Shown one piece after another: positions 1 to 64,000 of a stretch of 64,000 nucleotides of DNA. Made by a program: the position numbers and the translations under genes. Below the pieces are notes generated by a model. The model made no database searches, had not been told where the DNA came from, and worked only from the letters and a program-made list of their open reading frames with translations. Source of the DNA: Halobacillus sp. Marseille-P3879 (lineage in GTDB: Bacteria; Bacillota; Bacilli; Bacillales; Halobacillaceae). Numbering within the stretch: the first letter of the stretch is position 1; every line of letters begins with the position of its first letter. The DNA is taken from NCBI RefSeq assembly GCF_900240285.1, contig NZ_OESS01000003.1:434001-498000 (forward strand). Reading direction: 5' to 3'.

Positions 1-53
1 GACCTCCACACAAAGTAGTATTATCATGCCTCATCAGATTATTGAGCGTGAAT

Positions 54-95
54 CCGTAAAAGATATGGCGTAAGCCTTCTTTTACGGTTTTTTTA
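54..95 (+). terminator. Rho-independent terminator of an upstream gene
   Basis: A perfect 10-bp stem (54-63 with 78-87, CCGTAAAAGA and its complement) is followed by seven T. It closes a plus-strand gene that lies before the window. Confidence 0.8.
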
Positions 96-106
96 TGTGA
101 AATAAA

Positions 107-118
107 GTAAACGTTTAC
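107..118. promoter_or_regulatory. Distal LacI-type operator
   Basis: GTAAACGTTTAC is a perfect 12-bp palindrome with the central CG typical of LacI-family sites. The same core sits in the larger palindrome at 264-281, about 160 bp away centre to centre, so the pair could support looping. No LacI-family gene is in the window, so the regulator is unknown. Confidence 0.6.
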
Positions 119-225
119 CTAACGGTGGTGAGAAGTGGTTTCTAAGGCTTGTATATATAGTATGGACTTTATAAATACAGATTTAAAAAGAAATGCAGAA
201 TCATTTTAATTTTCAAAAAAAGTAC

Positions 226-254
226 TGGACTTCAAAAATGTAAACGCTTATAAT
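226..254 (+). promoter_or_regulatory. Sigma-A promoter of the secreted glycoside hydrolase
   Basis: TGGACT (226-231) and TATAAT (249-254) are separated by 17 bp, close to the sigma-A consensus. Transcription would begin near 261, immediately before the palindromic operator at 264-281. Confidence 0.7.
239..252. promoter_or_regulatory. cre-like site overlapping the -10 box
   Basis: TGTAAACGCTTATA fits most of the CcpA cre consensus (TGWAANCGNTNWCA) and overlaps the -10 element, where bound CcpA would repress. The right end is imperfect, so it could instead be a third site for the LacI-type regulator. Confidence 0.45.
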
Positions 255-263
255 GACTTTAAA

Positions 264-281
264 TGAGTAAACGTTTACTCA
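264..281. promoter_or_regulatory. Promoter-proximal LacI-type operator
   Basis: TGAGTAAACGTTTACTCA is a perfect 18-bp palindrome just downstream of the predicted start point. A repressor bound here would block transcription of the glycoside hydrolase gene. The long 5' leader that follows (about 110 nt) also has a short GGGAGA/TCTCCC hairpin at 301-340 ahead of a T-rich run, which could be a weak attenuator. Confidence 0.7.
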
Positions 282-392
282 AATCTAAACTAATTCTGAG
301 GGGAGAGAAAGGAGGACGTATTACGAAGCTATTTTCTCCCGTTTTTCTTTGGCTTTCGGTACTTCTTTAAAAATTATAAAAGGAGAGATCAA

Positions 393-3300
393 ATGATCAA
401 ACGTCCACGAAAACGGATTTCTAAAAATAAGAGCTTAGTAAGTAAACAAGGAGTTTTTTGTGTGCTTTCCACTTTAGCTCTATCGTCCTTACTGGCCACG
501 ACTGTTTCTGCTCAAGACAGTGAGTTTACTAGAGAGGGATCTGGTCCCATGTATTTTTCAACTTACGAGCACCAGCATGACAAAAATACATACATGCCTG
601 AAGACAGGTTTAAGGAAAATATTGATTGGATGGCAGAAAATTTTCAGCCTTATGGATATGACATGATCGCGACGGATGGATGGATCGAAGGAGCGACGTT
701 ATTAAATAAAAATGGTTATGTGGTGAGTCATAACGATAATTGGATGTCGCGTCCCCTGAATATGGATGGAAGTGAGGAAGAAGCAGAAGGATTGTTAATC
801 AATGGGGATTTTGAGTCAGGAGGTACAGAGGGATGGACCATCGATACGGATGCATCTACGGGTGTCGATGCGAACGATGCCTATGATGGGTTAAAATTAT
901 ATGTCTATGATCCTGAACCCCATACAGCCAAAATCTCGCAAACAGTAGAGGGATTAGAAGATGGCAATTATACCGTTGAAGCTCGAGTGAAGTTTCCAAA
1001 TGACGTTGAAAATTATCTGGATGGTACGAGTTCAGCTAATATGAAATTAACCGATTATGAAGATGTTGCTGATGGCGAGAATGTACCTGAACAGATCGTT
1101 GAATTAAATGATGGAATAGCCAATGAATACGGGGAAGCACGCTATGGACTTTTTGAACTTCAGGCCGAAGTAACCAATGGTCAGCTGACAGTAGAATTTA
1201 ATGTAGATGCAGCAGGAGAGCACAGTTCCTTCCAGTTGGATGACGTGAAATTATACAAGACTGGAGAAAAGCCTGAGGAGGATGGAAGCGAAGAGGAATT
1301 CCAGTATCCATCTGAAAAATACCCGGATGGCCATACTTGGAAATTCTGGGGTGACTATATTAACGAGCAGGGCATGGATTTTGGAATCTATTATAATCCG
1401 CTTTGGGTAAGTCCGGAAGTTGTAAAAAATCCAGATAAATATATCGTAAAAGGAACGGAAGATGATCCAGATGGCCCCACTTATGTCGCAGATTTAATTG
1501 ATCAGGGTGACCCTGACGACCCGACTGATGGTGATCGCTTTAATGGCGGACAGGGAAATGAACGTGCTCTTTACTGGATAGACGTGGAACATCCAGATGC
1601 TGAAAAATATGTGAAAGGGTATATCGACTTTTTCAAAGAACAAGGCGCTGATTTCTTACGTGTTGACTTTATCTCATGGTATGAAGATGGAATGGACCCG
1701 AACCTTGGGAAAGTGGGAGATCCGCATGGCAGAGACAACTACGAAACGCATTTAAAATGGATGTCTGAAGCAGCCGAAGAGAATGATATGTTCTTAAGTT
1801 TGGTTATGCCTCACTTATATAATCATGGAGAACTTGAACAAAAGTATGGAGATATGATTCGAATTAATGAAGATGCATTTGGCGGCGGCTGGGACCATAT
1901 TAGTGAAAGGCGCCAAGAATGGCAGGAAGGCTGGTCGCAGTGGGCCAACTCTTTCCAAGGTTTTACTGGTTTCTCTGATATCAGCGGACGCTCCAGCATG
2001 CTCTTAGACGGAGACTTTTTGAAGCTGAATACGTTTGAAGGGGATCATTCGGAAAATGAGAAGAAAACAACTCTATCCCTCTATACGCTCGCAGGATCTC
2101 CGATTGCAATCGCTGATCAGTATGACACGATTAAAGAAAATTATAAGTACTATCAAAACACCGAATTGATTGAGTTTAATAAAATGGGGCTAGCCGGAAA
2201 GCCCATCTTTGAAAATGCAGAACATTATGGCGAATCCAATGATAATCGAGACAGCCAGCGCTGGGTAGGTCAGCTTCCAGATGGCTCATGGGCTGTCGGT
2301 TTGTTTAACCGTGAAGATGAGAGTCAGACTTTTAATTTTGATTTCAAAGAAGAACTTGGCATAGGGGAAGGTCAAGTACGTGATGTTTGGACGCATGAAG
2401 ACCTTGGACTCCAGTCTGATTACTCTGTAACGCTAGAACCGCATGATAGTGGGTTCTTAAAAGTCATCCCATCCAAAGTGGATAAAGTCTTTGAAGCTGA
2501 AGCAGCCTCTTATACAAAAGGTGTGGAATTTTCCAAGGAAACAGACGGTCATGAAGGGTTTGGCTACTTGAGTGATATAGACGAGGAAAAAGAAAGTGTC
2601 ACTTATGCGATCAGCGTTCCAGATACAGGCGTCTATAACTTAGACTTAAAGTATGCTGCAGAAGAAGCAAGTGAAGCTGTTGTTAAGGTTCGAGAAGAGG
2701 AAAGCGGTGACGTTACGGATGAACTGCCTGTGGCAATGAAATCAACTGATGGCAAATGGAAAGAACAAGGAACAGAGGTAGAACTACAAGAGGGGACAAA
2801 CCTTGTGAAAGTGGACTATGCTTCTGGTAACTTTAATTTAGACTCCTTAACGCTAGGCGAGTCAGTAGATAAAAATTCATCAAACTTGCGAAATGGCGGC
2901 TTCAGCCATGGCTTTGACCATTGGAGCAGAAGCAATATGGTGAACACTTCGATCGAGGATAGAGCTTTGGAAATCAGTGGGGAAGAGGCGTTTTCCTCTG
3001 ACACTTGGCAGTATGTGGTTCCTGGACCTGGAGTCTATACACTGACAGCTGATGTAATACGAAATGGAGCTTTTGACGAGGCCTCCTTATATGTTGAAAA
3101 CGGGGAAGACACCCTTAAAGCTGACATTCCAGAAAAAGAAGAAATGTCTGAGGTTTCTATTTCTAATATTAAAGTAACTGAAGGAGATGTGTTAAAAGCC
3201 GGCAGTCTTATTGAGGGGCAGGGAGGGGCTTCGTTAACCCTGGCTAACGTCCAGCTTCGTGCTGTCGAAGATTATAATCAGTATTTCGACATTGTTAATA

Positions 3301-3548
3301 AAAATAAAAACAAAGTAGAAATAACGCGTAACAGCCAAAATGCTGATGAATTCTCTTCATATCTGGTGAAATTAGAGGAAAAACCAGAACCAAGGAAGGT
3401 TCATGCGGCTGCCCAAAAATATAAAGAAGCAGACAGTAAGGATGAGCTGGAAACAAAACAAAGAACTTATTATTATGACCAGGAGAATGAGGAGGTATGG
3501 TTGAATATACCAAGTGAAGAAAATAAGAAAGTTCAAGTGAAGTTCTAA
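393..3548 (+). CDS. Secreted clan GH-D-like glycoside hydrolase with binding modules
   Basis: This 1051-residue exported protein has a signal peptide ending near residue 40 (LATTVSAQD). The catalytic barrel resembles GH27/GH36 alpha-glycosidases: an early STYEH...ATDGW segment (about 55-97), GIYYNPLW (331-338), and the likely nucleophile D425 in FLRVDF; a second acid is expected near 530-541. The barrel is interrupted at about 131-290 by a beta-sandwich-like module that starts NGDFESG and ends FQLDDVKLY, typical of carbohydrate-binding domains. A CBM6/35-like domain follows at about 699-822 (FEAEAASY start) and another jelly-roll-like module at about 830-960. AGGAGA lies 6 nt before the ATG. 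The substrate is not certain: alpha-galactosidase and isomaltodextranase relatives share this fold. It is a single gene under a LacI-type operator. Confidence 0.7.
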   Translation: MIKRPRKRISKNKSLVSKQGVFCVLSTLALSSLLATTVSAQDSEFTREGSGPMYFSTYEHQHDKNTYMPEDRFKENIDWMAENFQPYGYDMIATDGWIEGATLLNKNGYVVSHNDNWMSRPLNMDGSEEEAEGLLINGDFESGGTEGWTIDTDASTGVDANDAYDGLKLYVYDPEPHTAKISQTVEGLEDGNYTVEARVKFPNDVENYLDGTSSANMKLTDYEDVADGENVPEQIVELNDGIANEYGEARYGLFELQAEVTNGQLTVEFNVDAAGEHSSFQLDDVKLYKTGEKPEEDGSEEEFQYPSEKYPDGHTWKFWGDYINEQGMDFGIYYNPLWVSPEVVKNPDKYIVKGTEDDPDGPTYVADLIDQGDPDDPTDGDRFNGGQGNERALYWIDVEHPDAEKYVKGYIDFFKEQGADFLRVDFISWYEDGMDPNLGKVGDPHGRDNYETHLKWMSEAAEENDMFLSLVMPHLYNHGELEQKYGDMIRINEDAFGGGWDHISERRQEWQEGWSQWANSFQGFTGFSDISGRSSMLLDGDFLKLNTFEGDHSENEKKTTLSLYTLAGSPIAIADQYDTIKENYKYYQNTELIEFNKMGLAGKPIFENAEHYGESNDNRDSQRWVGQLPDGSWAVGLFNREDESQTFNFDFKEELGIGEGQVRDVWTHEDLGLQSDYSVTLEPHDSGFLKVIPSKVDKVFEAEAASYTKGVEFSKETDGHEGFGYLSDIDEEKESVTYAISVPDTGVYNLDLKYAAEEASEAVVKVREEESGDVTDELPVAMKSTDGKWKEQGTEVELQEGTNLVKVDYASGNFNLDSLTLGESVDKNSSNLRNGGFSHGFDHWSRSNMVNTSIEDRALEISGEEAFSSDTWQYVVPGPGVYTLTADVIRNGAFDEASLYVENGEDTLKADIPEKEEMSEVSISNIKVTEGDVLKAGSLIEGQGGASLTLANVQLRAVEDYNQYFDIVNKNKNKVEITRNSQNADEFSSYLVKLEEKPEPRKVHAAAQKYKEADSKDELETKQRTYYYDQENEEVWLNIPSEENKKVQVKF

Positions 3549-3560
3549 CTTGTTTTTTGT

Positions 3561-3615
3561 AAAAAGGTCTTCTCTTTCCTTGTTTTACCAACGGGAAGAG
3601 AGGCCTTTTCTTTTA
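3561..3615 (+). terminator. Terminator of the glycoside hydrolase gene
   Basis: A long stem pairs AAAAGGTCTTCTC with its near complement at about 3594-3608, followed by a T-rich run. Confidence 0.75.
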
Positions 3616-3719
3616 CTTAACTATCCGAGTCCTAGTTATATTAGAAGATAAGCATGACTCGTTACTCTGCTCTTGAGAAGTGATAGGATAGAAGAAACAA
3701 AGGGAAAGAGGTGCTTATT

Positions 3720-4637
3720 TTGAAGAAAATCCAATTAGGCCGTAGTGATTTAGAAGTTGGTGAAATCGCTTTAGGATGTATGCGCATCAGCGAGCTCAGC
3801 CGGAAGGACGCTGCCCATGTTATTGATAACGCATTGCAATTAGGTGTAGATTTATTCGACCATGCCGACATTTATGGTAAAGGGAATTCCGAAGAAGTAT
3901 TCGCAGAAGCGATTAACATGAATGATGATGTTCGTGAAAAAATTAAACTGCAGACCAAGTGCGGCATACGTGATGGGTTTTTCGATTTTTCCAAAGAACA
4001 TATTCTCGAATCAGTTGAAGGGAGTCTCCGCAGACTAAAAACTGACTATATTGACAGCTACCTTCTCCATCGTCCAGATGTTCTAATGGAGCCTGAAGAA
4101 GTAGCTGAAGCTTTTACAACACTGAAAGAAAGCGGGAAAGTCCGTTACTTCGGGGTAAGTAATCAAAACCCGATGCAGATGGAGCTTTTGAAAAAATATT
4201 TGAAGGACGATTTAATCGTCAATCAGCTCCAGTTAAGTGTCGTACATACGCCGATGATCGATGCGGGCTTTAACGTCAATATGATGAATGATCCGGCTGT
4301 TGTTCGGGATGGAAATGCGCTTGAGTACTGCCGGTTAAATGACATGACAATCCAAGCATGGTCGCCTTTTCAGCACGGCATGATTGAAGGGCCTTTTATT
4401 GGAAACGCTGCCTTCCCTAAAGTGAACGCCAAGCTGCAGGAACTGGCAGAGAAGCATAATGTAACCGATACTGCGATCGCTACTGCATGGATTCTTCGTC
4501 ACCCGGCTGATATTCAACCTATTGTCGGCACGATGAACGCGCAGAGATTAAAAGACATTGCCACGGCTTCACACATCGAACTGACACGTCCCGAATGGTA
4601 TGAACTGTACCGTGCTGCCGGCAACAAGCTGCCTTAG
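3720..4637 (+). CDS. Aldo/keto reductase (YcsN/YdhF-like)
   Basis: A 305-residue NADPH-type aldo/keto reductase of the (beta/alpha)8 fold. The catalytic tetrad is visible as D47, Y52 (FDHADIY), K80 (QTK) and H117 (LLHRPD), and GVSNQNP is the usual cofactor-side loop. I chose the TTG at 3720 because AAGAGG lies 8 nt before it; a GTG at 3711 would overlap that ribosome site. It is probably a single gene, closed by the hairpin at 4648. Its natural carbonyl substrate cannot be read from the sequence. Confidence 0.85.
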   Translation: MKKIQLGRSDLEVGEIALGCMRISELSRKDAAHVIDNALQLGVDLFDHADIYGKGNSEEVFAEAINMNDDVREKIKLQTKCGIRDGFFDFSKEHILESVEGSLRRLKTDYIDSYLLHRPDVLMEPEEVAEAFTTLKESGKVRYFGVSNQNPMQMELLKKYLKDDLIVNQLQLSVVHTPMIDAGFNVNMMNDPAVVRDGNALEYCRLNDMTIQAWSPFQHGMIEGPFIGNAAFPKVNAKLQELAEKHNVTDTAIATAWILRHPADIQPIVGTMNAQRLKDIATASHIELTRPEWYELYRAAGNKLP

Positions 4638-4647
4638 GAGGAAGGGA

Positions 4648-4686
4648 AAAAGAAACTTTATGCACGGAGGGAAAGTTTCTTTCTTA
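4648..4686 (+). terminator. Terminator after the aldo/keto reductase
   Basis: AAGAAACTTT pairs with AAAGTTTCTT across a 12-nt loop and is followed by a T-rich stretch. Confidence 0.65.
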
Positions 4687-4746
4687 TAAAGAGGATTCAC
4701 TTAAGGTTGTATCGAAATAATGAAAGAGAGAAGGAGGAAATCAACA

Positions 4747-5508
4747 ATGAAATACATTCGTTTTCAAAAAGATAATCAAATCTATTATGGTGTCGTGAAA
4801 GGGAATTCAATCACTCAGCTTGACGGTGATTACATAACCGGCGAAACACGCCCGCTATCTACTGAATTCGCTTTAGATGAAGTCGAGGTGCTCACTCCTG
4901 TGGAGCCGCGTCAGGTACTGTGTATCGGCTTGAATTATGAAGCACACGCTGAAGAAACAGGCAAGCCGATTCCGGAGGAGCCAATGATGTTTATGGCTTC
5001 GCCAAGTGCCGTAACCGCTCACGGGACTGAAATTACGCTGCCTAACCTTGACCATCGGATTGACTATGAAGCCGAACTAGTGATCGTTATCGGAAAAGAA
5101 GCCAAAGAAGTGAAGAAGGAAGAAGCATTGTCTTTTATTTTCGGGTATACCGTCGGAAATGACGTTTCTAACCGTCATTTACAGAAAAAAGATGGCCAGT
5201 TTACGAGAGCTAAATCTTTCGCCGGCTTTAAACCACTCGGACCTGTTATTGAAACGGATCTGGATCCAAACAACGCATCAATTAAGCTGAAGCTTAACGG
5301 TGAAGTAAAGCAGGAATCGAACACGAACGATTTAATACACACCATAGAAGACCTGGTCGTAAAAGCTACAGAAGTCATGACGTTAAGTCCGGGAGACGTT
5401 ATTTACACGGGTACGCCGTCTGGGGTTGGGCCGTTATCTCCGGGTGATGTAGTGGAAGCTGAGGTTGGTGGAATTGGTGTATTAAAGAATCATGTGATTT
5501 CTAAGTAA
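4747..5508 (+). CDS. Fumarylacetoacetate hydrolase family protein
   Basis: A 253-residue FAA-hydrolase-fold enzyme of the type that hydrolyses or decarboxylates acylpyruvates and related 2-oxo acids. Family marks include the CIGLNYEAHAEE segment, the metal-ligand run DYEAELVIVIGK, and the C-terminal TGTPSGVGPL motif near the active site. A strong GAAGGAGG lies 8 nt before the ATG at 4747; an upstream in-frame ATG at 4720 has no ribosome site. The next gene follows after 31 nt, so the two may be cotranscribed. The exact substrate is unknown; oxaloacetate tautomerase or acylpyruvase activity is plausible for close homologues. Confidence 0.8.
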   Translation: MKYIRFQKDNQIYYGVVKGNSITQLDGDYITGETRPLSTEFALDEVEVLTPVEPRQVLCIGLNYEAHAEETGKPIPEEPMMFMASPSAVTAHGTEITLPNLDHRIDYEAELVIVIGKEAKEVKKEEALSFIFGYTVGNDVSNRHLQKKDGQFTRAKSFAGFKPLGPVIETDLDPNNASIKLKLNGEVKQESNTNDLIHTIEDLVVKATEVMTLSPGDVIYTGTPSGVGPLSPGDVVEAEVGGIGVLKNHVISK

Positions 5509-5539
5509 AAAGCATTATACTATAAAGGAGGTAAATCAA

Positions 5540-6010
5540 TTGGATGAATATGGAAAACTCTTCCCTTCGAATGGACGTTACGCCTTACAGTTTGAACGCT
5601 TCTTTCCTTTCAGCTGTGAAAAAGTTTTTCAAGTGATTACTGATCCGGAGGCTTTTACCAAATGGTATCCGTTCGCCACAGGAGAGATGGATTTAAAAGA
5701 AGGAGGCAGAATTCAGTTTGACGACGGGGAAGGGGCGGCATATGAAGCTGTCATCTTGGATTTAAAACCCCCTCATGTCTTTAACTTCAGAGAAATTGAG
5801 GATCTCATTGAAATTTCTTTGCAAGAGGAGAATGAAGGCTGCCGTTTCTTCTTCACTCATACGTTTGATGATCAGGATATGGTTGAATATGTGGCTGCGG
5901 GCTGGCACAGATGCATTGATGTTCTTGAACAAATCGTCCACGGTCAGCAGGTGAAATGGAAATACAATGCGTCCGAATTAAGAGAAACCTACAAAAAGCA
6001 GTTTTCCTGA
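5540..6010 (+). CDS. SRPBCC (AHSA1-like) domain protein
   Basis: A 156-residue single-domain protein with the START/AHSA1 ligand-binding fold: an N-terminal FPFSCEKVFQVITDPEAFTKWYP segment that matches the family opening, then alternating strands and a C-terminal helix. The start is TTG at 5540 with AAGGAGG 8 nt upstream. It follows the FAA hydrolase closely. The family binds hydrophobic ligands or acts with regulators; no specific role can be assigned. Confidence 0.7.
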   Translation: MDEYGKLFPSNGRYALQFERFFPFSCEKVFQVITDPEAFTKWYPFATGEMDLKEGGRIQFDDGEGAAYEAVILDLKPPHVFNFREIEDLIEISLQEENEGCRFFFTHTFDDQDMVEYVAAGWHRCIDVLEQIVHGQQVKWKYNASELRETYKKQFS

Positions 6011-6187
6011 TCCACCAGTCCTTTAATAATCTGTTTAGTGCAGCTGCATCGAGTATGACATACACTTATTAAAAGGTTCTGTGGTTGGTAATTCTGAATC
6101 ATGACGATTCAATGACGGGACTGCTAATCACTGAGTTTCGGCACATCATTTTTCTCCTCAGAAGCAGCCGTACAAGGTGTTTAAAAA

Positions 6188-6213
6188 AAGTCTTCCCCAC
6201 AAGAGGAAGACTT
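6188..6213. repeat. Hairpin repeat, second copy at 6732
   Basis: AAGTCTTCC-CCACAA-GAGGAAGACTT forms a near-perfect hairpin and is repeated with one base change at 6732-6757. Both belong to the small paired-hairpin family seen four more times in the window. The 6011-6755 gap holds no credible gene; an open frame at 6085-6420 reads through this hairpin and a GC-rich repeat and looks accidental. Confidence 0.6.
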
Positions 6214-6309
6214 ACAGCTTGTGGAGAAACCCCTGTTTTTCCGAGGCCACTGAAAAAGTCATTTCTGCTTTTAAAGTTGGTTGTCGGTTCTCACGAATCA
6301 CTTATCGGT

Positions 6310-6440
6310 GGATACTTGCCGCAGGCACGGCCTCAGCTAACTTGGTCGAGAAGATCACTTGACCAAGTGGATCTTCGGCCCGCGCTGTTCCCGCGACGCA
6401 CCGGCCGTGGCCGGTTTTAATCGACCAGGCGTCACCACCG
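6310..6440. repeat. GC-rich decayed intergenic repeat (copy C)
   Basis: This stretch is markedly more GC-rich than its surroundings and shares blocks such as GGCACGGCCT and GCTGTTCCC with the repeat copies at 11840 and 32597. It contains a nested palindrome, GAAGATC...GATCTTC at 6350-6376. It resembles the GC-rich palindromic repeats common between genes in Bacillaceae genomes. It is degraded and has no coding sign. Confidence 0.45.
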
Positions 6441-6473
6441 ATCGCTCATCGTGGCATCAACAGAGGTAAAACG

Positions 6474-6521
6474 AAAAAGAGTGATTTTCTTTGATGGATA
6501 AAAGAAAGTCACTCTTTTTTT
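6474..6521 (+). terminator. Terminator-like hairpin
   Basis: AAAAAGAGTGA pairs with TCACTCTTTTT (6509-6519) with further pairing inside (TTTCTTT with AAAGAAA), followed by T residues. It may be the end of the IS fragment just downstream or a free-standing terminator. Confidence 0.55.
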
Positions 6522-6527
6522 CTTGTG

Positions 6528-6596
6528 CAATGAAAGGAATACATAAAAGGGAGGGATTGGATGTTAGACCGACAATTATCCATGAACTTCAGACTA
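6528..6596 (+). pseudogene. 5' remnant of an IS1182-like transposase gene
   Basis: The first 60 bp match 58062-58121 with only four differences. In both copies a ribosome site (GGGAGGGATTGG or its variant) precedes ATG and the peptide MLDRQ-[LS]-SMN, which resembles the start of IS1182-family transposases. Here the frame ends after about 12 codons (6561-6596). The rest of the element is lost. Confidence 0.5.
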
Positions 6597-6703
6597 TAAT
6601 TCCGTTTCCATAATCAGAGGAACACCAAAACCAACTAGCGTTCCAGAACAGAGAATCCTTTAAAGAAAGAGCAAAAGAAAAATGAAAGAATTTAGAAAAA
6701 ATA

Positions 6704-6757
6704 GGCTGCCGAGACTTTCTCGACAGCCTGAAAGTCTTCCTCACAAGAGGAAGACTT
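6704..6757 (-). terminator. Double-hairpin terminator of the YczE-like gene
   Basis: Two adjacent hairpins: GGCTGCCGAGA/TCTCGACAGCC (6704-6727) and AAGTCTTCCTC/GAGGAAGACTT (6732-6757). The second overlaps the stop codon of the minus-strand gene. It belongs to the CTGTCGAGA family of paired hairpins in this window. Confidence 0.6.
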
Positions 6758-7394
6758 AGATAGCTTCTTCATATACCTGATTACCATCTGGATGAAGCTT
6801 GTAATAGAGCGGATAGGCTCTTGTATAGCAGTATTGAATAACAGGACCTAGAAATATCATCGGTGCAATTGTTCCTAACCCAACCGGTCCCCCAATAATC
6901 AAGGCAAGAGAAGTCATGATAACCGCGACTACGGTTTGGCCTGATTGAATACTTAAGTTAAAGCGGGCACTGACGGCTAAGAACAACTGATCAACGGGCG
7001 CCCGTGGGAATTGAGGAAGAATATAGATAGCTACTCCCAATCCAATAATAGCTACACCTGTTAATAAAGCCAGTACCTGTAATACATATGGGGCAGAGGA
7101 AAGGTCCACATGGGCAAATACGAATTCCAGCCAGAAGTCCAAAATCAGACTTTCTAATAATACAGGCACCACAGCTCTTGGCTCAGGCTTTGCTTTCATT
7201 AACTTTGCGTTGACGAAAATAATGAGAAGCTGAAATGCGCCGTACCAGAATCCAACGGTAAATCCGAGATGATCAGATACTCCTATGAAGAATGAAGTCC
7301 AAAAACCAGCGCCCAGTGTAGCATTAATCAACAGCGCGACCCCAAAAAAGTTAATAAGCATCCCGGCTAGATAAACCAAAGAGCGATAAAGCAT
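6756..7394 (-). CDS. YczE/YitT-family integral membrane protein
   Basis: A 212-residue protein with about five hydrophobic segments (near residues 7-25, 43-60, 105-128, 150-170 and 175-195) and the family-like stretch IYILPQFPRAPVDQLFLAV in the middle. Members of the YczE/YyaS/YitT group are uncharacterised membrane proteins; B. subtilis YczE affects lipopeptide production indirectly. A GGGAGGAG lies 7 nt before the ATG. The gene is monocistronic, with a notable hairpin in its leader. Confidence 0.7.
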   Translation of the reverse strand: MLYRSLVYLAGMLINFFGVALLINATLGAGFWTSFFIGVSDHLGFTVGFWYGAFQLLIIFVNAKLMKAKPEPRAVVPVLLESLILDFWLEFVFAHVDLSSAPYVLQVLALLTGVAIIGLGVAIYILPQFPRAPVDQLFLAVSARFNLSIQSGQTVVAVIMTSLALIIGGPVGLGTIAPMIFLGPVIQYCYTRAYPLYYKLHPDGNQVYEEAI

Positions 7395-7420
7395 GACGTA
7401 CTCCTCCCTTCCATTAAAAA

Positions 7421-7459
7421 GTGATCACGTAAGAGATTTTGTCTCTGAAACGTGACCAC
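7421..7459 (-). promoter_or_regulatory. Leader hairpin, possible attenuator
   Basis: On the minus strand GTGGTCACGT (7459-7450) pairs with ACGTGATCAC (7430-7421) with one mismatch, enclosing an inner AGAGA/TCTCT stem, and is followed by TTTTT only 12 nt before the ribosome site of the YczE-like gene. The order hairpin, T-run, ribosome site, start is that of an intrinsic attenuator. The palindrome could also serve as a protein operator. Apart from this, 7460-7707 shows nothing I can name. Confidence 0.4.
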
Positions 7460-7722
7460 ATTTTATTAGCGATTATTTAATGCGTCAATCAAAAATTTTT
7501 AATGAAACTAAAATGTCACATCTTAAATAAAAAAACGCTGTAACCACTGGTATTACTGGGATAAAGACACGGAATTTTCCAGTATGATCCGTAAATATTG
7601 CAGGATATGGAATAGAGGCAGGCGGTTATGCTGATCATGAAGATCTTCTTTAGTAAGAGAAAATGGAGGGAAATATATTTTATTTTATGCTAATAGAATA
7701 GGTTAAGTTGAGGAGGGGTAGT

Positions 7723-8253
7723 ATGGAAAGGGAGATTCGGCAGTCAGAAAAACTTTTAATGGCAGGTTTAACGTTTATCCTGCTTTTCATGGTTGTACAG
7801 GATATCGTGCCGCTAGGCTCACTCAATGATGTGAACGCGATCTTTGAGAATAGATCTGTCGCTGAACTTACGGTGGTTACTATTATCGGTACAGTTCAGA
7901 TCCTATTACTGCTCGGGCTGGTACTCTTCTTTAGAGGGAGGCCCTATCCGCTATGGGTTAAGTTATGGTTAATCATTCACCAGAGCTTTATCAGTATGGG
8001 AGCTTTATTAGATTGGTGGATCCCTTATTTTTCCAGTTACGGTGCAGAAGAGAGAGCAGACAAATATGAGTCAATGTTTTCCAATACTCATTCATTCCTG
8101 CCGGAAATGAATGGGATCGTGCCAAATACGCTTCACGTTCTATTCCATACCGTGCTTTTCTTCTGTCTTATCCTAACTATATATATTAGTCTTACGAAGA
8201 GAGCAAATATGACAAACGACCGCAATAGAGAACGTCATGTTAGTTCTTCATAA
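7723..8253 (+). CDS. Four-helix integral membrane protein, unknown
   Basis: A 176-residue membrane protein with four hydrophobic segments (roughly residues 12-30, 50-70, 82-102 and 140-160) and a hydrophilic, charged tail. AGGAGGGG lies just before the ATG at 7723; a TTG 15 nt upstream would start inside the ribosome site. I do not recognise a family. The long extracytoplasmic loop between helices 3 and 4 (about residues 103-135) is the only larger soluble part. Confidence 0.65.
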   Translation: MEREIRQSEKLLMAGLTFILLFMVVQDIVPLGSLNDVNAIFENRSVAELTVVTIIGTVQILLLLGLVLFFRGRPYPLWVKLWLIIHQSFISMGALLDWWIPYFSSYGAEERADKYESMFSNTHSFLPEMNGIVPNTLHVLFHTVLFFCLILTIYISLTKRANMTNDRNRERHVSSS

Positions 8254-8294
8254 AAGGATGCATTCTTATGATCCATTTAATAATAAAGGGTTAA

Positions 8295-8324
8295 GGGAGC
8301 ACTATTTTCCAGTCTCTTTTTTTT
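8295..8324 (+). terminator. Terminator of the membrane protein gene
   Basis: A short bulged stem (GAG-C-ACT with AGTCTC) is followed by eight T residues. Confidence 0.5.
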
Positions 8325-8383
8325 GGCAACCCAAAAGAAGCAGCTGAGGTAATTTGTATTTGTATTTAAATAACAAAATCAAT

Positions 8384-8412
8384 AAAGCTGTCGAGATTTT
8401 CTCGACAGCTTT
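8384..8412. terminator. Hairpin of the CTGTCGAGA family between convergent genes
   Basis: AAAGCTGTCGAGA-TTT-TCTCGACAGCTTT is a perfect 13-bp stem lying between two convergent genes, so it can terminate the minus-strand small gene. Its core recurs at 6704, 15259 and 58191. Confidence 0.6.
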
Positions 8413-8425
8413 ACTTATATCAACA

Positions 8426-8593
8426 TTATTTTATTAAGTCTGGATTTTCTCTTTTTGCTTGTTTTACTTTCGGCTGCCGGTAGCCCCCGGCAATATCCGC
8501 CTGTTTAAATTCCTTCGCATAACGAACTTCCTGAGCGTCTGATAGTTCGACCTTATTCCCTCTTATAGGCTGATACTGTGTGTTTTTAGCCAT
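8426..8593 (-). CDS. Small YfhE-like protein
   Basis: A 55-residue, highly charged protein (MAKNTQYQPIRGN start). The middle run LSDAQEVRYAKEFKQADIAG resembles the YfhE family of small Bacillus proteins of unknown function. I start it at 8593, where AAAGGA lies 8 nt upstream; the ATG at 8602 abuts that ribosome site. The gene ends just before the hairpin at 8384-8412. The family call rests on a short motif and is moderately sure. Confidence 0.6.
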   Translation of the reverse strand: MAKNTQYQPIRGNKVELSDAQEVRYAKEFKQADIAGGYRQPKVKQAKRENPDLIK

Positions 8594-8725
8594 AGTGCTC
8601 ATCCTTTCTGCTGGAGTAGGGTTATATATTTTCTTCCCGCTCCATCATGGTTATAAACATAACTGCTTGTAAAGCAAGCTTTATGTTAAAGTTAAAACCA
8701 ACATACTTCAAGGAGCTGAAGTCGC

Positions 8726-9829
8726 ATGGTCTATCTATACACCGATTACCGACATAAAGAGTACCTGCCGAACAAGCATCAATGGAAACCACCGCAAGGG
8801 CTGTTTAATCTTAAACCTTACCCCGTCAGCTTCCCAGTAGAAGAAATCGGTTATCGCCAACCGACCATGTGGCGGTATAGAGAAGCACTGCCTTTTGATC
8901 ATTCCGATGGCTATTCAAAAGTAACTCTCGGCGAAGGCATGACACCGCTGGTCGGATTAGATTCAGAAGAGAATCCCCTTCTATTGAAATTGGATTATTT
9001 AATGCCGACGGGTTCCTTTAAAGACAGAGGAGCTGCTGTACTCATAGCAAAAGCACTGGAGCTTGGAGTCACTTCAGTGATCGCTGACAGCAGTGGAAAT
9101 GCAGGGACAGCTGTTGCCGCTTACTGCGCACGAGCAAATATAGAATGCAATATTTATGTGCCCTCTTCCACGTCTGAGAAAAAATTAACCCAAATCGAAG
9201 CACACGGGGCAAAAGTAGTGAAGGTACCAGGATCGCGTGAAGACACAGCGGAGAGAGCTAAGAGAGCTGTTGAATCTGAGCTTGCTTTTTATGCGAGCCA
9301 TGTCTATAATCCTTTTTTCTATGAAGGGACAAAAACGTTCGCATTTGAAATATGGGAACAACTGCATTATGAGGCCCCAGATAAACTTATTCTTCCGCTC
9401 GGTAACGGGACGCTTGTTTTGGGGGCGTACATCGGGTTTAAAAACCTCAAAAAAGCTGGAGTGATCAGCAGGCTGCCTCAAATCGTGGCTGTCCAAGCGA
9501 AAGGGTGTGCTCCAATTGCTGAGGCTTATAATGAAAATAGAAGCGTATCGCTTGTAAAAACAACAAAAACACTGGCAGAAGGGATCGCCATCGCCAACCC
9601 AGTTAGAGGTGATCAGGTTCTCCAGGCCATTAAAGACACGAAAGGAACCATCATTACAGCACCTGAAGAAAACATTGAACCATCCAGGCGGGAACTGGCG
9701 GGCAAAGGGTTTTATGTGGAACCTACCACGGCTGCCACGTACGCCGCGTATAAGGAATACAAACAAATGATCATTCAGCCAAATGAGACTGTTGTTCTGT
9801 CATTATGCGGCTCAGGGTTGAAAAAATAA
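8726..9829 (+). CDS. Threonine synthase-like PLP enzyme
   Basis: A 367-residue fold-type II PLP enzyme. The Schiff-base lysine is K99 in PTGSFKDRGA, and SSGNAGTAVA is the phosphate/Asn loop; the C-terminal LSLCGSG contacts the pyridine ring. These are typical of threonine synthase (O-phospho-homoserine to threonine), but no hom or thrB gene is next to it, so it may be a paralogue with another beta-elimination or replacement substrate. AAGGAG lies 8 nt before the ATG. The following small membrane gene begins 43 nt later. Confidence 0.75.
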   Translation: MVYLYTDYRHKEYLPNKHQWKPPQGLFNLKPYPVSFPVEEIGYRQPTMWRYREALPFDHSDGYSKVTLGEGMTPLVGLDSEENPLLLKLDYLMPTGSFKDRGAAVLIAKALELGVTSVIADSSGNAGTAVAAYCARANIECNIYVPSSTSEKKLTQIEAHGAKVVKVPGSREDTAERAKRAVESELAFYASHVYNPFFYEGTKTFAFEIWEQLHYEAPDKLILPLGNGTLVLGAYIGFKNLKKAGVISRLPQIVAVQAKGCAPIAEAYNENRSVSLVKTTKTLAEGIAIANPVRGDQVLQAIKDTKGTIITAPEENIEPSRRELAGKGFYVEPTTAATYAAYKEYKQMIIQPNETVVLSLCGSGLKK

Positions 9830-9871
9830 AAAATTATAATTAAGTGCAAAATTGTGAAGGGAGGAGCTAGA

Positions 9872-10063
9872 GTGGCCGATAAAGGTGAAAGAAAAGATCA
9901 ACCGTTCAATGACGCTGTTGAACATCAGCAGAAAGTGGAAGGTCAGCTAAAACCCACTGAAGGTAAACTTCCTCTGCCCATTAGGTTAATCGGTTATTTC
10001 TTATTTGGTGGAATCGCATTGATGCTTCTTTTTGGTCTGCTTGGAAACTTTTTGTTTAATTAG
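9872..10063 (+). CDS. Small single-pass membrane protein
   Basis: A 63-residue protein: a charged N-terminal half (about 1-37) followed by one hydrophobic helix (IRLIGYFLFGGIALMLLFGL) near the C-terminus. The start is GTG at 9872 with GGGAGGA 7 nt upstream. It is close enough to the threonine synthase-like gene to share its message. No family is recognised. Confidence 0.6.
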   Translation: MADKGERKDQPFNDAVEHQQKVEGQLKPTEGKLPLPIRLIGYFLFGGIALMLLFGLLGNFLFN

Positions 10064-10091
10064 GAGCATCAGCTGGGTTAAGCAAAATGAC

Positions 10092-10133
10092 AAAAGGCTG
10101 TTCCCCCGCGGAACAGCCTTTTGGGACCTTTTT
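10092..10133 (+). terminator. Strong terminator
   Basis: AAAAGGCTGTTCC-CCCG-CGGAACAGCCTTTT is a near-perfect stem-loop followed shortly by a T run; it can work in both directions between the convergent genes. Confidence 0.8.
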
Positions 10134-10181
10134 AATGTCTACTGTAAAGCTAAGGTTTAACGTCGGGGAGAAAAACAACCC

Positions 10182-10556
10182 CTAATGGTTAAAAGAAGCA
10201 CGTAACTCAGGTTTCTTAGCCATATAACTGTGGAAGAAAAACTCTCCTGCTCCAAGCACAATACCTGCTAAAACACCTGCTGAAATCCAGGAAGATTGGT
10301 CTGGGCTGCCCATCATGGAGCCTACGATGGCGATAATGATTATGGCTAACCCCACATCTGCTGTAGTCGCTACCATGTTTGTTGTTTTCGGAAATAATAA
10401 TAAATCACCAAACACATAAGAGATTGCGCCAAGCACTACGGTGATGGCTAAAATGGTTAGAAACGAAACGTCAAAGCCTAATCCAAGGACCAGATAAAGC
10501 CCTACAATGGTCATAAGACCTTTAATTGCCAGTGCTTTTACGTGTTCCATCATCAT
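10182..10556 (-). CDS. YndM-like DUF2512 membrane protein
   Basis: A protein of about 122-124 residues with four hydrophobic helices and a short polar C-terminus, matching the DUF2512 (YndM) family of Bacillus membrane proteins. Three consecutive ATG codons lie at the start (10556, 10553, 10550); AAAGGAG is best spaced for the second or third. Function unknown in the family. Confidence 0.7.
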   Translation of the reverse strand: MMMEHVKALAIKGLMTIVGLYLVLGLGFDVSFLTILAITVVLGAISYVFGDLLLFPKTTNMVATTADVGLAIIIIAIVGSMMGSPDQSSWISAGVLAGIVLGAGEFFFHSYMAKKPELRASFNH

Positions 10557-10726
10557 TCACTCCTTTGCAGTGGGTAGGAAGATCCATGTCTGCTTGAAGG
10601 ATACTTAATCATGTTAGTTACATTAATTCCCATTGTGGAAGCAACTAAACACCCTTGCCGAATTATCGTTAAAAAGTTATAGGGAATTATAATCATCGCC
10701 CAAGGTTACTCACAAGTGCCTGCCTT

Positions 10727-10744
10727 ACTTATAAGTACGTACTT
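10727..10744. promoter_or_regulatory. Overlapping palindromes, possible operator
   Basis: ACTTATAAGT (10727-10736) overlaps AAGTACGTACTT (10733-10744); both are perfect palindromes and together give a run of ACTT/AAGT half-sites upstream of the aldo/keto reductase. HxlR- and MarR-type regulators often control such oxidoreductases, but no regulator gene is adjacent. Confidence 0.35.
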
Positions 10745-10831
10745 TTCTAAAGCTGGGATACGTTTCATAATAGAGAGTGACGGATAAATAATAGGTAGAG
10801 TGAGTCAATCATTCAACTGGAGGTTTTAAAT

Positions 10832-11821
10832 ATGCACAGTATATTGAAAGGCAATATAGGATTTGGCACGGCACCTTTAGGCAATATGTATCGCAATATT
10901 CCGGAAGAAGAGGCGCAGGCAACTGTTGATACAGCCTGGGATTACGGCATCCGTTATTTTGACACCGCTCCGTTTTATGGTGCCGGCCTGGCAGAGTTAA
11001 GGCTTGGTGAAGTATTATCGAAGCGTAACCGCGATGAGTACGTGTTAAGTACAAAAGTGGGAAGATACATGCTCGATCAAGAGGAGAAGCCATCTGAAGG
11101 ACAGCTTTTTGAACATGGACGCAATAATAAAGTGGTGACAGACTACAGTGGAGACGCAACGCTGCGTTCCATCGAACAGAGTCTTGAGCGGTTGCAAACG
11201 GATCGTTTAGATTTTGTTTATGTGCACGATATTGCTCAGGATTTCCACGGCGATGAGTGGCTGTCCAAGTTTGAAGAAGCTCGGACAGGTGCATTTAGAG
11301 AGCTTACTCGACTTCGTGAAGAAGGCGTAATTAAGTCCTGGGGCCTTGGGGTTAACCGAGTCGAACCGATCGAAATTACTATGGAGTTGGAAGAATCCAA
11401 CCCTGACCTCTGCCTAATGGCGGGACGTTATACCCTTCTTGATCATGAAAAGGCACTGCAGCGCGTGTTGCGCCATGCAGAGGAAAAGAATGTGAGTATC
11501 GTTGCCGGCGGGCCTTATAACTCAGGAGTTCTTGCAGGAGGAAAACATTTTGAGTATCAGGAAGCGCCTAAAGAGATGATTGAAAGAGTCGGAAAAATTA
11601 AAAGCATAGCGGAGCGTCACGGAATCAGTGTAAAAGCGGCAGCTCTGCAGTTTACACTGGCACATCCAGCCGTAGCCGCGGCTATTCCAGGAGCAAGCCG
11701 TCCGGAAAGAATTGAAGAAGATCAAAAGGCTTTCGATACCGTTATTCCAGAAGCATTCTGGCAGGAACTGCGCGAACAGAAGATTATATCACCTGAAGCA
11801 CCACTGCCGGGAAACAAATAA
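10832..11821 (+). CDS. Aldo/keto reductase (aldose dehydrogenase type)
   Basis: A 329-residue aldo/keto reductase with D44, Y49 (FDTAPFYG), K75 (STK) and the VYVHDI histidine as the tetrad. The sequence pattern (FGTAPLGN start, HDIAQDFHGDEW, LMAGRYTLLDH) is that of the D-threo-aldose 1-dehydrogenase / pyridoxal 4-dehydrogenase subgroup, which oxidises sugars such as L-fucose or D-threo-aldoses with NAD(P). GGAGG lies 10 nt before the ATG. It is a single gene, closed by the hairpin of the repeat at 11840. Confidence 0.75.
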   Translation: MHSILKGNIGFGTAPLGNMYRNIPEEEAQATVDTAWDYGIRYFDTAPFYGAGLAELRLGEVLSKRNRDEYVLSTKVGRYMLDQEEKPSEGQLFEHGRNNKVVTDYSGDATLRSIEQSLERLQTDRLDFVYVHDIAQDFHGDEWLSKFEEARTGAFRELTRLREEGVIKSWGLGVNRVEPIEITMELEESNPDLCLMAGRYTLLDHEKALQRVLRHAEEKNVSIVAGGPYNSGVLAGGKHFEYQEAPKEMIERVGKIKSIAERHGISVKAAALQFTLAHPAVAAAIPGASRPERIEEDQKAFDTVIPEAFWQELREQKIISPEAPLPGNK

Positions 11822-11839
11822 GAATTCATGAGGTTGGGG

Positions 11840-12130
11840 CAAAACTGAATAAAGCATAAAATAATCCGAACGATTTTGTTGAAATCAGTTCGGATTATTT
11901 ATTTGGCAAGAAAGGATTTTTACTATCGCCAACTCAAAACACTTCGCTTTTTCGTGGGCACGGCCTTAAGCCTTCCTCGAAAAACAAAGAGCGATTTCCT
12001 GCTGGATTTTCCACTCTCGCTATTCCCACAGGAGTCTACGCATTTTGACTACGCTAATGTTCTGCGTATATATTATTCAATTTTTATTTGCTCATTTTTT
12101 GCTGTCATAGCTGAACTTATGTCTCACCTT
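11840..12130 (+). repeat. Dispersed repeat with terminator hairpin (copy A)
   Basis: This roughly 290-bp element is matched in opposite orientation at 32597-32875. It opens with a nearly identical block of about 60 bp containing the hairpin AATAATCCGAAC/GTTCGGATTATT (11860-11899), which can terminate the aldo/keto reductase message. The rest is diverged, with GC-rich blocks and a shared end (TTTTTTGCT...CTTATGTCT). A 107-codon open frame (11876-12199) crosses it, but reading frame is not kept between copies, so I do not call a gene. Confidence 0.65.
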
Positions 12131-12262
12131 CACTTAATTAGAGAAGAAGGAAGGAACAAACTGCGGAAGATATTGAAAGAGCTCCTAATCAAGATTTGAA
12201 CATGTCTGCAGTCCCTTTAAGAATTGAGTCGGAATCCGTTATAAAAGGCAGTGAAGTTCCGG

Positions 12263-12289
12263 TTGACACTTCTTCACATATCATATAAA
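12263..12289 (+). promoter_or_regulatory. Promoter of the ABC-F leader
   Basis: TTGACA (12263-12268) and TATAAA (12284-12289) are separated by 15 bp. This would give a leader of roughly 280 nt before the ABC-F gene. The spacing is shorter than ideal. Confidence 0.5.
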
Positions 12290-12428
12290 GTAACGTTAAA
12301 TAAAGACCGGAAAGGGTGACCCAACTAGATGAAGTACTAATCCTATTTTACGAAAGCAAAGAATTGAAGAGCACGTACCGAGCAGAAGAGTTATACTGCC
12401 TGCTTTGTGCTGTTTTTCAATCGGAGTT

Positions 12429-12540
12429 TTCAGAATAGGATTGGGATTTCTATAGTTGAACCAATAAGGGAGACGTATCCTCCTTTTGTGTCCACCTATA
12501 CTTATGCCTCCTATTCTGAACGCGGATAGGGGGCTTTTTA
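12429..12540 (+). promoter_or_regulatory. Terminator/antiterminator attenuator of the ABC-F gene
   Basis: The terminator pairs 12506-12514 (GCCTCCTAT) with 12526-12534 (ATAGGGGGC), one G-T wobble, followed by five T. An alternative pairing is exact over 12 bp: 12429-12440 (TTCAGAATAGGA) with 12509-12520, which takes up the 5' arm of the terminator. This is the expected layout of a two-state attenuator. A 40-codon GTG frame (12316-12438) ends with a TAG inside the antiterminator arm, so ribosome position could choose between the folds. Antibiotic-induced attenuation is known for B. subtilis vmlR and related ABC-F genes; its use here is inference. Confidence 0.65.
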
Positions 12541-12575
12541 TGTCCCTGGAAAATTGGTGAATAGGGGATGAGTAT

Positions 12576-14141
12576 ATGAATCTTTTAGAAACGCATAACG
12601 TAAAACATTATATAAAGGACCGTTTAATTCTTGACGTGAAGCATCTATCTATTCATACAGATGACCGAATCGGTCTTGTCGGTCCTAACGGAAGCGGGAA
12701 AACCACTTTATTAAACGTGTTCTCAGGAAAAATAAAGCCTGAAGAGGGACGAGTGCTGCACCATGCGATCGCTGAGCTTCTGCCGCAGTTAAAGCACACA
12801 GATCCAGTAAAAAGTGGAGGGGAAGTGACTCAGGAATATATTAATCAAGCCCTGGTTAAAGCTCCGGAGGTTTTATTGGCTGATGAACCTACGACTAATC
12901 TGGATACTGAGCATATTGAATGGCTGGAGAAGAAGCTTCTTAATTGGAAAGGTGCTTTCGTGATCGTTTCCCATGACCGTGCTTTCCTGGATGCTGTTTG
13001 TACAAAAATTTGGGAGATGGAAGACGGGAAACTTAGAGAGTATTCAGGGAACTACAGTGATTATGCGGCTCAGAAAGAAATTATTTTTCGTCAGCAGCAA
13101 GCCGCTTTTGAAAAATATGAAAGCAAGAAAAGACAGCTGGAAGAAGCTATGAGATTAAAAGAGAAAAAGGCAGAAAAAGCAACAAAAACACCTAAAAATG
13201 TCAGCCCATCGGAAGCGAAAATCACCGGTGCGAAACCGTATTTTGCTAAAAAACAGAAGAAGCTGCAGAAAACAGGGAAAGCGATCGAAAAGCGGCTGGA
13301 ACAGTTGGAAAAGGTTGAAAAAGTAACAGAAGTCCCTTCCATTAAAATGAACCTGCCTAATAAAGAGACTTTTAAAGGACGGATTATGATAAAGGTCGAG
13401 GACGTTTCCGGTATAATAGCAGACCGAGTTCTATGGAAAAAAACAAGCTTTAACGTCCGTGGCGGTGATAAAATAGCGATCATCGGTCCGAATGGCAGTG
13501 GCAAAACGACCCTGGTGAAAAAAATCATTCAGAAGACGGAAGGAATTACGGTTTCTCCCTCCATGAAAATCGGCTATTTCAGCCAGAACCTTAGTATCTT
13601 AAATTTAGAGAAGTCGATTATAGAAAGTGTCAGCTCCACCTCCAGGCAGAAAGAAACGCTCATTCGCACGGTGCTTGCCAGGCTGCATTTTTATCGGGAT
13701 GATGTGTATAAACGTGTAGAGGTTTTGAGCGGAGGAGAACGGGTCAAAGTCGCTTTAGCGAAGTTATTCCTGAGTGATATCAATACATTGATCCTGGATG
13801 AACCGACGAACTTTCTTGATATCGAAGCATCCCGGGCGTTGGAATCCCTCTTGCAGGAATATGAAGGTACAGTCATTTTCGTTTCCCATGACCGGCGGTT
13901 TATTGAAAATATTGCAGACCGGATTCTTTCTGTACGAAATCAAGAGATCGAACTGTTTGAAGGGACCTATGAACAGTTCAAAAATAAAGAACTAAATAAC
14001 GAGCGCAATGTAGATGAAGATCAAAGGCTTGTGCTGCAGACAAAAATATCAGAAGTACTCAGCCGTTTGAGTATCGATCCGTCGGAAGAATTAGAGAAGG
14101 AATTTCAGCGGCTTTTAGAAGAAAAAAGAAAGTTAAAGTGA
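12576..14141 (+). CDS. ABC-F ribosome-protection protein (Vga/VmlR-like)
   Basis: A 521-residue protein with two ATP-binding domains and no membrane part. NBD1 has GPNGSGKTT (about 35-43), a SGGE signature and LLADEPTTNLD; a long charged linker (about 175-265, the P-site tRNA interaction motif region) precedes NBD2 with GPNGSGKTT, LSGGERVKVALAK and LILDEPTNFLD. Such proteins enter the ribosomal E site and dislodge drugs such as lincosamides, pleuromutilins or streptogramins A. The short linker and the upstream attenuator favour a resistance-type ABC-F over a housekeeping one (EttA, YdiF). Substrate drugs cannot be predicted. Confidence 0.85.
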   Translation: MNLLETHNVKHYIKDRLILDVKHLSIHTDDRIGLVGPNGSGKTTLLNVFSGKIKPEEGRVLHHAIAELLPQLKHTDPVKSGGEVTQEYINQALVKAPEVLLADEPTTNLDTEHIEWLEKKLLNWKGAFVIVSHDRAFLDAVCTKIWEMEDGKLREYSGNYSDYAAQKEIIFRQQQAAFEKYESKKRQLEEAMRLKEKKAEKATKTPKNVSPSEAKITGAKPYFAKKQKKLQKTGKAIEKRLEQLEKVEKVTEVPSIKMNLPNKETFKGRIMIKVEDVSGIIADRVLWKKTSFNVRGGDKIAIIGPNGSGKTTLVKKIIQKTEGITVSPSMKIGYFSQNLSILNLEKSIIESVSSTSRQKETLIRTVLARLHFYRDDVYKRVEVLSGGERVKVALAKLFLSDINTLILDEPTNFLDIEASRALESLLQEYEGTVIFVSHDRRFIENIADRILSVRNQEIELFEGTYEQFKNKELNNERNVDEDQRLVLQTKISEVLSRLSIDPSEELEKEFQRLLEEKRKLK

Positions 14142-14153
14142 TCAAGTTTAATG

Positions 14154-14190
14154 AGGAGCTTATCCGTAATAAGGGTAAGCTCTTATTACA
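14154..14190 (+). terminator. Terminator of the ABC-F gene
   Basis: GAGCTTATCC pairs with GGGTAAGCTC across a short AT loop, followed by a T-containing run. Confidence 0.65.
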
Positions 14191-14288
14191 AGAAACATAG
14201 ACTATAAAAAAACTATGAGGAAACTAAAAAAAAGAATTAACATTATAAAGAAATATACCATACAGTAGTGAGAGTAAGGAGGAATTTA

Positions 14289-14648
14289 ATGAGTAAGGCA
14301 CTATTACATTTTGAAGGTCTTGCCGTGTTACTGGCTTCGCTTTATTTCTATGCGCATGAAGGGGGAAGTTGGTGGTTGTTTTTCCTTTGTTTATTCCTCC
14401 CTGATCTATCAATACTAGGATACATGTTTAATAAAAAAGCTGGCGCGATCTCATATAACGCAGGACATACCTATGTACTCCCATTAATCCTTCTCGTTCT
14501 TAGTATGATGTGGCATCATCCGTTATTTTTATCATTAAGTCTCATCTGGATCGCTCATATAGGAATGGACCGAATGATAGGTTATGGGTTAAAATATCCC
14601 GACCATTTCAAAAAAACTCATCTGCAGAAAGTAAAAAATACCTATTAA
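14289..14648 (+). CDS. DUF4260 membrane protein
   Basis: A 119-residue protein with about four hydrophobic segments and conserved-looking LPDLSILGY, NAGHTY and HIGMDRMIGYGLKYPDHFKKTHL motifs, which identify the DUF4260 family. Function is unknown. AAGGAGG lies 7 nt before the ATG at 14289; an upstream in-frame start would include the ribosome site. Confidence 0.75.
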   Translation: MSKALLHFEGLAVLLASLYFYAHEGGSWWLFFLCLFLPDLSILGYMFNKKAGAISYNAGHTYVLPLILLVLSMMWHHPLFLSLSLIWIAHIGMDRMIGYGLKYPDHFKKTHLQKVKNTY

Positions 14649-14694
14649 CTCAGCTTGTAGAGAAACCCCGTGTTTTTCTGCAAACTTTTTTTGT

Positions 14695-14800
14695 GCACGG
14701 GCGGACGAACGCCCGTGCCTCCTCGTGAAACCCACACTGCGGGGTCTCGGATCGCCCGTTTTTCCGCAGGAGTCTCGTAGTATTCGCCCGCCCGTAACGG
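14695..14800. repeat. GC-rich palindromic repeat at an IS edge
   Basis: The block opens with a perfect hairpin (GCACGGGCG-GACGAA-CGCCCGTGC, 14695-14718) and continues with TGCGGGGTCTC and CCGCAGGAGTC, blocks typical of Bacillaceae intergenic repeats. It adjoins the decayed transposase. Its preceding 30 bp (CAGCTTGTAGAGAAACCCC) also resemble 6217-6236, hinting at a common origin. Confidence 0.45.
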
Positions 14801-15186
14801 TAGTCTTTTTCATGTACTGACAGGCAGCTGTCAGTAATGCCTTTGAACCGGCTTTAGAATGAAGGCAAGTGGATTTATCGAATGAGAAAAGAAAAAGTGG
14901 AACGTAGCTTCGCAGATTCCAAAGAACTGCACGGGCTGCGTTATTATCGTTTTGTCTTTCCAATTCCCGTTCCGAACGAATCCCATAGAAATAGGCGATA
15001 AACATCATTTTGAATACCACAAGAAGATCAAGAGAAGGACGGCCATTGTCTTGCACGTACTCTTTCGGGGATAAATAAAAAATCTATGTATTGATCAATC
15101 TTACAAAGCAAGTGATCTTAGGGTACCAGTTCTTCAATGGTCACGACTTCGATTTCACTTTGGCGTTCTTTTCTAGAATGAAACAT
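14780..15186 (-). pseudogene. Decayed IS1182-like transposase with inverted segment
   Basis: Minus-strand pieces read as IS1182-family transposase. From 15186 an N-terminus (IEVVTIEELVP, then a stop, DHLLCKIDQYIDF) passes by a frameshift into DNGRPSLDLLVVFKM and YGIRSERELERQ (to about 14957). The C-terminal end (ALLTAACQYMKK) is also on the minus strand at about 14850-14795. Between them, 14861-14954 reads on the plus strand as GKWIYRMRKEKVERSFADSK plus ELHGLRYYRF, the DDE-domain glutamate region. So the middle is deleted and an internal piece is inverted. Terminal repeats are not visible. Confidence 0.7.
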
Positions 15187-15258
15187 GACTAACACCGCCT
15201 TAGAGAGTTCTGTACCAAATTAACGCGGTGAAAAATGAAAGTTCCATAAAAAAATAAA

Positions 15259-15311
15259 GACTGTCGAGACTTTCTCGACAGTCTGAACTCCCTCTGCAAG
15301 AGGGAGTTTTT
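15259..15311. repeat. Paired-hairpin repeat
   Basis: AGACTGTCGAGA/TCTCGACAGTCT (15259-15283) is followed by a second stem AACTCCCTC/GAGGGAGTT (15286-15308) and T residues. Same two-hairpin plan as at 6704 and 58191; possibly a terminator of the lost IS gene or a mobile palindromic unit. Confidence 0.55.
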
Positions 15312-15401
15312 GCTAGATTATGTTTATAAGGAGGCAGCGTACATTCGTGTAACCTGATGCATAGGATAGTGTCATGAACTTAGGAAGGGAATGAGCGAAA
15401 C

Positions 15402-16265
15402 ATGTACTATTATCCGCATCCTTATTACGACCCTGCTGCGTATATGACAAGAAATAATGAGCAAGTAGTGGAAGCTCTGCGTAACGGAATAAAGACTAAA
15501 GTGACAGCCATTGATTTATACCGAAGATTAGCAGATGCTGCACCAAATCAGGCTGATAAAAACGAACTTCTCCATGGTGCCGAAAACGAAAACCTCCTCT
15601 TAAATCAATTCACTAACTTGTATATGACCTATACAGGCAGCCAGCCGGAGTATGAAATGAAGAAGGTGGCCTTTGAGAATTATATTGATGGTTTGCAAAA
15701 AGCATATGAATTAGCAGTTCAAAACTATGAAGAGTACCGAAACGGTTATTTACTTACACAGCATTTACCGTTAAGTGATGTATTTCTTAGAGCGTGTCAT
15801 AATGAGACAGGATTCGCTGAGCGGTTCAGCTCGTTAGCTGATCACGGAGGCAATACGGAACTCAAAGATTTTGGAACCGAACCTTTTGTCATAAATATTG
15901 ACAAGGCCACAAAGCAGAACGATACGTTTCGTACCGCCCTGTGGACGGGGGAGCATTTACAAGTGACGTTGATGAGTATTGGGGCAGGAGAAGACATAGG
16001 GTTAGAAATCCACCCAGAGGTAGATCAATTCCTGCGGATCGAAGAGGGAGAAGGCCTTGTTCAAATGGGGGATAGGGAAGACCAGCTGACTTTTGAAGAA
16101 GAAGTATCTGATGACTATGCTATTATGGTTCCAGCTGGTAAATGGCATAATCTAACCAACACAGGAGACAAACCACTTAAATTATATACGATTTACGCCC
16201 CGCCTGAGCATCCATTCGGGACCGTTCATAAAACAAAAGAAGAAGCAATGGAAGGAGAAGAGTAA
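15402..16265 (+). CDS. Ferritin-like plus cupin fusion protein
   Basis: A 287-residue protein. The N-terminal half (about 15-145) is helical with ENENLLL and a tyrosine-rich start (MYYYPHPYYDP), like the rubrerythrin-type or DUF2383-like helical bundles of Bacillus. The C-terminal half (about 170-280) is a cupin: EIHPEVDQFLRIEEGEG and the second motif PAGKWHNLTNTG carry the His/Glu metal ligands. The role is unknown; such fusions could bind metal or protect against oxidants. It is a single gene with a weak ribosome site. Confidence 0.65.
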   Translation: MYYYPHPYYDPAAYMTRNNEQVVEALRNGIKTKVTAIDLYRRLADAAPNQADKNELLHGAENENLLLNQFTNLYMTYTGSQPEYEMKKVAFENYIDGLQKAYELAVQNYEEYRNGYLLTQHLPLSDVFLRACHNETGFAERFSSLADHGGNTELKDFGTEPFVINIDKATKQNDTFRTALWTGEHLQVTLMSIGAGEDIGLEIHPEVDQFLRIEEGEGLVQMGDREDQLTFEEEVSDDYAIMVPAGKWHNLTNTGDKPLKLYTIYAPPEHPFGTVHKTKEEAMEGEE

Positions 16266-16333
16266 TCAATAGAGAAGAGCCTTGGGCAAAAATATAGTCT
16301 CGATCTCTAAATTTTGGTCATGACGATAAGAAG

Positions 16334-16392
16334 AAAAATCCGAACTATCTTGAATCCTATGAGGGAAACGTTAAAGATAGTTCGGATTTTTT
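16334..16392. terminator. Bidirectional terminator between convergent genes
   Basis: AAAAATCCGAACTATCTT pairs with its complement at 16374-16391, with poly-T on both strands. The ATCCGAAC/GTTCGGAT core is shared with the repeat hairpins at 11860 and 32813. Confidence 0.75.
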
Positions 16393-16423
16393 GTGAACTG
16401 AAGCGATCTATTGCTGCTTTATC

Positions 16424-17002
16424 TTATTCTACTTTTCTTCTTCCGAGGAATAGCCCTGCCCCAAGTACGGTAACCATACCCCCAATGGCCATCATAGCTG
16501 GGTTTGAAGTGGCGGTGTCTGGTAAACTTCCTCCTTCATCATCTACTCGATCCATTCGATCCGCAAACACCCATTTGCCGGCTTCGTAGCTGTAATCACT
16601 CGTGAGGGTGTATTCTCCTCTTAATTGATTTTCTCCCTCCTGCGTAAGAGTATATTGACTGTCACTGACCTTTTCTAAATCATAATTTTGATCGGTTTGT
16701 AGTTGATAAGGTCCATCCATTTCTTCTATATACAATTTATCGTTTTCTTCATAAAAATAAGTGTCGAGGTAATCATCTGCTAAAGGAGCAACCATAATGC
16801 TTTTGAATTCTTCTTCCAAACGATCTTTGGAATCATAATTCACTACTTCGCCATCATCATTGGTTTCCAGGTTCATTAAGTCATTAAATTGTTGTTCCAG
16901 TTCTTCCACAGGCGGTTCTCCATGATCGTCAGCTGACACTGAAGTCTGAAATCCGAAAACTACTAAAAAAGCGAACAAAACGACAGACAACATTCTAATC
17001 AT
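16424..17002 (-). CDS. Sortase-anchored small surface protein (LPDTA)
   Basis: A 192-residue secreted protein: signal peptide ending near residue 25 (SVSADD), an acidic middle, and a complete cell-wall sorting signal at the C-terminus: LPDTA (160-164), a hydrophobic helix and the positive tail GRRKVE. LPDT[AS] is the kind of motif used by class D sortases of Bacillus rather than classical LPXTG by SrtA. The middle domain is not recognised. Start ATG with GGAGG 6 nt upstream. No sortase gene is in the window. Confidence 0.75.
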   Translation of the reverse strand: MIRMLSVVLFAFLVVFGFQTSVSADDHGEPPVEELEQQFNDLMNLETNDDGEVVNYDSKDRLEEEFKSIMVAPLADDYLDTYFYEENDKLYIEEMDGPYQLQTDQNYDLEKVSDSQYTLTQEGENQLRGEYTLTSDYSYEAGKWVFADRMDRVDDEGGSLPDTATSNPAMMAIGGMVTVLGAGLFLGRRKVE

Positions 17003-17268
17003 TATTAACCTCCTAGATAATGTATTACATTTAGTGTGTTCCGGTTATATGTTACAGTTAAACATATTTTCGTCATTTTAATGTAATATTTTTTGGTATG
17101 AGTGACGAATGTAATTTTATAGGTTTGCAAAATTAGAAATTAGATTCTAGTGAAACTGCGAAGAGTGTGAATCGTAATAGAACTATGAACCTTCATACGG
17201 GAGGATGAAAAGGAAAGGTAGTTCCTGATGCTCGACATTACAGCTAACAGCCCAAAGGAGGAAATATA

Positions 17269-17376
17269 ATGGGATTCATTCTCGTTTTTTTAGGGATTAT
17301 CTCTTCTGCGGTGTTTTTAATATTCTGGGGGAAATCTGGAAATGAGTGGGGTTCTTCAGGCGAGGGAAAAAAGTAA
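17269..17376 (+). CDS. 35-residue membrane peptide
   Basis: A short frame with an excellent ribosome site (AAAGGAGG, 8 nt before ATG) encodes a single hydrophobic helix (FILVFLGIISSAVFLIFW) and a glycine/serine-rich polar tail. It lies 39 nt before the SHOCT-domain gene and probably shares its transcript. No family is recognised. Confidence 0.5.
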   Translation: MGFILVFLGIISSAVFLIFWGKSGNEWGSSGEGKK

Positions 17377-17415
17377 ATAATGCTGTTTTAATAAACAGGA
17401 GGAGGGGCAGAGACA

Positions 17416-17769
17416 TTGGCTTCTCGTTATCGTATAAAACCAAGTAAGAGTGCGTCGGTTTTGGGGATAGTAATCGGCTGTATATTTATATTTGCAGGAA
17501 TTACCTTATCATCTCAGTTAGGAACATTTGGGATCATTTGGACGATCGCTGCAATAGTCATTACAGGTTATCACGTGCTCAATTTGTGCTCTGATAGTGG
17601 AGCATCTGTTTATCGAGCTGATCTTGAAAAAGAGGGTGCTCCCCAGGCTGGGAGCTCAAATGACCCCGAAACCCAAATAAGGCAGCTTCACCGTCTGAAA
17701 GAGGATAACATGATTAGTAAAGAGGAATATCAAAAGAAAAAAACGGAGTTATTAAATACGAAGTGGTAA
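17416..17769 (+). CDS. SHOCT-domain membrane protein
   Basis: A 117-residue protein with two hydrophobic helices (about 14-31 and 37-54) and a C-terminal SHOCT domain (about 87-116, QIRQLHRLKEDNMISKEEY), a short helical module found at the ends of bacterial membrane and secreted proteins. Start TTG at 17416 with AGGAGGAGG upstream. Function unknown. It follows the 35-residue membrane peptide. Confidence 0.7.
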   Translation: MASRYRIKPSKSASVLGIVIGCIFIFAGITLSSQLGTFGIIWTIAAIVITGYHVLNLCSDSGASVYRADLEKEGAPQAGSSNDPETQIRQLHRLKEDNMISKEEYQKKKTELLNTKW

Positions 17770-18046
17770 GGGTTTTTCAAAATCTAGATGGAGAATGTTT
17801 TATTCTAACGATGGAAGTTAATTGAACAAGCCTACTCATAACATTCTTGAACGGATTATCCTTCATAAGTAAATATAATGAGAGCATAAATTAGCACTGT
17901 TACGCTAACTTAGTCCTGCGAATTCTTGAAGTGACAGGAGTTAGTAAGGTCAAAGCAAGTTCGTTCAATATAGAAGAACATGCGTAAGTGTTATGGGATT
18001 TTTATTAATTGAACCATAGTTCGTCATTGAAGGAGTTCTATTCGGA

Positions 18047-18175
18047 ATGGTAGGATGGCATTCCTTTAAAAAGCCCAATAATCAGCAGGTGTGGTTAGTA
18101 TTTTGTATGATTGGTGTAATTATAGGTGGAGTGACGGGATGGTTAGAGGTTAATTTGCTTAAAGCTGAGATATAA
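18047..18175 (+). CDS. Possible small membrane protein or gene remnant
   Basis: An open frame of 42 codons encodes a polar start and one hydrophobic helix (VWLVFCMIGVIIGGVTGWL). AAGGAG is 11 nt before the ATG. The same frame extends upstream through a single TAG to another ATG at 17991, so it could be the tail of a broken gene. The rest of the 17770-18246 gap shows no feature I can support. Confidence 0.35.
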   Translation: MVGWHSFKKPNNQQVWLVFCMIGVIIGGVTGWLEVNLLKAEI

Positions 18176-18207
18176 CAACCACAAAATTACTCCTGAGAAC
18201 ATAAGAA

Positions 18208-18243
18208 AAGGAACTTCTTCATTAAGAGAAGCTCCCTTTCCAT
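18208..18243 (-). terminator. Terminator of alaT
   Basis: On the minus strand GGGAGCTTCTC pairs with GAAGAAGTTCC and is followed by TTTTCTT. Confidence 0.6.
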
Positions 18244-18246
18244 AGT

Positions 18247-19413
18247 TTATTTGCGCTTTTCTACGAACCGTTTGATACGATCCATTGCTTGATCCAGTTG
18301 TTTCAGGGAGGTTGCGTAGGAACAGCGGATGTAGCCTTCTCCACTGGTTCCGAATACTTCTCCGGGCACGACAGCAACCTGCTCTTCCTGCAGCAGCTGC
18401 TCTGCAAATTCAGCCGAAGATAATCCAGTCGCTTTAATGGAAGGAAAGGCATAAAAGGCGCCGCCCGGATTTGGGCACTCTAATCCAATTTCATTTAAGC
18501 TGCTTACAATAAAATTCCTTCTTTGCTTATAGCTTTCGATCATTTCGTGGACACTGGGTTCTCCGTTCTTCATCGCTTCCAATGCAGCATGCTGGGCCAT
18601 GGTAGGTGCGCACATCATCGTGTACTGATGGATTTTTACCATGCTTTCAATGATTTCTGACGGTCCTGCTGCATAGCCGAGACGCCATCCTGTCATAGCA
18701 AAAGCTTTTGAAAAACCACTGATTAGAATGGTGCGTTCTTCCATGTCTGGGAGAGCCGCAAAGCTTGTGTACGCTTCATCATAGGTGAGTTCAGCATAAA
18801 TTTCATCAGACAAAACGAGCAGATCGTGTTTTTCAATCACGGTTGCCAGCTGTTCCAATTCCTGACGTGATAAGAAGGTTCCAGTCGGGTTATTCGGATT
18901 ACACAGCATAATGGCTTTCGTTCTCGGTGTAATTGCTTCTTCAATTTGTTCCGGTTTTAGTTTGAAATCATTTTCCGGTTTAGTCTGAATGGTCACTGGT
19001 GTACCCCCGGCTAAACTGACAGTCGGTACATAAGCCACAAAGCTTGGTTCGACCACAAGAACCTCATCTCCGGGCTCAATCACTGTCCGCAATGCAAGGT
19101 CGATTGCTTGACTGGCTCCAACAGTGACAATAACCTGATCTTCCGGTTTATATGAAAGTTGAAAGTTTCTTTTTAAATAACCGCTGATTTCCTGACGAAG
19201 CTCCAGCATACCGGCATTTTCCGTATAAGACGTGTAACCTTGTTCAAGAGCATGAAAGCTCTGCTCGATAAAGTTCCACGGAGTAACGAAATCAGGCTCG
19301 CCAACTCCAAGGGAAATTACATCGTCCATCTGTGCCGCTAAGTCAAAAAAGCGACGGATACCTGAGGGCTTTAAATCCGCTATTTGCTTAGACACATATG
19401 AGGTTTTATTCAT
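18247..19413 (-). CDS. alaT: Aminotransferase, AlaT (YugH) type
   Basis: A 388-residue class I aminotransferase with the PLP lysine in SGFSKAFAMTGWRLGYAAG (about residue 233), the NPNNPTG motif (about 170) and the C-terminal carboxylate-binding arginine in YIRCSYA. With the Lrp/AsnC gene overlapping directly upstream by 4 nt, the pair matches B. subtilis alaR-alaT (yugG-yugH), where the enzyme makes alanine from pyruvate. PatA, which acts in lysine and aromatic metabolism, is a close relative, so the exact substrate is inferred from context. Confidence 0.75.
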   Translation of the reverse strand: MNKTSYVSKQIADLKPSGIRRFFDLAAQMDDVISLGVGEPDFVTPWNFIEQSFHALEQGYTSYTENAGMLELRQEISGYLKRNFQLSYKPEDQVIVTVGASQAIDLALRTVIEPGDEVLVVEPSFVAYVPTVSLAGGTPVTIQTKPENDFKLKPEQIEEAITPRTKAIMLCNPNNPTGTFLSRQELEQLATVIEKHDLLVLSDEIYAELTYDEAYTSFAALPDMEERTILISGFSKAFAMTGWRLGYAAGPSEIIESMVKIHQYTMMCAPTMAQHAALEAMKNGEPSVHEMIESYKQRRNFIVSSLNEIGLECPNPGGAFYAFPSIKATGLSSAEFAEQLLQEEQVAVVPGEVFGTSGEGYIRCSYATSLKQLDQAMDRIKRFVEKRK

Positions 19414-19922
19414 GGTGATACCACAATTCTTTTATCGTCGTCATCATCGTCATGAAGAATAATGCCGTCATGCTTATAACGTTTTAATACGAAATGCGTC
19501 GTCGTTGACAGTACGGAATCAAGCGTGGACAATTTCTCAGAAATGAAATTTCCGATTTCTGTCATTGTTTCTCCTTTTACAGAAACAGAAAGATCATATG
19601 CGCCTGACATTAAATATACAGCTTTCACCTCAGGAAAACGATAAATACGTTCAGCTACTTTATCAAACCCGACCCCGCGAGCCGGAGTGACTTTGACATC
19701 AACCATTGCAGTAACTTCTTCTACATCGAGTACTTTGGCCCAGTCGATCAGCGTAGAATAGCCAAGTATGGCCTTCTTTTCTTCCAAGTCACTAAGCAGC
19801 TGCTGTACCTCATCTATACTCTTACCCATTAGCTTTGCAATTTTGCTAACTTCTAAATTAGCGTTTTTCTCGATTAACTTTAACAATTCTACTTCCGTTT
19901 CTTTCACTTTAAACACACCCAC
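19410..19922 (-). CDS. alaR: Lrp/AsnC-family regulator, AlaR (YugG) type
   Basis: A regulator of about 165-170 residues: an N-terminal winged helix (about 10-60) and a C-terminal RAM ligand-binding domain (about 75-150) ending LSTTTHFVLKRYK. It overlaps alaT by ATGA and likely controls it in response to an amino acid. The start is uncertain: GTG codons at 19922, 19916 and 19907 are all possible, and none has a strong ribosome site. The C-terminus carries an unusual HDDDDDDKR tail. Confidence 0.75.
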   Translation of the reverse strand: MGVFKVKETEVELLKLIEKNANLEVSKIAKLMGKSIDEVQQLLSDLEEKKAILGYSTLIDWAKVLDVEEVTAMVDVKVTPARGVGFDKVAERIYRFPEVKAVYLMSGAYDLSVSVKGETMTEIGNFISEKLSTLDSVLSTTTHFVLKRYKHDGIILHDDDDDDKRIVVSP

Positions 19923-20118
19923 TTTTTAAGTTGTACTATGCTCCATTCTACCAAGGTTTTCACCAGAACTAAAACCTTAATCATACTAGTTCGCGCATTC
20001 CTTATTTTTTTGACTATACTCTTTCCATTACTTAGAAAAAGAGGCTTCAATAATTGAAACAAAATTATATATCAATCGTTAAATAATGGAGGAGACTCTG
20101 GGAGATGGTTAAAAAGTT

Positions 20119-20220
20119 GTGCGAATGAAATTGGACAATAGCGATGAAGGCATGGTTGTCGATTTTAAGGGCATCTGCAGCTTAGTTGACGGCGCCCATT
20201 TTTACGGGCGTAATACATAA
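20119..20220 (+). pseudogene. Possible fragment of a QueD-like gene
   Basis: A 33-codon frame contains MKLDNSDEGMVVDFKGICSL, which resembles the GMVVDF segment of 6-carboxytetrahydropterin synthase (QueD). The zinc-binding histidine motifs of a complete enzyme are missing on both sides. It looks like a leftover. Otherwise 19923-20252 holds only a CGCCC/GGGCG hairpin at about 20192-20210. Confidence 0.3.
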
Positions 20221-20252
20221 CAAATCAATTCTAAAAAAAGGGAGGTTATTTT

Positions 20253-20513
20253 ATGGAAACGAATCAAACGAGTACTCATTCTATCCTTTCATTAACATTA
20301 GGCGTGCTGTCTATTCTGATATCCCTTGGAATAGGAACTGGTATTGCAGGCGTGGTTCTTTCAAAGAAGGCTTCAACCGTAATTAGAAATACTAATCAAG
20401 GCGGCAAAGGGATGGCAGTCTCAGGAATGATTCTAAGCATAGCGGGAATCATCCTTCAGCTGTTAGTATTGCTTTCAATCATCACATTTATGATGCTGAT
20501 TGATGCAGGGTGA
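20253..20513 (+). CDS. DUF4190 small membrane protein
   Basis: An 86-residue protein with two hydrophobic helices (about 10-33 and 52-82) linked by a short basic loop (SKKASTVIRNTNQGGKGMAVSG), the hallmark of DUF4190. GGGAGG lies 8 nt before the ATG. Function unknown. Confidence 0.75.
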   Translation: METNQTSTHSILSLTLGVLSILISLGIGTGIAGVVLSKKASTVIRNTNQGGKGMAVSGMILSIAGIILQLLVLLSIITFMMLIDAG

Positions 20514-20732
20514 TTTTATTATTCATTGAAGTTAGGCTACAGCGTATACTTTTCATTTAATAAGGCATGAGGGAAGGTGAACAAATTGTTTTAAATTGAC
20601 TGACTGAACGAGGGTGCTCAGTTTGTTGAGGGAAGTTTACAGTGGATGGATGTAGATAAATCAACTATAGGGAGACTTGGGGGTTGCACTGTATTTCTAT
20701 AAGTGTCTTGAAGAACAGGAAAGTTAAAATAA

Positions 20733-20766
20733 AAAAGCACACAACAGAAAATAGCTGCGTGCTTTG
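20733..20766 (-). terminator. Terminator of the CorC/HlyC-type gene
   Basis: On the minus strand AAAGCACGC pairs with GTGTGCTTT, followed by a run of T. Confidence 0.7.
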
Positions 20767-20774
20767 AAAGAAAA

Positions 20775-22082
20775 CTATGCAATGACTTCGTCGTCCTCAG
20801 GTTCTGGCCAAACTTCAATTTTTTGAATTTGAGCATCCTCTTTTTGAATGACTTTAAAGTAAAACGTATCTCCAGTAATCACTGTACCTTCTATGGCATC
20901 TACATTGTTTTTTAAGATCCAGCCTGAAATGGTGTCGACTTCTCCGTTTTTTAAGTCGATGTCAAAATAATTATTTACATCAGAAATAGAGGTTTTTCCA
21001 TCTAATGTGTAGGTGCCGTTTTTATTTTTCGTAATATCTTGTTCTTCTTCCTGGTCGAATTCATCGCGTATGTCACCAACGATTTCTTCTATTATATCTT
21101 CAACCGTTACAATACCAGAAGTTCCACCATATTCATCCGTTAGGACTACGAGGTGAGTGTTTTCTTTTTGCATTCTAATCAGCAGGTCATGAATAGGGAT
21201 ATTTTCAAATACCCTGATAACAGGATGGACATAAGTTTCTAATGTTTCGATTTCTTCTAATCCTTCTCGAAAAAGCTCTTTAATGTGAATGACTCCGATT
21301 ATATGATCTTTATCCCCTTGGATAACCGGATATCTCGTAAACCTTTCATTTTTAATATAAGTTAAAGAATCCTTGGTCGGATCTTTAATATCTATAACAG
21401 AGATTTCTGTTCGAGGAACCATAATTTCTTTGGCTGTTCTGTTGTCGAATTCAAATATTCGATCGACGTACTCATATTCAGATTGATTGATTTCTCCATT
21501 TTCGTAACTTTCGGTAAGAATATGACGCAGTTCCTCTTCAGAATGAACTTCATCAGATTCTTTTGCGGTCTGGTATCCAAGCATGCGGATCAATAAGTTT
21601 GCTGAACCGTTTAAAAGCCATATTAATGGATACATCAGCTTACTATAGAGAATTAATGGGGTGGCTAACATTAAAGTAATGGCCTCCGCTTTCTGTATAG
21701 CCATTGTCTTAGGTGCCAGTTCTCCCAAAACTACGTGCAAGAAAGTGATAATGAAAAACGCAATAGCAAAGCTTATGGTGTGAGATACTCCGGATGGCAG
21801 GTTAGCTCCTTCCAGTAACGGGTACAAAATGACTTCTAACGTTGGCTCACCCAGCCAGCCCAAGCCTAAGGCGGTAATTGTAATCCCTAATTGACAAGCT
21901 GAAAGGTAATAATCAAGGTTATTCGTTAATTTCAACGCCTTTTTAGCCTTTTTATCTCCATCATTTGCCCTGGCTTCCATTTTCGTCTTCCTTACTTTAA
22001 CAATCGCAAATTCGCTTGCAACGAAAAAAGCTGTTAAAAGAATTAACAACGCAACCGCTGCAAGCTTCATCGACGTTTCCAT
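20775..22082 (-). CDS. CNNM/CorC-type membrane protein (hemolysin family)
   Basis: A 435-residue protein: N-terminal DUF21 transmembrane domain (about 1-195, with four hydrophobic segments and SEFAIVKVRKTKMEA), a CBS pair (about 215-335, MVPRTEISV and ILVTVEDIIEEIVGDI-like end), and a C-terminal CorC_HlyC domain (about 345-430). Relatives (B. subtilis YhdP, MpfA/CNNM) export magnesium or affect its balance. The 'hemolysin' name is historical. A palindromic hairpin sits in its leader directly before the ribosome site AAAGGGG. Confidence 0.8.
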   Translation of the reverse strand: METSMKLAAVALLILLTAFFVASEFAIVKVRKTKMEARANDGDKKAKKALKLTNNLDYYLSACQLGITITALGLGWLGEPTLEVILYPLLEGANLPSGVSHTISFAIAFFIITFLHVVLGELAPKTMAIQKAEAITLMLATPLILYSKLMYPLIWLLNGSANLLIRMLGYQTAKESDEVHSEEELRHILTESYENGEINQSEYEYVDRIFEFDNRTAKEIMVPRTEISVIDIKDPTKDSLTYIKNERFTRYPVIQGDKDHIIGVIHIKELFREGLEEIETLETYVHPVIRVFENIPIHDLLIRMQKENTHLVVLTDEYGGTSGIVTVEDIIEEIVGDIRDEFDQEEEQDITKNKNGTYTLDGKTSISDVNNYFDIDLKNGEVDTISGWILKNNVDAIEGTVITGDTFYFKVIQKEDAQIQKIEVWPEPEDDEVIA

Positions 22083-22102
22083 AGCATATCCCCTTTAAAA
22101 TT

Positions 22103-22131
22103 AAATGGTAAGTGTTTGTCACTTACCATTT
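22103..22131. promoter_or_regulatory. Perfect inverted repeat in the CorC-type gene leader
   Basis: AAATGGTAAGTG-TTTGT-CACTTACCATTT is a perfect 12-bp inverted repeat 20 nt upstream of the start. It could be a TetR-type operator or an RNA hairpin. It lacks a T-run, so it is not a terminator. The rest of the gap (22132-22681) shows only short unsupported frames. Confidence 0.5.
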
Positions 22132-22681
22132 ATATTAACCGAAAAATCAAAAAATGACTAATTTTAAAATTAAAAATCTATCAAAACGTCCGTTTGAAAC
22201 GTGATAAGAGCTGAAGCGTATTGTAGTTAAGGATTTATTACTGGACGTGTAGAAAGCTGGCTAATAATCGGAGAAGTCGGGATCTGTAAAAAAAGCTCAA
22301 AAATGAAGGTTCACTTCGTAAAGATAGATGCGGAAGGGAAAAAACAAGGAATTGAGGGAAGTTCCAAAGAATTTCTTAACTTCTATCTGTCTATAAGAGT
22401 GTAAGTGTACGATACTTATTTTAATAGTTGAAGGGGGATTCTATTTTGAAAAACGTGGCACGTCGTAAAGAAATGAAGGATTGACCTCATGACTAAAAGC
22501 CTTAAAAGTAGTTAATCCTTAATAGGGAGTGGGTTTATTAAACCGGTGTTACAGACTTAGTTTATCTCAAATGTCTTCTTCGTTCGTACACATCGATCCG
22601 TGTTTAGAAACAGATTTCTTTTCTTCCTTAAAATAATTTGAAATAATAATTCTCATCATTAAAGAAAGAGGGAGATCACAA

Positions 22682-23782
22682 TTGAGTCATACAAATGTAT
22701 CGACAGAACCTTTATTTAAACCATTTACAAGTAAAAATATAAATTTACCGAACCGAACGGTGATGGCCCCGATGACCCGGGGTTTTTCACCTGGGGGCAT
22801 TCCTAATGAGGAGGTAGTTGCTTATTACCGCCGCCGTGCGGAAAACAATGTCGGCCTGATTGTTACAGAAGGAACGGGCATTAATCATCCATCTTCTGTT
22901 TCTGGTGACAGCATCCCTCTTTTTCATGGGGAAGCGTTAAACGGGTGGTCCCGGGTAGTAGAGGAAGTCCATAATGCAGGAGGTAAAATCGTACCGCAGT
23001 TGTGGCACGTAGGAATGACCCGTAAGGAAGGGGAGCTTCCTAATGAAGAAACCTTACCAGTCGGTCCATCTGGATTAAACCTGGACGGGGAGAAGGTAAC
23101 CGAATCGATGACGGAAGAAGAAGTGGTCAATATGGTAGAGGCCTATGCACAGGCAGCTGCTGATGCTAAGCGTATTGGGTTCGACGGGATTGAACTTCAT
23201 GGAGCTCATGGTTATTTGATTGACCAGTTCTTTTGGGAACAGACGAACAAACGGACTGACCGCTATGGTGGTGATCTTGTTGGGCGCACACAGTTTGCTG
23301 TTGAGGTAGTGGAAGCCTGCCGCCGTGAAGTGGGTCCTGATTTCCCTATCATTTTCCGTTTCTCTCAATGGAAAATGAATGACTATAATGCAAAGCTTGC
23401 AAAAACACCGGACGAATTGGCGAATTTCTTACAGCCGCTTGTTAACGCGGGAGTGGATATTTTCCACTGCTCCACACGCCGTTTCTGGGAGCCGGAATTT
23501 GAAGGGTCTGATTTGAACCTGGCAGGGTGGACGAAGAAGCTGACAGGCAAACCTGTTATATCTGTTGGTTCTGTAGGATTAAATGGAGAGTTCACCAGCT
23601 TCTCCGGTGCTGAAACGACAAGCCTTGATGGCTTAATTGAAAAGCTCGACAGGGAAGAGTTTGATTTAGTAGCCATTGGTCGATCCCTCTTAATGGATCC
23701 AGAGTGGGTGCGAAAAGTAGAAGAGGGCAGAGCTGATGATTTACTGCCTTTTGAGAAAGCAGCCCTTCAAAAACTATATTAA
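22682..23782 (+). CDS. Old yellow enzyme-type NADH:flavin oxidoreductase
   Basis: A 366-residue FMN barrel enzyme. Family marks are PNRTVMAPMTRG near the N-terminus, HGAHGYLIDQFFWEQTNKRTDRYGG (about 178-202, substrate and FMN contacts) and the phosphate-binding AIGRSLLMDP near the C-terminus. It reduces activated C=C bonds. The start is TTG at 22682 with AGAGGGAG upstream. Single gene; natural substrate unknown. Confidence 0.85.
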   Translation: MSHTNVSTEPLFKPFTSKNINLPNRTVMAPMTRGFSPGGIPNEEVVAYYRRRAENNVGLIVTEGTGINHPSSVSGDSIPLFHGEALNGWSRVVEEVHNAGGKIVPQLWHVGMTRKEGELPNEETLPVGPSGLNLDGEKVTESMTEEEVVNMVEAYAQAAADAKRIGFDGIELHGAHGYLIDQFFWEQTNKRTDRYGGDLVGRTQFAVEVVEACRREVGPDFPIIFRFSQWKMNDYNAKLAKTPDELANFLQPLVNAGVDIFHCSTRRFWEPEFEGSDLNLAGWTKKLTGKPVISVGSVGLNGEFTSFSGAETTSLDGLIEKLDREEFDLVAIGRSLLMDPEWVRKVEEGRADDLLPFEKAALQKLY

Positions 23783-23789
23783 TAAAAGA

Positions 23790-23821
23790 AACAGGTGCTC
23801 CATATAATGGGGCACCTGTTA
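23790..23821. terminator. Bidirectional terminator
   Basis: AACAGGTGC-TCCATATAATGGG-GCACCTGTT forms a strong stem between two convergent genes. Confidence 0.75.
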
Positions 23822-23834
23822 TTAATCAATTATT

Positions 23835-24674
23835 TTATTTACGAGGATCTACATAATCAGGGTAGTCCGTAATAATTCCATCGGCTCCTACTTCTAATAA
23901 GTAATCTGCAGACTCCTGGTCACGGACCGTCCATGGGTGGGTTTGCATGCCATACTCATGAATGCGTTCTACAAGCTCCGTATCGATCATAGCCATATTC
24001 GGGTTCACGTATTCCGCATAGGAGGAAAATTCAATCATCTGCTCATTGGAAATGCCGTCACCGCTGTAGCTTAACAGGACTCCTACTGGAACGTCCGGAA
24101 GAATAGAATGAAAAGCTTGGACGGAATTATGCTCAAAGGATTGAACGATAATTTTGTCGTTGTTTGGCTTATCAAGGTTACGCTTCTTGAGTTCCTCCGC
24201 GATCTTTTCTTCAATCCCTGGGTAAAGGGAAGGAGATTTCATTTCAATAAGGATACCGATTTTTCCTTTATACTCATCAAGGACTTCACCTAGTGTAGGA
24301 ATTTTTTCGCCGGCAAATTCTTCACCAAAGAAACTGCCTGCGTCAAGCTGCTGCAGTTCATCGTATGTAAGGTCACCTACTTTTCCTGTTCCATCAGTGG
24401 TGCGGTCAACGGTTGTGTCATGAATGACTACGAGTTCTCCATCCTTACTCATCTGAACATCGATTTCAAACATGTCAGCCTTCATATTGAAAGCCTTATC
24501 GAATGCGGCCATCGTGTTCTCAGGAGCATAGCCTGAGGCGCCTCGGTGGGCGATGTTGAGTACCTGATTTTCATTTTTGATTTTACTTTGCTCAGCCAGG
24601 ACTTTTCCTTCTGTGCCGATCCACGGCATTACGAACACTCCCATCATCATTAGAATCACAGCCAGCTGCTTCAT
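23835..24674 (-). CDS. glpQ: Secreted glycerophosphodiester phosphodiesterase
   Basis: A 279-residue exported enzyme that hydrolyses glycerophosphodiesters to glycerol 3-phosphate and an alcohol. A signal peptide covers about residues 1-28. The catalytic motif HRGASGYAPENTM (about 42-54), the metal ligands in FEIDVQMSKDGELVVIHD, and IEMKSP are all present. I start at the second ATG (24674), which is 8 nt from GGGAG; the first (24680) abuts it. Single gene. Confidence 0.8.
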   Translation of the reverse strand: MKQLAVILMMMGVFVMPWIGTEGKVLAEQSKIKNENQVLNIAHRGASGYAPENTMAAFDKAFNMKADMFEIDVQMSKDGELVVIHDTTVDRTTDGTGKVGDLTYDELQQLDAGSFFGEEFAGEKIPTLGEVLDEYKGKIGILIEMKSPSLYPGIEEKIAEELKKRNLDKPNNDKIIVQSFEHNSVQAFHSILPDVPVGVLLSYSGDGISNEQMIEFSSYAEYVNPNMAMIDTELVERIHEYGMQTHPWTVRDQESADYLLEVGADGIITDYPDYVDPRK

Positions 24675-24798
24675 GTCCATCTCTCCCTTCCATCTATCTT
24701 TTCACTATCTATGATAAGGGAGGAACATTATGATAGTTTTAATCTGGTGTTTAAATTTTGTTGAGCTTTAAGTATAGACATCTTAATATCCTAAATGA

Positions 24799-24832
24799 AA
24801 AACCCTATTGAATTTCTGATTCAATAGGGTTT
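24799..24832 (-). terminator. Terminator of levB
   Basis: AAAACCCTATTGAA and its complement form a perfect 14-bp stem with a short loop just after the levB stop. Confidence 0.8.
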
Positions 24833-24840
24833 TGCTGGCT

Positions 24841-26412
24841 TTATTCAATGATTGAGTGTAAGTGATTAATTTCTACATTCTCAAACACCGCTTTCCCCCC
24901 TTCAGAGAAAAGAGTGATGCCTTCGTCCTCAAGAGGAGGAAAGACCTGATTGGAATGGACTATCTTCCCATCATCAATAAAGACTTCAACGCTTGTCTTA
25001 TCCACCAGCACTTTCAAGTGGACTTTCTTTTGTTCTGAATCAAAAGGAGCCTGACTTTTTACGAGCCCTTGATTTTCATCCGGCTGGGCAGTGAAGCTGC
25101 GGTCAACGTATGAGTATTGTCCTTCTGGTGATATACCAACATCCACGTGACGGGAAGAATCGTCTGATTCTCGTAGTCGCAGGCCTGCATTTTTAAGATC
25201 TGACCAGGAAATGTCTGCTTCGAGCTGATAACTCGTCCCGGTGGCTTCCAGTGTTTTTGAACCTTCCACTTCTATGCTTTCATAAAAATCATAAGAGCTT
25301 GTTAATTGCTTCAGTTCTTCTTTTGGTTGGGAAGCTAAGTAATACGAGTCGTCGTCACTTTTCTTCAGCTCTACTTTTCGAACGACAGAATCTACACCGT
25401 TAAACCCTTCTGTCATGGTTGGTGTCTCATCTGCATACACCCAGTTATTCATCCATGCTAATGCATAGCGGTGATCCAGTTGATCTTCGCTTTTCCCATC
25501 TGTAAAGGTTACGCCGCCGTACCAGTCAAATCCGTAATCGAGCCATTCAGGATCGTCATGGTCGGGAGTGAATTTGTCTCCGTTAAAATTGCCCGTCCAG
25601 TAGGCATACGTATTTGGTTTTTCAATTTCTTTCCCATTCGCGCTTACACCGAGCACCCATTTCAATGACCCATCATCAGCCCGCATTCTATATAAATCCG
25701 GACATTCAATTAAGCCGATGTCTTCAGTTTGAAATCCTCCCGTATAGTTCCAATTTTTCAAGTTATCTGATTCATAGAAGCCAACCTTTGTGTCCTCTGC
25801 CATAAGCATGACCCATTTCTCCCTTTGGTCATCCCAAATAACTTTCGGATCTCTAAAGGCTTCCGTTCCAGGATTCTCTAACACAGGCTCATCACTATAA
25901 GATTCAAAGGTATCTCCATCATCGTTGCTGTACCACAGGTATTGTTCCTGAGAGCCGTCAGCAGAAGGCTGGGTGACAATGGCTACTACAGCTTCTTGGC
26001 CAAATCCGGCCGTGTTTTCCTTATCAACGATGACAGAGCCTGACCATGGATCTCCATTTTCGTTAGTATATTTAGGGATTGCTACGCCTTTGTCTTCCCA
26101 GTGAACTAAATCATCAGAAGTGGCATGTCTCCATTCTGTTCCATTACCGTCGGGGTAATCTCCGTTGTAAAGGTAATAATAGTGGTACTCTCCTTTAAAA
26201 TAAACCGGCCGCTGAGGATCGTTTTTCCAATGATCGGGGGTCGTGAAATGATAGTTCGCGCGATAGGAATCATCGTGAAATTCTGGTTCCGGCTCTTCCT
26301 CAGGAGCTTCATCAGGGGTTAGAAGCAGCACGAGGCCCCCGGTTATTACCATAAGTAGGAAGAGGGCGGAGGCTGCTATAATTCTTGGATAGCGAGTCAA
26401 AGCTTTCTTCAT
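24841..26412 (-). CDS. levB: Membrane-anchored endolevanase, LevB-like (GH32)
   Basis: A 523-residue GH32 enzyme with one N-terminal hydrophobic helix (about 10-31) that serves as anchor or signal, followed by an acidic linker. Catalytic residues are D65 in the variant motif WKNDPQ (instead of WMNDPNG), D188 in FRDPK and E236 in IECPDL; the beta-sandwich is at about 370-520. The WKNDPQ variant and the position downstream of sacB match B. subtilis LevB, which cuts levan to levanbiose. I start at MKKALTR (26412); a GTG at 26424 is also possible. An intrinsic terminator separates it from sacB, so expression may depend on read-through. Confidence 0.85.
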   Translation of the reverse strand: MKKALTRYPRIIAASALFLLMVITGGLVLLLTPDEAPEEEPEPEFHDDSYRANYHFTTPDHWKNDPQRPVYFKGEYHYYYLYNGDYPDGNGTEWRHATSDDLVHWEDKGVAIPKYTNENGDPWSGSVIVDKENTAGFGQEAVVAIVTQPSADGSQEQYLWYSNDDGDTFESYSDEPVLENPGTEAFRDPKVIWDDQREKWVMLMAEDTKVGFYESDNLKNWNYTGGFQTEDIGLIECPDLYRMRADDGSLKWVLGVSANGKEIEKPNTYAYWTGNFNGDKFTPDHDDPEWLDYGFDWYGGVTFTDGKSEDQLDHRYALAWMNNWVYADETPTMTEGFNGVDSVVRKVELKKSDDDSYYLASQPKEELKQLTSSYDFYESIEVEGSKTLEATGTSYQLEADISWSDLKNAGLRLRESDDSSRHVDVGISPEGQYSYVDRSFTAQPDENQGLVKSQAPFDSEQKKVHLKVLVDKTSVEVFIDDGKIVHSNQVFPPLEDEGITLFSEGGKAVFENVEINHLHSIIE

Positions 26413-26447
26413 GATGTTATTCACCGCTTTCTTTGCTGGATGAAAAA

Positions 26448-26476
26448 GAAAATGCCAATCGATTATTGGCATTTTC
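26448..26476 (-). terminator. Intercistronic terminator between sacB and levB
   Basis: GAAAATGCCAAT-AATCG-ATTGGCATTTTC is a perfect 12-bp stem on the minus strand followed by TTTTTC. It begins 8 nt after the sacB stop and would limit transcription into levB. Confidence 0.75.
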
Positions 26477-26484
26477 CCTTATCG

Positions 26485-27957
26485 TTATTCGTCTACTGTA
26501 ATTTGGCCTTGTTCAAGGATGCTGTCTTCAACAACGGAAGATTTCTTTCCTTTAAGGTCTAACTTAAAGCTTGGGGAGAAGGTTGATTTCTCTTCTTCAA
26601 AGTATCCTCTATTCGTCATGTAGCTCGTTACTACGACTTCATCACTATCTTCCTGAGGAATCGCATAGTGCGCATAGTTCCATGTTACATCATATGGATC
26701 AAGGTCCTGGTGAAGCACAATTCCTGTTTTGTTCATTGGTTTGAATTCACCGTCTAAGGAGTTAGCCACATAACCAAGCAGGTAAATGTCTTCATCATCA
26801 ATTCCGTCAATGGTCATCTTAGAACCGCGGGCACTTGTGAATAAATACCATTTGCCGTCTTTCTTGAAAATATTTGGACGTTCAATTTCGTCCGTTACAG
26901 TGTTAGAAGCAATTAGTGGATCTTTTACTTCTTTCAGCGTGTAATCATCGTTAATTTCAATGATACCGATCGCCCCGTTTGCAAGTTCAGCAAGATCTTT
27001 CTGGTCGCTTTCAAGAAGCTTGTCTTTTTCATCTTGAAAATATTTGTTGCTGTTGCTGTAGTATTCGCGGTTGTAAAGAGAGTCTTCGCCGGAGTAGCCG
27101 AATTCAGTCCCTGTATTTGCTTCAAATACGAGGTACTTCTTGCCATCTTCTTCAATGTAATGCGGGTCTCTAAATGTGTGATTTTCATTCCAATCAATTT
27201 CTCCATTACCAAAGGCTTGATCCACGTTTTGGTAAACAGATCCGTCACCGCCTTCAAAAATAGATTTATGGTCTTCTACGCCGTCAACGTTAAGCGTACC
27301 GGCTTTCGGCTCTGATACGTTTACTTGTGCGGTTGTCAGGGTCTGTTTTCCGTAAAGCTCTTTGCTTTCGTTAAATTCTGTACGGTTCGTGTAGAATAAG
27401 CGAACTTCTCCGTCAGACGTAAAGGTAGCAGAACCGGACCATTCTTCTGATTGATCTTTTAAGTATTTATCGTCTGCCTGGTATTTATCTTCGTCGTCAA
27501 ATACGCGTCCTGCATTTTTCCAGGAGTCTATTGATTTGTCATCTGCGTCTTTATAGAACATGTAAATGAATGTGTCATTCGGATCCTCAGGGTCCCCTGC
27601 TAGGCCGAATAGAATGTGATAGCCGTTATATTCTGCTACTGTTCCATCCGCATTTTGAAGCGGCCACGTATCCCATACATCCATTTTAATTTCATTGCCA
27701 TTCTCGTCCGTCTTTGTTGCTGAAGGTATGTTCTCAATCGTAGATGCATCGAACTCAGGAACCGTATACTTGGAGTCGCCATGCTGATTGATCATTCCTT
27801 CCATATCAGAACGGGTAATATGAGAGATTCCATAGTCTTCTTTATGATCCTTGGAATCCTTTGGTGCCGCTTCGGCTAATAATGCGTCACCTCCTGCCAG
27901 AATTGCTGTACTGAGCGTAACTAGTGTTGCTTGTTTTGCCAGCCTTTTTAAATTCAT
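26485..27957 (-). CDS. sacB: Levansucrase (GH68)
   Basis: A 490-residue secreted enzyme that builds levan from sucrose and releases glucose. It has a signal peptide (cleavage near residue 31, AEAAPKD) and GH68 catalytic residues: D96 in DVWDTWPLQ, D264 in FRDPHY and the acid/base Glu in DEIERPNIF; EWSGSA (about 172) also contacts sucrose. GGAGGAGG lies 6 nt before the ATG at 27957. No SacY/SacT-type RNA antiterminator site is evident in the leader, unlike B. subtilis; control by the adjacent YesMN-type system is plausible but inferred. Confidence 0.9.
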   Translation of the reverse strand: MNLKRLAKQATLVTLSTAILAGGDALLAEAAPKDSKDHKEDYGISHITRSDMEGMINQHGDSKYTVPEFDASTIENIPSATKTDENGNEIKMDVWDTWPLQNADGTVAEYNGYHILFGLAGDPEDPNDTFIYMFYKDADDKSIDSWKNAGRVFDDEDKYQADDKYLKDQSEEWSGSATFTSDGEVRLFYTNRTEFNESKELYGKQTLTTAQVNVSEPKAGTLNVDGVEDHKSIFEGGDGSVYQNVDQAFGNGEIDWNENHTFRDPHYIEEDGKKYLVFEANTGTEFGYSGEDSLYNREYYSNSNKYFQDEKDKLLESDQKDLAELANGAIGIIEINDDYTLKEVKDPLIASNTVTDEIERPNIFKKDGKWYLFTSARGSKMTIDGIDDEDIYLLGYVANSLDGEFKPMNKTGIVLHQDLDPYDVTWNYAHYAIPQEDSDEVVVTSYMTNRGYFEEEKSTFSPSFKLDLKGKKSSVVEDSILEQGQITVDE

Positions 27958-28118
27958 GTTCTGCCTCCTCCTTGATTTTAGCGAAGTCTTCATCGCCTTC
28001 ACTGTTGTACAGTTAAAAGTATAGGGGTAGATATCGGCTCTGGATATGGAGGATATTGATTCGTATTTCGTCTTGAATTGACATCCCAGTCTGAGAGGGG
28101 GAAAAACATAAGAAAAGC

Positions 28119-28155
28119 CCTGGGAAGGATCACTCTGCTTGAGCGGATTCCCAGG
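28119..28155 (-). terminator. Terminator overlapping the end of the sugar-binding protein gene
   Basis: On the minus strand CCTGGGAA (in the last codons) pairs with TTCCCAGG after the stop, followed by GCTTTTC and further T residues. sacB therefore likely has its own promoter. Confidence 0.6.
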
Positions 28156-29404
28156 ACTTCTGGTATTCATTTAATAGTTCATCACGGTTTATGTCTTGAT
28201 TAATGTACTGCTGAGTAGCGGCTCCGAAATCTTCACGTACCCCGATGGGGAAATCAAACCAGTTCGAAGACAAAGTTCGATCGTCTTTATAGTAGTCCAT
28301 TGTTTCCTCTGCCAATGGGCCTGATGAATCGGAGTCGATATGCTTAAAGGCCGGCAGGAATTTTAAATGCTCCGTCATATGCACTTGCCCCTCTTCAGAG
28401 GAAACCATCCAGTTTAAAAATTTCTTTGCTTCCTTCTTCTTATCGGAACTTGTTTGTTTATTAACGACCCAGTAACCTGGTGTGTTTACAACCAGGGAAT
28501 CATTTTCCGTGTCGTCATTAATGGGAATCGGCATAATGCCAATGTTCATGTTAGGTGCCTGCTGATCAATTACCGGCTGAATCCAGTTTCCCTGCAGAAT
28601 CATCGCGGCTTCTTCCTCGGCGAATGCTTGAATCTCCATGCTGTAATCTGTATCAAGCGGATCGTCGCTGCCATAGGCCAGTGTAACGTCGAGAAAGGTG
28701 ACAAGATCTTTAAACTTTGAATTAGTTGAAATTGTTTCTGTTCCTTGATTAAGGCCGGTGATGAAGGCTGCGGGGTCCGCTTGTTGAGCGAAAGCCGTGT
28801 TCATTAAGTGGTCTCCCAGCTTCCACTTTTCATAATAACCGGTGGCGAAAGGGGTGATTCCAGCTTCCTCTAGCTGCTCCGCTGTTTCCTTAAGCTCCGT
28901 CAGCGTCTCCGGACGCGAATGGATTCCTGCCTGTTTAAATAAATCTTTATTATAAATAAAACCATAACCTTCCAAGTTTATCGGCATGCCGTAGATTTTA
29001 TCATCAAATGTCACAGCAGAAAGTGTATCTTCATAAGCCTGATCGATCCAGGGTTCATCAGAAAGATCCTCTAAATAGTCATTCCATAATTCAGCATGTT
29101 CATATCCTGGATTTGTAAAGATATCCGGACCGTCTCCGGCAGCCATCTGTGCTTTAAGGTCAGAATAATCATCCATGGCCCCGCCGATGGTATAAACTTC
29201 TATGGAAACATGCGGATTTTCCTTTTCGTAAGCGTTGACCAATTGTTCGAATTGGGAAGCTATTTCTACTTTAGGATTTCTAATTTCAAGGGTAACTTCT
29301 TGATCTTCTGAGGGAATTTCTTCCGTCTCCTGGTCTCCTGCACAGGCGGAAAGCGCTAAACTCATGGTCCCGACGATACACATCTGCCAAAATTCTCTTT
29401 TCAT
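28130..29404 (-). CDS. Orphan sugar-binding lipoprotein
   Basis: A 424-residue extracellular solute-binding protein of the MalE/cluster-B type, with a lipobox LSAC (cysteine at about residue 21). The fold-typical segments PDIFTNPGY, YGMPINLEGYGFIYNKDLFKQAGI and MILQGNWIQPVI are clear. No permease or ATPase follows it. It is 33 nt downstream of the YesN-type regulator and likely the third gene of that operon, so it may present a sugar to the YesM sensor, or donate to permeases elsewhere such as 61224-62984. The ligand is probably a fructan fragment or sucrose, by context only. Confidence 0.8.
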   Translation of the reverse strand: MKREFWQMCIVGTMSLALSACAGDQETEEIPSEDQEVTLEIRNPKVEIASQFEQLVNAYEKENPHVSIEVYTIGGAMDDYSDLKAQMAAGDGPDIFTNPGYEHAELWNDYLEDLSDEPWIDQAYEDTLSAVTFDDKIYGMPINLEGYGFIYNKDLFKQAGIHSRPETLTELKETAEQLEEAGITPFATGYYEKWKLGDHLMNTAFAQQADPAAFITGLNQGTETISTNSKFKDLVTFLDVTLAYGSDDPLDTDYSMEIQAFAEEEAAMILQGNWIQPVIDQQAPNMNIGIMPIPINDDTENDSLVVNTPGYWVVNKQTSSDKKKEAKKFLNWMVSSEEGQVHMTEHLKFLPAFKHIDSDSSGPLAEETMDYYKDDRTLSSNWFDFPIGVREDFGAATQQYINQDINRDELLNEYQKSWESAQAE

Positions 29405-29437
29405 TCCGTCACCTCTATTTAAATCCCCACGGATGAA

Positions 29438-30598
29438 TTACCTGCTTATGGTTTGAGGGTTCCTTTCGCTTCTATACTCGAAAGGAGTAAGACCGACTTC
29501 TTTTTTAAACAGTTTTGAAAAATATTTTTCATCCTGATAACCGAGCATTAAGGAGATTGAATATATCGATTCTTGAGTTTTTCTTAACCAGCATTTAGCC
29601 TGATCAATTCTTAATTTCGTAACATACTTAGATAAGGGCATACCTGTTTCCTGCTTGAATTTTCTCGAGATATGTTCGCGGCTGAAGAAGAACAGGTTTG
29701 CTAGTCTTTCTAAGCTTAGATCTTCCATGTAATACGTATCAACGTAAGAGACGATGTCCTTCATCCTCCGCGCCGCATCCAGATCATTCAATTTGTGAAT
29801 CGACCTATAGCCATGAGTTTCAAGCGCCGTCTGCAATTGCTTGAAAGTCTGTGGCATCTCATGTAAGGATGAAATGATTTCTTCACTTACGAGACGAACC
29901 GGAATATCGAGCTTCCTGCTCATCCATTCTTCTGCTGTTAACCATTCCTCAGGGACCGTAAGTACTAAGTATAAATTTTGAGCATGGTGAAGCTTATAAA
30001 CCCGGCCTAATTTCTGCAGAACGAGCTTTTCAGACAGAGCTTCCATATATGGATCGGGTTGATGCATATGATAAAAAGAGAGCAGTGTCATTTCATAGTG
30101 TTCTGCTGATGGAAGGGAGGATTGGATAATTTCAAGGGGGAAGTCTTCCCCCATACACGCAGCCGTTACGGATTGATCGATCTGAAGCTTCTCTTTACCC
30201 TCCTCAATACTGCGGACCGCCTCCTCCTGCTTCCAGCTTTCAACCGCTTCACTCAGTACTTGGTTAAACGGTTCTTCTTCAATAGGCTTTAATAAATAGT
30301 CAAAGCTGCTGTATTTAATGGCTTTTCGCATGAATGTATAGTCGTTATACCCTGTAATGAAGATCACTTTACCGGGATACGAAATCGAATCCAGCCACTC
30401 AATCATTTCCAAGCCGCTCATTCCTGGCATTTTTATATCAGTAAAAATGATCTCAGGCTGTTCTTTTTCAATGATTGCCTTGGCTTCTTTTCCATTGCCG
30501 GCTTCTAAAATATCGGTGATCCCATGTTTTTCCCACTCCCCCAAAAAACGTATAACCTCCCGGACATTGATTTCATCATCGACAATTAAAGATTTCAT
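29438..30598 (-). CDS. YesN-type AraC response regulator
   Basis: A 386-residue two-domain response regulator. The receiver (about 1-120) has the phospho-acceptor Asp in IIFTDIKMPGMSG (about residue 54), and the C-terminal AraC-type double helix-turn-helix (about 285-385) contains FFFSREHISRKFKQETG and SLMLGYQDEKYFSKLFKKEVG. It would activate carbohydrate genes when phosphorylated by the YesM-type kinase encoded 15 nt upstream. The neighbouring sacB-levB genes are the obvious targets; this is inference. Confidence 0.85.
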   Translation of the reverse strand: MKSLIVDDEINVREVIRFLGEWEKHGITDILEAGNGKEAKAIIEKEQPEIIFTDIKMPGMSGLEMIEWLDSISYPGKVIFITGYNDYTFMRKAIKYSSFDYLLKPIEEEPFNQVLSEAVESWKQEEAVRSIEEGKEKLQIDQSVTAACMGEDFPLEIIQSSLPSAEHYEMTLLSFYHMHQPDPYMEALSEKLVLQKLGRVYKLHHAQNLYLVLTVPEEWLTAEEWMSRKLDIPVRLVSEEIISSLHEMPQTFKQLQTALETHGYRSIHKLNDLDAARRMKDIVSYVDTYYMEDLSLERLANLFFFSREHISRKFKQETGMPLSKYVTKLRIDQAKCWLRKTQESIYSISLMLGYQDEKYFSKLFKKEVGLTPFEYRSERNPQTISR

Positions 30599-30613
30599 TA
30601 TCTTTCCTCCTTA

Positions 30614-32383
30614 TTACGAGGGTTGTTGTGTAAGTCGGCCTTCCATTGGTATAACAAGCTCGACTAGAAATCCGTTACCTCCGTTAGTACCTACTGTAAG
30701 TCCTGCTTCTTCACCATAATTGAGTACGAGACGTTCATGGATATTCTTTAACCCGATATGCTCATTGTGCTCTTCGTATTGAGGTTTATAGATATTCTCT
30801 CTTAAGTTGTAGAGATCGTGATCCGATAAGCTTGGTCCGTTATTTTTCACACTGAGTATTATACAGCCTTGTTGAATTTCTCCATAAATTCCTAAATGAG
30901 CGTCATGAAAGCCTTCTTCGTAGCTGTGTTTAAAGAAGTTCTCCACAAGTGGCTGCAGGATCATGCTCGGTATTTTTTTCGATAGAATGCACTCACTGAT
31001 GTCGATTGAGTAGTTTACTTGATTGCGGAAACGTTCCATCTGCAGAGTGAGGTAAGCCTCTATGTAATTTACCTCATCACGGACAAGCACCCATTCGTTT
31101 GCTTGAATGGAATAGCGCATCATTTTCGATAAAGAGGTGACTAATTGATAGACATCCGGTGCTTTCGACCGTATGGCCACAGCTCCGATCGATTGTAAGG
31201 CGTTGAATAAAAAGTGGGGGTTCACCTGCGACTTTAAAGCACGGAATTGATTTTCTTTATTCTCAATTTCCAGTTTATATTCGCGGTCGATATGCGAGTT
31301 GATACGATCCATCATATCCTTCATATGTTTCTCTAAATAACCAATCTCGTCCTGGCGGCTTTCTTCAAAAGGAGATGTCATATTTCCAGCTTCAATTGTC
31401 TGAACCTTATTCGTCAGGCGTTTAATTGGATCAGTTATTCTGTAAGAAATCAGACTGATCATGATCAACCCTAATACTCCAACGCCCAATCCTACAAAAA
31501 TATTGGTATATGCTGTCCTTCTTACATCCTGGAAAAGAATTTCACTTGGAGTAATTTTCACTATCTTCCAATCCTTCAGTGTGCCTGATAAGGTGGAAGA
31601 TAAAAGGATATCTTCTCCGGCCCCGCCGTCAGTTGAATTCATTTGCTCTTCAATATTAGAAGGGAGAGGCTTTCCGAGCAGATGGGAATCATTCGCATAC
31701 ATTACTTGATTCTCTTCATTTACAATCAGAACTGATTCGTTAGTGTATTGAGTCAAACTGTTACCAATTTGAGCCAAACCATCTAAATCAACATCCATGG
31801 AGATGATGCCCAGGAATTCGTTGGATAGAACATCGGTAACTTTATGGTGAAATGTCATTACCATGGTGTCGTCAGACTCAGGGACGATGGCAGCGTCGTT
31901 GTAATTCTCTATCTCATGTGGCGGCTCGATCACATATTTTTCGCTGGTTTGGTCAAGCTGCCGGATGCCTTCTTGTTCAAGGAGCTCAGGGTTTGCTTTT
32001 CGGGCGCTCACCATCGCATTGTATACAGTGAACGATTCTTGTTGTTGATCCATATAAAACCTGACCTGTCTCATTTCATCACGCATTAAGTAATAATTCT
32101 CCAGACTTTTTTCCAAGTAGCTGGAATCATCTGTATCATTAGTGAAAATACGAAATAAATCAGGATCACGATAAAGAATATAGGGGAGATTCACTATCTC
32201 ATCTACGTATTGTTCAAGCTCTTTTGAGTTCTTATCAATTTGCTCACGACTGTTCTCAAGCTCATGATGTTCCACGCTATTCTTCGTATATCCATAGATA
32301 ATGAAAATCGATAAGAAGTAGGGAAGGAGGATAAAAACGAGTAACATGAGCAGTAAGCGGCGCTGGATGCTTTTCACGGACAA
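30614..32383 (-). CDS. YesM-type sensor histidine kinase
   Basis: A 589-residue membrane kinase: helix at about 10-30, a large extracytoplasmic sensor (about 31-285), a second helix (about 290-312), HAMP (about 313-365), then the His_kinase domain with QVNPHFLFNALQSIGA (phospho-acceptor His, about residue 390) and an ATPase domain with MILQPLVENFFKHS and GLKNIHERL. This family senses sugars or their binding proteins outside the cell. It leads an operon with the response regulator and a sugar-binding lipoprotein. Confidence 0.85.
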   Translation of the reverse strand: MSVKSIQRRLLLMLLVFILLPYFLSIFIIYGYTKNSVEHHELENSREQIDKNSKELEQYVDEIVNLPYILYRDPDLFRIFTNDTDDSSYLEKSLENYYLMRDEMRQVRFYMDQQQESFTVYNAMVSARKANPELLEQEGIRQLDQTSEKYVIEPPHEIENYNDAAIVPESDDTMVMTFHHKVTDVLSNEFLGIISMDVDLDGLAQIGNSLTQYTNESVLIVNEENQVMYANDSHLLGKPLPSNIEEQMNSTDGGAGEDILLSSTLSGTLKDWKIVKITPSEILFQDVRRTAYTNIFVGLGVGVLGLIMISLISYRITDPIKRLTNKVQTIEAGNMTSPFEESRQDEIGYLEKHMKDMMDRINSHIDREYKLEIENKENQFRALKSQVNPHFLFNALQSIGAVAIRSKAPDVYQLVTSLSKMMRYSIQANEWVLVRDEVNYIEAYLTLQMERFRNQVNYSIDISECILSKKIPSMILQPLVENFFKHSYEEGFHDAHLGIYGEIQQGCIILSVKNNGPSLSDHDLYNLRENIYKPQYEEHNEHIGLKNIHERLVLNYGEEAGLTVGTNGGNGFLVELVIPMEGRLTQQPS

Positions 32384-32439
32384 GTGCCCCTTTCGCTAAA
32401 AGGACCAATTAATCGTATACGGGCTTTGTAATTCTCTAA

Positions 32440-32467
32440 ACTATAACAAATGAGTTTTTAACGTCAA
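32440..32467 (-). promoter_or_regulatory. Promoter of the YesMN-type operon
   Basis: On the minus strand TTGACG (32467-32462) and TATAGT (32445-32440) are 16 bp apart, about 60 bp upstream of the kinase start. No inverted-repeat operator is obvious. The remaining 32468-32596 shows nothing I can support. Confidence 0.55.
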
Positions 32468-32596
32468 TAATCCATTAGCAGGCGGACGATAGTGGTGATT
32501 TTTTGAAGACTCTTCTATATCACAAACTGGAATCGCTAACATAATATAAGTCTATCTATCAACCTATTGCAAAATGAAACTATTCTACTAGAAAAA

Positions 32597-32875
32597 GAGG
32601 TAAGACATAAGTAAAGCAATGGTAGCAAAAAACGAACCATAATAATTGAATTGTATAATCAGCGCAGACAAAATGCTTAAGACCGCTGTGGGAAGCACAA
32701 TTCGAAGATCCTGCAGGAAAGCGCTCTTTGCTTTTTCGAAGTAGCTGAAGCCGTGGTCATGGAAAGTGTAATATTTTCGGAGCCATGGTAAAGAATTTTT
32801 TTCTTAGACATAAATAATCCGAACTGATTTCAACAAAATCGTTCGGATTATTTTTTTATGCTTTATTCAGTTTTG
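32597..32875 (-). repeat. Dispersed repeat with terminator hairpin (copy B)
   Basis: This is the opposite-orientation partner of 11840-12130. About 60 bp at its right end are identical to copy A apart from a 3-nt insertion, and the rest is diverged but alignable to the shared end. On the minus strand a reading frame of about 70 codons is open (containing FLQDLRIVLPTAVLSI), but copy A shifts frame by indels in the aligned part, so I treat it as non-coding. Confidence 0.6.
32813..32858. terminator. Terminator of the DeoR gene within repeat copy B
   Basis: AATAATCCGAAC pairs with GTTCGGATTATT (32841-32852). On the minus strand AATAATCC... is followed by further T-rich sequence, and it lies 26 bp after the DeoR stop. 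Confidence 0.6.
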
Positions 32876-32884
32876 TCACTCATT

Positions 32885-33655
32885 TTATGGCTTTACGATA
32901 TGGACGTTAACATTAAATCGGTTCATATCTTCTTCGAAATGAGCGGGAACATCTTCATCTACAATGCAGAAGTCAATTTCCGTAAGGTCAGCTACTTTAG
33001 CGAAATTCACTTTCCCGATTTTACTATGATCACTCATGAGTATGGTGTGTCTGGCATTTGTAATCATCATTCGCTTAATCCGTGATTCAGTAAGGTTCGG
33101 AGTCGTGATGATCCCTTCATAAAGGTCAATGCCGTTCGTCCCAATAAATGCTTTATCAATTCTGATCATATTAAGTGATTGTTCAGCAAAAGGACCAACG
33201 AGCGCTGACGTTTCTCTGCGTAAATTCCCCCCAAGCAGCATGACGTCTAACCCGGGATTGTCGGCCAGCTCCTGCATGATAATAATTGAGTTTGTCACTA
33301 TGGAAAGGTTGGAGAATGTTTTTAACTCTTTGACGAGTTCATAGGTGGTGGTACCTGAATCCAGTAAAATCGCATCCCCCGGGTTGATAAATTCTGAAGC
33401 TTTCTTAGCGATCGCCTGTTTTTCTTTAATGTAGTCCTTCTTTCTGTCTCCAATTGATGCTTCAAAACTAACCGGCTGCAGGAGGATAGCACCACCGTGG
33501 GTACGTTTGATGTTATCCGTCTCCTCTAGTTCTTTAAGATCCCTGCGGATGGTAGAATCGGAAACATTAAATTGGAGACTTAAGTCATGAACCGAGGCTC
33601 TTGACATATGACGTAAGTATTCTAAAATCTGAGCTTTCCTTTCTTCCATGAACAT
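32885..33655 (-). CDS. DeoR-family transcriptional regulator
   Basis: A 256-residue sugar-responsive repressor: N-terminal DeoR helix-turn-helix (about 5-58, SVHDLSLQFNVSDSTIRRDL) and a C-terminal sugar-phosphate sensor (about 75-235, LLDSGTTTYELVKEL, IVTNS, LLGG). Members such as FruR, GlcR and LacR bind phosphorylated sugars. It is divergent from the RbsBAC-type transport and GH32 operon and is its likely regulator, with fructose 1-phosphate or a related ester as a plausible effector. Confidence 0.85.
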   Translation of the reverse strand: MFMEERKAQILEYLRHMSRASVHDLSLQFNVSDSTIRRDLKELEETDNIKRTHGGAILLQPVSFEASIGDRKKDYIKEKQAIAKKASEFINPGDAILLDSGTTTYELVKELKTFSNLSIVTNSIIIMQELADNPGLDVMLLGGNLRRETSALVGPFAEQSLNMIRIDKAFIGTNGIDLYEGIITTPNLTESRIKRMMITNARHTILMSDHSKIGKVNFAKVADLTEIDFCIVDEDVPAHFEEDMNRFNVNVHIVKP

Positions 33656-33784
33656 GAGAGGCAGCTCCCCTTTCTGCGAACTTCAGCCTTCTCCCATTAT
33701 AATCGATTCCCGAACATTAAAGAAAAACTATGTTTGTTTATTTATTCTTATAATTGAAAGTGTTATCAAGTTTTCATTCGTAAC

Positions 33785-33804
33785 AGTCATAAATAGTCAT
33801 AAAT
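33785..33804. promoter_or_regulatory. Tandem AGTCATAAAT repeats (upstream pair)
   Basis: AGTCATAAAT occurs twice in direct tandem (33785-33794, 33795-33804), one DNA turn apart, in the divergent region between deoR and the transport operon. Related copies AGTCATTAAT (33929) and AGTCATATAC (33949) lie at the promoter. DeoR-family proteins commonly bind spaced direct repeats, so these are candidate operators. Confidence 0.5.
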
Positions 33805-33902
33805 GAGTATTTATTATGTGTAGCAGTAATAATGACGAAGGAAGAAAGATTGCTGAAATAAATAGTAATTAAATACTATTTTTATAATTTTCTGAAAACT
33901 TA

Positions 33903-33931
33903 TTGACATTTATTTCATGTGCATATATAGT
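33903..33931 (+). promoter_or_regulatory. Promoter of the ABC importer/GH32 operon
   Basis: TTGACA (33903-33908) and TATAGT (33926-33931) are exactly 17 bp apart. The -10 box runs into an AGTCAT repeat, so a protein bound there would occlude RNA polymerase. Confidence 0.75.
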
Positions 33932-33958
33932 CATTAATAAGCAAAAACAGTCATATAC
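33929..33958. promoter_or_regulatory. AGTCAT repeats at the start point (downstream pair)
   Basis: AGTCATTAAT (33929-33938) and AGTCATATAC (33949-33958) lie two DNA turns apart, over the -10 box and just after the start point. They match the tandem pair about 145 bp upstream, consistent with repression, perhaps by looping. Confidence 0.5.
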
Positions 33959-34017
33959 TTTAGCTTTAAAAACTCTTTAGCAGTGTGTTAAAGAAAGGAG
34001 GAGTAAGCTGACTTTTA

Positions 34018-34032
34018 ATGTAAGCGCATTCA
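34018..34032. promoter_or_regulatory. cre site
   Basis: ATGTAAGCGCATTCA fits the CcpA cre consensus well. It lies about 80 bp downstream of the start point, in the untranslated leader, where CcpA can act as a roadblock. It indicates carbon catabolite repression of the importer and GH32. Confidence 0.65.
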
Positions 34033-34064
34033 AAAACATTTTAAATCAGTAAGGGGGAGAACGT

Positions 34065-35048
34065 ATGATGAAACGACTGATTAAAAGCACATCTATACTA
34101 TTAGTTGCAATATTTATGTTGCTTTTGGCTGCTTGCAGTGGAAACAATGAAACATCTGGGCAGGAAAATGAAAGCGCTGACAATAGTGGAGGGCAGGAAG
34201 ACTTAAAAATCGGATTAACGCTGAACAATTTAGCGAATCCATTTTTCGTTTCCATGAGTGATGCGGCTGAAGAGTATGCAGATGAAATGGGAGCTGAAAT
34301 GATTGTTCAGGCAGCCGATGCGGATCTGGCGAAACAAACTTCTCAAATTGAAGACTTTATTACGCAAGGCGTGGATTTAATTTTACTAAATGCGGTTGAT
34401 TCAGAAGGGATCGCAGGAGCTGTGGCTCAGGCAGACGCTGCAGGTATTCCGGTTATTTCAGTAGATGTAGGTGCGGACGGCGGGATTGACGGTACGGTGA
34501 CTTCGGATAACTATCAGGCGGGCGTGCTGGCAGCTGAATATATGATCGAAGATTTAGATGGAAAAGGGAATGTGGTCGTTATAGATGGACCGCCGGTAAC
34601 AGCAGTAAAAGATCGTATTGCTGGCTTTGAAGACACAATTAACGGTACGGATATTGAAGTGATCGCCAAGCAGAATGGCGAAGGCAGCCGTGAAAAAGGA
34701 CTGCAGGTGATGGAGAGTATTTTACAGGCTAATGAAGAAGGAACCATCGATGCGGTCTTTGCTAACAACGACCCCGTTGCCATAGGCGCTGAAATTGCGC
34801 AGCACCAGGCAGAGCGTGAGGATGAATTTTATATCGTAGGTGTGGATGGATCTCCTGATGTTATTGAAGCGATGAGTAAAGAGGGAAGCTCGATCGCAGG
34901 TACGTCTGCTCAACATCCTGATGAAATGGTAAAAGAAGCGATGGATGTTGGTCTGCAGGTACTTGATGGAAAAGAGGTAGAGGAAATAGTAAAGATTCCA
35001 GTAGATTTAATTACACAGGATAACCTGGATTCCTATGAGGGCTGGTAA
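34065..35048 (+). CDS. RbsB/FrcB-type sugar-binding lipoprotein
   Basis: A 327-residue periplasmic-binding-protein-like lipoprotein (lipobox LAAC, cysteine near residue 24) of the ribose/xylose cluster. The ligand-binding marks GLTLNNLANPFFVSM, LLNAVDSEGI, VISVDVGADG and IVGVDGSPD are present. It is first in an operon with a RbsA-type ATPase and RbsC-type permease. Since the next gene is a fructan hydrolase and no ribokinase or RbsD is present, fructose (as in FrcBCA) is the more likely ligand than ribose. Confidence 0.8.
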   Translation: MMKRLIKSTSILLVAIFMLLLAACSGNNETSGQENESADNSGGQEDLKIGLTLNNLANPFFVSMSDAAEEYADEMGAEMIVQAADADLAKQTSQIEDFITQGVDLILLNAVDSEGIAGAVAQADAAGIPVISVDVGADGGIDGTVTSDNYQAGVLAAEYMIEDLDGKGNVVVIDGPPVTAVKDRIAGFEDTINGTDIEVIAKQNGEGSREKGLQVMESILQANEEGTIDAVFANNDPVAIGAEIAQHQAEREDEFYIVGVDGSPDVIEAMSKEGSSIAGTSAQHPDEMVKEAMDVGLQVLDGKEVEEIVKIPVDLITQDNLDSYEGW

Positions 35049-35067
35049 ATCAATCTGACAATGAGAC

Positions 35068-35097
35068 GGTTCTTGCTGCGACAGCAGGAACCTTTCT
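35068..35097 (+). terminator. Intercistronic hairpin after the binding-protein gene
   Basis: GGTTCTTGCTG-CGA-CAGCAGGAACC (one wobble) followed by TTTCTT lies between the binding protein and ATPase genes. It probably trims or stabilises the upstream message so that the binding protein is made in excess. Confidence 0.6.
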
Positions 35098-35125
35098 TAA
35101 ATCAAAGAAAGGTGGGGTTGAAATT

Positions 35126-36673
35126 ATGGTTACTTTTGAAAAAATACAACCGGCTCCGGTCTCTCAGAGTCCCATTCTAAGCATGAAAGGGATCAGCAAA
35201 ACATTCTCAGGTACGACTGTATTAAAGAAAGTAAACATCGATCTCTATCCAGGAGAAGTTCATGCTTTGATGGGAGAAAATGGAGCAGGTAAGTCCACAT
35301 TGATGAAAATTTTGTCGGGTGTTTATGCACCAGATCAGGAGAGTGGGACGATCAGTTATAAAGGAAAACAAGTTCAGTGGAAAGATCCGCTCTTAGCTAG
35401 AAAAGCGGGGATTGGTGTAATTCACCAAGAGTTGAATCTATCACCTAACTTATCCATCAGCGAAAACATTCTAATGGGGACGAAATACCCGAGGAATAAA
35501 TTAGGTGGAGTAAGGTGGGAGAGAGTACATAGGAAGGCGAAGGAAGTTCTTGCTTCAATGGGCTCCAACCTGCAGCCTGAACAACTCGTCTCCACCTTAA
35601 GTGTGGCTCAGCAGCAGATGGTGGAGATTGCGAGGGCGCTTTCCTATAAAGCAGAAGTCCTAATTATGGATGAACCTACGGCTTCCCTGACAGATAAAGA
35701 GATTGATGGATTATTCTCTATTATAAGTGACCTGCGAAAGCAAGGTGTAGCGATTGTATATATATCCCACCGGATGGAAGAAATTTTTAAGATTGCTGAC
35801 CGTTACACCGTACTCCGGGATGGGGAGTGGATCCAGAGCGGTCCCATACAAGAAACAAATCCTGATCACTTAGTCAGCCTAATGGTTGGACGCGATTTAA
35901 AAGGTCTTTTTAGAAGAAAGGGCAGTTTATATAAAAGAGAACATGATTATCCGGCGCTAGAGGTGAAAGGGTTGAGCGACAATACGTTTGTACAGAATTT
36001 ATCATTCAGTATTTATCCAGGAGAAATCGTTGGATTTGCTGGACTGGTAGGTGCCGGCCGTACGGAATTGGTCCGATCTTTATTTGGTGCTTCAAGTTTG
36101 AGGAAAGGAGAGGTGTGGGTTCAAGGAGAAATGGTAGATATCCGCTCTCCGTTAGATGCTATTAAATACAGAGTAGCTTTGGTACCAGAAAGTCGAAAAG
36201 AACATGGGATTTTTCTTGATATGTCCGTGAAAGAAAATATTTTATTGGCAGAGATGAAAAGATTTAAAAAGAGGATGAAGCTTAATTGGAAAGAATTTAA
36301 TCGATCGGCGGATAACTATATTCGTGATTTGAGAATTAAAACAGCTTCACCTGCCCAGCCTATCTCAGGACTTAGTGGAGGAAACCAGCAGAAGGCGGTC
36401 ATTGCCCGATGGCTTTCGACCAATCCAAAGGTACTGCTCCTTGATGAACCAACGAGGGGAGTAGACATCGGGGCCAAATCGGAAATTCATAAAATTATTT
36501 CAGAGCTGGCGGACGCTGGTCTTGCGGTATTAATGATTTCCTCTGAACTGCCGGAAGTGCTGGGAGTAAGTGATCGAATCTTTGTAATGCATGAAGGAAG
36601 AATCACCGGGCATCTACACAAGGAAGAAGCCACTCAGGAAAAAATTATGCATTATGCTACGGGAGGGAAATAA
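35126..36673 (+). CDS. RbsA-type double ATPase of a sugar ABC importer
   Basis: A 515-residue ATPase with two nucleotide-binding halves. The first has a full Walker A (GENGAGKST), the LSVAQQQMVEIARAL signature and LIMDEPTASL; the second has the degenerate GLVGAGRTELVRS loop and LSGGNQQKAVIARWL with LLLDEPTRGVDIGAK. This is typical of the ribose/galactose/fructose importers, where one polypeptide energises a homodimeric permease. It is 77 nt after the binding protein gene and 2 nt before the permease gene. Confidence 0.9.
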   Translation: MVTFEKIQPAPVSQSPILSMKGISKTFSGTTVLKKVNIDLYPGEVHALMGENGAGKSTLMKILSGVYAPDQESGTISYKGKQVQWKDPLLARKAGIGVIHQELNLSPNLSISENILMGTKYPRNKLGGVRWERVHRKAKEVLASMGSNLQPEQLVSTLSVAQQQMVEIARALSYKAEVLIMDEPTASLTDKEIDGLFSIISDLRKQGVAIVYISHRMEEIFKIADRYTVLRDGEWIQSGPIQETNPDHLVSLMVGRDLKGLFRRKGSLYKREHDYPALEVKGLSDNTFVQNLSFSIYPGEIVGFAGLVGAGRTELVRSLFGASSLRKGEVWVQGEMVDIRSPLDAIKYRVALVPESRKEHGIFLDMSVKENILLAEMKRFKKRMKLNWKEFNRSADNYIRDLRIKTASPAQPISGLSGGNQQKAVIARWLSTNPKVLLLDEPTRGVDIGAKSEIHKIISELADAGLAVLMISSELPEVLGVSDRIFVMHEGRITGHLHKEEATQEKIMHYATGGK

Positions 36674-36675
36674 TC

Positions 36676-37659
36676 ATGAAATCAGCATTGTCGCCAAATC
36701 CTCAGCCAACGCCGCCGCAGGGAATGAAGTTTGGACAGAGCGTAACACTGGTATGGCATAGGCTTGGCATGATTCTTATTTTAATCCTGCTGTGTATTGT
36801 CATGAGTTTCGTTGCTCCCAATTTCTTAGATGCCTCCAACCTCACGAATATATTAAAACAGGTATCTGTCACAGCAATATTAGCAGCAGGGATGACGATC
36901 GTTATATTAACGGGAGGCATTGATTTATCGGTCGGGTCGATCGTGGCACTCTCAGGGGTTGTCTCTGTGATGGCATCTCAAGCTGGGGTTCATCCTGTTT
37001 TGGCTATGCTGTTAGGGGTTGGAGCCGGTTATCTTGTAGGTTTTATTAACGGTGTATTTACTGCGAAGGCAGGACTCCCTGCATTTATTGTGACATTGGC
37101 CAGCATGACTTACGTGCGCGGCCTTGCATATGTAAGCAGTGGAGGCTATCCGGTTGTCCTCGAATCTAATACGTTTCGCTTTATCGGTTCAGGCTCCATT
37201 TTCGGCATCCCTACCCCTATTTATCTTATGATGCTCGTCTACCTGATCATGTTTTATGTACTAAAGTACACTATGTTTGGCCGTAACATTTATGCGATTG
37301 GAGGCAACGCAGAAGCAGCGCGTCTTACAGGAATTAAAGTGAAGAAAACCTTAGTTAATGTTTATTCAATCAGCGGCTTGCTTGCAGGGCTGGGGGGAGT
37401 GGTCTTAGCGGGAAGGCTTTACTCTGGTCAGCCGACAGCAGGCAACATGTATGAATTAGATGCGATCGCAGCAGTTATTTTGGGCGGTTCGAAACTCACG
37501 GGAGGGGTCGGTAAAATTCAGGGGACCATTATCGGGGTTTTAATAATGGGGGTTATCACCAATGGATTAACCTTAATGGACGTCAGCTACTATTCGCAGC
37601 TCGTTGTTAAAGGCGGAGTTATTCTGGCAGCTGTATTAATAGACAGGGTGCGTTCTTAA
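36676..37659 (+). CDS. RbsC-type sugar permease
   Basis: A 327-residue integral membrane permease with eight or more hydrophobic segments and the BPD_transp_2 family motifs ILTGGIDLSVGSIVALSGVV and YAIGGNAEAARLTGIKVKK (the ATPase-contact loop). It completes the ribose-cluster ABC importer and is followed after about 150 bp by the secreted GH32 gene, so import and hydrolysis are probably coexpressed. Confidence 0.9.
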   Translation: MKSALSPNPQPTPPQGMKFGQSVTLVWHRLGMILILILLCIVMSFVAPNFLDASNLTNILKQVSVTAILAAGMTIVILTGGIDLSVGSIVALSGVVSVMASQAGVHPVLAMLLGVGAGYLVGFINGVFTAKAGLPAFIVTLASMTYVRGLAYVSSGGYPVVLESNTFRFIGSGSIFGIPTPIYLMMLVYLIMFYVLKYTMFGRNIYAIGGNAEAARLTGIKVKKTLVNVYSISGLLAGLGGVVLAGRLYSGQPTAGNMYELDAIAAVILGGSKLTGGVGKIQGTIIGVLIMGVITNGLTLMDVSYYSQLVVKGGVILAAVLIDRVRS

Positions 37660-37807
37660 CGAACAGAAACTGATAGACTACTGGTAATAGAAGTTCGGTT
37701 TACGCTATATCGTTAATAAAGACTATCAGGGAATTTCTAATTTTCTAGTTGTCTATCAACAGCATTATTTCACATAGCCAATATCTATAAAAAGGAGGTT
37801 GGAAAGG

Positions 37808-40800
37808 TTGAGAACAAAACGGATGTTTCTTTTCGCCATCTGTTTTCTTTTAGTTCGGCCACCGTGGCAGGTATCAGCTGACGATTCCGGCTATTACGAA
37901 GAACCCTACCGTAACCAGTTTCACTTTTCACCTGAAGCAAACTGGATGAATGACCCTAATGGAATGGTTTATTACGAAGGCGAGTACCACTTATTCTATC
38001 AATATCATCCTTATGGGACAACGTGGGGCCCAATGCACTGGGGACATGCTGTAAGTGAGGATCTAGTAAACTGGGAGCACTTACCGGTTGCACTATCGCC
38101 TGATGAATACGGTCAGATTTTTTCAGGAAGTGCAGTGATCGACTGGGACAATACGGCCGGATTTGGGGAAGAAGCAATGGTAGCTGTATTTACCCATTCA
38201 GGGCCTGAGGGTCAGGTTCAGAGCCTGGCCTATAGTGTGGATAAAGGCAGGACGTGGGAGAAGTATGAAGGGAACCCTGTGATGCCTGATCCTCCAGTTG
38301 CCGACTGGCGCGACCCGAAGGTTTTTTGGCATGAGGACACAGGTCAGTGGGTGATGTCGCTGGCGGCTAAGGATCGTATTATGTTTTATACCTCCCCGGA
38401 TTTGAAAAATTGGGAGTTTACCAGCGAATTTGGTCCTGACGGAGGTATCCAGTCTAATAGTCTTGATCAAGTATCTTACGCTATGTCAGATCATTCGGGC
38501 AGTTCCTTCCATTATAGCGGTGATGTTACCCTTCACGAGAAAAATGGAAGAGAAGGGGCTGGAGGTTTAGTCTTTCGTTCAGACAAAGAAGGGTCTAATG
38601 GATACGTTGCGGAAGTCGACGCAAATCAGAACGAGGTGACATTAAGTAAAAATATCGATGGTGAAAAGGAAGAGATCGAGTCTGCATCGCTGAAAATTGA
38701 TTCTTCGTCTACCTATAAGGTGGAAGCTGTAACAGAAGAAGATCAGATTCAGATTTATGTGAATGATGAGCTAATGATTGACGTGCAGGACAGTACGTTT
38801 GAACACGGGTACTACGGTCTGGCTTCAGACACTTCCACCTCTTCATTTCGGAACGTTGATTTTGAAAATATGACCAATTTCGTATCTAACCTATCAGGAT
38901 GGAGTGCTCTAAACGGAGAATGGGAAAATTCACTCACAGGTAAAGCAGGTGTTTCACAAGAAGATGCTTTTATCCTTAGTGACGTAGAGGTGGATAACTT
39001 CTTGTACGAAGCGGACATTGAAATAGCCGGTGACAAAGGTGGAGGGGGAGCAGGCGCTTTAGTTTTCCGCGCAGATGATCAGGCGGAGAACGGTTACTTT
39101 GCCAACATTGATGCCATGCATGATGTCGTGAAGCTGATGAAAATCGAAGATGGCAGTATATCCATTTTAGGCGAAACGTCTATGGACATTGACACGGATC
39201 AAACGTATGAGCTGAAAGTTGATGCTTATGATAATAATCTTAAAGTATCCATAAATGATGAACTCGTACATGATATTAGTGACGATTCTTTTGCGAGCGG
39301 ACAGCTTGGATTAAATGTATGGAACTCTACTGCAGTCTTTCAAAATGTCAATCAAGGGAAGAATATACGAACATCCGCAAGAGAAATTGACAATCATGAT
39401 TTTGAAACAGGGGATCTTTCGGGGTGGAATGTTGTTGAAGGCAATGCGTTTACGAATGATCATGTCACGGATGAAACGGAGTATTGGGGAGGTCCATTTA
39501 ATCTTCAAGGCACACATCACTTCTGGGGATTTTCTGATTTACATGATGGGGATCAGGCAAAAGGTGAAATGCATTCTTCTTACTTTAAACTAGATGGAAA
39601 CGGTGAAATTAACTTTCTTTTAGGTGCAGGCAATGACATTAGTAATCGCTACGTCTCCCTCATGAGAGCTTCAGATGACAAGGAATTGATTCGCCAGACC
39701 AACACGAAATTCAAGGATGACGAAACGTATAAAAGATATTTTTGGGATGTTTCAGAATATCTGGGGGAGATTCTATATATTAAAGCAGTTGATCAAGCGG
39801 CAGGAGGGTGGGGGCATATTAATTTAGATGATTTCAATGTTTATAATGAGGGGTCCATGTCAGAAGGAATAGATTCAACAGCAGAAAAACCAAAGGAAGA
39901 AGATATTAAGCAGAACGGAACGATAGATGAGTGGGAAGCAGTGCAAGGGGAATGGGTAGATTCAACTCATGGAAGTAATGGCGGCATCTGGGAATGTCCG
40001 ACGCTTGTAGAACTACCGATTGATGGCGATCCGAATAATACTAAATGGGTACTTCAAGTCAGCATTAACGATGGCGCCCCTGCCGGCGGTTCAGGTATGC
40101 AGTACTTTGTCGGCGATTTTGACGGAGAAACGTTTACAAATGAGAATCCACCTGAAGAAACCTTATGGACGGATTACGGAGCGGACTATTATGCAGCTGT
40201 CGATTGGAGCGGAATTGAAGGCGAGCAAGGACAAAAATATTGGCTTGGCTGGATGAGCAACTGGCAGTATGCGAATGAGACTCCTACGAACACGTGGAGA
40301 AGCTCAATGAGCTTGCCCAGAACGATGGAACTAACCGAGAACGAATCAGGAATACGTTTAAAACAAACTCCCGTTTCACTCAATAGCATCCGCGATAACA
40401 GCCAGAAGGCGTCTTTCAATGATGAACTGATTTCTGGAAGCAGCCGTTTACTTTCAAATTTTGCAGGAGATACCTATGAATTGAAGGCTGAGTTTGATGT
40501 TTCGAATTCAAAAGCTGAAGAATTTGGATTTCGTATCCGTAAAGGAGAGGAGGGAGAATATACTACGGTTGGGTATGATGCAGTAACTGAAGAATTATTT
40601 GTTGATCGTACACACAGTGATAATTTTGATTACGGAAATAATGTGACAGATCAACATGAGGGTAAATTATCTGTATCAGACGGCAAGGTGAAAATGCACA
40701 TGTTTGTTGACCGCTCAGCAGTGGAGGTGTTCGGGACTAATGGAGAGACAGTTATAACTGATCAGCTGTTTCCTGACCCGTCCAGTAAAGGATTAGACGT

Positions 40801-41422
40801 CTATAGCAAAGGTGGAGAAGTCCGTTTGAAATCACTCGAAATCTATCCCTTGAGGAGTATATGGCAAGATCAAAATCAATTTAAATCAAACCTTACAGGA
40901 TGGGAGACGATTTCAGGAAGATGGGCTGAGACACGGCAAGGCCTTCAAGGCCAGGGCGCTGGGGATACTTTTACTTTAGCAAGCGAGCAGGGGGACGATT
41001 TCCGTTATAAGGCTAACATTAAGATCCTGGATTCAGACTCTCACCCCGAGGATTCTGAACAGGACATCGTCGATAATCCCGTTGGTGCAGGGTCCCTTGT
41101 ATTCCGTTCAGATCGTTCTGCGGAAAATGCCTACGCAGCTAATATTGATGTGAAGAACAATCAAGTAAAACTGATTAAGTTTGAAGACGGGAAGGGGAGT
41201 GACTTAAAAAGTTCAGAAGAAGAGTTGAATTTAAAAGCAAATCAAACGTATCAGCTCAAGGTGGAAGCAGAGGGAGAAGATATAAGAGTTTATTTAGATA
41301 AGCAATTAGTAATTGAAGCGGAGGATTCAACATTTCAAGACGGACACTTTGGGATGAATGTGTGGGATTCGACAGTGGTTTTTAATAAAGTGAAAGCTAA
41401 TCGTAATAAAGGGGGAAAATGA
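37808..41422 (+). CDS. Giant modular secreted fructan hydrolase (GH32)
   Basis: A 1204-residue secreted GH32 (levanase, inulinase or fructanotransferase type). Signal peptide 1-24. Catalytic residues are D49 in WMNDPNG, D169 in WRDPK and E729 in WECPTL, so about 510 residues (roughly 211-723) are inserted between propeller blades. The insert holds two repeats of one beta-sandwich type (about 216-355 and 358-517) and a different domain (about 526-680, HDFETGDLSGW...GGWGHINLDDFNVY). The GH32 sandwich follows (about 853-1018), then a third copy of the repeat (about 1019-1198). The three repeats share GAGxLVFR..., NGY or NAY, and a KIEDG-like stretch and look like levan-binding CBM66. I chose TTG 37808, which is 9 nt from GGAGG; TTG 37799 abuts it. 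Confidence 0.85.
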   Translation: MRTKRMFLFAICFLLVRPPWQVSADDSGYYEEPYRNQFHFSPEANWMNDPNGMVYYEGEYHLFYQYHPYGTTWGPMHWGHAVSEDLVNWEHLPVALSPDEYGQIFSGSAVIDWDNTAGFGEEAMVAVFTHSGPEGQVQSLAYSVDKGRTWEKYEGNPVMPDPPVADWRDPKVFWHEDTGQWVMSLAAKDRIMFYTSPDLKNWEFTSEFGPDGGIQSNSLDQVSYAMSDHSGSSFHYSGDVTLHEKNGREGAGGLVFRSDKEGSNGYVAEVDANQNEVTLSKNIDGEKEEIESASLKIDSSSTYKVEAVTEEDQIQIYVNDELMIDVQDSTFEHGYYGLASDTSTSSFRNVDFENMTNFVSNLSGWSALNGEWENSLTGKAGVSQEDAFILSDVEVDNFLYEADIEIAGDKGGGGAGALVFRADDQAENGYFANIDAMHDVVKLMKIEDGSISILGETSMDIDTDQTYELKVDAYDNNLKVSINDELVHDISDDSFASGQLGLNVWNSTAVFQNVNQGKNIRTSAREIDNHDFETGDLSGWNVVEGNAFTNDHVTDETEYWGGPFNLQGTHHFWGFSDLHDGDQAKGEMHSSYFKLDGNGEINFLLGAGNDISNRYVSLMRASDDKELIRQTNTKFKDDETYKRYFWDVSEYLGEILYIKAVDQAAGGWGHINLDDFNVYNEGSMSEGIDSTAEKPKEEDIKQNGTIDEWEAVQGEWVDSTHGSNGGIWECPTLVELPIDGDPNNTKWVLQVSINDGAPAGGSGMQYFVGDFDGETFTNENPPEETLWTDYGADYYAAVDWSGIEGEQGQKYWLGWMSNWQYANETPTNTWRSSMSLPRTMELTENESGIRLKQTPVSLNSIRDNSQKASFNDELISGSSRLLSNFAGDTYELKAEFDVSNSKAEEFGFRIRKGEEGEYTTVGYDAVTEELFVDRTHSDNFDYGNNVTDQHEGKLSVSDGKVKMHMFVDRSAVEVFGTNGETVITDQLFPDPSSKGLDVYSKGGEVRLKSLEIYPLRSIWQDQNQFKSNLTGWETISGRWAETRQGLQGQGAGDTFTLASEQGDDFRYKANIKILDSDSHPEDSEQDIVDNPVGAGSLVFRSDRSAENAYAANIDVKNNQVKLIKFEDGKGSDLKSSEEELNLKANQTYQLKVEAEGEDIRVYLDKQLVIEAEDSTFQDGHFGMNVWDSTVVFNKVKANRNKGGK

Positions 41423-41466
41423 ATGAAAAGCTTATCTCTTTTTGTGAGGGTTTAACCCAGGTTATA

Positions 41467-41497
41467 AAAGACCCGTCTTATAGAAGGCGGGTCTTTC
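41467..41497 (+). terminator. Terminator of the importer/GH32 operon
   Basis: AAAGACCCGTCTT-ATAG-AAGGCGGGTCTTT is a strong stem with one wobble, ending in T residues. Confidence 0.85.
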
Positions 41498-41554
41498 ACT
41501 ATTAAAGTTAAAAATGAACTAGGATTTTTTCTCTGCATATAGCAAGCAACTAAC

Positions 41555-42319
41555 CTATCCTACAATGGTTCTAGTGATTAAAAACAAAACCGAAGGAATG
41601 ATAAGGCACCCGAGCCCGGTGAAAAATGTAGCAGTCATTGCTCCATAAGGGACAAGCTTAGGGTCAGTAGCCGCCAGCCCTCCAGCTACTCCACTGGTCG
41701 TCCCCATTAATCCGCCATAAACTATTGCTGAGCGAGGGTTGTTCAATCCGATATATTTTGCAATGAAGGGTGTGCCTATCATTGTGAGTATAGATTTGAT
41801 CAATCCAGCTGCTATACTTAATGCAATGACTTCTGAGCTTGCCCCAATTGCGGTACCGGTCACAGGTCCTACGATATAAGTTGCAGTCCCCGCACCTATT
41901 GTCGTCAAGCTGACAGCGTCTGTATATCCAAAGGCAAAAGCAATGAAAACACCAACAACAAAAGAAACAATTACACCAGTAAGCAGGGATACGAGACCCG
42001 GCAAGCCAGCTTTTTTAATTTCATCGAGGTTTGCCCCAAAAGCTGTAGCTACTATCGCAAAATCACGAAGCATGCCGCCTCCCATTAATCCTATTCCAGT
42101 AAATATCCCTACATCTGCTAATCCCTGGTCTCCGCCAGTATTGACCCCGCCAATATACGCAAGTAAAAGACCTATAATTATCGCAATGGCTGAACCGTGA
42201 ACTCTCCCTCTTGTAAGTTTATCGGACAAGATATAAGAAAAATAGATGGTAATACCGACCAGGGCAAAAGAAACAATTAAACCGTTATCCGAGAAAGTAT
42301 CACTTAATATTTCGAACAT
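41555..42319 (-). CDS. madM: Malonate transporter subunit MadM
   Basis: A 254-residue membrane protein with about eight or nine helices and glycine-rich motifs (GIGLMGGGMLRD, GAGTATYIVGPVTGTAIG, GGLMGTTSGVAGGLAATDPKL) characteristic of MadM. With MadL it forms a sodium-dependent malonate carrier, first described in Malonomonas rubra. Its start overlaps the madL end by 20 nt, implying translational coupling. The mdc decarboxylase genes next door support malonate as substrate. Confidence 0.85.
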   Translation of the reverse strand: MFEILSDTFSDNGLIVSFALVGITIYFSYILSDKLTRGRVHGSAIAIIIGLLLAYIGGVNTGGDQGLADVGIFTGIGLMGGGMLRDFAIVATAFGANLDEIKKAGLPGLVSLLTGVIVSFVVGVFIAFAFGYTDAVSLTTIGAGTATYIVGPVTGTAIGASSEVIALSIAAGLIKSILTMIGTPFIAKYIGLNNPRSAIVYGGLMGTTSGVAGGLAATDPKLVPYGAMTATFFTGLGCLIIPSVLFLITRTIVG

Positions 42320-42713
42320 TTTCTGTCCCTCCTATTTCTTCTTCAGAAAAAGAAGATGTATCTTTTCCGATGTTACTAAGTAAAGGCACAAGAGCCCAAC
42401 TCACAAAAACGGTAACTACTCCTGCTAATAAAGCAACAGGTCCTCCATCTAAAGCTGCTACTACGTTTTGATTAGCAGCCATAGCTATAACGATAGGAAT
42501 GTACATGGCTCCCCAGAAACCCATTCCTTCCTCTGACTTTATATCTAATTTTTTATTTCTCTTTAAGTAATCAACTAATAACACAAGTATTACCATTGCA
42601 ATGCCAACTCCGCCAACATTGGCTTCAATTCCAATTGCTGCTCCCAATAGTTCACCCAGAATAACTCCAGCTAACATGCAGATTGACAATAACGCAACAC
42701 CATATATGACCAA
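42300..42713 (-). CDS. madL: Malonate transporter subunit MadL
   Basis: A 137-residue membrane protein with four helices and the MadL-typical MVIYGVALLSICMLAGV start and GGVGIAMVILVLL segment. I place the start at TTG 42713, 6 nt from GAGGTG; an upstream extension is not family-like and has no ribosome site. The leader of about 200 nt holds operator 1 of the AGTCG-N5-CGACT set and a cre site. Confidence 0.85.
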   Translation of the reverse strand: MVIYGVALLSICMLAGVILGELLGAAIGIEANVGGVGIAMVILVLLVDYLKRNKKLDIKSEEGMGFWGAMYIPIVIAMAANQNVVAALDGGPVALLAGVVTVFVSWALVPLLSNIGKDTSSFSEEEIGGTENVRNIK

Positions 42714-42896
42714 TTGATTCACCTCATTTTGTTTTTTATATCGCCTTGTGTTCCGAGGACAACGAAAGTCATTGATTGCTACAGAACAAATGGACAAACA
42801 ACAGAAAGATAAAATCAAGTGAAAAGGGCCTGCATACGGACTTAGTTAGCCGGGGGATTGATCAAGATATAATAAAATAAATATCCCTCCTTACTT

Positions 42897-42910
42897 AGAA
42901 AGCGTTTTCA
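42897..42910. promoter_or_regulatory. cre site in the madL upstream region
   Basis: AGAAAGCGTTTTCA differs from the cre consensus only in its first base. It suggests CcpA control of madLM. Confidence 0.5.
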
Positions 42911-42921
42911 ATTCTGCCGAT

Positions 42922-42936
42922 AATCAACTGTCGACT
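42922..42936. promoter_or_regulatory. GntR operator site 1 (madL side)
   Basis: AATCAACTGTCGACT, read on the minus strand AGTCG-ACAGT-TGATT, is the most relaxed of four matches to AGTCG-N5-CGACT in the window. It lies upstream of madL, toward the divergent regulator gene. Confidence 0.65.
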
Positions 42937-43006
42937 GTTTTCATATTCTTCATCTTAGATAATTCTTTTTAGAAATGCAAATACTTTTTTAAATTTTCTA
43001 AATATA

Positions 43007-43035
43007 TTGAATGGTCCAACTATTTATTGTACAAT
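43007..43035 (+). promoter_or_regulatory. Promoter of the GntR regulator gene
   Basis: TTGAAT (43007-43012) and TACAAT (43030-43035) are 17 bp apart. The predicted start point falls in operator site 2, indicating autorepression. Confidence 0.7.
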
Positions 43036-43037
43036 TT

Positions 43038-43052
43038 AATCGACAGTCGACA
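43038..43052. promoter_or_regulatory. GntR operator site 2 (regulator gene)
   Basis: AATCGACAGTCGACA, minus-strand TGTCG-ACTGT-CGATT, matches AGTCG-N5-CGACT with two changes and covers the start point of the regulator gene. Confidence 0.7.
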
Positions 43053-43077
43053 ATTGAGTTTTCTAAGGAGGTCTAGG

Positions 43078-43749
43078 GTGAGCTCAGTAAATCTTAATTA
43101 TAATGCCTTATCTAATCAAATTGCTGAATACATCTCTAAACAAATTATTAGCGGAGGGTTAAAGTCTGGGGAAAAAATTGTTGAAAACGTATATGCTGCA
43201 GATTTTGGTACAAGTCGAGCCCCGGTTCGTGAAGCTATTTACCTCTTAACCATCGAAGGGCTGGTTGAAAGAATTCCAAGAAAAGGTGCCGTTGTAAAAG
43301 AACATACGGAAAATGAAGTATATGATCTCCTTGAGATTAGAATTATGCTTGAATCTCTTGCGATGAATCGAATAAAAGATGGTCAGGTAGACCAAGAGGT
43401 TGTAAAAAAGATGGAAGCATTGTATGAGAAGATGGTTTCAGAAAAAGACATAAAGAGTTATACCGAGCTTAACCATGCTTTTCACTTATGTTTAATTGAA
43501 ATGAGTAGAAGTGAAACCATTGAGAAAATGTATACTCGTTTAGAGCTGCCACTGCTTAGAGTTCAAAATGTTTCTTTTACTGCCGAAGGGAATATTGAAA
43601 AATCAGTTAAAGAACATTTTACTTTAGTCGAACTTCTCAAAGCCGGCAAAGTAGAAGAGGCTGCCACTGTCTTAGAGAGACATAACCAGGATGTAATTAC
43701 GACCATTCAAAAACAGCTGTTTAGCCATAGCAGCGATTCCCAACTTTAA
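43078..43749 (+). CDS. GntR/FCD-family regulator of malonate genes
   Basis: A 223-residue repressor: N-terminal GntR winged helix (about 8-72; GTSRAPVREAIYLLTIEGLVER is the recognition helix region) and a C-terminal FCD effector domain (about 80-210) with ligand-type residues (ELNHAFHLCLIEMS, VKEHFTLVELLKAG). MdcY of Acinetobacter and MatR of rhizobia are GntR-type regulators of malonate genes, so malonate or malonyl-CoA is a likely effector. GTG start at 43078 with AAGGAGG upstream. It lies between madLM and the mdc operon, among three of its predicted operators. Confidence 0.85.
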   Translation: MSSVNLNYNALSNQIAEYISKQIISGGLKSGEKIVENVYAADFGTSRAPVREAIYLLTIEGLVERIPRKGAVVKEHTENEVYDLLEIRIMLESLAMNRIKDGQVDQEVVKKMEALYEKMVSEKDIKSYTELNHAFHLCLIEMSRSETIEKMYTRLELPLLRVQNVSFTAEGNIEKSVKEHFTLVELLKAGKVEEAATVLERHNQDVITTIQKQLFSHSSDSQL

Positions 43750-43782
43750 AAGAAAAAAGGGTGAAAATTCCCTTTTCTTTTT
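43748..43782 (+). terminator. Terminator of the GntR regulator gene
   Basis: AAAGAAAAAAGGG pairs with CCCTTTTCTTTTT just after the stop codon. Confidence 0.7.
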
Positions 43783-43789
43783 AAATAAA

Positions 43790-43818
43790 TTTAGTCGACT
43801 GCCGACTGTTGGTAAATT
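43790..43818 (+). promoter_or_regulatory. Promoter of the mdc operon
   Basis: TTTAGT (43790-43795) and TAAATT (43813-43818) are 17 bp apart, and operator site 3 fills the spacer. The same plan (TTTAGT, operator, CAAATT) stands before the amidase operon on the other strand. Confidence 0.5.
43793..43807. promoter_or_regulatory. GntR operator site 3 (mdc operon)
   Basis: AGTCG-ACTGC-CGACT is a perfect match to the inverted repeat, in the spacer of the predicted mdcH promoter, 35 bp before the mdcH start. Confidence 0.75.
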
Positions 43819-43841
43819 TCATAACAGGAGCGAATATTATA

Positions 43842-44762
43842 ATGTCTACTGTCTTTCTTTTCCCTGGTCAAGGGTCACAAAAGCCTCGCATGTTTCAGGA
43901 TTTACCGGACCACCCAGTTGTAAGGAAAGTATTTGAAGAGGCCAGTGACGAATTAGATGAAAGCGTTTACCAGTGGGATGTAGAATCTAAACTAAGTTCT
44001 ACCATTGCCGTACAGATATGCCTGCTTGTTTCTGGGGTGGCGTCAGCACGAGTGCTAAAGGAGAAAGGAGCTGTGCCGGATTTCGTTGCAGGTCATTCTG
44101 TTGGAACGTTCGGAGCCGCGGTAGTTGCAGGAGCCTTAGAGTTTAAAGATGCAGTCCGATTAGTCCGCATGCGTGGAGAATGGATGGAACAGTCATTCAA
44201 AAAAGGGTATGGGATGGGGGTTGTCACAGGGTTGGGTGAAAGACAATTGAATGGATTGATTGATGAGTATAATCAGAATGAAAGAAATATCTATCTTGCT
44301 AATTTAAATAGTTCTCGACAAATGACAATAGCTGGGTCTCTCCCTGAACTACGCAGGTTTATGGAGATTGCTATTGCGAACCATGCTCAGAAAGCAGAAC
44401 TCTTAGATGTTGCCGTACCGTCCCACTGCTCCTTATTGAATGAGCTGTCTTTAAAGTTAGAGGCAGAGCTTGATCGTCTTTCAGTGAAGAACCCTGAGAT
44501 TCCATACGCCGGTAATCTTAGGGGGCGGGTTTTAAGAAGGGGAGAGGCTATAAAAAAAGATTTAGCGTGGAATGTTTCTCATTCTGTTCATTGGCATGAA
44601 GCAACATCCTTGCTATATGAGCTGGGAGTTCGGTTATTCGTCGAGATGCTTCCTGGAAACGTACTGACGAAATTGGCAGAAGACGCTTTTCCTGAAGCAA
44701 GAGCAATTTCTATCTCAGATGATGGCAGTGATACGGCTGCTATTCTAGTTAATCGATTATAA
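43842..44762 (+). CDS. mdcH: Malonate decarboxylase malonyltransferase MdcH
   Basis: A 306-residue acyltransferase of the FabD fold: FPGQGSQKPRMF at the N-terminus and the nucleophile serine in GHSVG (about residue 87), with PSHCSLL and the basic residue expected in the R/H pair. In this system MdcH loads malonyl onto the acetylated carrier protein to prime the cycle. Start ATG 43842 with AGGAG upstream; the in-frame upstream extension runs into the operator. Having mdcH as first gene is unlike the better-known operons that begin with mdcA. Confidence 0.85.
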   Translation: MSTVFLFPGQGSQKPRMFQDLPDHPVVRKVFEEASDELDESVYQWDVESKLSSTIAVQICLLVSGVASARVLKEKGAVPDFVAGHSVGTFGAAVVAGALEFKDAVRLVRMRGEWMEQSFKKGYGMGVVTGLGERQLNGLIDEYNQNERNIYLANLNSSRQMTIAGSLPELRRFMEIAIANHAQKAELLDVAVPSHCSLLNELSLKLEAELDRLSVKNPEIPYAGNLRGRVLRRGEAIKKDLAWNVSHSVHWHEATSLLYELGVRLFVEMLPGNVLTKLAEDAFPEARAISISDDGSDTAAILVNRL

Positions 44763-44791
44763 ATTCATTAAATGAAAGGGAGAGACAGTAC

Positions 44792-46444
44792 ATGACGATT
44801 AATACCCAAACGAATAACAGTTGGACGACAAGACGAGATGCCAAAACTAAACGAATGAATAAGATTACGCATATTACAGATTCAAGGGTGATTCCAACGG
44901 ATCGAATGGTGGAAGTCTTAGAGGAGCTGCTGCTTCCTGGTGACAGGGTGGTATTAGAAGGGAATAATCAAAAGCAAGCTTCTTTCCTTTCACAATCGCT
45001 CTCACAAGTGAATTCTGCCAAAGTCTATGATTTACATATGGTATTAAGCAGTATCTCAAGACCAGAACACTTGGATATATTTGAATCTGGAATTGCGGAA
45101 AAAGTGGACTTCGCTTATGCAGGGCCCCAAAGTTTAAGAATCGCTCAAATGATTGAAGATAAGGAACTGACTATGGGAGAGATACACACGTACATTGAAC
45201 TTTATGGCCGGCTGTTTATTGATCTAATCCCAACTATTGCGTTGGTAGCAGCAGATAAGGCGGATAGTGACGGTAATTTATATACAGGGGCAAATACAGA
45301 AGAAACACCGACTATTGTAGAGGCCGCAGCTTTTCGTGACGGCATTGTAATTGCACAAGTAAATGAAATTACTGACGACTTACCTCGTGTAGATATACCT
45401 GGGTCATGGGTTGATTTAGTAGTTGAAGCTGATGAACCCTACCAATTAGAACCGCTTTTTACAAGAGACCCGAGACATATTACTGATATACAGGTCCTTC
45501 TGGCAATGATAACAATACGCGGTATCTATGAGAAGCACCAGGTGCAGTCTCTCAATCACGGGGTTGGTTATAATACAGCTGCTATCGAACTCTTACTCCC
45601 TACTTATGGAGAGTCATTAGGATTAAAAGGGAAAATATGCAAGCATTGGGCATTAAACCCCCATCCTACCATGATTCCAGCCATTGAATCCGGATGGGTA
45701 GAAAGCATTCATTGTTTCGGAGGAGAAGTTGGGATGGAAGAGTATACCTCTAGGCGTCCGGATGTTTTTTTTACCGGAAGAGATGGAAGTCTTCGGTCGA
45801 ATCGAACACTTTCCCAACTAGCAGGTCAATATGCTGTGGATTTATTTGTGGGGTCGAGCTTACAGATAGACTCCGTTGGAAATTCATCAACTGTGACAAA
45901 TGGCAGGCTTGCGGGCTTTGGGGGGGCACCGAATATGGGGCATGATCCTGGTGGACGAAGACACTCCACGCCGGCATGGTTAAATATGATGACTTCAGAA
46001 GACCCTCTCGCACGTGGGAAGAAGCTGGTGGTTCAAGTAGTAGAAACCCATCAAATAGGAAATACTCCAGTGTTTGTAGAATCTTTAGATGCTATTGACG
46101 TGAAGAACGAAGCTGATCTGGCTACGGCGCCTGTTATGATCTATGGAGATGATGTCACCCACGTAGTCACTGAGGAAGGGATCGCTTATTTATATAAAGC
46201 CAAAAGTCTGGAAGAACGCCGAGAAGCTTTGGCTGCGATAGCAGGAGTAACACCTGTTGGGGTTCGATACTCTCCCAAGGATATTCAAAAACTTCGGCAA
46301 GAGGGGATTGTTGCATTTCCTGAAGACTTAGGGATTCGGCGGTCTGAAGCCAATCGTTCCTTACTTGCAGCTAAGAACATAGAAGAACTTGTTGAGTGGT
46401 CCGGGGGGCTTTACAACCCGCCTGAAAAGTTTCAAAGCTGGTAA
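44792..46444 (+). CDS. mdcA: Malonate decarboxylase alpha subunit MdcA
   Basis: A 550-residue acyl-carrier-protein transferase that exchanges acetyl for malonyl on MdcC. Family marks include HWALNPHPTMIPAIESGWV, SIHCFGGEVGMEEY, and the C-terminal FGGAPNMGHDPGGRRHSTPAW stretch. It is 29 nt after mdcH with GGGAGAG before the ATG. It is the largest subunit and the most diagnostic gene of the biotin-independent malonate decarboxylase. Confidence 0.92.
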   Translation: MTINTQTNNSWTTRRDAKTKRMNKITHITDSRVIPTDRMVEVLEELLLPGDRVVLEGNNQKQASFLSQSLSQVNSAKVYDLHMVLSSISRPEHLDIFESGIAEKVDFAYAGPQSLRIAQMIEDKELTMGEIHTYIELYGRLFIDLIPTIALVAADKADSDGNLYTGANTEETPTIVEAAAFRDGIVIAQVNEITDDLPRVDIPGSWVDLVVEADEPYQLEPLFTRDPRHITDIQVLLAMITIRGIYEKHQVQSLNHGVGYNTAAIELLLPTYGESLGLKGKICKHWALNPHPTMIPAIESGWVESIHCFGGEVGMEEYTSRRPDVFFTGRDGSLRSNRTLSQLAGQYAVDLFVGSSLQIDSVGNSSTVTNGRLAGFGGAPNMGHDPGGRRHSTPAWLNMMTSEDPLARGKKLVVQVVETHQIGNTPVFVESLDAIDVKNEADLATAPVMIYGDDVTHVVTEEGIAYLYKAKSLEERREALAAIAGVTPVGVRYSPKDIQKLRQEGIVAFPEDLGIRRSEANRSLLAAKNIEELVEWSGGLYNPPEKFQSW

Positions 46445-46460
46445 AGAGGTGAGCAAGCCT

Positions 46461-47330
46461 ATGACATGGAAAAACGCAAGAGAATGTGGGGAAAACCTTA
46501 GTTACTGGGTGGTTCAGGCCTTAATAAACGAAGTGGAGCTTGCTCCTAAACCAGGACTGGTTGACCCAAATGACAGAGGGTCTCATCAAGACATGAATTT
46601 TGAATTAATGGTCCAGTCTGCCCGTTCTCTACAGGAAACATTTAAGTTAATTGCTGAAGTTTCATATAGGCAAGAGCCGAGCCAGCAGCTGCGGGAAGAA
46701 ATAGCAGGCATTGGGAGAGCTGGTGAGAAGAAAATGATGCAGGTTACGGGCGGGATCAATACGCATAAAGGAGCAATATGGGTACTGGGACTTCTAACTT
46801 CCGCTGCAGCTGTCAATCCTCCAGGCGAGGACACCAAACGGCTCGTGCAAACAGCTTCACGGATAGCACGATTTCCAGATCATTACGCTCCCAGTATTCC
46901 CACCCACGGTTCTACCCTTCATGAAAAACTGGGTGTAAAGGGAGCTAGAGGGGAAGCTGAAGCTGGCTACCCAAATCTTATAGAAATCGCCTTGCCTGCA
47001 TTAGATCATTCAAGAAGAAAAGGTATTTCAGAACGCCAAGTGAAGTTGGACACTTTAGTAGCATTGATTGCCTGCTTAGAAGATACATGTATTATTCATC
47101 GAGGAGGATTGCTGGTCTTAGAGTTGGTCCAGGAAAAAGCTGCTCATATCTTACAATGCGGAGGAGTCTCTACTCTGGAAGGATGGAGGGAGCTGGAAGA
47201 ATTAAATCAATTATTTTTAAAATACCACGTCTCCCCTGGAGGAAGTGCTGATTTATTAGCAGCAGCTCTATTTTTGGATCAGTTAAAAAAAGTTCCTTTT
47301 AATGAATCGAAAGGTAAGGTAACTATATAA
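46461..47330 (+). CDS. mdcB: Triphosphoribosyl-dephospho-CoA synthase MdcB
   Basis: A 289-residue CitG/MdcB-family enzyme that makes the prosthetic-group precursor of the carrier protein from ATP and dephospho-CoA. The N-terminal EVELAPKPGLVDPNDRGSHQDM, GGINTHKGAIWVLGLL and SPGGSADLLAAALFL motifs are diagnostic. ATG 46461 has AAGAGGTGAG 7 nt upstream; a longer frame would run into mdcA. Confidence 0.9.
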   Translation: MTWKNARECGENLSYWVVQALINEVELAPKPGLVDPNDRGSHQDMNFELMVQSARSLQETFKLIAEVSYRQEPSQQLREEIAGIGRAGEKKMMQVTGGINTHKGAIWVLGLLTSAAAVNPPGEDTKRLVQTASRIARFPDHYAPSIPTHGSTLHEKLGVKGARGEAEAGYPNLIEIALPALDHSRRKGISERQVKLDTLVALIACLEDTCIIHRGGLLVLELVQEKAAHILQCGGVSTLEGWRELEELNQLFLKYHVSPGGSADLLAAALFLDQLKKVPFNESKGKVTI

Positions 47331-47343
47331 AGGAGGAGTCAGA

Positions 47344-47649
47344 TTGGAATCATTGTTTTTTCAATATCCAGCTAAAAATAAAATAGAACGCCAATCCCAT
47401 GTAGGTGTAGTAGGTTCGGGAGATTTAGAAGTATTAGTTACCCCTTCTGAAGAACCGTGGGTTAAAGTAGAAGTCAGAACAGGTATGACCGGGTTTGAGC
47501 AGACTTGGGAAAAGGTAATCGAAAGGTTCTGTAATTATTATGCAGCACAGGCAACTATACAAGTGAATGACTTTGGGGCTACTCCTGGGGTTGTCTCCCT
47601 GCGGTTGGTTCAAGCTTTGGAGGTGAGTGGTCACCATGAAATCTCTTAA
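47344..47649 (+). CDS. mdcC: Malonate decarboxylase acyl carrier subunit MdcC
   Basis: A 101-residue carrier protein that holds the acyl group on a 2'-(5''-phosphoribosyl)-3'-dephospho-CoA arm. The attachment serine is in VGVVGSGDLEVLV (about residue 27), the usual position. The start is TTG 47344 with AGGAGG upstream. Its 3' end overlaps the start of the beta/gamma fusion gene by 14 nt, suggesting coupled translation. Confidence 0.88.
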   Translation: MESLFFQYPAKNKIERQSHVGVVGSGDLEVLVTPSEEPWVKVEVRTGMTGFEQTWEKVIERFCNYYAAQATIQVNDFGATPGVVSLRLVQALEVSGHHEIS

Positions 47650-49312
47650 AGTGAGTTTTGCAGAATTAAACGCTCGGGAACGTACAAAGGCGTTATTAGA
47701 TGAAGATACGTTTCGCGAGTTACTGGATCCTTTTGAGGGTTTCGAATCCCCTCATTTAGTACGTCAGGGGATTGTCCCTCAAAGCGACGATGGGGTAGTG
47801 ATAGCAAAAGGAAACATTAATGGAGACCCGGCAGTTATTATTTCAATCGAAGGCAGCTTTCAAGGAGGCGGGATTGGAGAGGTTTCAGGCGCAAAGATAG
47901 CCGGAGCCCTTGAGTTAGCTCTTCGTGATAACCAAAATGGGATTCCTACTCGCACAATTATTGTCTATGATACCGGTGGTGTTAGGCTGCAGGAAGCCAA
48001 CTATGGATTGTTAGCTATTGCTGAGATCGGTTCAGCAATTTCTGCGTTAAGAGAATATACACCTGTCATTGGAGTGATACCTGGTAAAATAGGCTGTTTT
48101 GGAGGGATGTCCCTGACAGCAGGGTTATGCAGCACCCTTATCATGACTAAAGAAGGACGGCTTACATTAAATGGACCGGAAGTTATTGAACAAGAAGCTG
48201 GAATCCAGGAATTCGACTCTCAGAATAGACGTTTAATATGGAATACAATTGGTGGTGAACAGCGTTTCTCCCTTGGTTTTGTTGATTATCTCGCAGAAGA
48301 TGACATTGATTCAATAAAAAACATAATTATAGAAAGTACCCGGCGAACGGAGAAGAGCCATTCTCGCAGCGAGCAAGTGCAGCTTTATAGAAACCGCCTA
48401 CAAAAAATAGACCCTTCGTTCCCTTTAAATTCATTAGATTTACAAAGGAAGTGGGAAGAAGCGAGCATTGAAGAAGGGGAAAGATGGATTGAGGAGAATT
48501 CTGACGAAAGCTGCATTGAAAGTAGAGGTAGGACTTGGTTTACAGCTTTAACAACCAAAACCAAAAGTAATCTTACCCCTTCCGTTTTGTGTGCAGATGA
48601 AGAAATCGAAGATGAACGTGTTCGTTATATTTCGGTTGTACCTAATTTGAATAGCCGCTACCACCGTGCCCGCGAAGGAGAAGTGGGACTGGAAGAAGGA
48701 TGGACGATTGCTCACTATGTAAGGGAAGCAATTGAGCAGGATGACGGAGGTGACCGCCGTGCTATTGTAGCGATTGTGGATGTCCCCAGCCAAGCATATG
48801 GATACACTGAGGAATTACTGGGGCTGCATCAGGCAGGAGCAGCGGCAGTAGATGCTTATGCAGCAGCTCGACGTGCAGGTCATCCTGTCGTTACTTTAGT
48901 GGTAGGTAATGCCATTTCGGGAGCATTTCTCACTCATGGGCTTCAGGCTAATCGTATACTTGCTTTAGACGATGAAAAAGTGAACATCCATGTCATGTCA
49001 AAGCAATCCGCCGCTCGCATTACACGTCGTACCGTTCAGGAACTTGAAGAAGCTACTAAAAAAACGCCGGCCATGGCCTATGATGTGTTGTCTTTTTCTA
49101 CTCTTGGTGCTCTTCATGAACTGATTGGAGGAGTGAATGCAAGTAACCCGGAAAGTGAAGATATTAAGTTAATAGAAAGAAAAATAGTAGAATCAATAGA
49201 TAGTGCCAGGTCTGGTCCTTCAGATTTAAGAATCCGACTGCAATCTTTACAGGCAAAAGATAACCGGTCAGCATCGATTAAAGTGAGAGAGAGGCTGGAA
49301 ACCCTATGGTAA
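47636..49312 (+). CDS. mdcDE: Fused malonate decarboxylase beta-gamma subunit
   Basis: A 558-residue fusion of MdcD (about 1-270) and MdcE (about 300-558), which together decarboxylate malonyl-S-carrier. The beta half has FQGGGIGEVSGAKIAGALELAL and GVIPGKIGCFGGMSLTAGL; the gamma half has VDVPSQAYGYTEELLGLHQAG and VVGNAISGAFLTHGLQAN. In the characterised Klebsiella and Pseudomonas systems these are separate polypeptides. There is no internal stop or frameshift and no strong internal ribosome site. ATG 47636 is preferred over GTG 47627, which abuts GGAGGTGA. Confidence 0.9.
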   Translation: MKSLKVSFAELNARERTKALLDEDTFRELLDPFEGFESPHLVRQGIVPQSDDGVVIAKGNINGDPAVIISIEGSFQGGGIGEVSGAKIAGALELALRDNQNGIPTRTIIVYDTGGVRLQEANYGLLAIAEIGSAISALREYTPVIGVIPGKIGCFGGMSLTAGLCSTLIMTKEGRLTLNGPEVIEQEAGIQEFDSQNRRLIWNTIGGEQRFSLGFVDYLAEDDIDSIKNIIIESTRRTEKSHSRSEQVQLYRNRLQKIDPSFPLNSLDLQRKWEEASIEEGERWIEENSDESCIESRGRTWFTALTTKTKSNLTPSVLCADEEIEDERVRYISVVPNLNSRYHRAREGEVGLEEGWTIAHYVREAIEQDDGGDRRAIVAIVDVPSQAYGYTEELLGLHQAGAAAVDAYAAARRAGHPVVTLVVGNAISGAFLTHGLQANRILALDDEKVNIHVMSKQSAARITRRTVQELEEATKKTPAMAYDVLSFSTLGALHELIGGVNASNPESEDIKLIERKIVESIDSARSGPSDLRIRLQSLQAKDNRSASIKVRERLETLW

Positions 49313-49950
49313 TGAATCCTCACGATCTTTTGAAAATAAAAAAAACGACGAAGCTGTCGAGCTCTCCTGAGATTCCTGAATGGGTCACAGAATCATTGCA
49401 AGATGTTCCGTACGTTGTGGTACGGCGTGCTCCAATGTCAGAAGGGATGATACCAATAGGAGTGCGGGGGAAAAAACGTAATCAGCGATTCGGTGCCTAT
49501 ATAGCTGAAGAGGACATCGTTCACTTGATTTCGCCAGTTACGATTTTACAGAAGTACGCCTGGAGGGAAAAAATAAGCAATAGCCCAATGCCTGCGATCA
49601 AGGCATTGGGTCATGTGCATGAAATATTCAAACCTTATAATTTGTTATGGGGGCCCGCGGGAAGTGTAGGGTTTGAGATGGTCAGTAAGTGCCAGACTGT
49701 TACTAAGAGCAGTGATCTGGATGTTGTCGTCTATGCGGATGAAGTTTTATTAATTGAAGTGGTCGAAAACATTGTTAACAAGCTTAATCAACTTTCCGTC
49801 ATGGTTGATGTCCAAATTGAAACTCCGAATGGTTCAGTATCTTTAAGAGAATATGCCCGGGAGAAGGGGCCAATCTTAATGAAAACAATAGATGGGGCAA
49901 AGCTAGTTCATAACCCTTGGGAGCCTGAATTCGTCACAGCCCCATATTAG
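49306..49950 (+). CDS. mdcG: Holo-carrier-protein synthase MdcG
   Basis: A 214-residue phosphoribosyl-dephospho-CoA transferase that attaches the prosthetic group to MdcC. The nucleotidyltransferase motif GPAGSVGFEMVS...SSDLDVVV (about 116-140) holds the paired metal-binding aspartates. It overlaps the fusion gene by 7 nt. With mdcH, A, B, C, DE this is a complete decarboxylase set; MdcG is last. Confidence 0.88.
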   Translation: MVMNPHDLLKIKKTTKLSSSPEIPEWVTESLQDVPYVVVRRAPMSEGMIPIGVRGKKRNQRFGAYIAEEDIVHLISPVTILQKYAWREKISNSPMPAIKALGHVHEIFKPYNLLWGPAGSVGFEMVSKCQTVTKSSDLDVVVYADEVLLIEVVENIVNKLNQLSVMVDVQIETPNGSVSLREYAREKGPILMKTIDGAKLVHNPWEPEFVTAPY

Positions 49951-50045
49951 TAAAAAGTGTCCTGATTTTTCTATGCTTTAAGAACGTATAACTTTGTTAA
50001 AGTCCTTTGACTTCCGCCATGGACTTGACAGTAAGCCAGTTTTTT

Positions 50046-50753
50046 CTAATCCTTTTGTTTTTCTAAATAAAGAATAATAGCTATTGTTATTACAACGCAA
50101 ACGACAATTTTGATTAGACTAAAGATAGGCGAAAACAGAACAATCATACCTACTGCAAGTGCAATTCCCCCATACAATGGAGTTTTATAAGCAAATTGGC
50201 CTAAAACAGCCCCGAATATAGCGGGAAGTACAAAAGCAAATGCATCTTCTACGGCAGGAGGAATGATCGAAAGAATATAGGTCCCGCCTAAAATAATTAA
50301 AACAATAACTACTATATTCACTAAAGAAGCAATTGCGATACCGAATACTCCAGCTAGCTCTGCTTTACGTGACCCACTTTTCGCCCCGATAGCTTTTTGA
50401 GCAGAGACAGAACAGGGAAGACACATGTTTGCTATATTTCCGGTTAAAAACGCTAAATAAGTACCGGCAATTCCGAGAGTAGGGTAATACGTAATGGGCT
50501 CCAGTATCCACATGATTCCAATAAAACCTGCATATCCTACAAGTCCTGTGAAAATGGCTCCCCACCCAGGGTGAGCATCTAAAATAAAAGACATATATAT
50601 AGGCGGGATGAAGCACATTATAATTAATGTGAAGAGTGTTAGACGTCCCCAAAAATGAGCTCTGTTATGGAATATTTCCATGCTGTTTGTTGTTTCTGCT
50701 CCTGCACGACTTACATATTCATCTGGAGTTACCTTTTCCGGGTTAAGACTCAT
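50046..50753 (-). CDS. Polytopic membrane protein next to DUF5058
   Basis: A 235-residue membrane protein with about six helices (near 35-55, 62-82, 90-112, 138-160, 172-192 and 205-230) and a soluble acidic N-terminus. The segment GNIANMCLPCSVSAQKAIGAKSGSRKAE between helices is distinctive and hydrophilic. I do not know a named family. It is last of four genes and 47 nt after the DUF5058 gene; the two may form one transporter. Confidence 0.65.
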   Translation of the reverse strand: MSLNPEKVTPDEYVSRAGAETTNSMEIFHNRAHFWGRLTLFTLIIMCFIPPIYMSFILDAHPGWGAIFTGLVGYAGFIGIMWILEPITYYPTLGIAGTYLAFLTGNIANMCLPCSVSAQKAIGAKSGSRKAELAGVFGIAIASLVNIVVIVLIILGGTYILSIIPPAVEDAFAFVLPAIFGAVLGQFAYKTPLYGGIALAVGMIVLFSPIFSLIKIVVCVVITIAIILYLEKQKD

Positions 50754-50800
50754 CAGATTTCCTCCTTATTTTTCTAATACCTCAGCACATGGTCGGTAAT

Positions 50801-51511
50801 TTAGAAGAGGGTAGTAAAGTAAGCACTTGCCATACCAATTACCATAGCAATCCCTAATGCCCATTCTTTTAACCAGGCAAAGTTTACTTTATCAGCTATA
50901 AGCATGATAAGAACCATCGAAGAAAGAGCAGCAAGACCTGCTATAGTATGAGTAACACTTAAAACCATTTGATCACTTGCCTGGTATCCAAAAGCACCTA
51001 ACATAGCAGCAGAGGAAACAGCAGCCATGATTTTTGGGTTTTTCTTCTCAATTTTCTTCTGTGTATTCCCAAGGGATTTGGTGAAAAAAGCCGTAAAGAG
51101 TAACCACCCCATCCCACCGAGACACATCGTCCAAACGACAGTTGTAAAAGCTGAAATTGAAAAGTTGTCGGAGTTTAATCCCACGCCAAAAGCATTGGCT
51201 CCTATCTCTGCTGCAGCTGATTCAGTTGCTGCAGACCCTATTATTCCTATTCTCATTAATGTTAACGGGGAACCGAGCAAAGCGATTAACGAAACAAGTA
51301 TGATTGCAATCGCAAATGAAGGCCCTATCGAACTAATGAATCCTGTTCTAATAGCAGTTTTTACTTCCTTAGAAGTCATTCCTATACCTGGAGCTGATTT
51401 CTTTGCTATTCTTAAAAACACGATCGCTTGAAACATAACGATCCCAACGAAAATAAAAGCCATAATCCATAAAGGAGCACTATTTGCTATGTTCATTGTC
51501 TCGTTACTCAA
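50801..51511 (-). CDS. DUF5058-family membrane protein
   Basis: A 236-residue protein with about six helices. The pattern PLWIMAFIFVGIVMFQAIVF, VKTAIRTGFISSIGPSFAIAI and the MRIGIIGSAATESAAAEIGA stretch match DUF5058, which in Firmicutes tends to stand next to M20 amidohydrolases. Function is unknown. Here it is between the M20 gene and a second membrane protein, so a two-component carrier for the hydrolase substrate is the simplest hypothesis. Confidence 0.7.
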   Translation of the reverse strand: MSNETMNIANSAPLWIMAFIFVGIVMFQAIVFLRIAKKSAPGIGMTSKEVKTAIRTGFISSIGPSFAIAIILVSLIALLGSPLTLMRIGIIGSAATESAAAEIGANAFGVGLNSDNFSISAFTTVVWTMCLGGMGWLLFTAFFTKSLGNTQKKIEKKNPKIMAAVSSAAMLGAFGYQASDQMVLSVTHTIAGLAALSSMVLIMLIADKVNFAWLKEWALGIAMVIGMASAYFTTLF

Positions 51512-51555
51512 ATTAAGTTCCCCCTTGATTCAGTCTAATTGATAATTCAACTTAC

Positions 51556-52770
51556 TTATTTCGTCGATTGCTTTTCTTTAGCGAAGTGGTCTTCTTTAGC
51601 CGATAAGTAGTCAAATACAGTAGAGATAAATAATTTACCAATATACATCATCGCTTCTTCCTGAACATTGAACTTCGGGTGGTGGTGAGGATATACCTTA
51701 CTTTCTTCGTCTAAAGCACCTCCGACCCAGAAGAAGCTTCCTGGAATTTCTTTTAAATAATAAGCAAAGTCTTCCATGCCCATTTGTGGAGGCATTTCCT
51801 GCACCATATCTTCACCGAATAAGTTAGAAGCTGTCTTTCTTACTCTTTCCGTTTCTCCTGGATGGTTTACCACTGCTGGGTAGCCGCGTACATAATTGTA
51901 ATTAACGCCAGCGCCGAATCCTTCACATGTAGATTCTGCTATTTTTCCGATTGACTTTTCTACCCAATCGCGAACCTCTTCATCAAACGTTCTTGCAGTT
52001 CCTTTAATTTTTACCTTGTCAGGGATGACGTTATAACCTTCGCCTCCATTAAAAGAGGCTACGGTAACAACAGCGGATTTTAACGGGTCGATTTGTCGGC
52101 TTACGATTTGCTGCAAATTAAGCATTAACTGGCTGCCCACAATGAGAGGATCAATTCCTAAGTGAGGTGTAGCTGCGTGGGTCCCTTTCCCGGAAATTTC
52201 TATTTCGAAAGTGTCTCCATTGGCCATAACTTGTCCTTCTTTGAGGCCCACTGTTCCAAGAGGTTCTATAGAACTTACATGAGCTCCGTATACTACATCT
52301 ACTCCATCGAGGCACCCATCTTCTATCATGAATTTAGCCCCGCCGGGAATCACTTCTTCTGCAAATTGGTGGATAAATACGATAGTTCCTTCCAGCTCAT
52401 CCAGGTTCTCACTGAGCACTTTTGCTACTCCTAGTAATCCAGCGGTGTGAAGATCATGACCGCAAGCATGCATAACACCTGGTACACGTGATTTGTACTC
52501 TACATCTTTTTCATCCTGGATAGGAAGAGCATCAAAATCTGCCCGTAAAGCCACTGTCTTGCCAGGTTTATGACCTTTTAAAATACCCACTACTCCACGA
52601 CCGCCTACTTCTGTTTTTACCTCCAATCCCAACGAGGATAAGAATTCTGCTATTTTCTTTGGTGTGTGTACTTCTTTGTGTGAAAGTTCCGGATTCATGT
52701 GGAGATCTCTTCTAAAGTCTACTAACTCTGGATAAATTTCTTCCAACCTAGTAAATAATTTTTCTTTCAT
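51556..52770 (-). CDS. M20-family amidohydrolase
   Basis: A 404-residue metal-dependent amidohydrolase (M20D type) that removes an acyl group from amide nitrogen. Metal-ligand residues C103 and H105 (HACGHD), the catalytic Glu in HQFAEEVIPGG (about 136), and the C-terminal MPPQMGMEDFAYYL are present; the lid domain (about 180-290) includes GTHAATPHLGIDPL. Family members act on N-acyl amino acids, such as hippurate or acetyl-diaminopimelate. Placed between an amidase and two membrane proteins under a malonate-type operator, an N-malonyl substrate is suggested. Confidence 0.8.
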   Translation of the reverse strand: MKEKLFTRLEEIYPELVDFRRDLHMNPELSHKEVHTPKKIAEFLSSLGLEVKTEVGGRGVVGILKGHKPGKTVALRADFDALPIQDEKDVEYKSRVPGVMHACGHDLHTAGLLGVAKVLSENLDELEGTIVFIHQFAEEVIPGGAKFMIEDGCLDGVDVVYGAHVSSIEPLGTVGLKEGQVMANGDTFEIEISGKGTHAATPHLGIDPLIVGSQLMLNLQQIVSRQIDPLKSAVVTVASFNGGEGYNVIPDKVKIKGTARTFDEEVRDWVEKSIGKIAESTCEGFGAGVNYNYVRGYPAVVNHPGETERVRKTASNLFGEDMVQEMPPQMGMEDFAYYLKEIPGSFFWVGGALDEESKVYPHHHPKFNVQEEAMMYIGKLFISTVFDYLSAKEDHFAKEKQSTK

Positions 52771-52811
52771 TAATAACTACTCCCATCTATTAAAGTTGAT
52801 TAAAACGACGA

Positions 52812-54254
52812 TCAGTCAGAAATTTGGGACTCATGTAAACCTGAAATTTTTGGGCGTTTATCTCCATGTTTTGTCGCTTGTTCAAATAAATAACCGATCT
52901 GCAGGACATTATAATCTGCTCGGTGAGGTCCTACTATCTGGAGACCGATCGGCAGCCCATCCGACGTAAAGCCGCCTGGTATTGATAAAGCCGGATTACC
53001 CAAAGCAGAAATGTAATAGCTTGAACGCATCCAATCAATATAGTTTTCCATTCGTACCCCATTAATTTGGTGAGGGGCTTCCTGGTCAACTTCAAAAGGC
53101 GGCACCTGGCTCACGGGGAGAATAAGGGCATCATACTGCTGGAAGAAAACTCTCATTCTATGATACAGCTCATTCCGTAACCTTTCTGCTCTTCCAATAT
53201 CTACTCCTCGTAGTTCACGCCCTTTATTAAAGTTCCATATAAAGCTTGGCTTCATAACTTCCTGATAACGTTCAAACAATTCCTTATGTGACATTTCAAA
53301 TTCCCATGCTCTAAATATATGGAAGACTTCATCCGCCTCTGACAACTCAGGAGAAGCTTCTTCAACCTGACACCCTAAATCCGAGAAAACTTTCATCTGT
53401 TCTTCGATATTGCTGCGGATTTCAGAATCTATAGGAAAAGCTCCCCCTAAATCTGCTGACCAGGCAATTCGAAGGTCATTTGCTTTTCTTGAAAATGGGC
53501 GAAGAAATTGTTCGCCGGATTCTTCGATTGAGATTGGCGATCGGCTATCAGGCCCTGACATAACAGACATCATAAAGGCAGCGTCTTCCACATTTCTTGA
53601 GATCGGTCCCTGAGTTGCAAGTGGAGAAAACAATGCAGGCTTAGGATAGGTTGGTACGCGGCCAGGGGAGGTTCTCATTCCAACAACATTATTGAAAGCA
53701 GCAGGAAATCGGCAAGATCCGCCCATATCACTTCCGTCCGCAAAAGGAAGCATTCCACAAGTTACGGCGACAGCCGCTCCACCACTGCTTCCACCTGCAG
53801 TACGATTAAGGTCATAAGGGTTTCTTGTAACGCCAAACACTTCATTAAACGTATGGGCTCCTGCCCCAAATTCTGGGACGTTCGTCTTTCCGATCACAAT
53901 TGCTCCTGCTTTTCTTAATCGTTCCACCAGGAGGTCATCTTCGGTAGAAATGTTATCTTTTAAGGCAAGGGATCCACTCGTCATCGGAAACCCCCTGGCG
54001 TTATGTGTGTCTTTGATTGCTATCGGTAACCCGTGAAACGGACCTGTTTTTTTACCTGAAGCCAGAGCCTTATCTGCTTTGTCTGCTTCAATTAATGCTT
54101 GTTCATCATTTAGTGAAACGATCGCATTGACTTTTGGATTCACTCTTTCTATCTGTTTAAGGTGGGCTTCCATAACTTCCCGAGCCGATACTTCTCTTGA
54201 TTGAATCGATTTAGCGAGATCACGTGCGGTAGAGTAACACTTATTTTCATTCAT
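52812..54254 (-). CDS. Amidase (amidase-signature family)
   Basis: A 480-residue amidase with the Ser-Ser-Lys triad K81 (AIKDTH), S157 (TAGGSSGGAA) and S180 (GSDMGGSCRFPAA). It hydrolyses C-N amide bonds; the family includes malonamidase, ureidomalonase and GatA, but there are no gatB or gatC neighbours, and GatA-specific context is absent. First gene of the amidase-M20-DUF5058-membrane operon, 43 nt after operator site 4. Malonamide-like or ureidomalonate-like substrates would fit the regulon. The ribosome site is GAAAAGG. Confidence 0.8.
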   Translation of the reverse strand: MNENKCYSTARDLAKSIQSREVSAREVMEAHLKQIERVNPKVNAIVSLNDEQALIEADKADKALASGKKTGPFHGLPIAIKDTHNARGFPMTSGSLALKDNISTEDDLLVERLRKAGAIVIGKTNVPEFGAGAHTFNEVFGVTRNPYDLNRTAGGSSGGAAVAVTCGMLPFADGSDMGGSCRFPAAFNNVVGMRTSPGRVPTYPKPALFSPLATQGPISRNVEDAAFMMSVMSGPDSRSPISIEESGEQFLRPFSRKANDLRIAWSADLGGAFPIDSEIRSNIEEQMKVFSDLGCQVEEASPELSEADEVFHIFRAWEFEMSHKELFERYQEVMKPSFIWNFNKGRELRGVDIGRAERLRNELYHRMRVFFQQYDALILPVSQVPPFEVDQEAPHQINGVRMENYIDWMRSSYYISALGNPALSIPGGFTSDGLPIGLQIVGPHRADYNVLQIGYLFEQATKHGDKRPKISGLHESQISD

Positions 54255-54296
54255 ACCTTTTCAACCCCTCATAGATAGAATTTACAATTTGTGGAT

Positions 54297-54311
54297 AGTC
54301 GTTTGTCGACT
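54297..54311. promoter_or_regulatory. GntR operator site 4 (amidase operon)
   Basis: AGTCG-TTTGT-CGACT is a perfect inverted repeat identical in both arms to site 3. On the minus strand it sits in TTTAGT-17-CAAATT, the same promoter plan as mdcH. The rest of the gap to 54704 is AT-rich and shows nothing else I can support. Confidence 0.75.
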
Positions 54312-54704
54312 AAAAATGTATGTAACAATCTTCTGCTTTTTAAAGACAGGATTCCAGACATAAGCATATTTTGTTTGGTTAAAGGAATAGAAGCCATCAA
54401 ACAAGTGAGGGAAGAATCTGAAGTGAAAATTATACTTCTGATGTTATAGGATGGCTAAAAGGTGTAAGTAAAAAAACAATGCGGCAGTCAAATTAATGTG
54501 GCGGGTCAGAAAAGAGAATTTAGGTTATTCCCTCCTTTGTTATTTTAAAAGTTATTAATTAGGATACAAGGGGAAAAAACAAAAGTCAAACTATTTAAAA
54601 TATTTTATATGTTTTGTTAATTACTTGATTTAGTTGAATCATATCCGGAAATAGTGCATATTTTAACCTTCTTTCACTCAAATTAATAGAAAGGAGATGG
54701 TACT

Positions 54705-54938
54705 ATGCCGAAAGATTCACAAAATCAGCATTCTCAGGTTTCCTCTCATAAAGATGGGGAGAGGGAAAGTGTTATCAATGACTCTAAAGGGCAACAGTTA
54801 GGCGTGACCACGGAATTTATTAATCCCGGTGGCAGGAAGGGTAAAGATAAATTGAATTTAAAGCCTGATGAGAAGATGAGAGAGTTTAAAGAGAATATGG
54901 AAAATCTTCCAAATAAGAAACATCACCCTGATGATTAA
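54705..54938 (+). CDS. Small hydrophilic protein, unknown
   Basis: A 77-residue, highly charged protein rich in K, E, D, N and Q, with no hydrophobic segment and low predicted structure. AAAGGAG lies 8 nt before the ATG. Small hydrophilic proteins of this sort are common in halophilic Bacillaceae and in spores, but I recognise no family. Its stop codon lies inside the loop of the terminator. Confidence 0.55.
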   Translation: MPKDSQNQHSQVSSHKDGERESVINDSKGQQLGVTTEFINPGGRKGKDKLNLKPDEKMREFKENMENLPNKKHHPDD

Positions 54939-54952
54939 GGGTGATGTTTTTA
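54919..54952 (+). terminator. Terminator overlapping the small gene stop
   Basis: ACATCACCCT pairs with AGGGTGATGT around the stop codon, followed by TTTT. Confidence 0.75.
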
Positions 54953-55009
54953 AAAGACTGAAATTGTTAAATTCTATAAATTGGATAGTCTTATTAAAAT
55001 CACTAATTT

Positions 55010-55035
55010 CCCCCGCTGCTAAGAGACAGCGGGGG
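55010..55035 (-). terminator. Terminator of egtB
   Basis: CCCCCGCTG-CTAAGAGA-CAGCGGGGG is a perfect GC-rich stem, 13 bp after the egtB stop on the minus strand. Confidence 0.65.
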
Positions 55036-55047
55036 TTCCTTCGCTGG

Positions 55048-56301
55048 TTATAAATCGTCCGCAAGTCGAAATCCGCTGAATGCCCATCTCATATGAGGAT
55101 AGAAAAAGTTTCGATAGGTAAGGCGGATATGAGATTGAGGAGTGACACAAGATCCGCCTTTAAGTACGATCTGATTCGCCATAAACTTCGCATTGTACTC
55201 ACCAAGTGAACCGTCTAGAGGCTTGTTTCTGGGATAAGGAACATAAGGACTCTGTGTCCATTCCCAGACGTCTCCAAACGCTTTATGAAAAGTTTCGTTG
55301 GTACTGTATTGGGAATGCGGCTGATAAAAATCGTCTTCCATAAAGTGCCCTTCTATTAAATGGCCCTCAAGGGCATGTTCCCATTCTTGTTCAGTAGGCA
55401 GCCGCTTCCCAGCCCAGCGTGCATAAGCATCAGCCTCATAAAAACTTACATGACTTACAGGGGCGTGGGGGTCAATTTTTTGCAGTCCGCTCAACGTATA
55501 GACGTACCATTCATTTTCTCTCTTCATCCAGTACTGTGGATGGACCCAATTCTCTTCATTTACTTTCTGCCAGCCATCGGACAGCCAATAGTCGGGAGTT
55601 TCGTAACCATCAGCGTTAATGAAATCTATGAACTCTCCGTTTGTTACTGGTCGGTTGGCCAGTTGGTAAGGAGCTAAATACGTTTTATGACGAGGTCCTT
55701 CATTGTCAAAACAGAACCCTTCTCCAGAGTGGCCGACCTCTACCAGTCCTCCGTCGATCTCATAGAAGGATAGTTCGGGTGTATGGGAAGATGGTTCATA
55801 ATTGTTATCACGGAACACTGGATGAAGAGGGTTAAATGAAAAATTGTATTTTATGTCCATTAAGATAAGCTCCTGATGCTGTTGTTCATGCTGTAATCCA
55901 ATTTCTACAAGCTCTTGAAGTTCTTCATTATCACTCTTTTCATCCAGCAATTGAGACATATGTTCGTCAACATAATGGCGGTATGAATACGTTTCTTCGA
56001 CTGTCGGCCGCGTGATCAGTCCGCGTCTGGCTTGAGGGTGAGGGGTGCCGACAGTTTCGTAATAAGAATTGAATAAGTATAGAAATTCATTATTAAAGTG
56101 TACGTAGTGGGGGAGAAAGGCTTCCAAAATGAATTTCTCAAAAAACCATGTAGTATGGGCTAAATGCCATTTCGCAGGGCTTACGTGGGTAGCGGCCTGT
56201 ACAACAAAATCTTCTGTTTCCAAATTTGAAACTAGTTTTTCGGTATATTCCCTTATATTCTGATATTCTTTCTGAACTTCTTTATCCTTGGTTAGTGGCA
56301 T
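55048..56301 (-). CDS. egtB: EgtB-like sulfoxide synthase (ergothioneine pathway)
   Basis: A 417-residue non-haem iron enzyme that joins a thiol (gamma-glutamylcysteine or cysteine) to hercynine. N-terminal DinB-type domain (about 12-160) includes the iron-ligand motif HEQQHQE (about 138-144) and a first histidine in SPAKWHLAHTTWFFE; the C-terminal FGE/sulfatase-modifying domain (about 185-415) has GPRHKTYLAPYQLANRPVTNGE and RLTYRNFFYPHMRWAFSGFRLA. The partner egtD methyltransferase is not in the window, so the pathway cannot be confirmed. Single gene. Confidence 0.8.
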   Translation of the reverse strand: MPLTKDKEVQKEYQNIREYTEKLVSNLETEDFVVQAATHVSPAKWHLAHTTWFFEKFILEAFLPHYVHFNNEFLYLFNSYYETVGTPHPQARRGLITRPTVEETYSYRHYVDEHMSQLLDEKSDNEELQELVEIGLQHEQQHQELILMDIKYNFSFNPLHPVFRDNNYEPSSHTPELSFYEIDGGLVEVGHSGEGFCFDNEGPRHKTYLAPYQLANRPVTNGEFIDFINADGYETPDYWLSDGWQKVNEENWVHPQYWMKRENEWYVYTLSGLQKIDPHAPVSHVSFYEADAYARWAGKRLPTEQEWEHALEGHLIEGHFMEDDFYQPHSQYSTNETFHKAFGDVWEWTQSPYVPYPRNKPLDGSLGEYNAKFMANQIVLKGGSCVTPQSHIRLTYRNFFYPHMRWAFSGFRLADDL

Positions 56302-56476
56302 ACTTTCACTCCAATTATTCCAGTTTTAAATTTCCGAGGAACCAGTCTGCTAAACGTCTATAAAGGGGCATACTCCCTCCATAAATGGGCTGTAACTATG
56401 TATTTCCCTGTAATGCATGGAATTAATCAAGGTATTTTAAAGAAATTGGCCTCCCAAAGAAGATAACTTCGTTGGC

Positions 56477-56584
56477 TTATGCGGCCAGTATGGTCTTCTC
56501 ATCGAATAGCTGCAGCCTCACAAAGGTATCATCAGAATCTGAAATAGATATTTCCATGTTAATAGAAACTTTCGCAGCTTTCAC
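56477..56584 (-). CDS. Possible 35-residue protein downstream of the carbamoylase
   Basis: A short GTG frame begins 12 nt after the upstream stop, with GAGGA as a possible ribosome site. It encodes MKAAKVSINMEISISDSDDT and an LQLFDEKT stretch, plausible beta strands. No family. Nothing else is seen in 56302-56476. Confidence 0.35.
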   Translation of the reverse strand: MKAAKVSINMEISISDSDDTFVRLQLFDEKTILAA

Positions 56585-56596
56585 AGTAATTCTTCC

Positions 56597-57835
56597 TCAT
56601 TTAGACTGGGCAATTCTGACGGCAGTTTGATAGAGCAGCTCAGTACCTTTTTGGATATCTTCGATTTCAGCAAATTCTAACGGATTATGGCTGATTCCTT
56701 TTTCGCACCTGACAAATATCATTCCATAGTCGCAAATATAAGACATAAACAACGCGTCATGAAACGGGCCGCTCATTAAAGTGGGAGAATTCAAACCAAG
56801 TTTTTCATCTTCTTCTTTCATAATTTCTTTAATCCAATCAGCACAGTAGCGAGGATCACTGCGGGTATCTTCATTCAGTGAGTACGTAAGATTAAGCTCG
56901 GAACATGTCTTCTCAATAATTTCATAGAGCTTCTTTTCTAACCTTGTTCTGGCATCTGTGTCGATATCTCTTAAATCAATGGTGAATTCTACTTTCTCAG
57001 GAATGATGTTTCTTGAGTTAGGGAAGTTTTGCAGGCTTCCAACTGTTCCTACCGTGTTTTTCGATCCTTCCTTTTTAACTAGCTCATTAAATTCCTTTAT
57101 GATAGAGGAGGCTCCAACAAGAGCGTCTTGTCTTAAGCTCATCGGCACTGATCCTGCGTGGCCGGCAAAGCCTTCTACCGTAACAGTCAGCCAGAGAGGC
57201 CCTGCAATGGCAGAAACGATGCCTACAGGTTTGCCGAGATCTTCAAGCACTGGACCCTGCTCGATATGTAATTCTAGGAAGGCTTCGATGTCTTCAGGCT
57301 GGTAAACTGGGCTTTTAGTTATATCAGGGGTTACGCCAAATTCTTTTAAAGCCTCTAAGCGGCTGACGCCATCCTTATCCTTCCGCTCTAGTTCTCCTTC
57401 TTCTAACTGTCCAATTAAGGCACGGACGCCGAATACGCCTTTGTTGAACCGAGCTCCTTCTTCATCTGCAAAACAGACCACTTCTATTGTCCGGTTAGGG
57501 ACAATTCCATTATCTTTTAAGCTATGTACCACCTCAATACCGCCCAGAGCGCCGGCGGTTCCATCAAACCGGCCACCGTAGGGCTGAGAATCAATATGAG
57601 AGCCAAGCATAAGGATAGGTTTATCCGGTTCTTTACCCGTTAATCTACCAATTAAATTCCCGAAACAATCGATGCGCGTTTCTAATCCAGCTTCCTCCAT
57701 CCATTCTTTGACAAGGTCGACTCCTTGACGGTCTTCCTTAGAATGAGCTAAACGACGTACTCCTGTTTCACCAATTTTTCCGATAGTGGCTAACGTGTTA
57801 ATATGTTTTTCCAGTCTTTCCCCGTCTATTACCAT
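56597..57835 (-). CDS. N-carbamoyl-L-amino-acid hydrolase / allantoate amidohydrolase family
   Basis: A 412-residue M20-type hydrolase that cleaves carbamoyl or ureido groups. The metal-site motifs MLGSHIDSQPYGGRFDGTAGALGGIE (about 78-103) and FADEEGARF (about 127-135), and the substrate-side LELHIEQGPVLEDLG and AGHAGSVPM are all of the AllC/HyuC group. ATG 57835 is preferred; the ATG at 57841 touches the ribosome site GGAGG. No hydantoinase or allantoinase gene is adjacent; an AtoE-type transporter gene lies upstream on the same strand. Confidence 0.85.
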   Translation of the reverse strand: MVIDGERLEKHINTLATIGKIGETGVRRLAHSKEDRQGVDLVKEWMEEAGLETRIDCFGNLIGRLTGKEPDKPILMLGSHIDSQPYGGRFDGTAGALGGIEVVHSLKDNGIVPNRTIEVVCFADEEGARFNKGVFGVRALIGQLEEGELERKDKDGVSRLEALKEFGVTPDITKSPVYQPEDIEAFLELHIEQGPVLEDLGKPVGIVSAIAGPLWLTVTVEGFAGHAGSVPMSLRQDALVGASSIIKEFNELVKKEGSKNTVGTVGSLQNFPNSRNIIPEKVEFTIDLRDIDTDARTRLEKKLYEIIEKTCSELNLTYSLNEDTRSDPRYCADWIKEIMKEEDEKLGLNSPTLMSGPFHDALFMSYICDYGMIFVRCEKGISHNPLEFAEIEDIQKGTELLYQTAVRIAQSK

Positions 57836-58061
57836 TGCCATCCTCCTCGTTCTAGTTTTTTCAATATAACAAGTATGCTAGTGGTGAACAATGTACATAA
57901 TGAAATTTTTGAAAATATTTTGTATATTTAGTCTATTGTTGTTGGTCCATTAAATCAAGGGTGGAAAACAGGACAATGGAAGGACAAGAGGGGGACAATA
58001 GCTGAGCAGCTTTTATTTCTTACTGGTGTACTATTTTCCTCCATGACCTATCAGGTCTTGA

Positions 58062-58158
58062 GCAATGAAAGGAATACATAAAAGTGAGGGATTCGATGTT
58101 AGACCGTCAATCATCCATGAATCTAAGCCAGTATGAAGGGCTATACGATATTGAAAGA
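58062..58158 (+). pseudogene. Second 5' remnant of an IS1182-like transposase gene
   Basis: 58062-58121 matches 6528-6588 with four differences. From ATG 58096 it reads MLDRQSSMNLSQYEGLYDIE before a stop, which resembles the IS1182-family N-terminus. Downstream element sequence is missing. The rest of the gap 57842-58061 shows nothing else. Confidence 0.55.
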
Positions 58159-58190
58159 TAAAATTTAAGTAAAAATGCCAAAAATTAAAG

Positions 58191-58239
58191 CTGTCGAGAA
58201 CTTTCTCGACAGCCTGAGTGCCTCTATAAACAAGGCACT
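58191..58239 (-). terminator. Paired hairpins after the AtoE-type gene
   Basis: CTGTCGAGA-ACTT-TCTCGACAG (58191-58212) and AGTGCCT/AGGCACT (58217-58239) follow the stop of the minus-strand transporter gene. Fourth member of the CTGTCGAGA family. Confidence 0.6.
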
Positions 58240-58245
58240 GTCAAT

Positions 58246-59580
58246 TTACAAAAACAACAAACCGATTGCGATTGGAATAAAACTCCAAATTAATATGATG
58301 ACACAAAAGCCCATAATGTCTCTTACTTTCAATCCGGCAATGGCAAGGAGCGGCAGGGCCCAGAATGGCTGAATCATATTCGTCCATGCATCTCCCCAGG
58401 CTACAGCCATTGCTGTTTTTGCTGTAGCCACGCCTAGTTCCATTGCTGCCGGGATCATAATCGGGGCTTGCACCGCCCATTGGCCTCCTCCTGAAGGAAC
58501 GAAGAAATTGAGAATCCCTGCACTGATAAAAGCAAACAATGGGAAGGTAAAGTCACTTGACATCTCTACGAACCATAAAGATAACTGTTCAGATAAACCG
58601 GATGCGACCATCATCCCCATGATTCCTGCGTAAAACGGGAATTGAATGATGATCCCGCCGGCGTTTTTGACTGCGTCCGTTACACTGTTTAAGAAGCGCC
58701 GTGGTGTCTTATGAGCCAGGATCCCTAGGAAAAGCATGATAAAGTTAACGATGTTGATATTAAGGTCGAGACCATTTTGGATAAAATGTAAAAATACAAA
58801 AGTTAAACCTAATACACCAATAAGTAAAGATACGATCCTGCTGTTTTCAAGCCTTTCAGCAGGTGTAAGAGCTTGATTGGAAAGAGGAGTGGATTCGTTA
58901 TCGTTCGTTAATTGTTGCTGGAGAAGGTCAAGGTTGTTTTGCCTGCTATTTCCGCTGGATTTCATAATCCATAAATTAACTAAAGGAAGAGAGACAAGCA
59001 GTATTATGACGATAAATAAGTTCATGCTGCTAAACAAGGTGTCTGTAATCGGCACCGTGCCGATCGAATCCGATAAAAAGTGATCCTCTGTGGCAATTGT
59101 TAAAGGGATAGAGCCTGACAAACCTCCATGCCATAAGAGAAAACCGCTATAGGCGCTGGCCATTAATATTCGATAATCCACGGAAGGAACCTGACGAGCT
59201 ACATGGACAGCAAGTAAAGCACCTACTACAAGACCGAAACCATAATTAATTAAACAAGCAATAGCAGCGACAAAGGTCACAAGCAAAATTGCCTGGCCTG
59301 GCGTAGACGCCATTTTGCTAAGCTTCGTCAAAAAAGATTTTACAATGGGGCTGTTTGCCAGGATATAGCCAGTGACTACGATTAAGGTCATCTGCATAGC
59401 AAACTCTAAAAGGTCCCAGAAACCCTCTCCCCAAAATTGAACCATTTCACCAGGTGAACTTCCTGTAATACCAATTCCCAGTCCAAATACAAGTAACGTT
59501 AAAAGAACAGCAAACAAAAATGCGTCTGGCAGATATCGCTGGACAAGCCGGTCAAAAAATAAAGTAGTTCCTCTGAGCAT
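58246..59580 (-). CDS. atoE: AtoE-type short-chain carboxylate transporter
   Basis: A 444-residue transporter with about ten to twelve helices, of the short-chain fatty acid transporter family (AtoE). Diagnostic stretches are LPDAFLFAVLLTLLVFGLG, HGGLSGSIPLTIA, FFVPSGGGQWAVQAPIM and AWGDAWTNMIQPFWALP. It would import small carboxylates such as butyrate or acetoacetate. GAAGGGGG lies before the ATG. No atoAD or thiolase genes are adjacent. A cre site stands in its leader. Confidence 0.85.
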   Translation of the reverse strand: MLRGTTLFFDRLVQRYLPDAFLFAVLLTLLVFGLGIGITGSSPGEMVQFWGEGFWDLLEFAMQMTLIVVTGYILANSPIVKSFLTKLSKMASTPGQAILLVTFVAAIACLINYGFGLVVGALLAVHVARQVPSVDYRILMASAYSGFLLWHGGLSGSIPLTIATEDHFLSDSIGTVPITDTLFSSMNLFIVIILLVSLPLVNLWIMKSSGNSRQNNLDLLQQQLTNDNESTPLSNQALTPAERLENSRIVSLLIGVLGLTFVFLHFIQNGLDLNINIVNFIMLFLGILAHKTPRRFLNSVTDAVKNAGGIIIQFPFYAGIMGMMVASGLSEQLSLWFVEMSSDFTFPLFAFISAGILNFFVPSGGGQWAVQAPIMIPAAMELGVATAKTAMAVAWGDAWTNMIQPFWALPLLAIAGLKVRDIMGFCVIILIWSFIPIAIGLLFL

Positions 59581-59597
59581 AAAAATCCCCCTTCAAT

Positions 59598-59611
59598 TGT
59601 AATCGCTTTCA
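59598..59611. promoter_or_regulatory. cre site upstream of the AtoE-type gene
   Basis: TGTAATCGCTTTCA fits the cre consensus, 18 bp upstream of the minus-strand start. It implies catabolite repression of the carboxylate transporter. Confidence 0.6.
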
Positions 59612-59852
59612 AAAATGCGATTCTTTATTACAGTACTGAATATAGACAGGTTTCATTCATAAATGAATGAAAATTCAGTTTAGTTTTAGTGTGTAAGTAT
59701 ATTGTCGAAATTGCAAGGGATGTAGTCTTTTTTGTGGGTCATTTTTAAAATATTTTGCGGAATTGAAAGATATTATATTGGAGACGACAAAAATGCAGTA
59801 ATTAAGACGTCAATCAATTAAAATCAAGTTTTATTTTTTAAATCATATAAAT

Positions 59853-59870
59853 ATGTCATCCGGTTGACAT
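59853..59870. promoter_or_regulatory. LacI-type operator at the sugar importer promoter
   Basis: ATGTCATCCGGTTGACAT is an inverted repeat (TGTCA, centre WCCGGW, TGACA) overlapping the -35 box. A close match stands at 63004-63021 before the GH32 gene. No LacI-family gene is in the window. Confidence 0.6.
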
Positions 59871-59892
59871 ACATTTCAAACAAGGTTACAAT
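59864..59892 (+). promoter_or_regulatory. Promoter of the sugar importer operon
   Basis: TTGACA (59864-59869) and TACAAT (59887-59892) are 17 bp apart. Confidence 0.8.
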
Positions 59893-59899
59893 CTTATTA

Positions 59900-59913
59900 A
59901 GAAATCGCTTTCA
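59900..59913. promoter_or_regulatory. cre-like site at the start point
   Basis: AGAAATCGCTTTCA misses the cre consensus only in its first base and lies at the predicted start point, just before the ribosome site. Confidence 0.5.
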
Positions 59914-59929
59914 ATAAGGAGGAGGAGAA

Positions 59930-61219
59930 ATGAAACATGTGATTTTAACCTTTGTATTAGCAGGCTCATTGTTTCTGACAGCATGTAATACCGAAGAGAG
60001 CAGCAGTACATCGGGAGAAGAAACGATCAGCATGTGGGTGCAGACATCAAAGGAGAGTCCAGAAGGGGAAGTGATGTTTGATACTGTTCAGCAATTTAAT
60101 GACGAATACGAGGGAACTTATGAAGCTGAGATTGAATTTATTCCGAGAAGCGGGGGTGGAGGAGGTTATGAAGATAAAGTAAATGCAGCAGTTTCCACAG
60201 AAACGCTTCCTGATGTGTTAACGCTTGATGGTCCGAACACAGCGGCTTACGCTGAGGCAGATATAATCGCCCCGATAGGTAAATATCTTTCCGATAAAGA
60301 TGATTTTTTACCAAGTATTATTGATCAGGGAACATATGAAGATGAGCTTTATGCTATTGGATACTCGGAGTCGGGCGTCGGGATATTTTACAACAAAGAT
60401 ATGTTTGAAGAAGCAGGCATTGATTTAGATTCATTACCGACGGTTGAAGATCCCTGGGACTGGAATCAATTTATGGATTTATCAAAAAAACTGACAGAGA
60501 CCTTTGATACTCCAGCCATAGACATGGGGCTGGATGATAAGAGTGAATGGTTAATGTACGCCTTTGCTCCGTTTTTATGGTCTCAGGGGGGACAGGTTGT
60601 CTCAGAAGATGGTGAACAAGCCGCAGGGGTTTTTAATAATGAAGATGGGGTGAAAGCCATGTCCTTTATTCAAGAAATGCAGAACAAAAATTATACGACC
60701 ATTTCTCCTTCAGAAAATGGATTCGAGACGGGCAAATATCCAATGATGATGAGCGGCTCCTGGTCGATTCAGATGCTGGAAACTAGTTATCAGGATATCG
60801 ATTACGATATTATGCCTTATCCAGTTTCTCCAGATACCAACGAACTTGTCTCTCCTACAGGAAGCTGGCAGTATGCGATGTCAACCAGTGCGGAAAATGA
60901 AGAAGCCGCTGGGGCATTGATTGATTTTCTTACGACGACCGAGGCACTCGTAGATATTAGTTTAGGAAACACTGTGCTCCCCGCACGGTATTCAGCAGCA
61001 GAAGAGCTGGAAGATCAAGTAACACCGCAGATGAACAAGCTGATTGAGCAAAATACTGCTTCCGGCCAGCCGCGTCCAGTGCTCCCTGCCTATCCGCAAG
61101 TGACACGTGCCTTTCAGCAGACGGTAACAGGTCTTTCTTTTTATGAAACAGATGAATTGCAGCAGCTGCTTGACGAGAAAGCTCAAGAAATGCAGACAGC
61201 CATAGATAGGAGGAACTAA
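59930..61219 (+). CDS. Sugar-binding lipoprotein of an ABC importer
   Basis: A 429-residue MalE-type solute-binding lipoprotein (lipobox LTAC, cysteine at about residue 19). TISMWVQTS, DVLTLDGPNTAAYAEADII, AIGYSESGVGIFYNKDMFEEAGI and PMMMSGSWSIQML are family-typical. AAGGAGGAGG precedes the ATG. The following permeases and GH32 point to sucrose, fructo-oligosaccharide or levan fragments as ligand. Confidence 0.85.
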   Translation: MKHVILTFVLAGSLFLTACNTEESSSTSGEETISMWVQTSKESPEGEVMFDTVQQFNDEYEGTYEAEIEFIPRSGGGGGYEDKVNAAVSTETLPDVLTLDGPNTAAYAEADIIAPIGKYLSDKDDFLPSIIDQGTYEDELYAIGYSESGVGIFYNKDMFEEAGIDLDSLPTVEDPWDWNQFMDLSKKLTETFDTPAIDMGLDDKSEWLMYAFAPFLWSQGGQVVSEDGEQAAGVFNNEDGVKAMSFIQEMQNKNYTTISPSENGFETGKYPMMMSGSWSIQMLETSYQDIDYDIMPYPVSPDTNELVSPTGSWQYAMSTSAENEEAAGALIDFLTTTEALVDISLGNTVLPARYSAAEELEDQVTPQMNKLIEQNTASGQPRPVLPAYPQVTRAFQQTVTGLSFYETDELQQLLDEKAQEMQTAIDRRN

Positions 61220-61223
61220 AGTA

Positions 61224-62144
61224 ATGGAGTATTCTGATAAGTACACAAAACGGGAGAAAAGAAAAGCCTTCAGTTTAGAAACGATCAGTTTTCATGTTCA
61301 GCCATTTTATTTTCTGCTGCCAGCCTTGATACTTTTAGGGATTTTCTTATTTTTACCGGCATTACTGACAATTTATTATGCTTTTACGGACTATTATCTG
61401 CTTACGCCAGATCAACGGGAATTTGTAGGCTTTAGTAACTTCGCTCAGCTCTTTAGTGATCCAGTATTTATGAAAAGTCTGCAAAACATTTCAATATTTG
61501 TTGTTTGTATAATTATTGTTCAAGTAGGTGCCGCTTTAGGGCTCGCTTTGTTAATCAACAACAACAAGAAAGGAAACATTTTTCTCAAAGTAGCTTTCTT
61601 CTCTCCAGTCGTAATGTCTTTAGTTGTAATCTCGGTCTTGTGGCTGTATTTATTAAACCCTTCTGATGGATTAATAAATTCTATGCTGCAGGGCATCGGT
61701 ATTGATGCTCAGCCGTTTTTAACGAGTCCTAACCAGGCGATTTTTGCTATTGTCTTTGTTTCGGCCTGGCAGGGAGCAGGGTATCAAATGTTAATCTTTC
61801 TTGCTGGATTACAGAACATTCCCAGGGAAGTTTATGAAGCAGCTAAAATAGATGGAGCTACGAAATGGAAGAGCTTCCTGCATATTACGCTTCCTTTATT
61901 GAGGCCTACGACTACTCTAATTGTGTTCACTACGTTAATTGCAGCATTTAAATTAATCATTCAACCGATGATTATGACTCAGGGCGGGCCGTTGAACTCG
62001 ACAATGACACCGATTTATTATATCTATCAAACTGGTTTTACAGATCGGTTAGTTGGTTACTCCAGTGCGATGACAGTTGTATTTGGGGTATTAATTGCTC
62101 TGGTTACATTTGTGCAGCGTAAACTGGCAAAGGAGGAGATCTAA
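61224..62144 (+). CDS. ABC sugar permease, MalF type
   Basis: A 306-residue permease with six main helices and the cytoplasmic EAA motif YEAAKIDGATKWKSFLHITLPLLRPTT (about 213-239), which contacts the ATPase. It lies 4 nt after the binding-protein gene. No ATPase gene is in this operon; such importers in Bacillus share the MsmX-type ATPase encoded elsewhere. Confidence 0.88.
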   Translation: MEYSDKYTKREKRKAFSLETISFHVQPFYFLLPALILLGIFLFLPALLTIYYAFTDYYLLTPDQREFVGFSNFAQLFSDPVFMKSLQNISIFVVCIIIVQVGAALGLALLINNNKKGNIFLKVAFFSPVVMSLVVISVLWLYLLNPSDGLINSMLQGIGIDAQPFLTSPNQAIFAIVFVSAWQGAGYQMLIFLAGLQNIPREVYEAAKIDGATKWKSFLHITLPLLRPTTTLIVFTTLIAAFKLIIQPMIMTQGGPLNSTMTPIYYIYQTGFTDRLVGYSSAMTVVFGVLIALVTFVQRKLAKEEI

Positions 62145-62984
62145 GTGCAAAGAGTGACGAAAGGAATAAAGAATGTATTATTAACTCTTTTAGCTTTTTT
62201 GTTCATATTTCCTCTAATTTGGATGATTTCCTCTTCTTTAAAGTCAGAAGAGAATATTTATCAGGATTTAGACAGCATTAAGGCTTTGCTTCCTTCTTTT
62301 CAACTATCAGAATGGATGGCTTCTTATACGGAGCTTTTTGAAAGATTTGATATTTTTAACTATTTGTTCAACAGTATTCTCTATGCAGGTATAGTTACTG
62401 TTGGTTCAATCGTAATCAATGGAATGGCAGGGTATGCCTTCGCCAAGTTCAGGTTCTTCGGTAAAAACCTGTTGTTCAGCCTGCTGCTGGCGCTATTAAT
62501 TGTTCCTGTAGAAACCATCATCATTACCCAGTTTACCATCATTCACAACCTGGGATTGGTCAACAGCCGTCTGGCTGTCGTTCTGCCTATGATCGCTAAC
62601 GCGTTCTTTATCTACTTATTCAGGAACTTCTTTATCGCAGTCCCTGATTCAGTAATTGAATCGGCTAAAATTGAAGGAGCCAGCAACTGGTCGATTTTCT
62701 GGAAGATAATGATGCCGATGTCTAAACCAGCTATTGCCACTGTAGGCACACTTTCCTTTATCGCCAGCTGGAATGATTATATCTGGCCGTTAATGATCTT
62801 AACCGATGGCGAGAAATTTCCGCTGCAGGTTGCGATTACGAATATCAATTCGACCGAGCCCGTATTTACAAATCAGATTATGGCAATTCTAACGATTTCA
62901 ACGATTCCGCTTATTATCGTATATATCGTAGCGCAAAAATATTTACTTCAGGGACTGGGAACATCAGGAACAGGTAATAAGTAA
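62145..62984 (+). CDS. ABC sugar permease, MalG type
   Basis: A 279-residue permease with six helices and the EAA loop ESAKIEGASNWSIFWKIMMPMSKPA (about 180-204). The start is GTG at 62145, directly after the MalF-type stop, with AGGAGGAG upstream, so translation is coupled. It completes the membrane part of the importer. Confidence 0.88.
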   Translation: MQRVTKGIKNVLLTLLAFLFIFPLIWMISSSLKSEENIYQDLDSIKALLPSFQLSEWMASYTELFERFDIFNYLFNSILYAGIVTVGSIVINGMAGYAFAKFRFFGKNLLFSLLLALLIVPVETIIITQFTIIHNLGLVNSRLAVVLPMIANAFFIYLFRNFFIAVPDSVIESAKIEGASNWSIFWKIMMPMSKPAIATVGTLSFIASWNDYIWPLMILTDGEKFPLQVAITNINSTEPVFTNQIMAILTISTIPLIIVYIVAQKYLLQGLGTSGTGNK

Positions 62985-63003
62985 GTATTTATTTTTAATT
63001 TAT

Positions 63004-63021
63004 ATGACAACCGGATAGCAT
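63004..63021. promoter_or_regulatory. LacI-type operator before the GH32 gene
   Basis: ATGACAACCGGATAGCAT shares the CCGG centre and TGACA/TGTCA-like arms with the operator at 59853-59870, read in reverse. It suggests joint control by the same regulator. Confidence 0.5.
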
Positions 63022-63039
63022 ATAGTGGAGGGAAAAATT

Positions 63040-64000
63040 ATGAAATTAACCAATGAAACACATGAGCAAAAAGTAAAGCAAGCCACTCAGGAGGTGGAGT
63101 TTAGAAAGAAGCAAGTTGTAGATGCCCGCTATCGATTAAATTATCACTTTATGGCTCCGGCGGGCTGGATTAATGATCCCAACGGCCTGATCCAGCATAA
63201 AGGAACCTATCATTTATTTTATCAGCATAACCCTTATGGAGCAGACTGGGGACCGATGCACTGGGGACACGCTGTAAGCAAAGATTTAATTCACTGGGAG
63301 CATCAACCCGTTGCTTTAGCACCTTCAGAGGAATATGATTTTGAAGAAGAAAATCAAGATATTGGCTGTTTCTCAGGGAGTGCTGTTTCTAAGGGGGATG
63401 AACTTTTCTTGATTTATACGGGGCACGTAGAAGGGAAGTCACCAAAAGAGGTTCAGGCTGCCGCCTCTTCTTTAGATGGTATTTATTTTAATAAGTACAG
63501 TGAAAATCCTGTCATTGAAAAACCTCCTGAACATCTATCTCAGGATTTTCGCGACCCTAAAGTATGGAGGCATAACGGGTATTGGTATATGGTTGTAGGC
63601 TCGAGTGTAAGTGGGAAAGGAGCCGTTCCTTTATATAAATCTCAGGATTTACTGAATTGGTCATATGAAGGAGAGGCCTTAGAAGCAACGGAAAGTCAGG
63701 GGGATATGTGGGAATGCCCGGATCTATTCCCTATCGAGGATAAACACGCCTTGATTGTTTCTCCGATGAATATGAGCAATGGGAAAAATATCATTATGGT
63801 TGGCGAAATGAATTATGAAGAAGGTAAATTTACTCCTGAATCAGTAAAAGAAATTGATAACGGAAATGATTTTTACGCGGCCCAGACGTTCGAAGATGAA
63901 CAGGGAAGACGAATTCTAATTGCCTGGATGGATACGTGGCAGACAGATTTTCCTACTAAATCAGAAGGCTGGGCAGGAGCTATGACGATCCCAAGACAGG
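63040..64000 (+). CDS. Intracellular GH32 hydrolase (sucrose-6-phosphate hydrolase type), cut by window end
   Basis: The first 320 residues of a GH32 enzyme without signal peptide. Catalytic residues are visible: WINDPNG (nucleophile Asp), FRDPK (transition-state Asp) and MWECPDLF (acid/base Glu); FSGSAV and WGHAVSKDLIHWEH are also conserved. The N-terminal helical tail (ETHEQKVKQATQEVEFRKK) matches intracellular SacA/ScrB enzymes. It follows the importer by 55 nt, so it probably splits imported sucrose or fructo-oligosaccharides rather than a PTS product. TGGAGGG precedes the ATG. The 3' end lies outside the window. Confidence 0.85.
   Translation, partial: MKLTNETHEQKVKQATQEVEFRKKQVVDARYRLNYHFMAPAGWINDPNGLIQHKGTYHLFYQHNPYGADWGPMHWGHAVSKDLIHWEHQPVALAPSEEYDFEEENQDIGCFSGSAVSKGDELFLIYTGHVEGKSPKEVQAAASSLDGIYFNKYSENPVIEKPPEHLSQDFRDPKVWRHNGYWYMVVGSSVSGKGAVPLYKSQDLLNWSYEGEALEATESQGDMWECPDLFPIEDKHALIVSPMNMSNGKNIIMVGEMNYEEGKFTPESVKEIDNGNDFYAAQTFEDEQGRRILIAWMDTWQTDFPTKSEGWAGAMTIPRQ

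Follow-up and report, generated by a model that had tools for sequence, protein, structure and literature searches.

MdcY of Acinetobacter is a regulator of the GntR/FadR subfamily that acts on the malonate decarboxylase genes. MatR of rhizobia exerts GntR-type control over matABC, by which malonate is used via malonyl-CoA, and malonamidase E2 of Bradyrhizobium is an amidase-signature enzyme that has been tied to malonate. PMC4494728 places MdcY among the groups with a 2-nt GT-AC distance and cites work on malonate regulons of proteobacteria. PMC3616900 names an MleR regulon (LysR family) that serves malonate utilization among lactic acid bacteria, and the passage of PMC3652848 on malonate decarboxylase and malonamidase gives these as background and mentions no comparable regulon. 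Among the literature matches listed (titles and abstract beginnings, few subscription journals) there was no account of the operator or regulon discussed below, and a search for DUF5058 in literature with the same thin coverage of subscription journals gave no match.

The window, i.e. the whole 64-kb stretch of Halobacillus sp. Marseille-P3879 DNA analysed here, carries malonate genes together with an amidase operon. A sequence-only reading had proposed that one GntR/FCD regulator works through four operators over madLM, its own gene, mdc and the amidase operon, and comparison of related genomes supports this. In the model preferred here, the regulator (43078-43749) would bind a 15-bp palindrome resembling AGTCGACWGTCGACT at four places and would repress four units: madLM, its own gene, mdcHABC(DE)G and the amidase-M20-DUF5058-membrane operon. 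Malonate or a direct derivative (malonyl-CoA) would release the regulator, and the most likely task of the amidase operon would be to import amide-linked compounds and hydrolyse them to malonate for consumption by this regulon. The whole model, from repression of four units to the supply of malonate, is given a probability of about 0.82.

Malonate genes and their regulator

Genes for both malonate transporter subunits lie on the minus strand, madM at 41555..42319 (TIGR00808) and madL at 42300..42818 (TIGR00807). The mdcH-A-B-C-DE-G malonate decarboxylase operon occupies 43842..49950 of the plus strand (TIGR01110, TIGR03130-TIGR03135) and contains the full set of subunit and cofactor genes of a biotin-independent malonate decarboxylase; subunits A, B, C, fused D-E and G score above the NCBIfam cut-offs, and mdcH reaches 296.6 bits, slightly below its cut-off of 297.9. 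MadLM would take up malonate, and the mdc products would convert it to acetate and CO2.

The regulator gene is located at 43078..43749 on the plus strand, with a GTG start of our choosing. Its predicted class, GntR/FCD, is borne out by matches to an N-terminal GntR winged helix (PF00392, 6.3e-16, residues 11-73) and a C-terminal FCD domain (PF07729, 2e-20, residues 83-203); the best NCBIfam match, phnR_burk (TIGR03338), reaches 104.6 bits where the cut-off is 271.5. The metal site of FCD domains consists of Asp/Asn and three His. N132, H136, H180 and H202, candidate residues for such a site, are invariant across nine regulator orthologs.

Upstream of the gene, a promoter scan found TTGAAT-17-TACAAT at 43007..43035 (plus strand). 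This is the one well-supported promoter, and its pattern is shared with other regions: a -35 of the TTGA type and a -10 of the TACAAT/TATAAT type precede operator 2 in 17 of 18 of them, the exception being L118. An intrinsic-terminator-like hairpin (43755..43776, plus strand) stands between gntR and operator 3. In the madL leader, there is a CcpA (cre)-like site (42897..42911, minus strand), and a match to the cre consensus occurs in 12 of the 19 regions separating gntR from its divergent neighbour. Placed beside operator 1, the site may add catabolite repression of uptake.

Operator sites and their conservation

The four sites had been placed at 42922, 43038, 43793 and 54297, and these coordinates are all correct. 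Operator 1 (AATCAACTGTCGACT, 42922..42936, plus strand, on the madL side) and operator 2 (AATCGACAGTCGACA, 43038..43052, plus strand) keep the same position at 9/9 family loci, and operator 3 (AGTCGACTGCCGACT, 43793..43807, plus strand, upstream of mdcH) stands out as conserved when 13 mdcH leaders, that of the window included, are aligned. Operator 4 (54297..54311, minus strand; AGTCGACAAACGACT on the amidase strand) lies 42 bp upstream of the amidase start, and amidase-upstream sites occur also in the related loci L037, L039 and L040. Operator 2 begins 2 bp 3' of the gntR promoter -10, and from this observed geometry a dimer bound there would be expected to block polymerase. The conserved operator is palindromic and contains, as GTCGAC, the GT...AC core expected of the FCD (FadR) subfamily.

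As first defined, AGTCG-N5-CGACT, the operator is exact at 43793 and 54297 but has two mismatches each at 42922 and 43038, and the 15-bp palindrome AGTCGACWGTCGACT describes the sites better. With up to two mismatches, AGTCG-N5-CGACT matches the window 15 times against 14.7 expected, so that sites 1 and 2 have no statistical weight in this form; exact copies genome-wide are sites 3 and 4 only, and 22 more places have one mismatch. The palindrome AGTCGACnGTCGACT with up to three mismatches gives six window matches against 1.27 expected, a number reached in 0 of 100 shuffles; the two beyond the four sites are at 43045, overlapping site 2, and at 45788. The pattern RTCGACWRNYGAY, composed after inspection of the four sites in order to cover them, occurs at seven distinct places in the 4.17-Mb genome, four of which are the operators; read backwards, it matches 8 times on one strand and 9 times on the other.

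A position weight matrix (PWM) was trained on 42 sites adjoining the regulator gene in other genomes, leaving out the window, L037, L039, L040 and every amidase site. In a scan of the 64 kb, operators 2, 3, 1 and 4 rank first to fourth (21.9, 20.8, 20.5 and 17.1) and the next score is 11.7; under a Markov background, a score of at least 17 is expected at 0.66 sites per Mb. The four sites are real and jointly beyond chance, and a single regulator protein very probably recognises all of them. Elsewhere in the genome, an operator-like site upstream of der scores 17.0, equal to site 4, and 0/6 relatives have a counterpart of it.

Whether the motif occurs only before mad/mdc and amidase operons had been posed as a check, and bare motif counts do not bear this out: RGTCGACnGTCGACY with up to two mismatches occurs at 11-16 places in nine genomes with the close regulator and at 8-14 in nine without it. 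These ranges overlap, so the counts are not diagnostic of the regulon; only position and clustering are. The promoter plan proposed for sites 3 and 4 (TTTAGT-17-TAAATT or CAAATT) is present in spelling, but neither copy passes the promoter scan. It was rejected because TTTAGT coincides in part with the operator, and because the mdcH leaders of 12 relatives show no conservation of the hexamer downstream.

Among 44 genomes of the family, the close GntR/FCD regulator is found in nine, and the same nine have mdcA above cut-off; the regulator gene lies between madLM and mdcH at all nine loci, the window included. Two loci with GntR paralogs (L045 and L046, 35% and 34%) have no mdc, and no malonate genes occur at L061, a locus from Acinetobacter that has an FCD gene, or at L062. 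In five genomes of the order lacking mdcA (clusters L116-L120), this regulator and its operator are found alongside a class III CoA-transferase and a protein of the crotonase fold, and these clusters are predicted to be an alternative malonate route.

The amidase operon and its possible roles

On the minus strand, the operon comprises an amidase-signature enzyme (52812..54254; PF01425, NF005686), an M20 amidohydrolase of the aminoacylase type (51556..52770; PF01546, TIGR01891), a DUF5058 membrane protein (50801..51511; PF16481) and a further membrane protein (50046..50753). The last matches no NCBIfam or Pfam model at E 0.001, and it adjoins DUF5058 here and in all 23 other DUF5058 loci examined. 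Among 36 solved relatives of the amidase (E <=1e-30), the nearest names are aryl acylamidase and GatA, and malonamidase E2 is not named; with such top names the substrate is not assignable by homology, and malonamidase is a candidate identity only.

Close amidase-M20-DUF5058 operons occur in five of the 44 family genomes. Where the operon is linked to mdc, an operator stands 35-89 bp upstream of the amidase in 4/4 genomes (PWM 17.1, 12.0, 15.0 and 17.1, the weak site of 12.0 being that of L037), as against 0/2 unlinked operons (-4.5 and -0.8); upstream of eight M20 genes away from mdc the score does not exceed 4.2. The sequence-only reading had named a lack of the motif upstream of orthologous operons as its refutation, and these counts are the outcome of that check. 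The amidase site ranks fourth, behind the three mdc-locus sites, in L037, L039 and L040 alike. These leaders were compared by operator position, since aligning all four left the operators out of register. Co-regulation of the amidase operon with the malonate genes is well supported by these sequence comparisons. It is not obligatory, since in G040 the orthologous operon is unlinked, has no operator upstream and adjoins a different FCD-type GntR gene; a match of 14.7 bits there is 4.9 kb away within a symporter-like ORF.

Were only the three mdc-locus sites the true regulon, site 4 would be a chance palindrome and the amidase operon controlled otherwise. Alone, site 4 is not significant genome-wide (about 2.8 sites scoring at least 17 are expected in 4.17 Mb, and one precedes der), and the G040 operon without a site fits this explanation. 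However, sites of 12-17 bits precede the amidase in every linked genome, where only 2e-4 (score 17) or 3e-3 (score 12) are expected per 300 bp, and they do so in two gene orders, after madM in L037 and L039 and behind mdcG, in convergent orientation, in L040 and the window, whereas the der site is not conserved. A chance origin is improbable. Less probable still is that the amidase is the ureidomalonase of oxidative pyrimidine breakdown, in which uracil is converted via barbiturate and ureidomalonate to malonate and urea. Such a role would yield malonate and would suit an amidase-signature enzyme, but PF09663 (cyanuric acid hydrolase/barbiturase) matches none of the four operon-bearing genomes searched, an absence that is not proof because 14 control genomes lack a match as well.

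A more serious competitor accepts control of all four units by the regulator and holds that the amidase operon is merely co-induced, with N-acyl or N-carbamoyl compounds as its salvage source of nitrogen or amino acids. The general aminoacylases nearest to the M20 protein and the nearest names of the amidase agree with this, as do a carbamoylase-type gene in related M20-DUF5058 modules (L039, L047, L150, L151), and modules of this kind with no mdc link (L150-L155), two of whose genomes, G081 and G067, have no mdcA match. Yet the close amidase operons of the family are confined to mdc-positive genomes (5/5), and at L052 a divergent promoter with the operator faces an M20 gene (67% identical) where madLM would stand. 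That gene is not necessarily an ortholog, since the order has many M20 relatives at 56-74% identity, with a match at E <=1e-150 in 29 of 397 genomes, that of the window counted. Salvage is a plausible role, if somewhat short of an even chance. The conserved arrangement suggests instead, in line with the model preferred here, that amide compounds serve these bacteria as a source of malonate, which they then consume.

Plants make N-malonyl amino acids. A wider, tentative extension of the preferred model is a modular network in which the amidase and M20 protein cleave malonyl-amides, possibly N-malonyl amino acids, and DUF5058 with its partner forms a new two-part transporter. Other Bacillales without mdcA might, under control of this regulator and operator, use a class III malonate CoA-transferase and a crotonase-fold malonyl-CoA decarboxylase, together with MadLM or a TRAP transporter.

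Comparison with described systems

The operator is proposed for a malonate regulator of Bacillales, and it connects both a DUF5058 module and an amidase with no assigned substrate to malonate; the proposal also yields a short list of candidate substrates. The amidase resembles malonamidase E2 in being an amidase-signature enzyme linked to malonate, although E2 is missing from the names of its solved relatives. The putative regulator resembles MdcY in class, as a probable FCD-type GntR regulator of mdc genes with a GT-N2-AC core. Compared with the MdcY operator, the present one is a 15-bp palindrome with GTCGAC twice, 7 bp apart, and the regulon takes in an amidase operon. PMC4494728 describes a single GT-AC core, which is here doubled at 7 bp. 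Adjacency of the regulator gene to malonate uptake and breakdown genes is a likeness in gene context to both MdcY and MatR. With MatR, the locus shares a regulator of GntR type for the uptake and breakdown of malonate, whereas the enzymes (MatA and MatB there) and the transporter are different. The clusters L116-L120 resemble the MatR system in that they probably act via CoA, but with other protein families; through the shared operator, a CoA-dependent route for malonate becomes a possibility in genomes where malonate decarboxylase is absent.

Genes of the window and definition of the operator

The window carries madML, encoding the malonate transporter, on the minus strand (41555-42818), the gene of a GntR/FCD regulator (gntR, 43078-43749) and the malonate decarboxylase genes mdcHABC(DE)G (43842-49950). 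An amidase operon runs leftward from 54254, convergent to mdc, and encodes an amidase, an M20 hydrolase and two membrane proteins, the first of the DUF5058 family and the other without a family match. The sequence-only reading joined these genes by an operator, AGTCG-N5-CGACT, at 42922 on the madL side (operator 1), 43038 at gntR (operator 2), 43793 before mdcH (operator 3) and 54297 before the amidase (operator 4), and all four sites were found at these positions. As a definition, the motif stood only in part: its exact form occurs in the whole 4.17-Mb genome only at 43793 and 54297, which stand out, but at two or fewer mismatches the window holds 15 matches against 14.7 expected. The palindrome AGTCGACnGTCGACT is a better description of the operator, with six window matches at three or fewer mismatches against 1.27 expected, a count reached by 0 of 100 shuffles. 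GTCGAC, itself palindromic, occurs twice in the operator, 7 bp apart, so that the operator is both an inverted and a direct repeat.

A symmetrised weight matrix was trained on 42 sites beside the regulator gene, taken from 17 of the 18 other loci examined (L112 yielded none); 6 of 33 stretches were without a site of at least 11 matches of 14. The window, the other mdc-linked amidase loci (L037, L039, L040) and all amidase sites were excluded from training, to which L113, L116 and L117 also contributed nothing. The four operators are the top scores of the window, at 43038 (21.9 bits), 43793 (20.8), 42922 (20.5) and 54297 (17.1), and the fifth score is 11.7. Third-order Markov sequence (100 Mb) gives scores of at least 17 at a rate of 0.66 per Mb, equal to 2e-4 per 300 bp. 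Real sequence distant from the regulator locus (37 stretches, 461 kb in total) reached 14.3 at most, in one of its 13 short stretches of the window's own genome that had been chosen by a one-mismatch match. The pattern RTCGACWRNYGAY, composed after seeing the sites, matches seven distinct places in the genome, four of which are the operators, and the reversed pattern gave 8 and 9 matches. The other three places lie before der (17.0 bits) and within two ORFs (5.2 and 14.2 bits) which, read without a database match, we take to be argJ-like and pxpC-like. The der site is absent before der in 6/6 relatives and thus serves as a negative control; it also warns that site 4 by itself would not be significant genome-wide.

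Conservation of the regulator and the operators

Matches to the regulator at E <=1e-20 were found in 11 of 44 family genomes, nine close (59-100% identity) and two paralogous (34-35%). Exactly the nine genomes with a close regulator have mdcA above the cut-off, and eight further genomes gave weak mdcA matches far below it. The regulator gene sits between madLM and mdcH in 9/9 of these loci; in each, the gap from madL to gntR holds operators 1 and 2, and mdcH is preceded by operator 3, which is weaker in L041 (10/14 matches). Across 13 aligned mdcH leaders, window included, GTCGAC-N3-CGAC is kept and the flanks drift.

Outside the family, the regulator was found in 14 more genomes (among 397 sampled from the order, E <=1e-60) and in two named genomes, Pseudalkalibacillus decolorationis (L052) and Brevibacillus massiliensis (L055). 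Of these 16 loci, 15 have an operator adjoining the regulator gene; most such sites were in the matrix training, so their scores are not independent of the matrix. The exception is L112, with a top score of 8.1 across its 20 kb, where mdcH comes after madM. A site precedes mdcH in 5 of 11 mdc loci outside the family (L052, L056/L108, L059/L110, L107, L111); it is missing in L055, L109, L114 and L115, and none was seen in L113. Operator-like sites of 16.7-16.9 bits lie inside mdcH in L109 (3227), L113 (5833) and L114 (8709), where none shows before the gene; these stand at an equal distance (about 689 bp) from the mdcH start and may reflect coding constraint.

The amidase operon as a probable part of the regulon

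DUF5058 is found in 8/44 family genomes. Five of these (G000, the window's own, with G024, G028, G030 and G040) have the close amidase-M20-DUF5058-membrane operon and all are mdc-positive; the other three (G027, G029, G042) lack mdcA, and their DUF5058 pair is only distantly related (46-51%). The chance of all five operons falling among the 9/44 mdc genomes is 1.2e-4 by hand calculation with kinship ignored. Four of the five operons are mdc-linked: in L037 and L039 they follow madM, and in the window and L040 they lie beyond mdcG in convergent orientation. Each has an operator 35-89 bp upstream of the amidase (17.1 bits in the window, 12.0 in L037, 15.0 in L039 and 17.1 in L040), the 15-mer being identical in the window and L040. 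No site precedes the amidase in two operons unlinked to mdc, L047 of G040 and the more distantly related L152 of G174 (-4.5 and -0.8), and G174 is without mdcA above the cut-off. The genes beside L047, named by eye, include an FCD-type GntR gene distinct from gntR, together with a class III CoA-transferase, an HMG-CoA-lyase-like gene and a symporter. Of 32 M20 places, eight genes lying apart from mdc were checked and have no operator (top score 4.2). The expected conservation before orthologous operons thus held for family mdc loci and mdc-linked amidase operons, and the proposal of a malonate regulon that includes the amidase operon is well supported at the level of comparative genomics.

A variant occurs in L052, where operators 1 and 2 are present at the promoter facing gntR and madLM is replaced by genes for an M20 protein (67% identical, a candidate ortholog), an M42-like peptidase and an MFS-like transporter (5895-9571), the last two named by eye. 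The DUF5058 gene and that of its 235-aa partner without a family match (window 50046-51511) are adjacent in 23/23 DUF5058 loci besides the window, and the two proteins are likely a two-part membrane complex; no paper mentioning DUF5058 was found in the literature searched. Upstream of the amidase operon, 55048-57841 holds a gene of the EgtB (ergothioneine) family and another of carbamoylase type; in L039 and L047 a homolog of the latter stands after the gene of the DUF5058 partner.

Among solved relatives, aryl acylamidase ranks first for the amidase, and M20 peptidases/aminoacylases do so for the M20 protein; neither match fixes a substrate. Regulon logic favours a predicted role in freeing malonate from amides (malonamate, N-malonyl compounds) to feed mdc, the chief rival being an operon for nitrogen salvage. 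A barbiturase-family gene was found in 0/4 genomes searched, and control genomes also gave none.

Proposed mechanism and a predicted alternative malonate route

Operator 2 begins 2 bp downstream of the -10 of a conserved promoter, TTGAAT-17-TACAAT, and from this position a bound dimer would obstruct polymerase. The regulator would act as a repressor that malonate or malonyl-CoA releases. The promoter plan read as common to operators 3 and 4 does occur in the window, yet it is unconserved and 0/2 copies pass a promoter scan. Beside operator 1, the madL leader holds a cre-like site (42897-42911), judged by what we take to be the cre consensus, and 12 of the 19 regions equivalent to this leader have a match too, versus 7 matches in the entire 64-kb window; this suggests catabolite repression of malonate uptake.

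In five genomes of the order (L116-L120) the regulator gene (53-58% identity) neighbours those of a crotonase-fold protein and of a class III CoA-transferase, with a transporter that is MadLM in L116 and L118 and a TRAP DctP protein in L119 and L120; none was identified in L117. Operators lie between or before the crotonase-fold, CoA-transferase and transporter genes. A search for mdcA in these genomes, for which G000 and G412 were the positive controls, gave a match in 0/5. Aligned with 3-hydroxypropionyl-CoA dehydratase, 5/5 crotonase-fold proteins have Val or Ile at the second of two positions which we take to be its catalytic glutamates, and 2/5 have Val at the first, so these proteins are probably not hydratases. 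Malonate CoA-transferase and malonyl-CoA decarboxylase are predicted as the alternative malonate route. In 4/5 loci the CoA-transferase gene also has an operator of 14.7-20.5 bits right at its 3' end (L116:7477, L117:12588, L118:12977, L119:7678); another gene follows this operator in L119, and that of L116, apparently between convergent ORFs, may therefore be auxiliary. Set beside the known GntR-controlled malonate regulon, the regulon described here would be of the same kind and a new variant of it.
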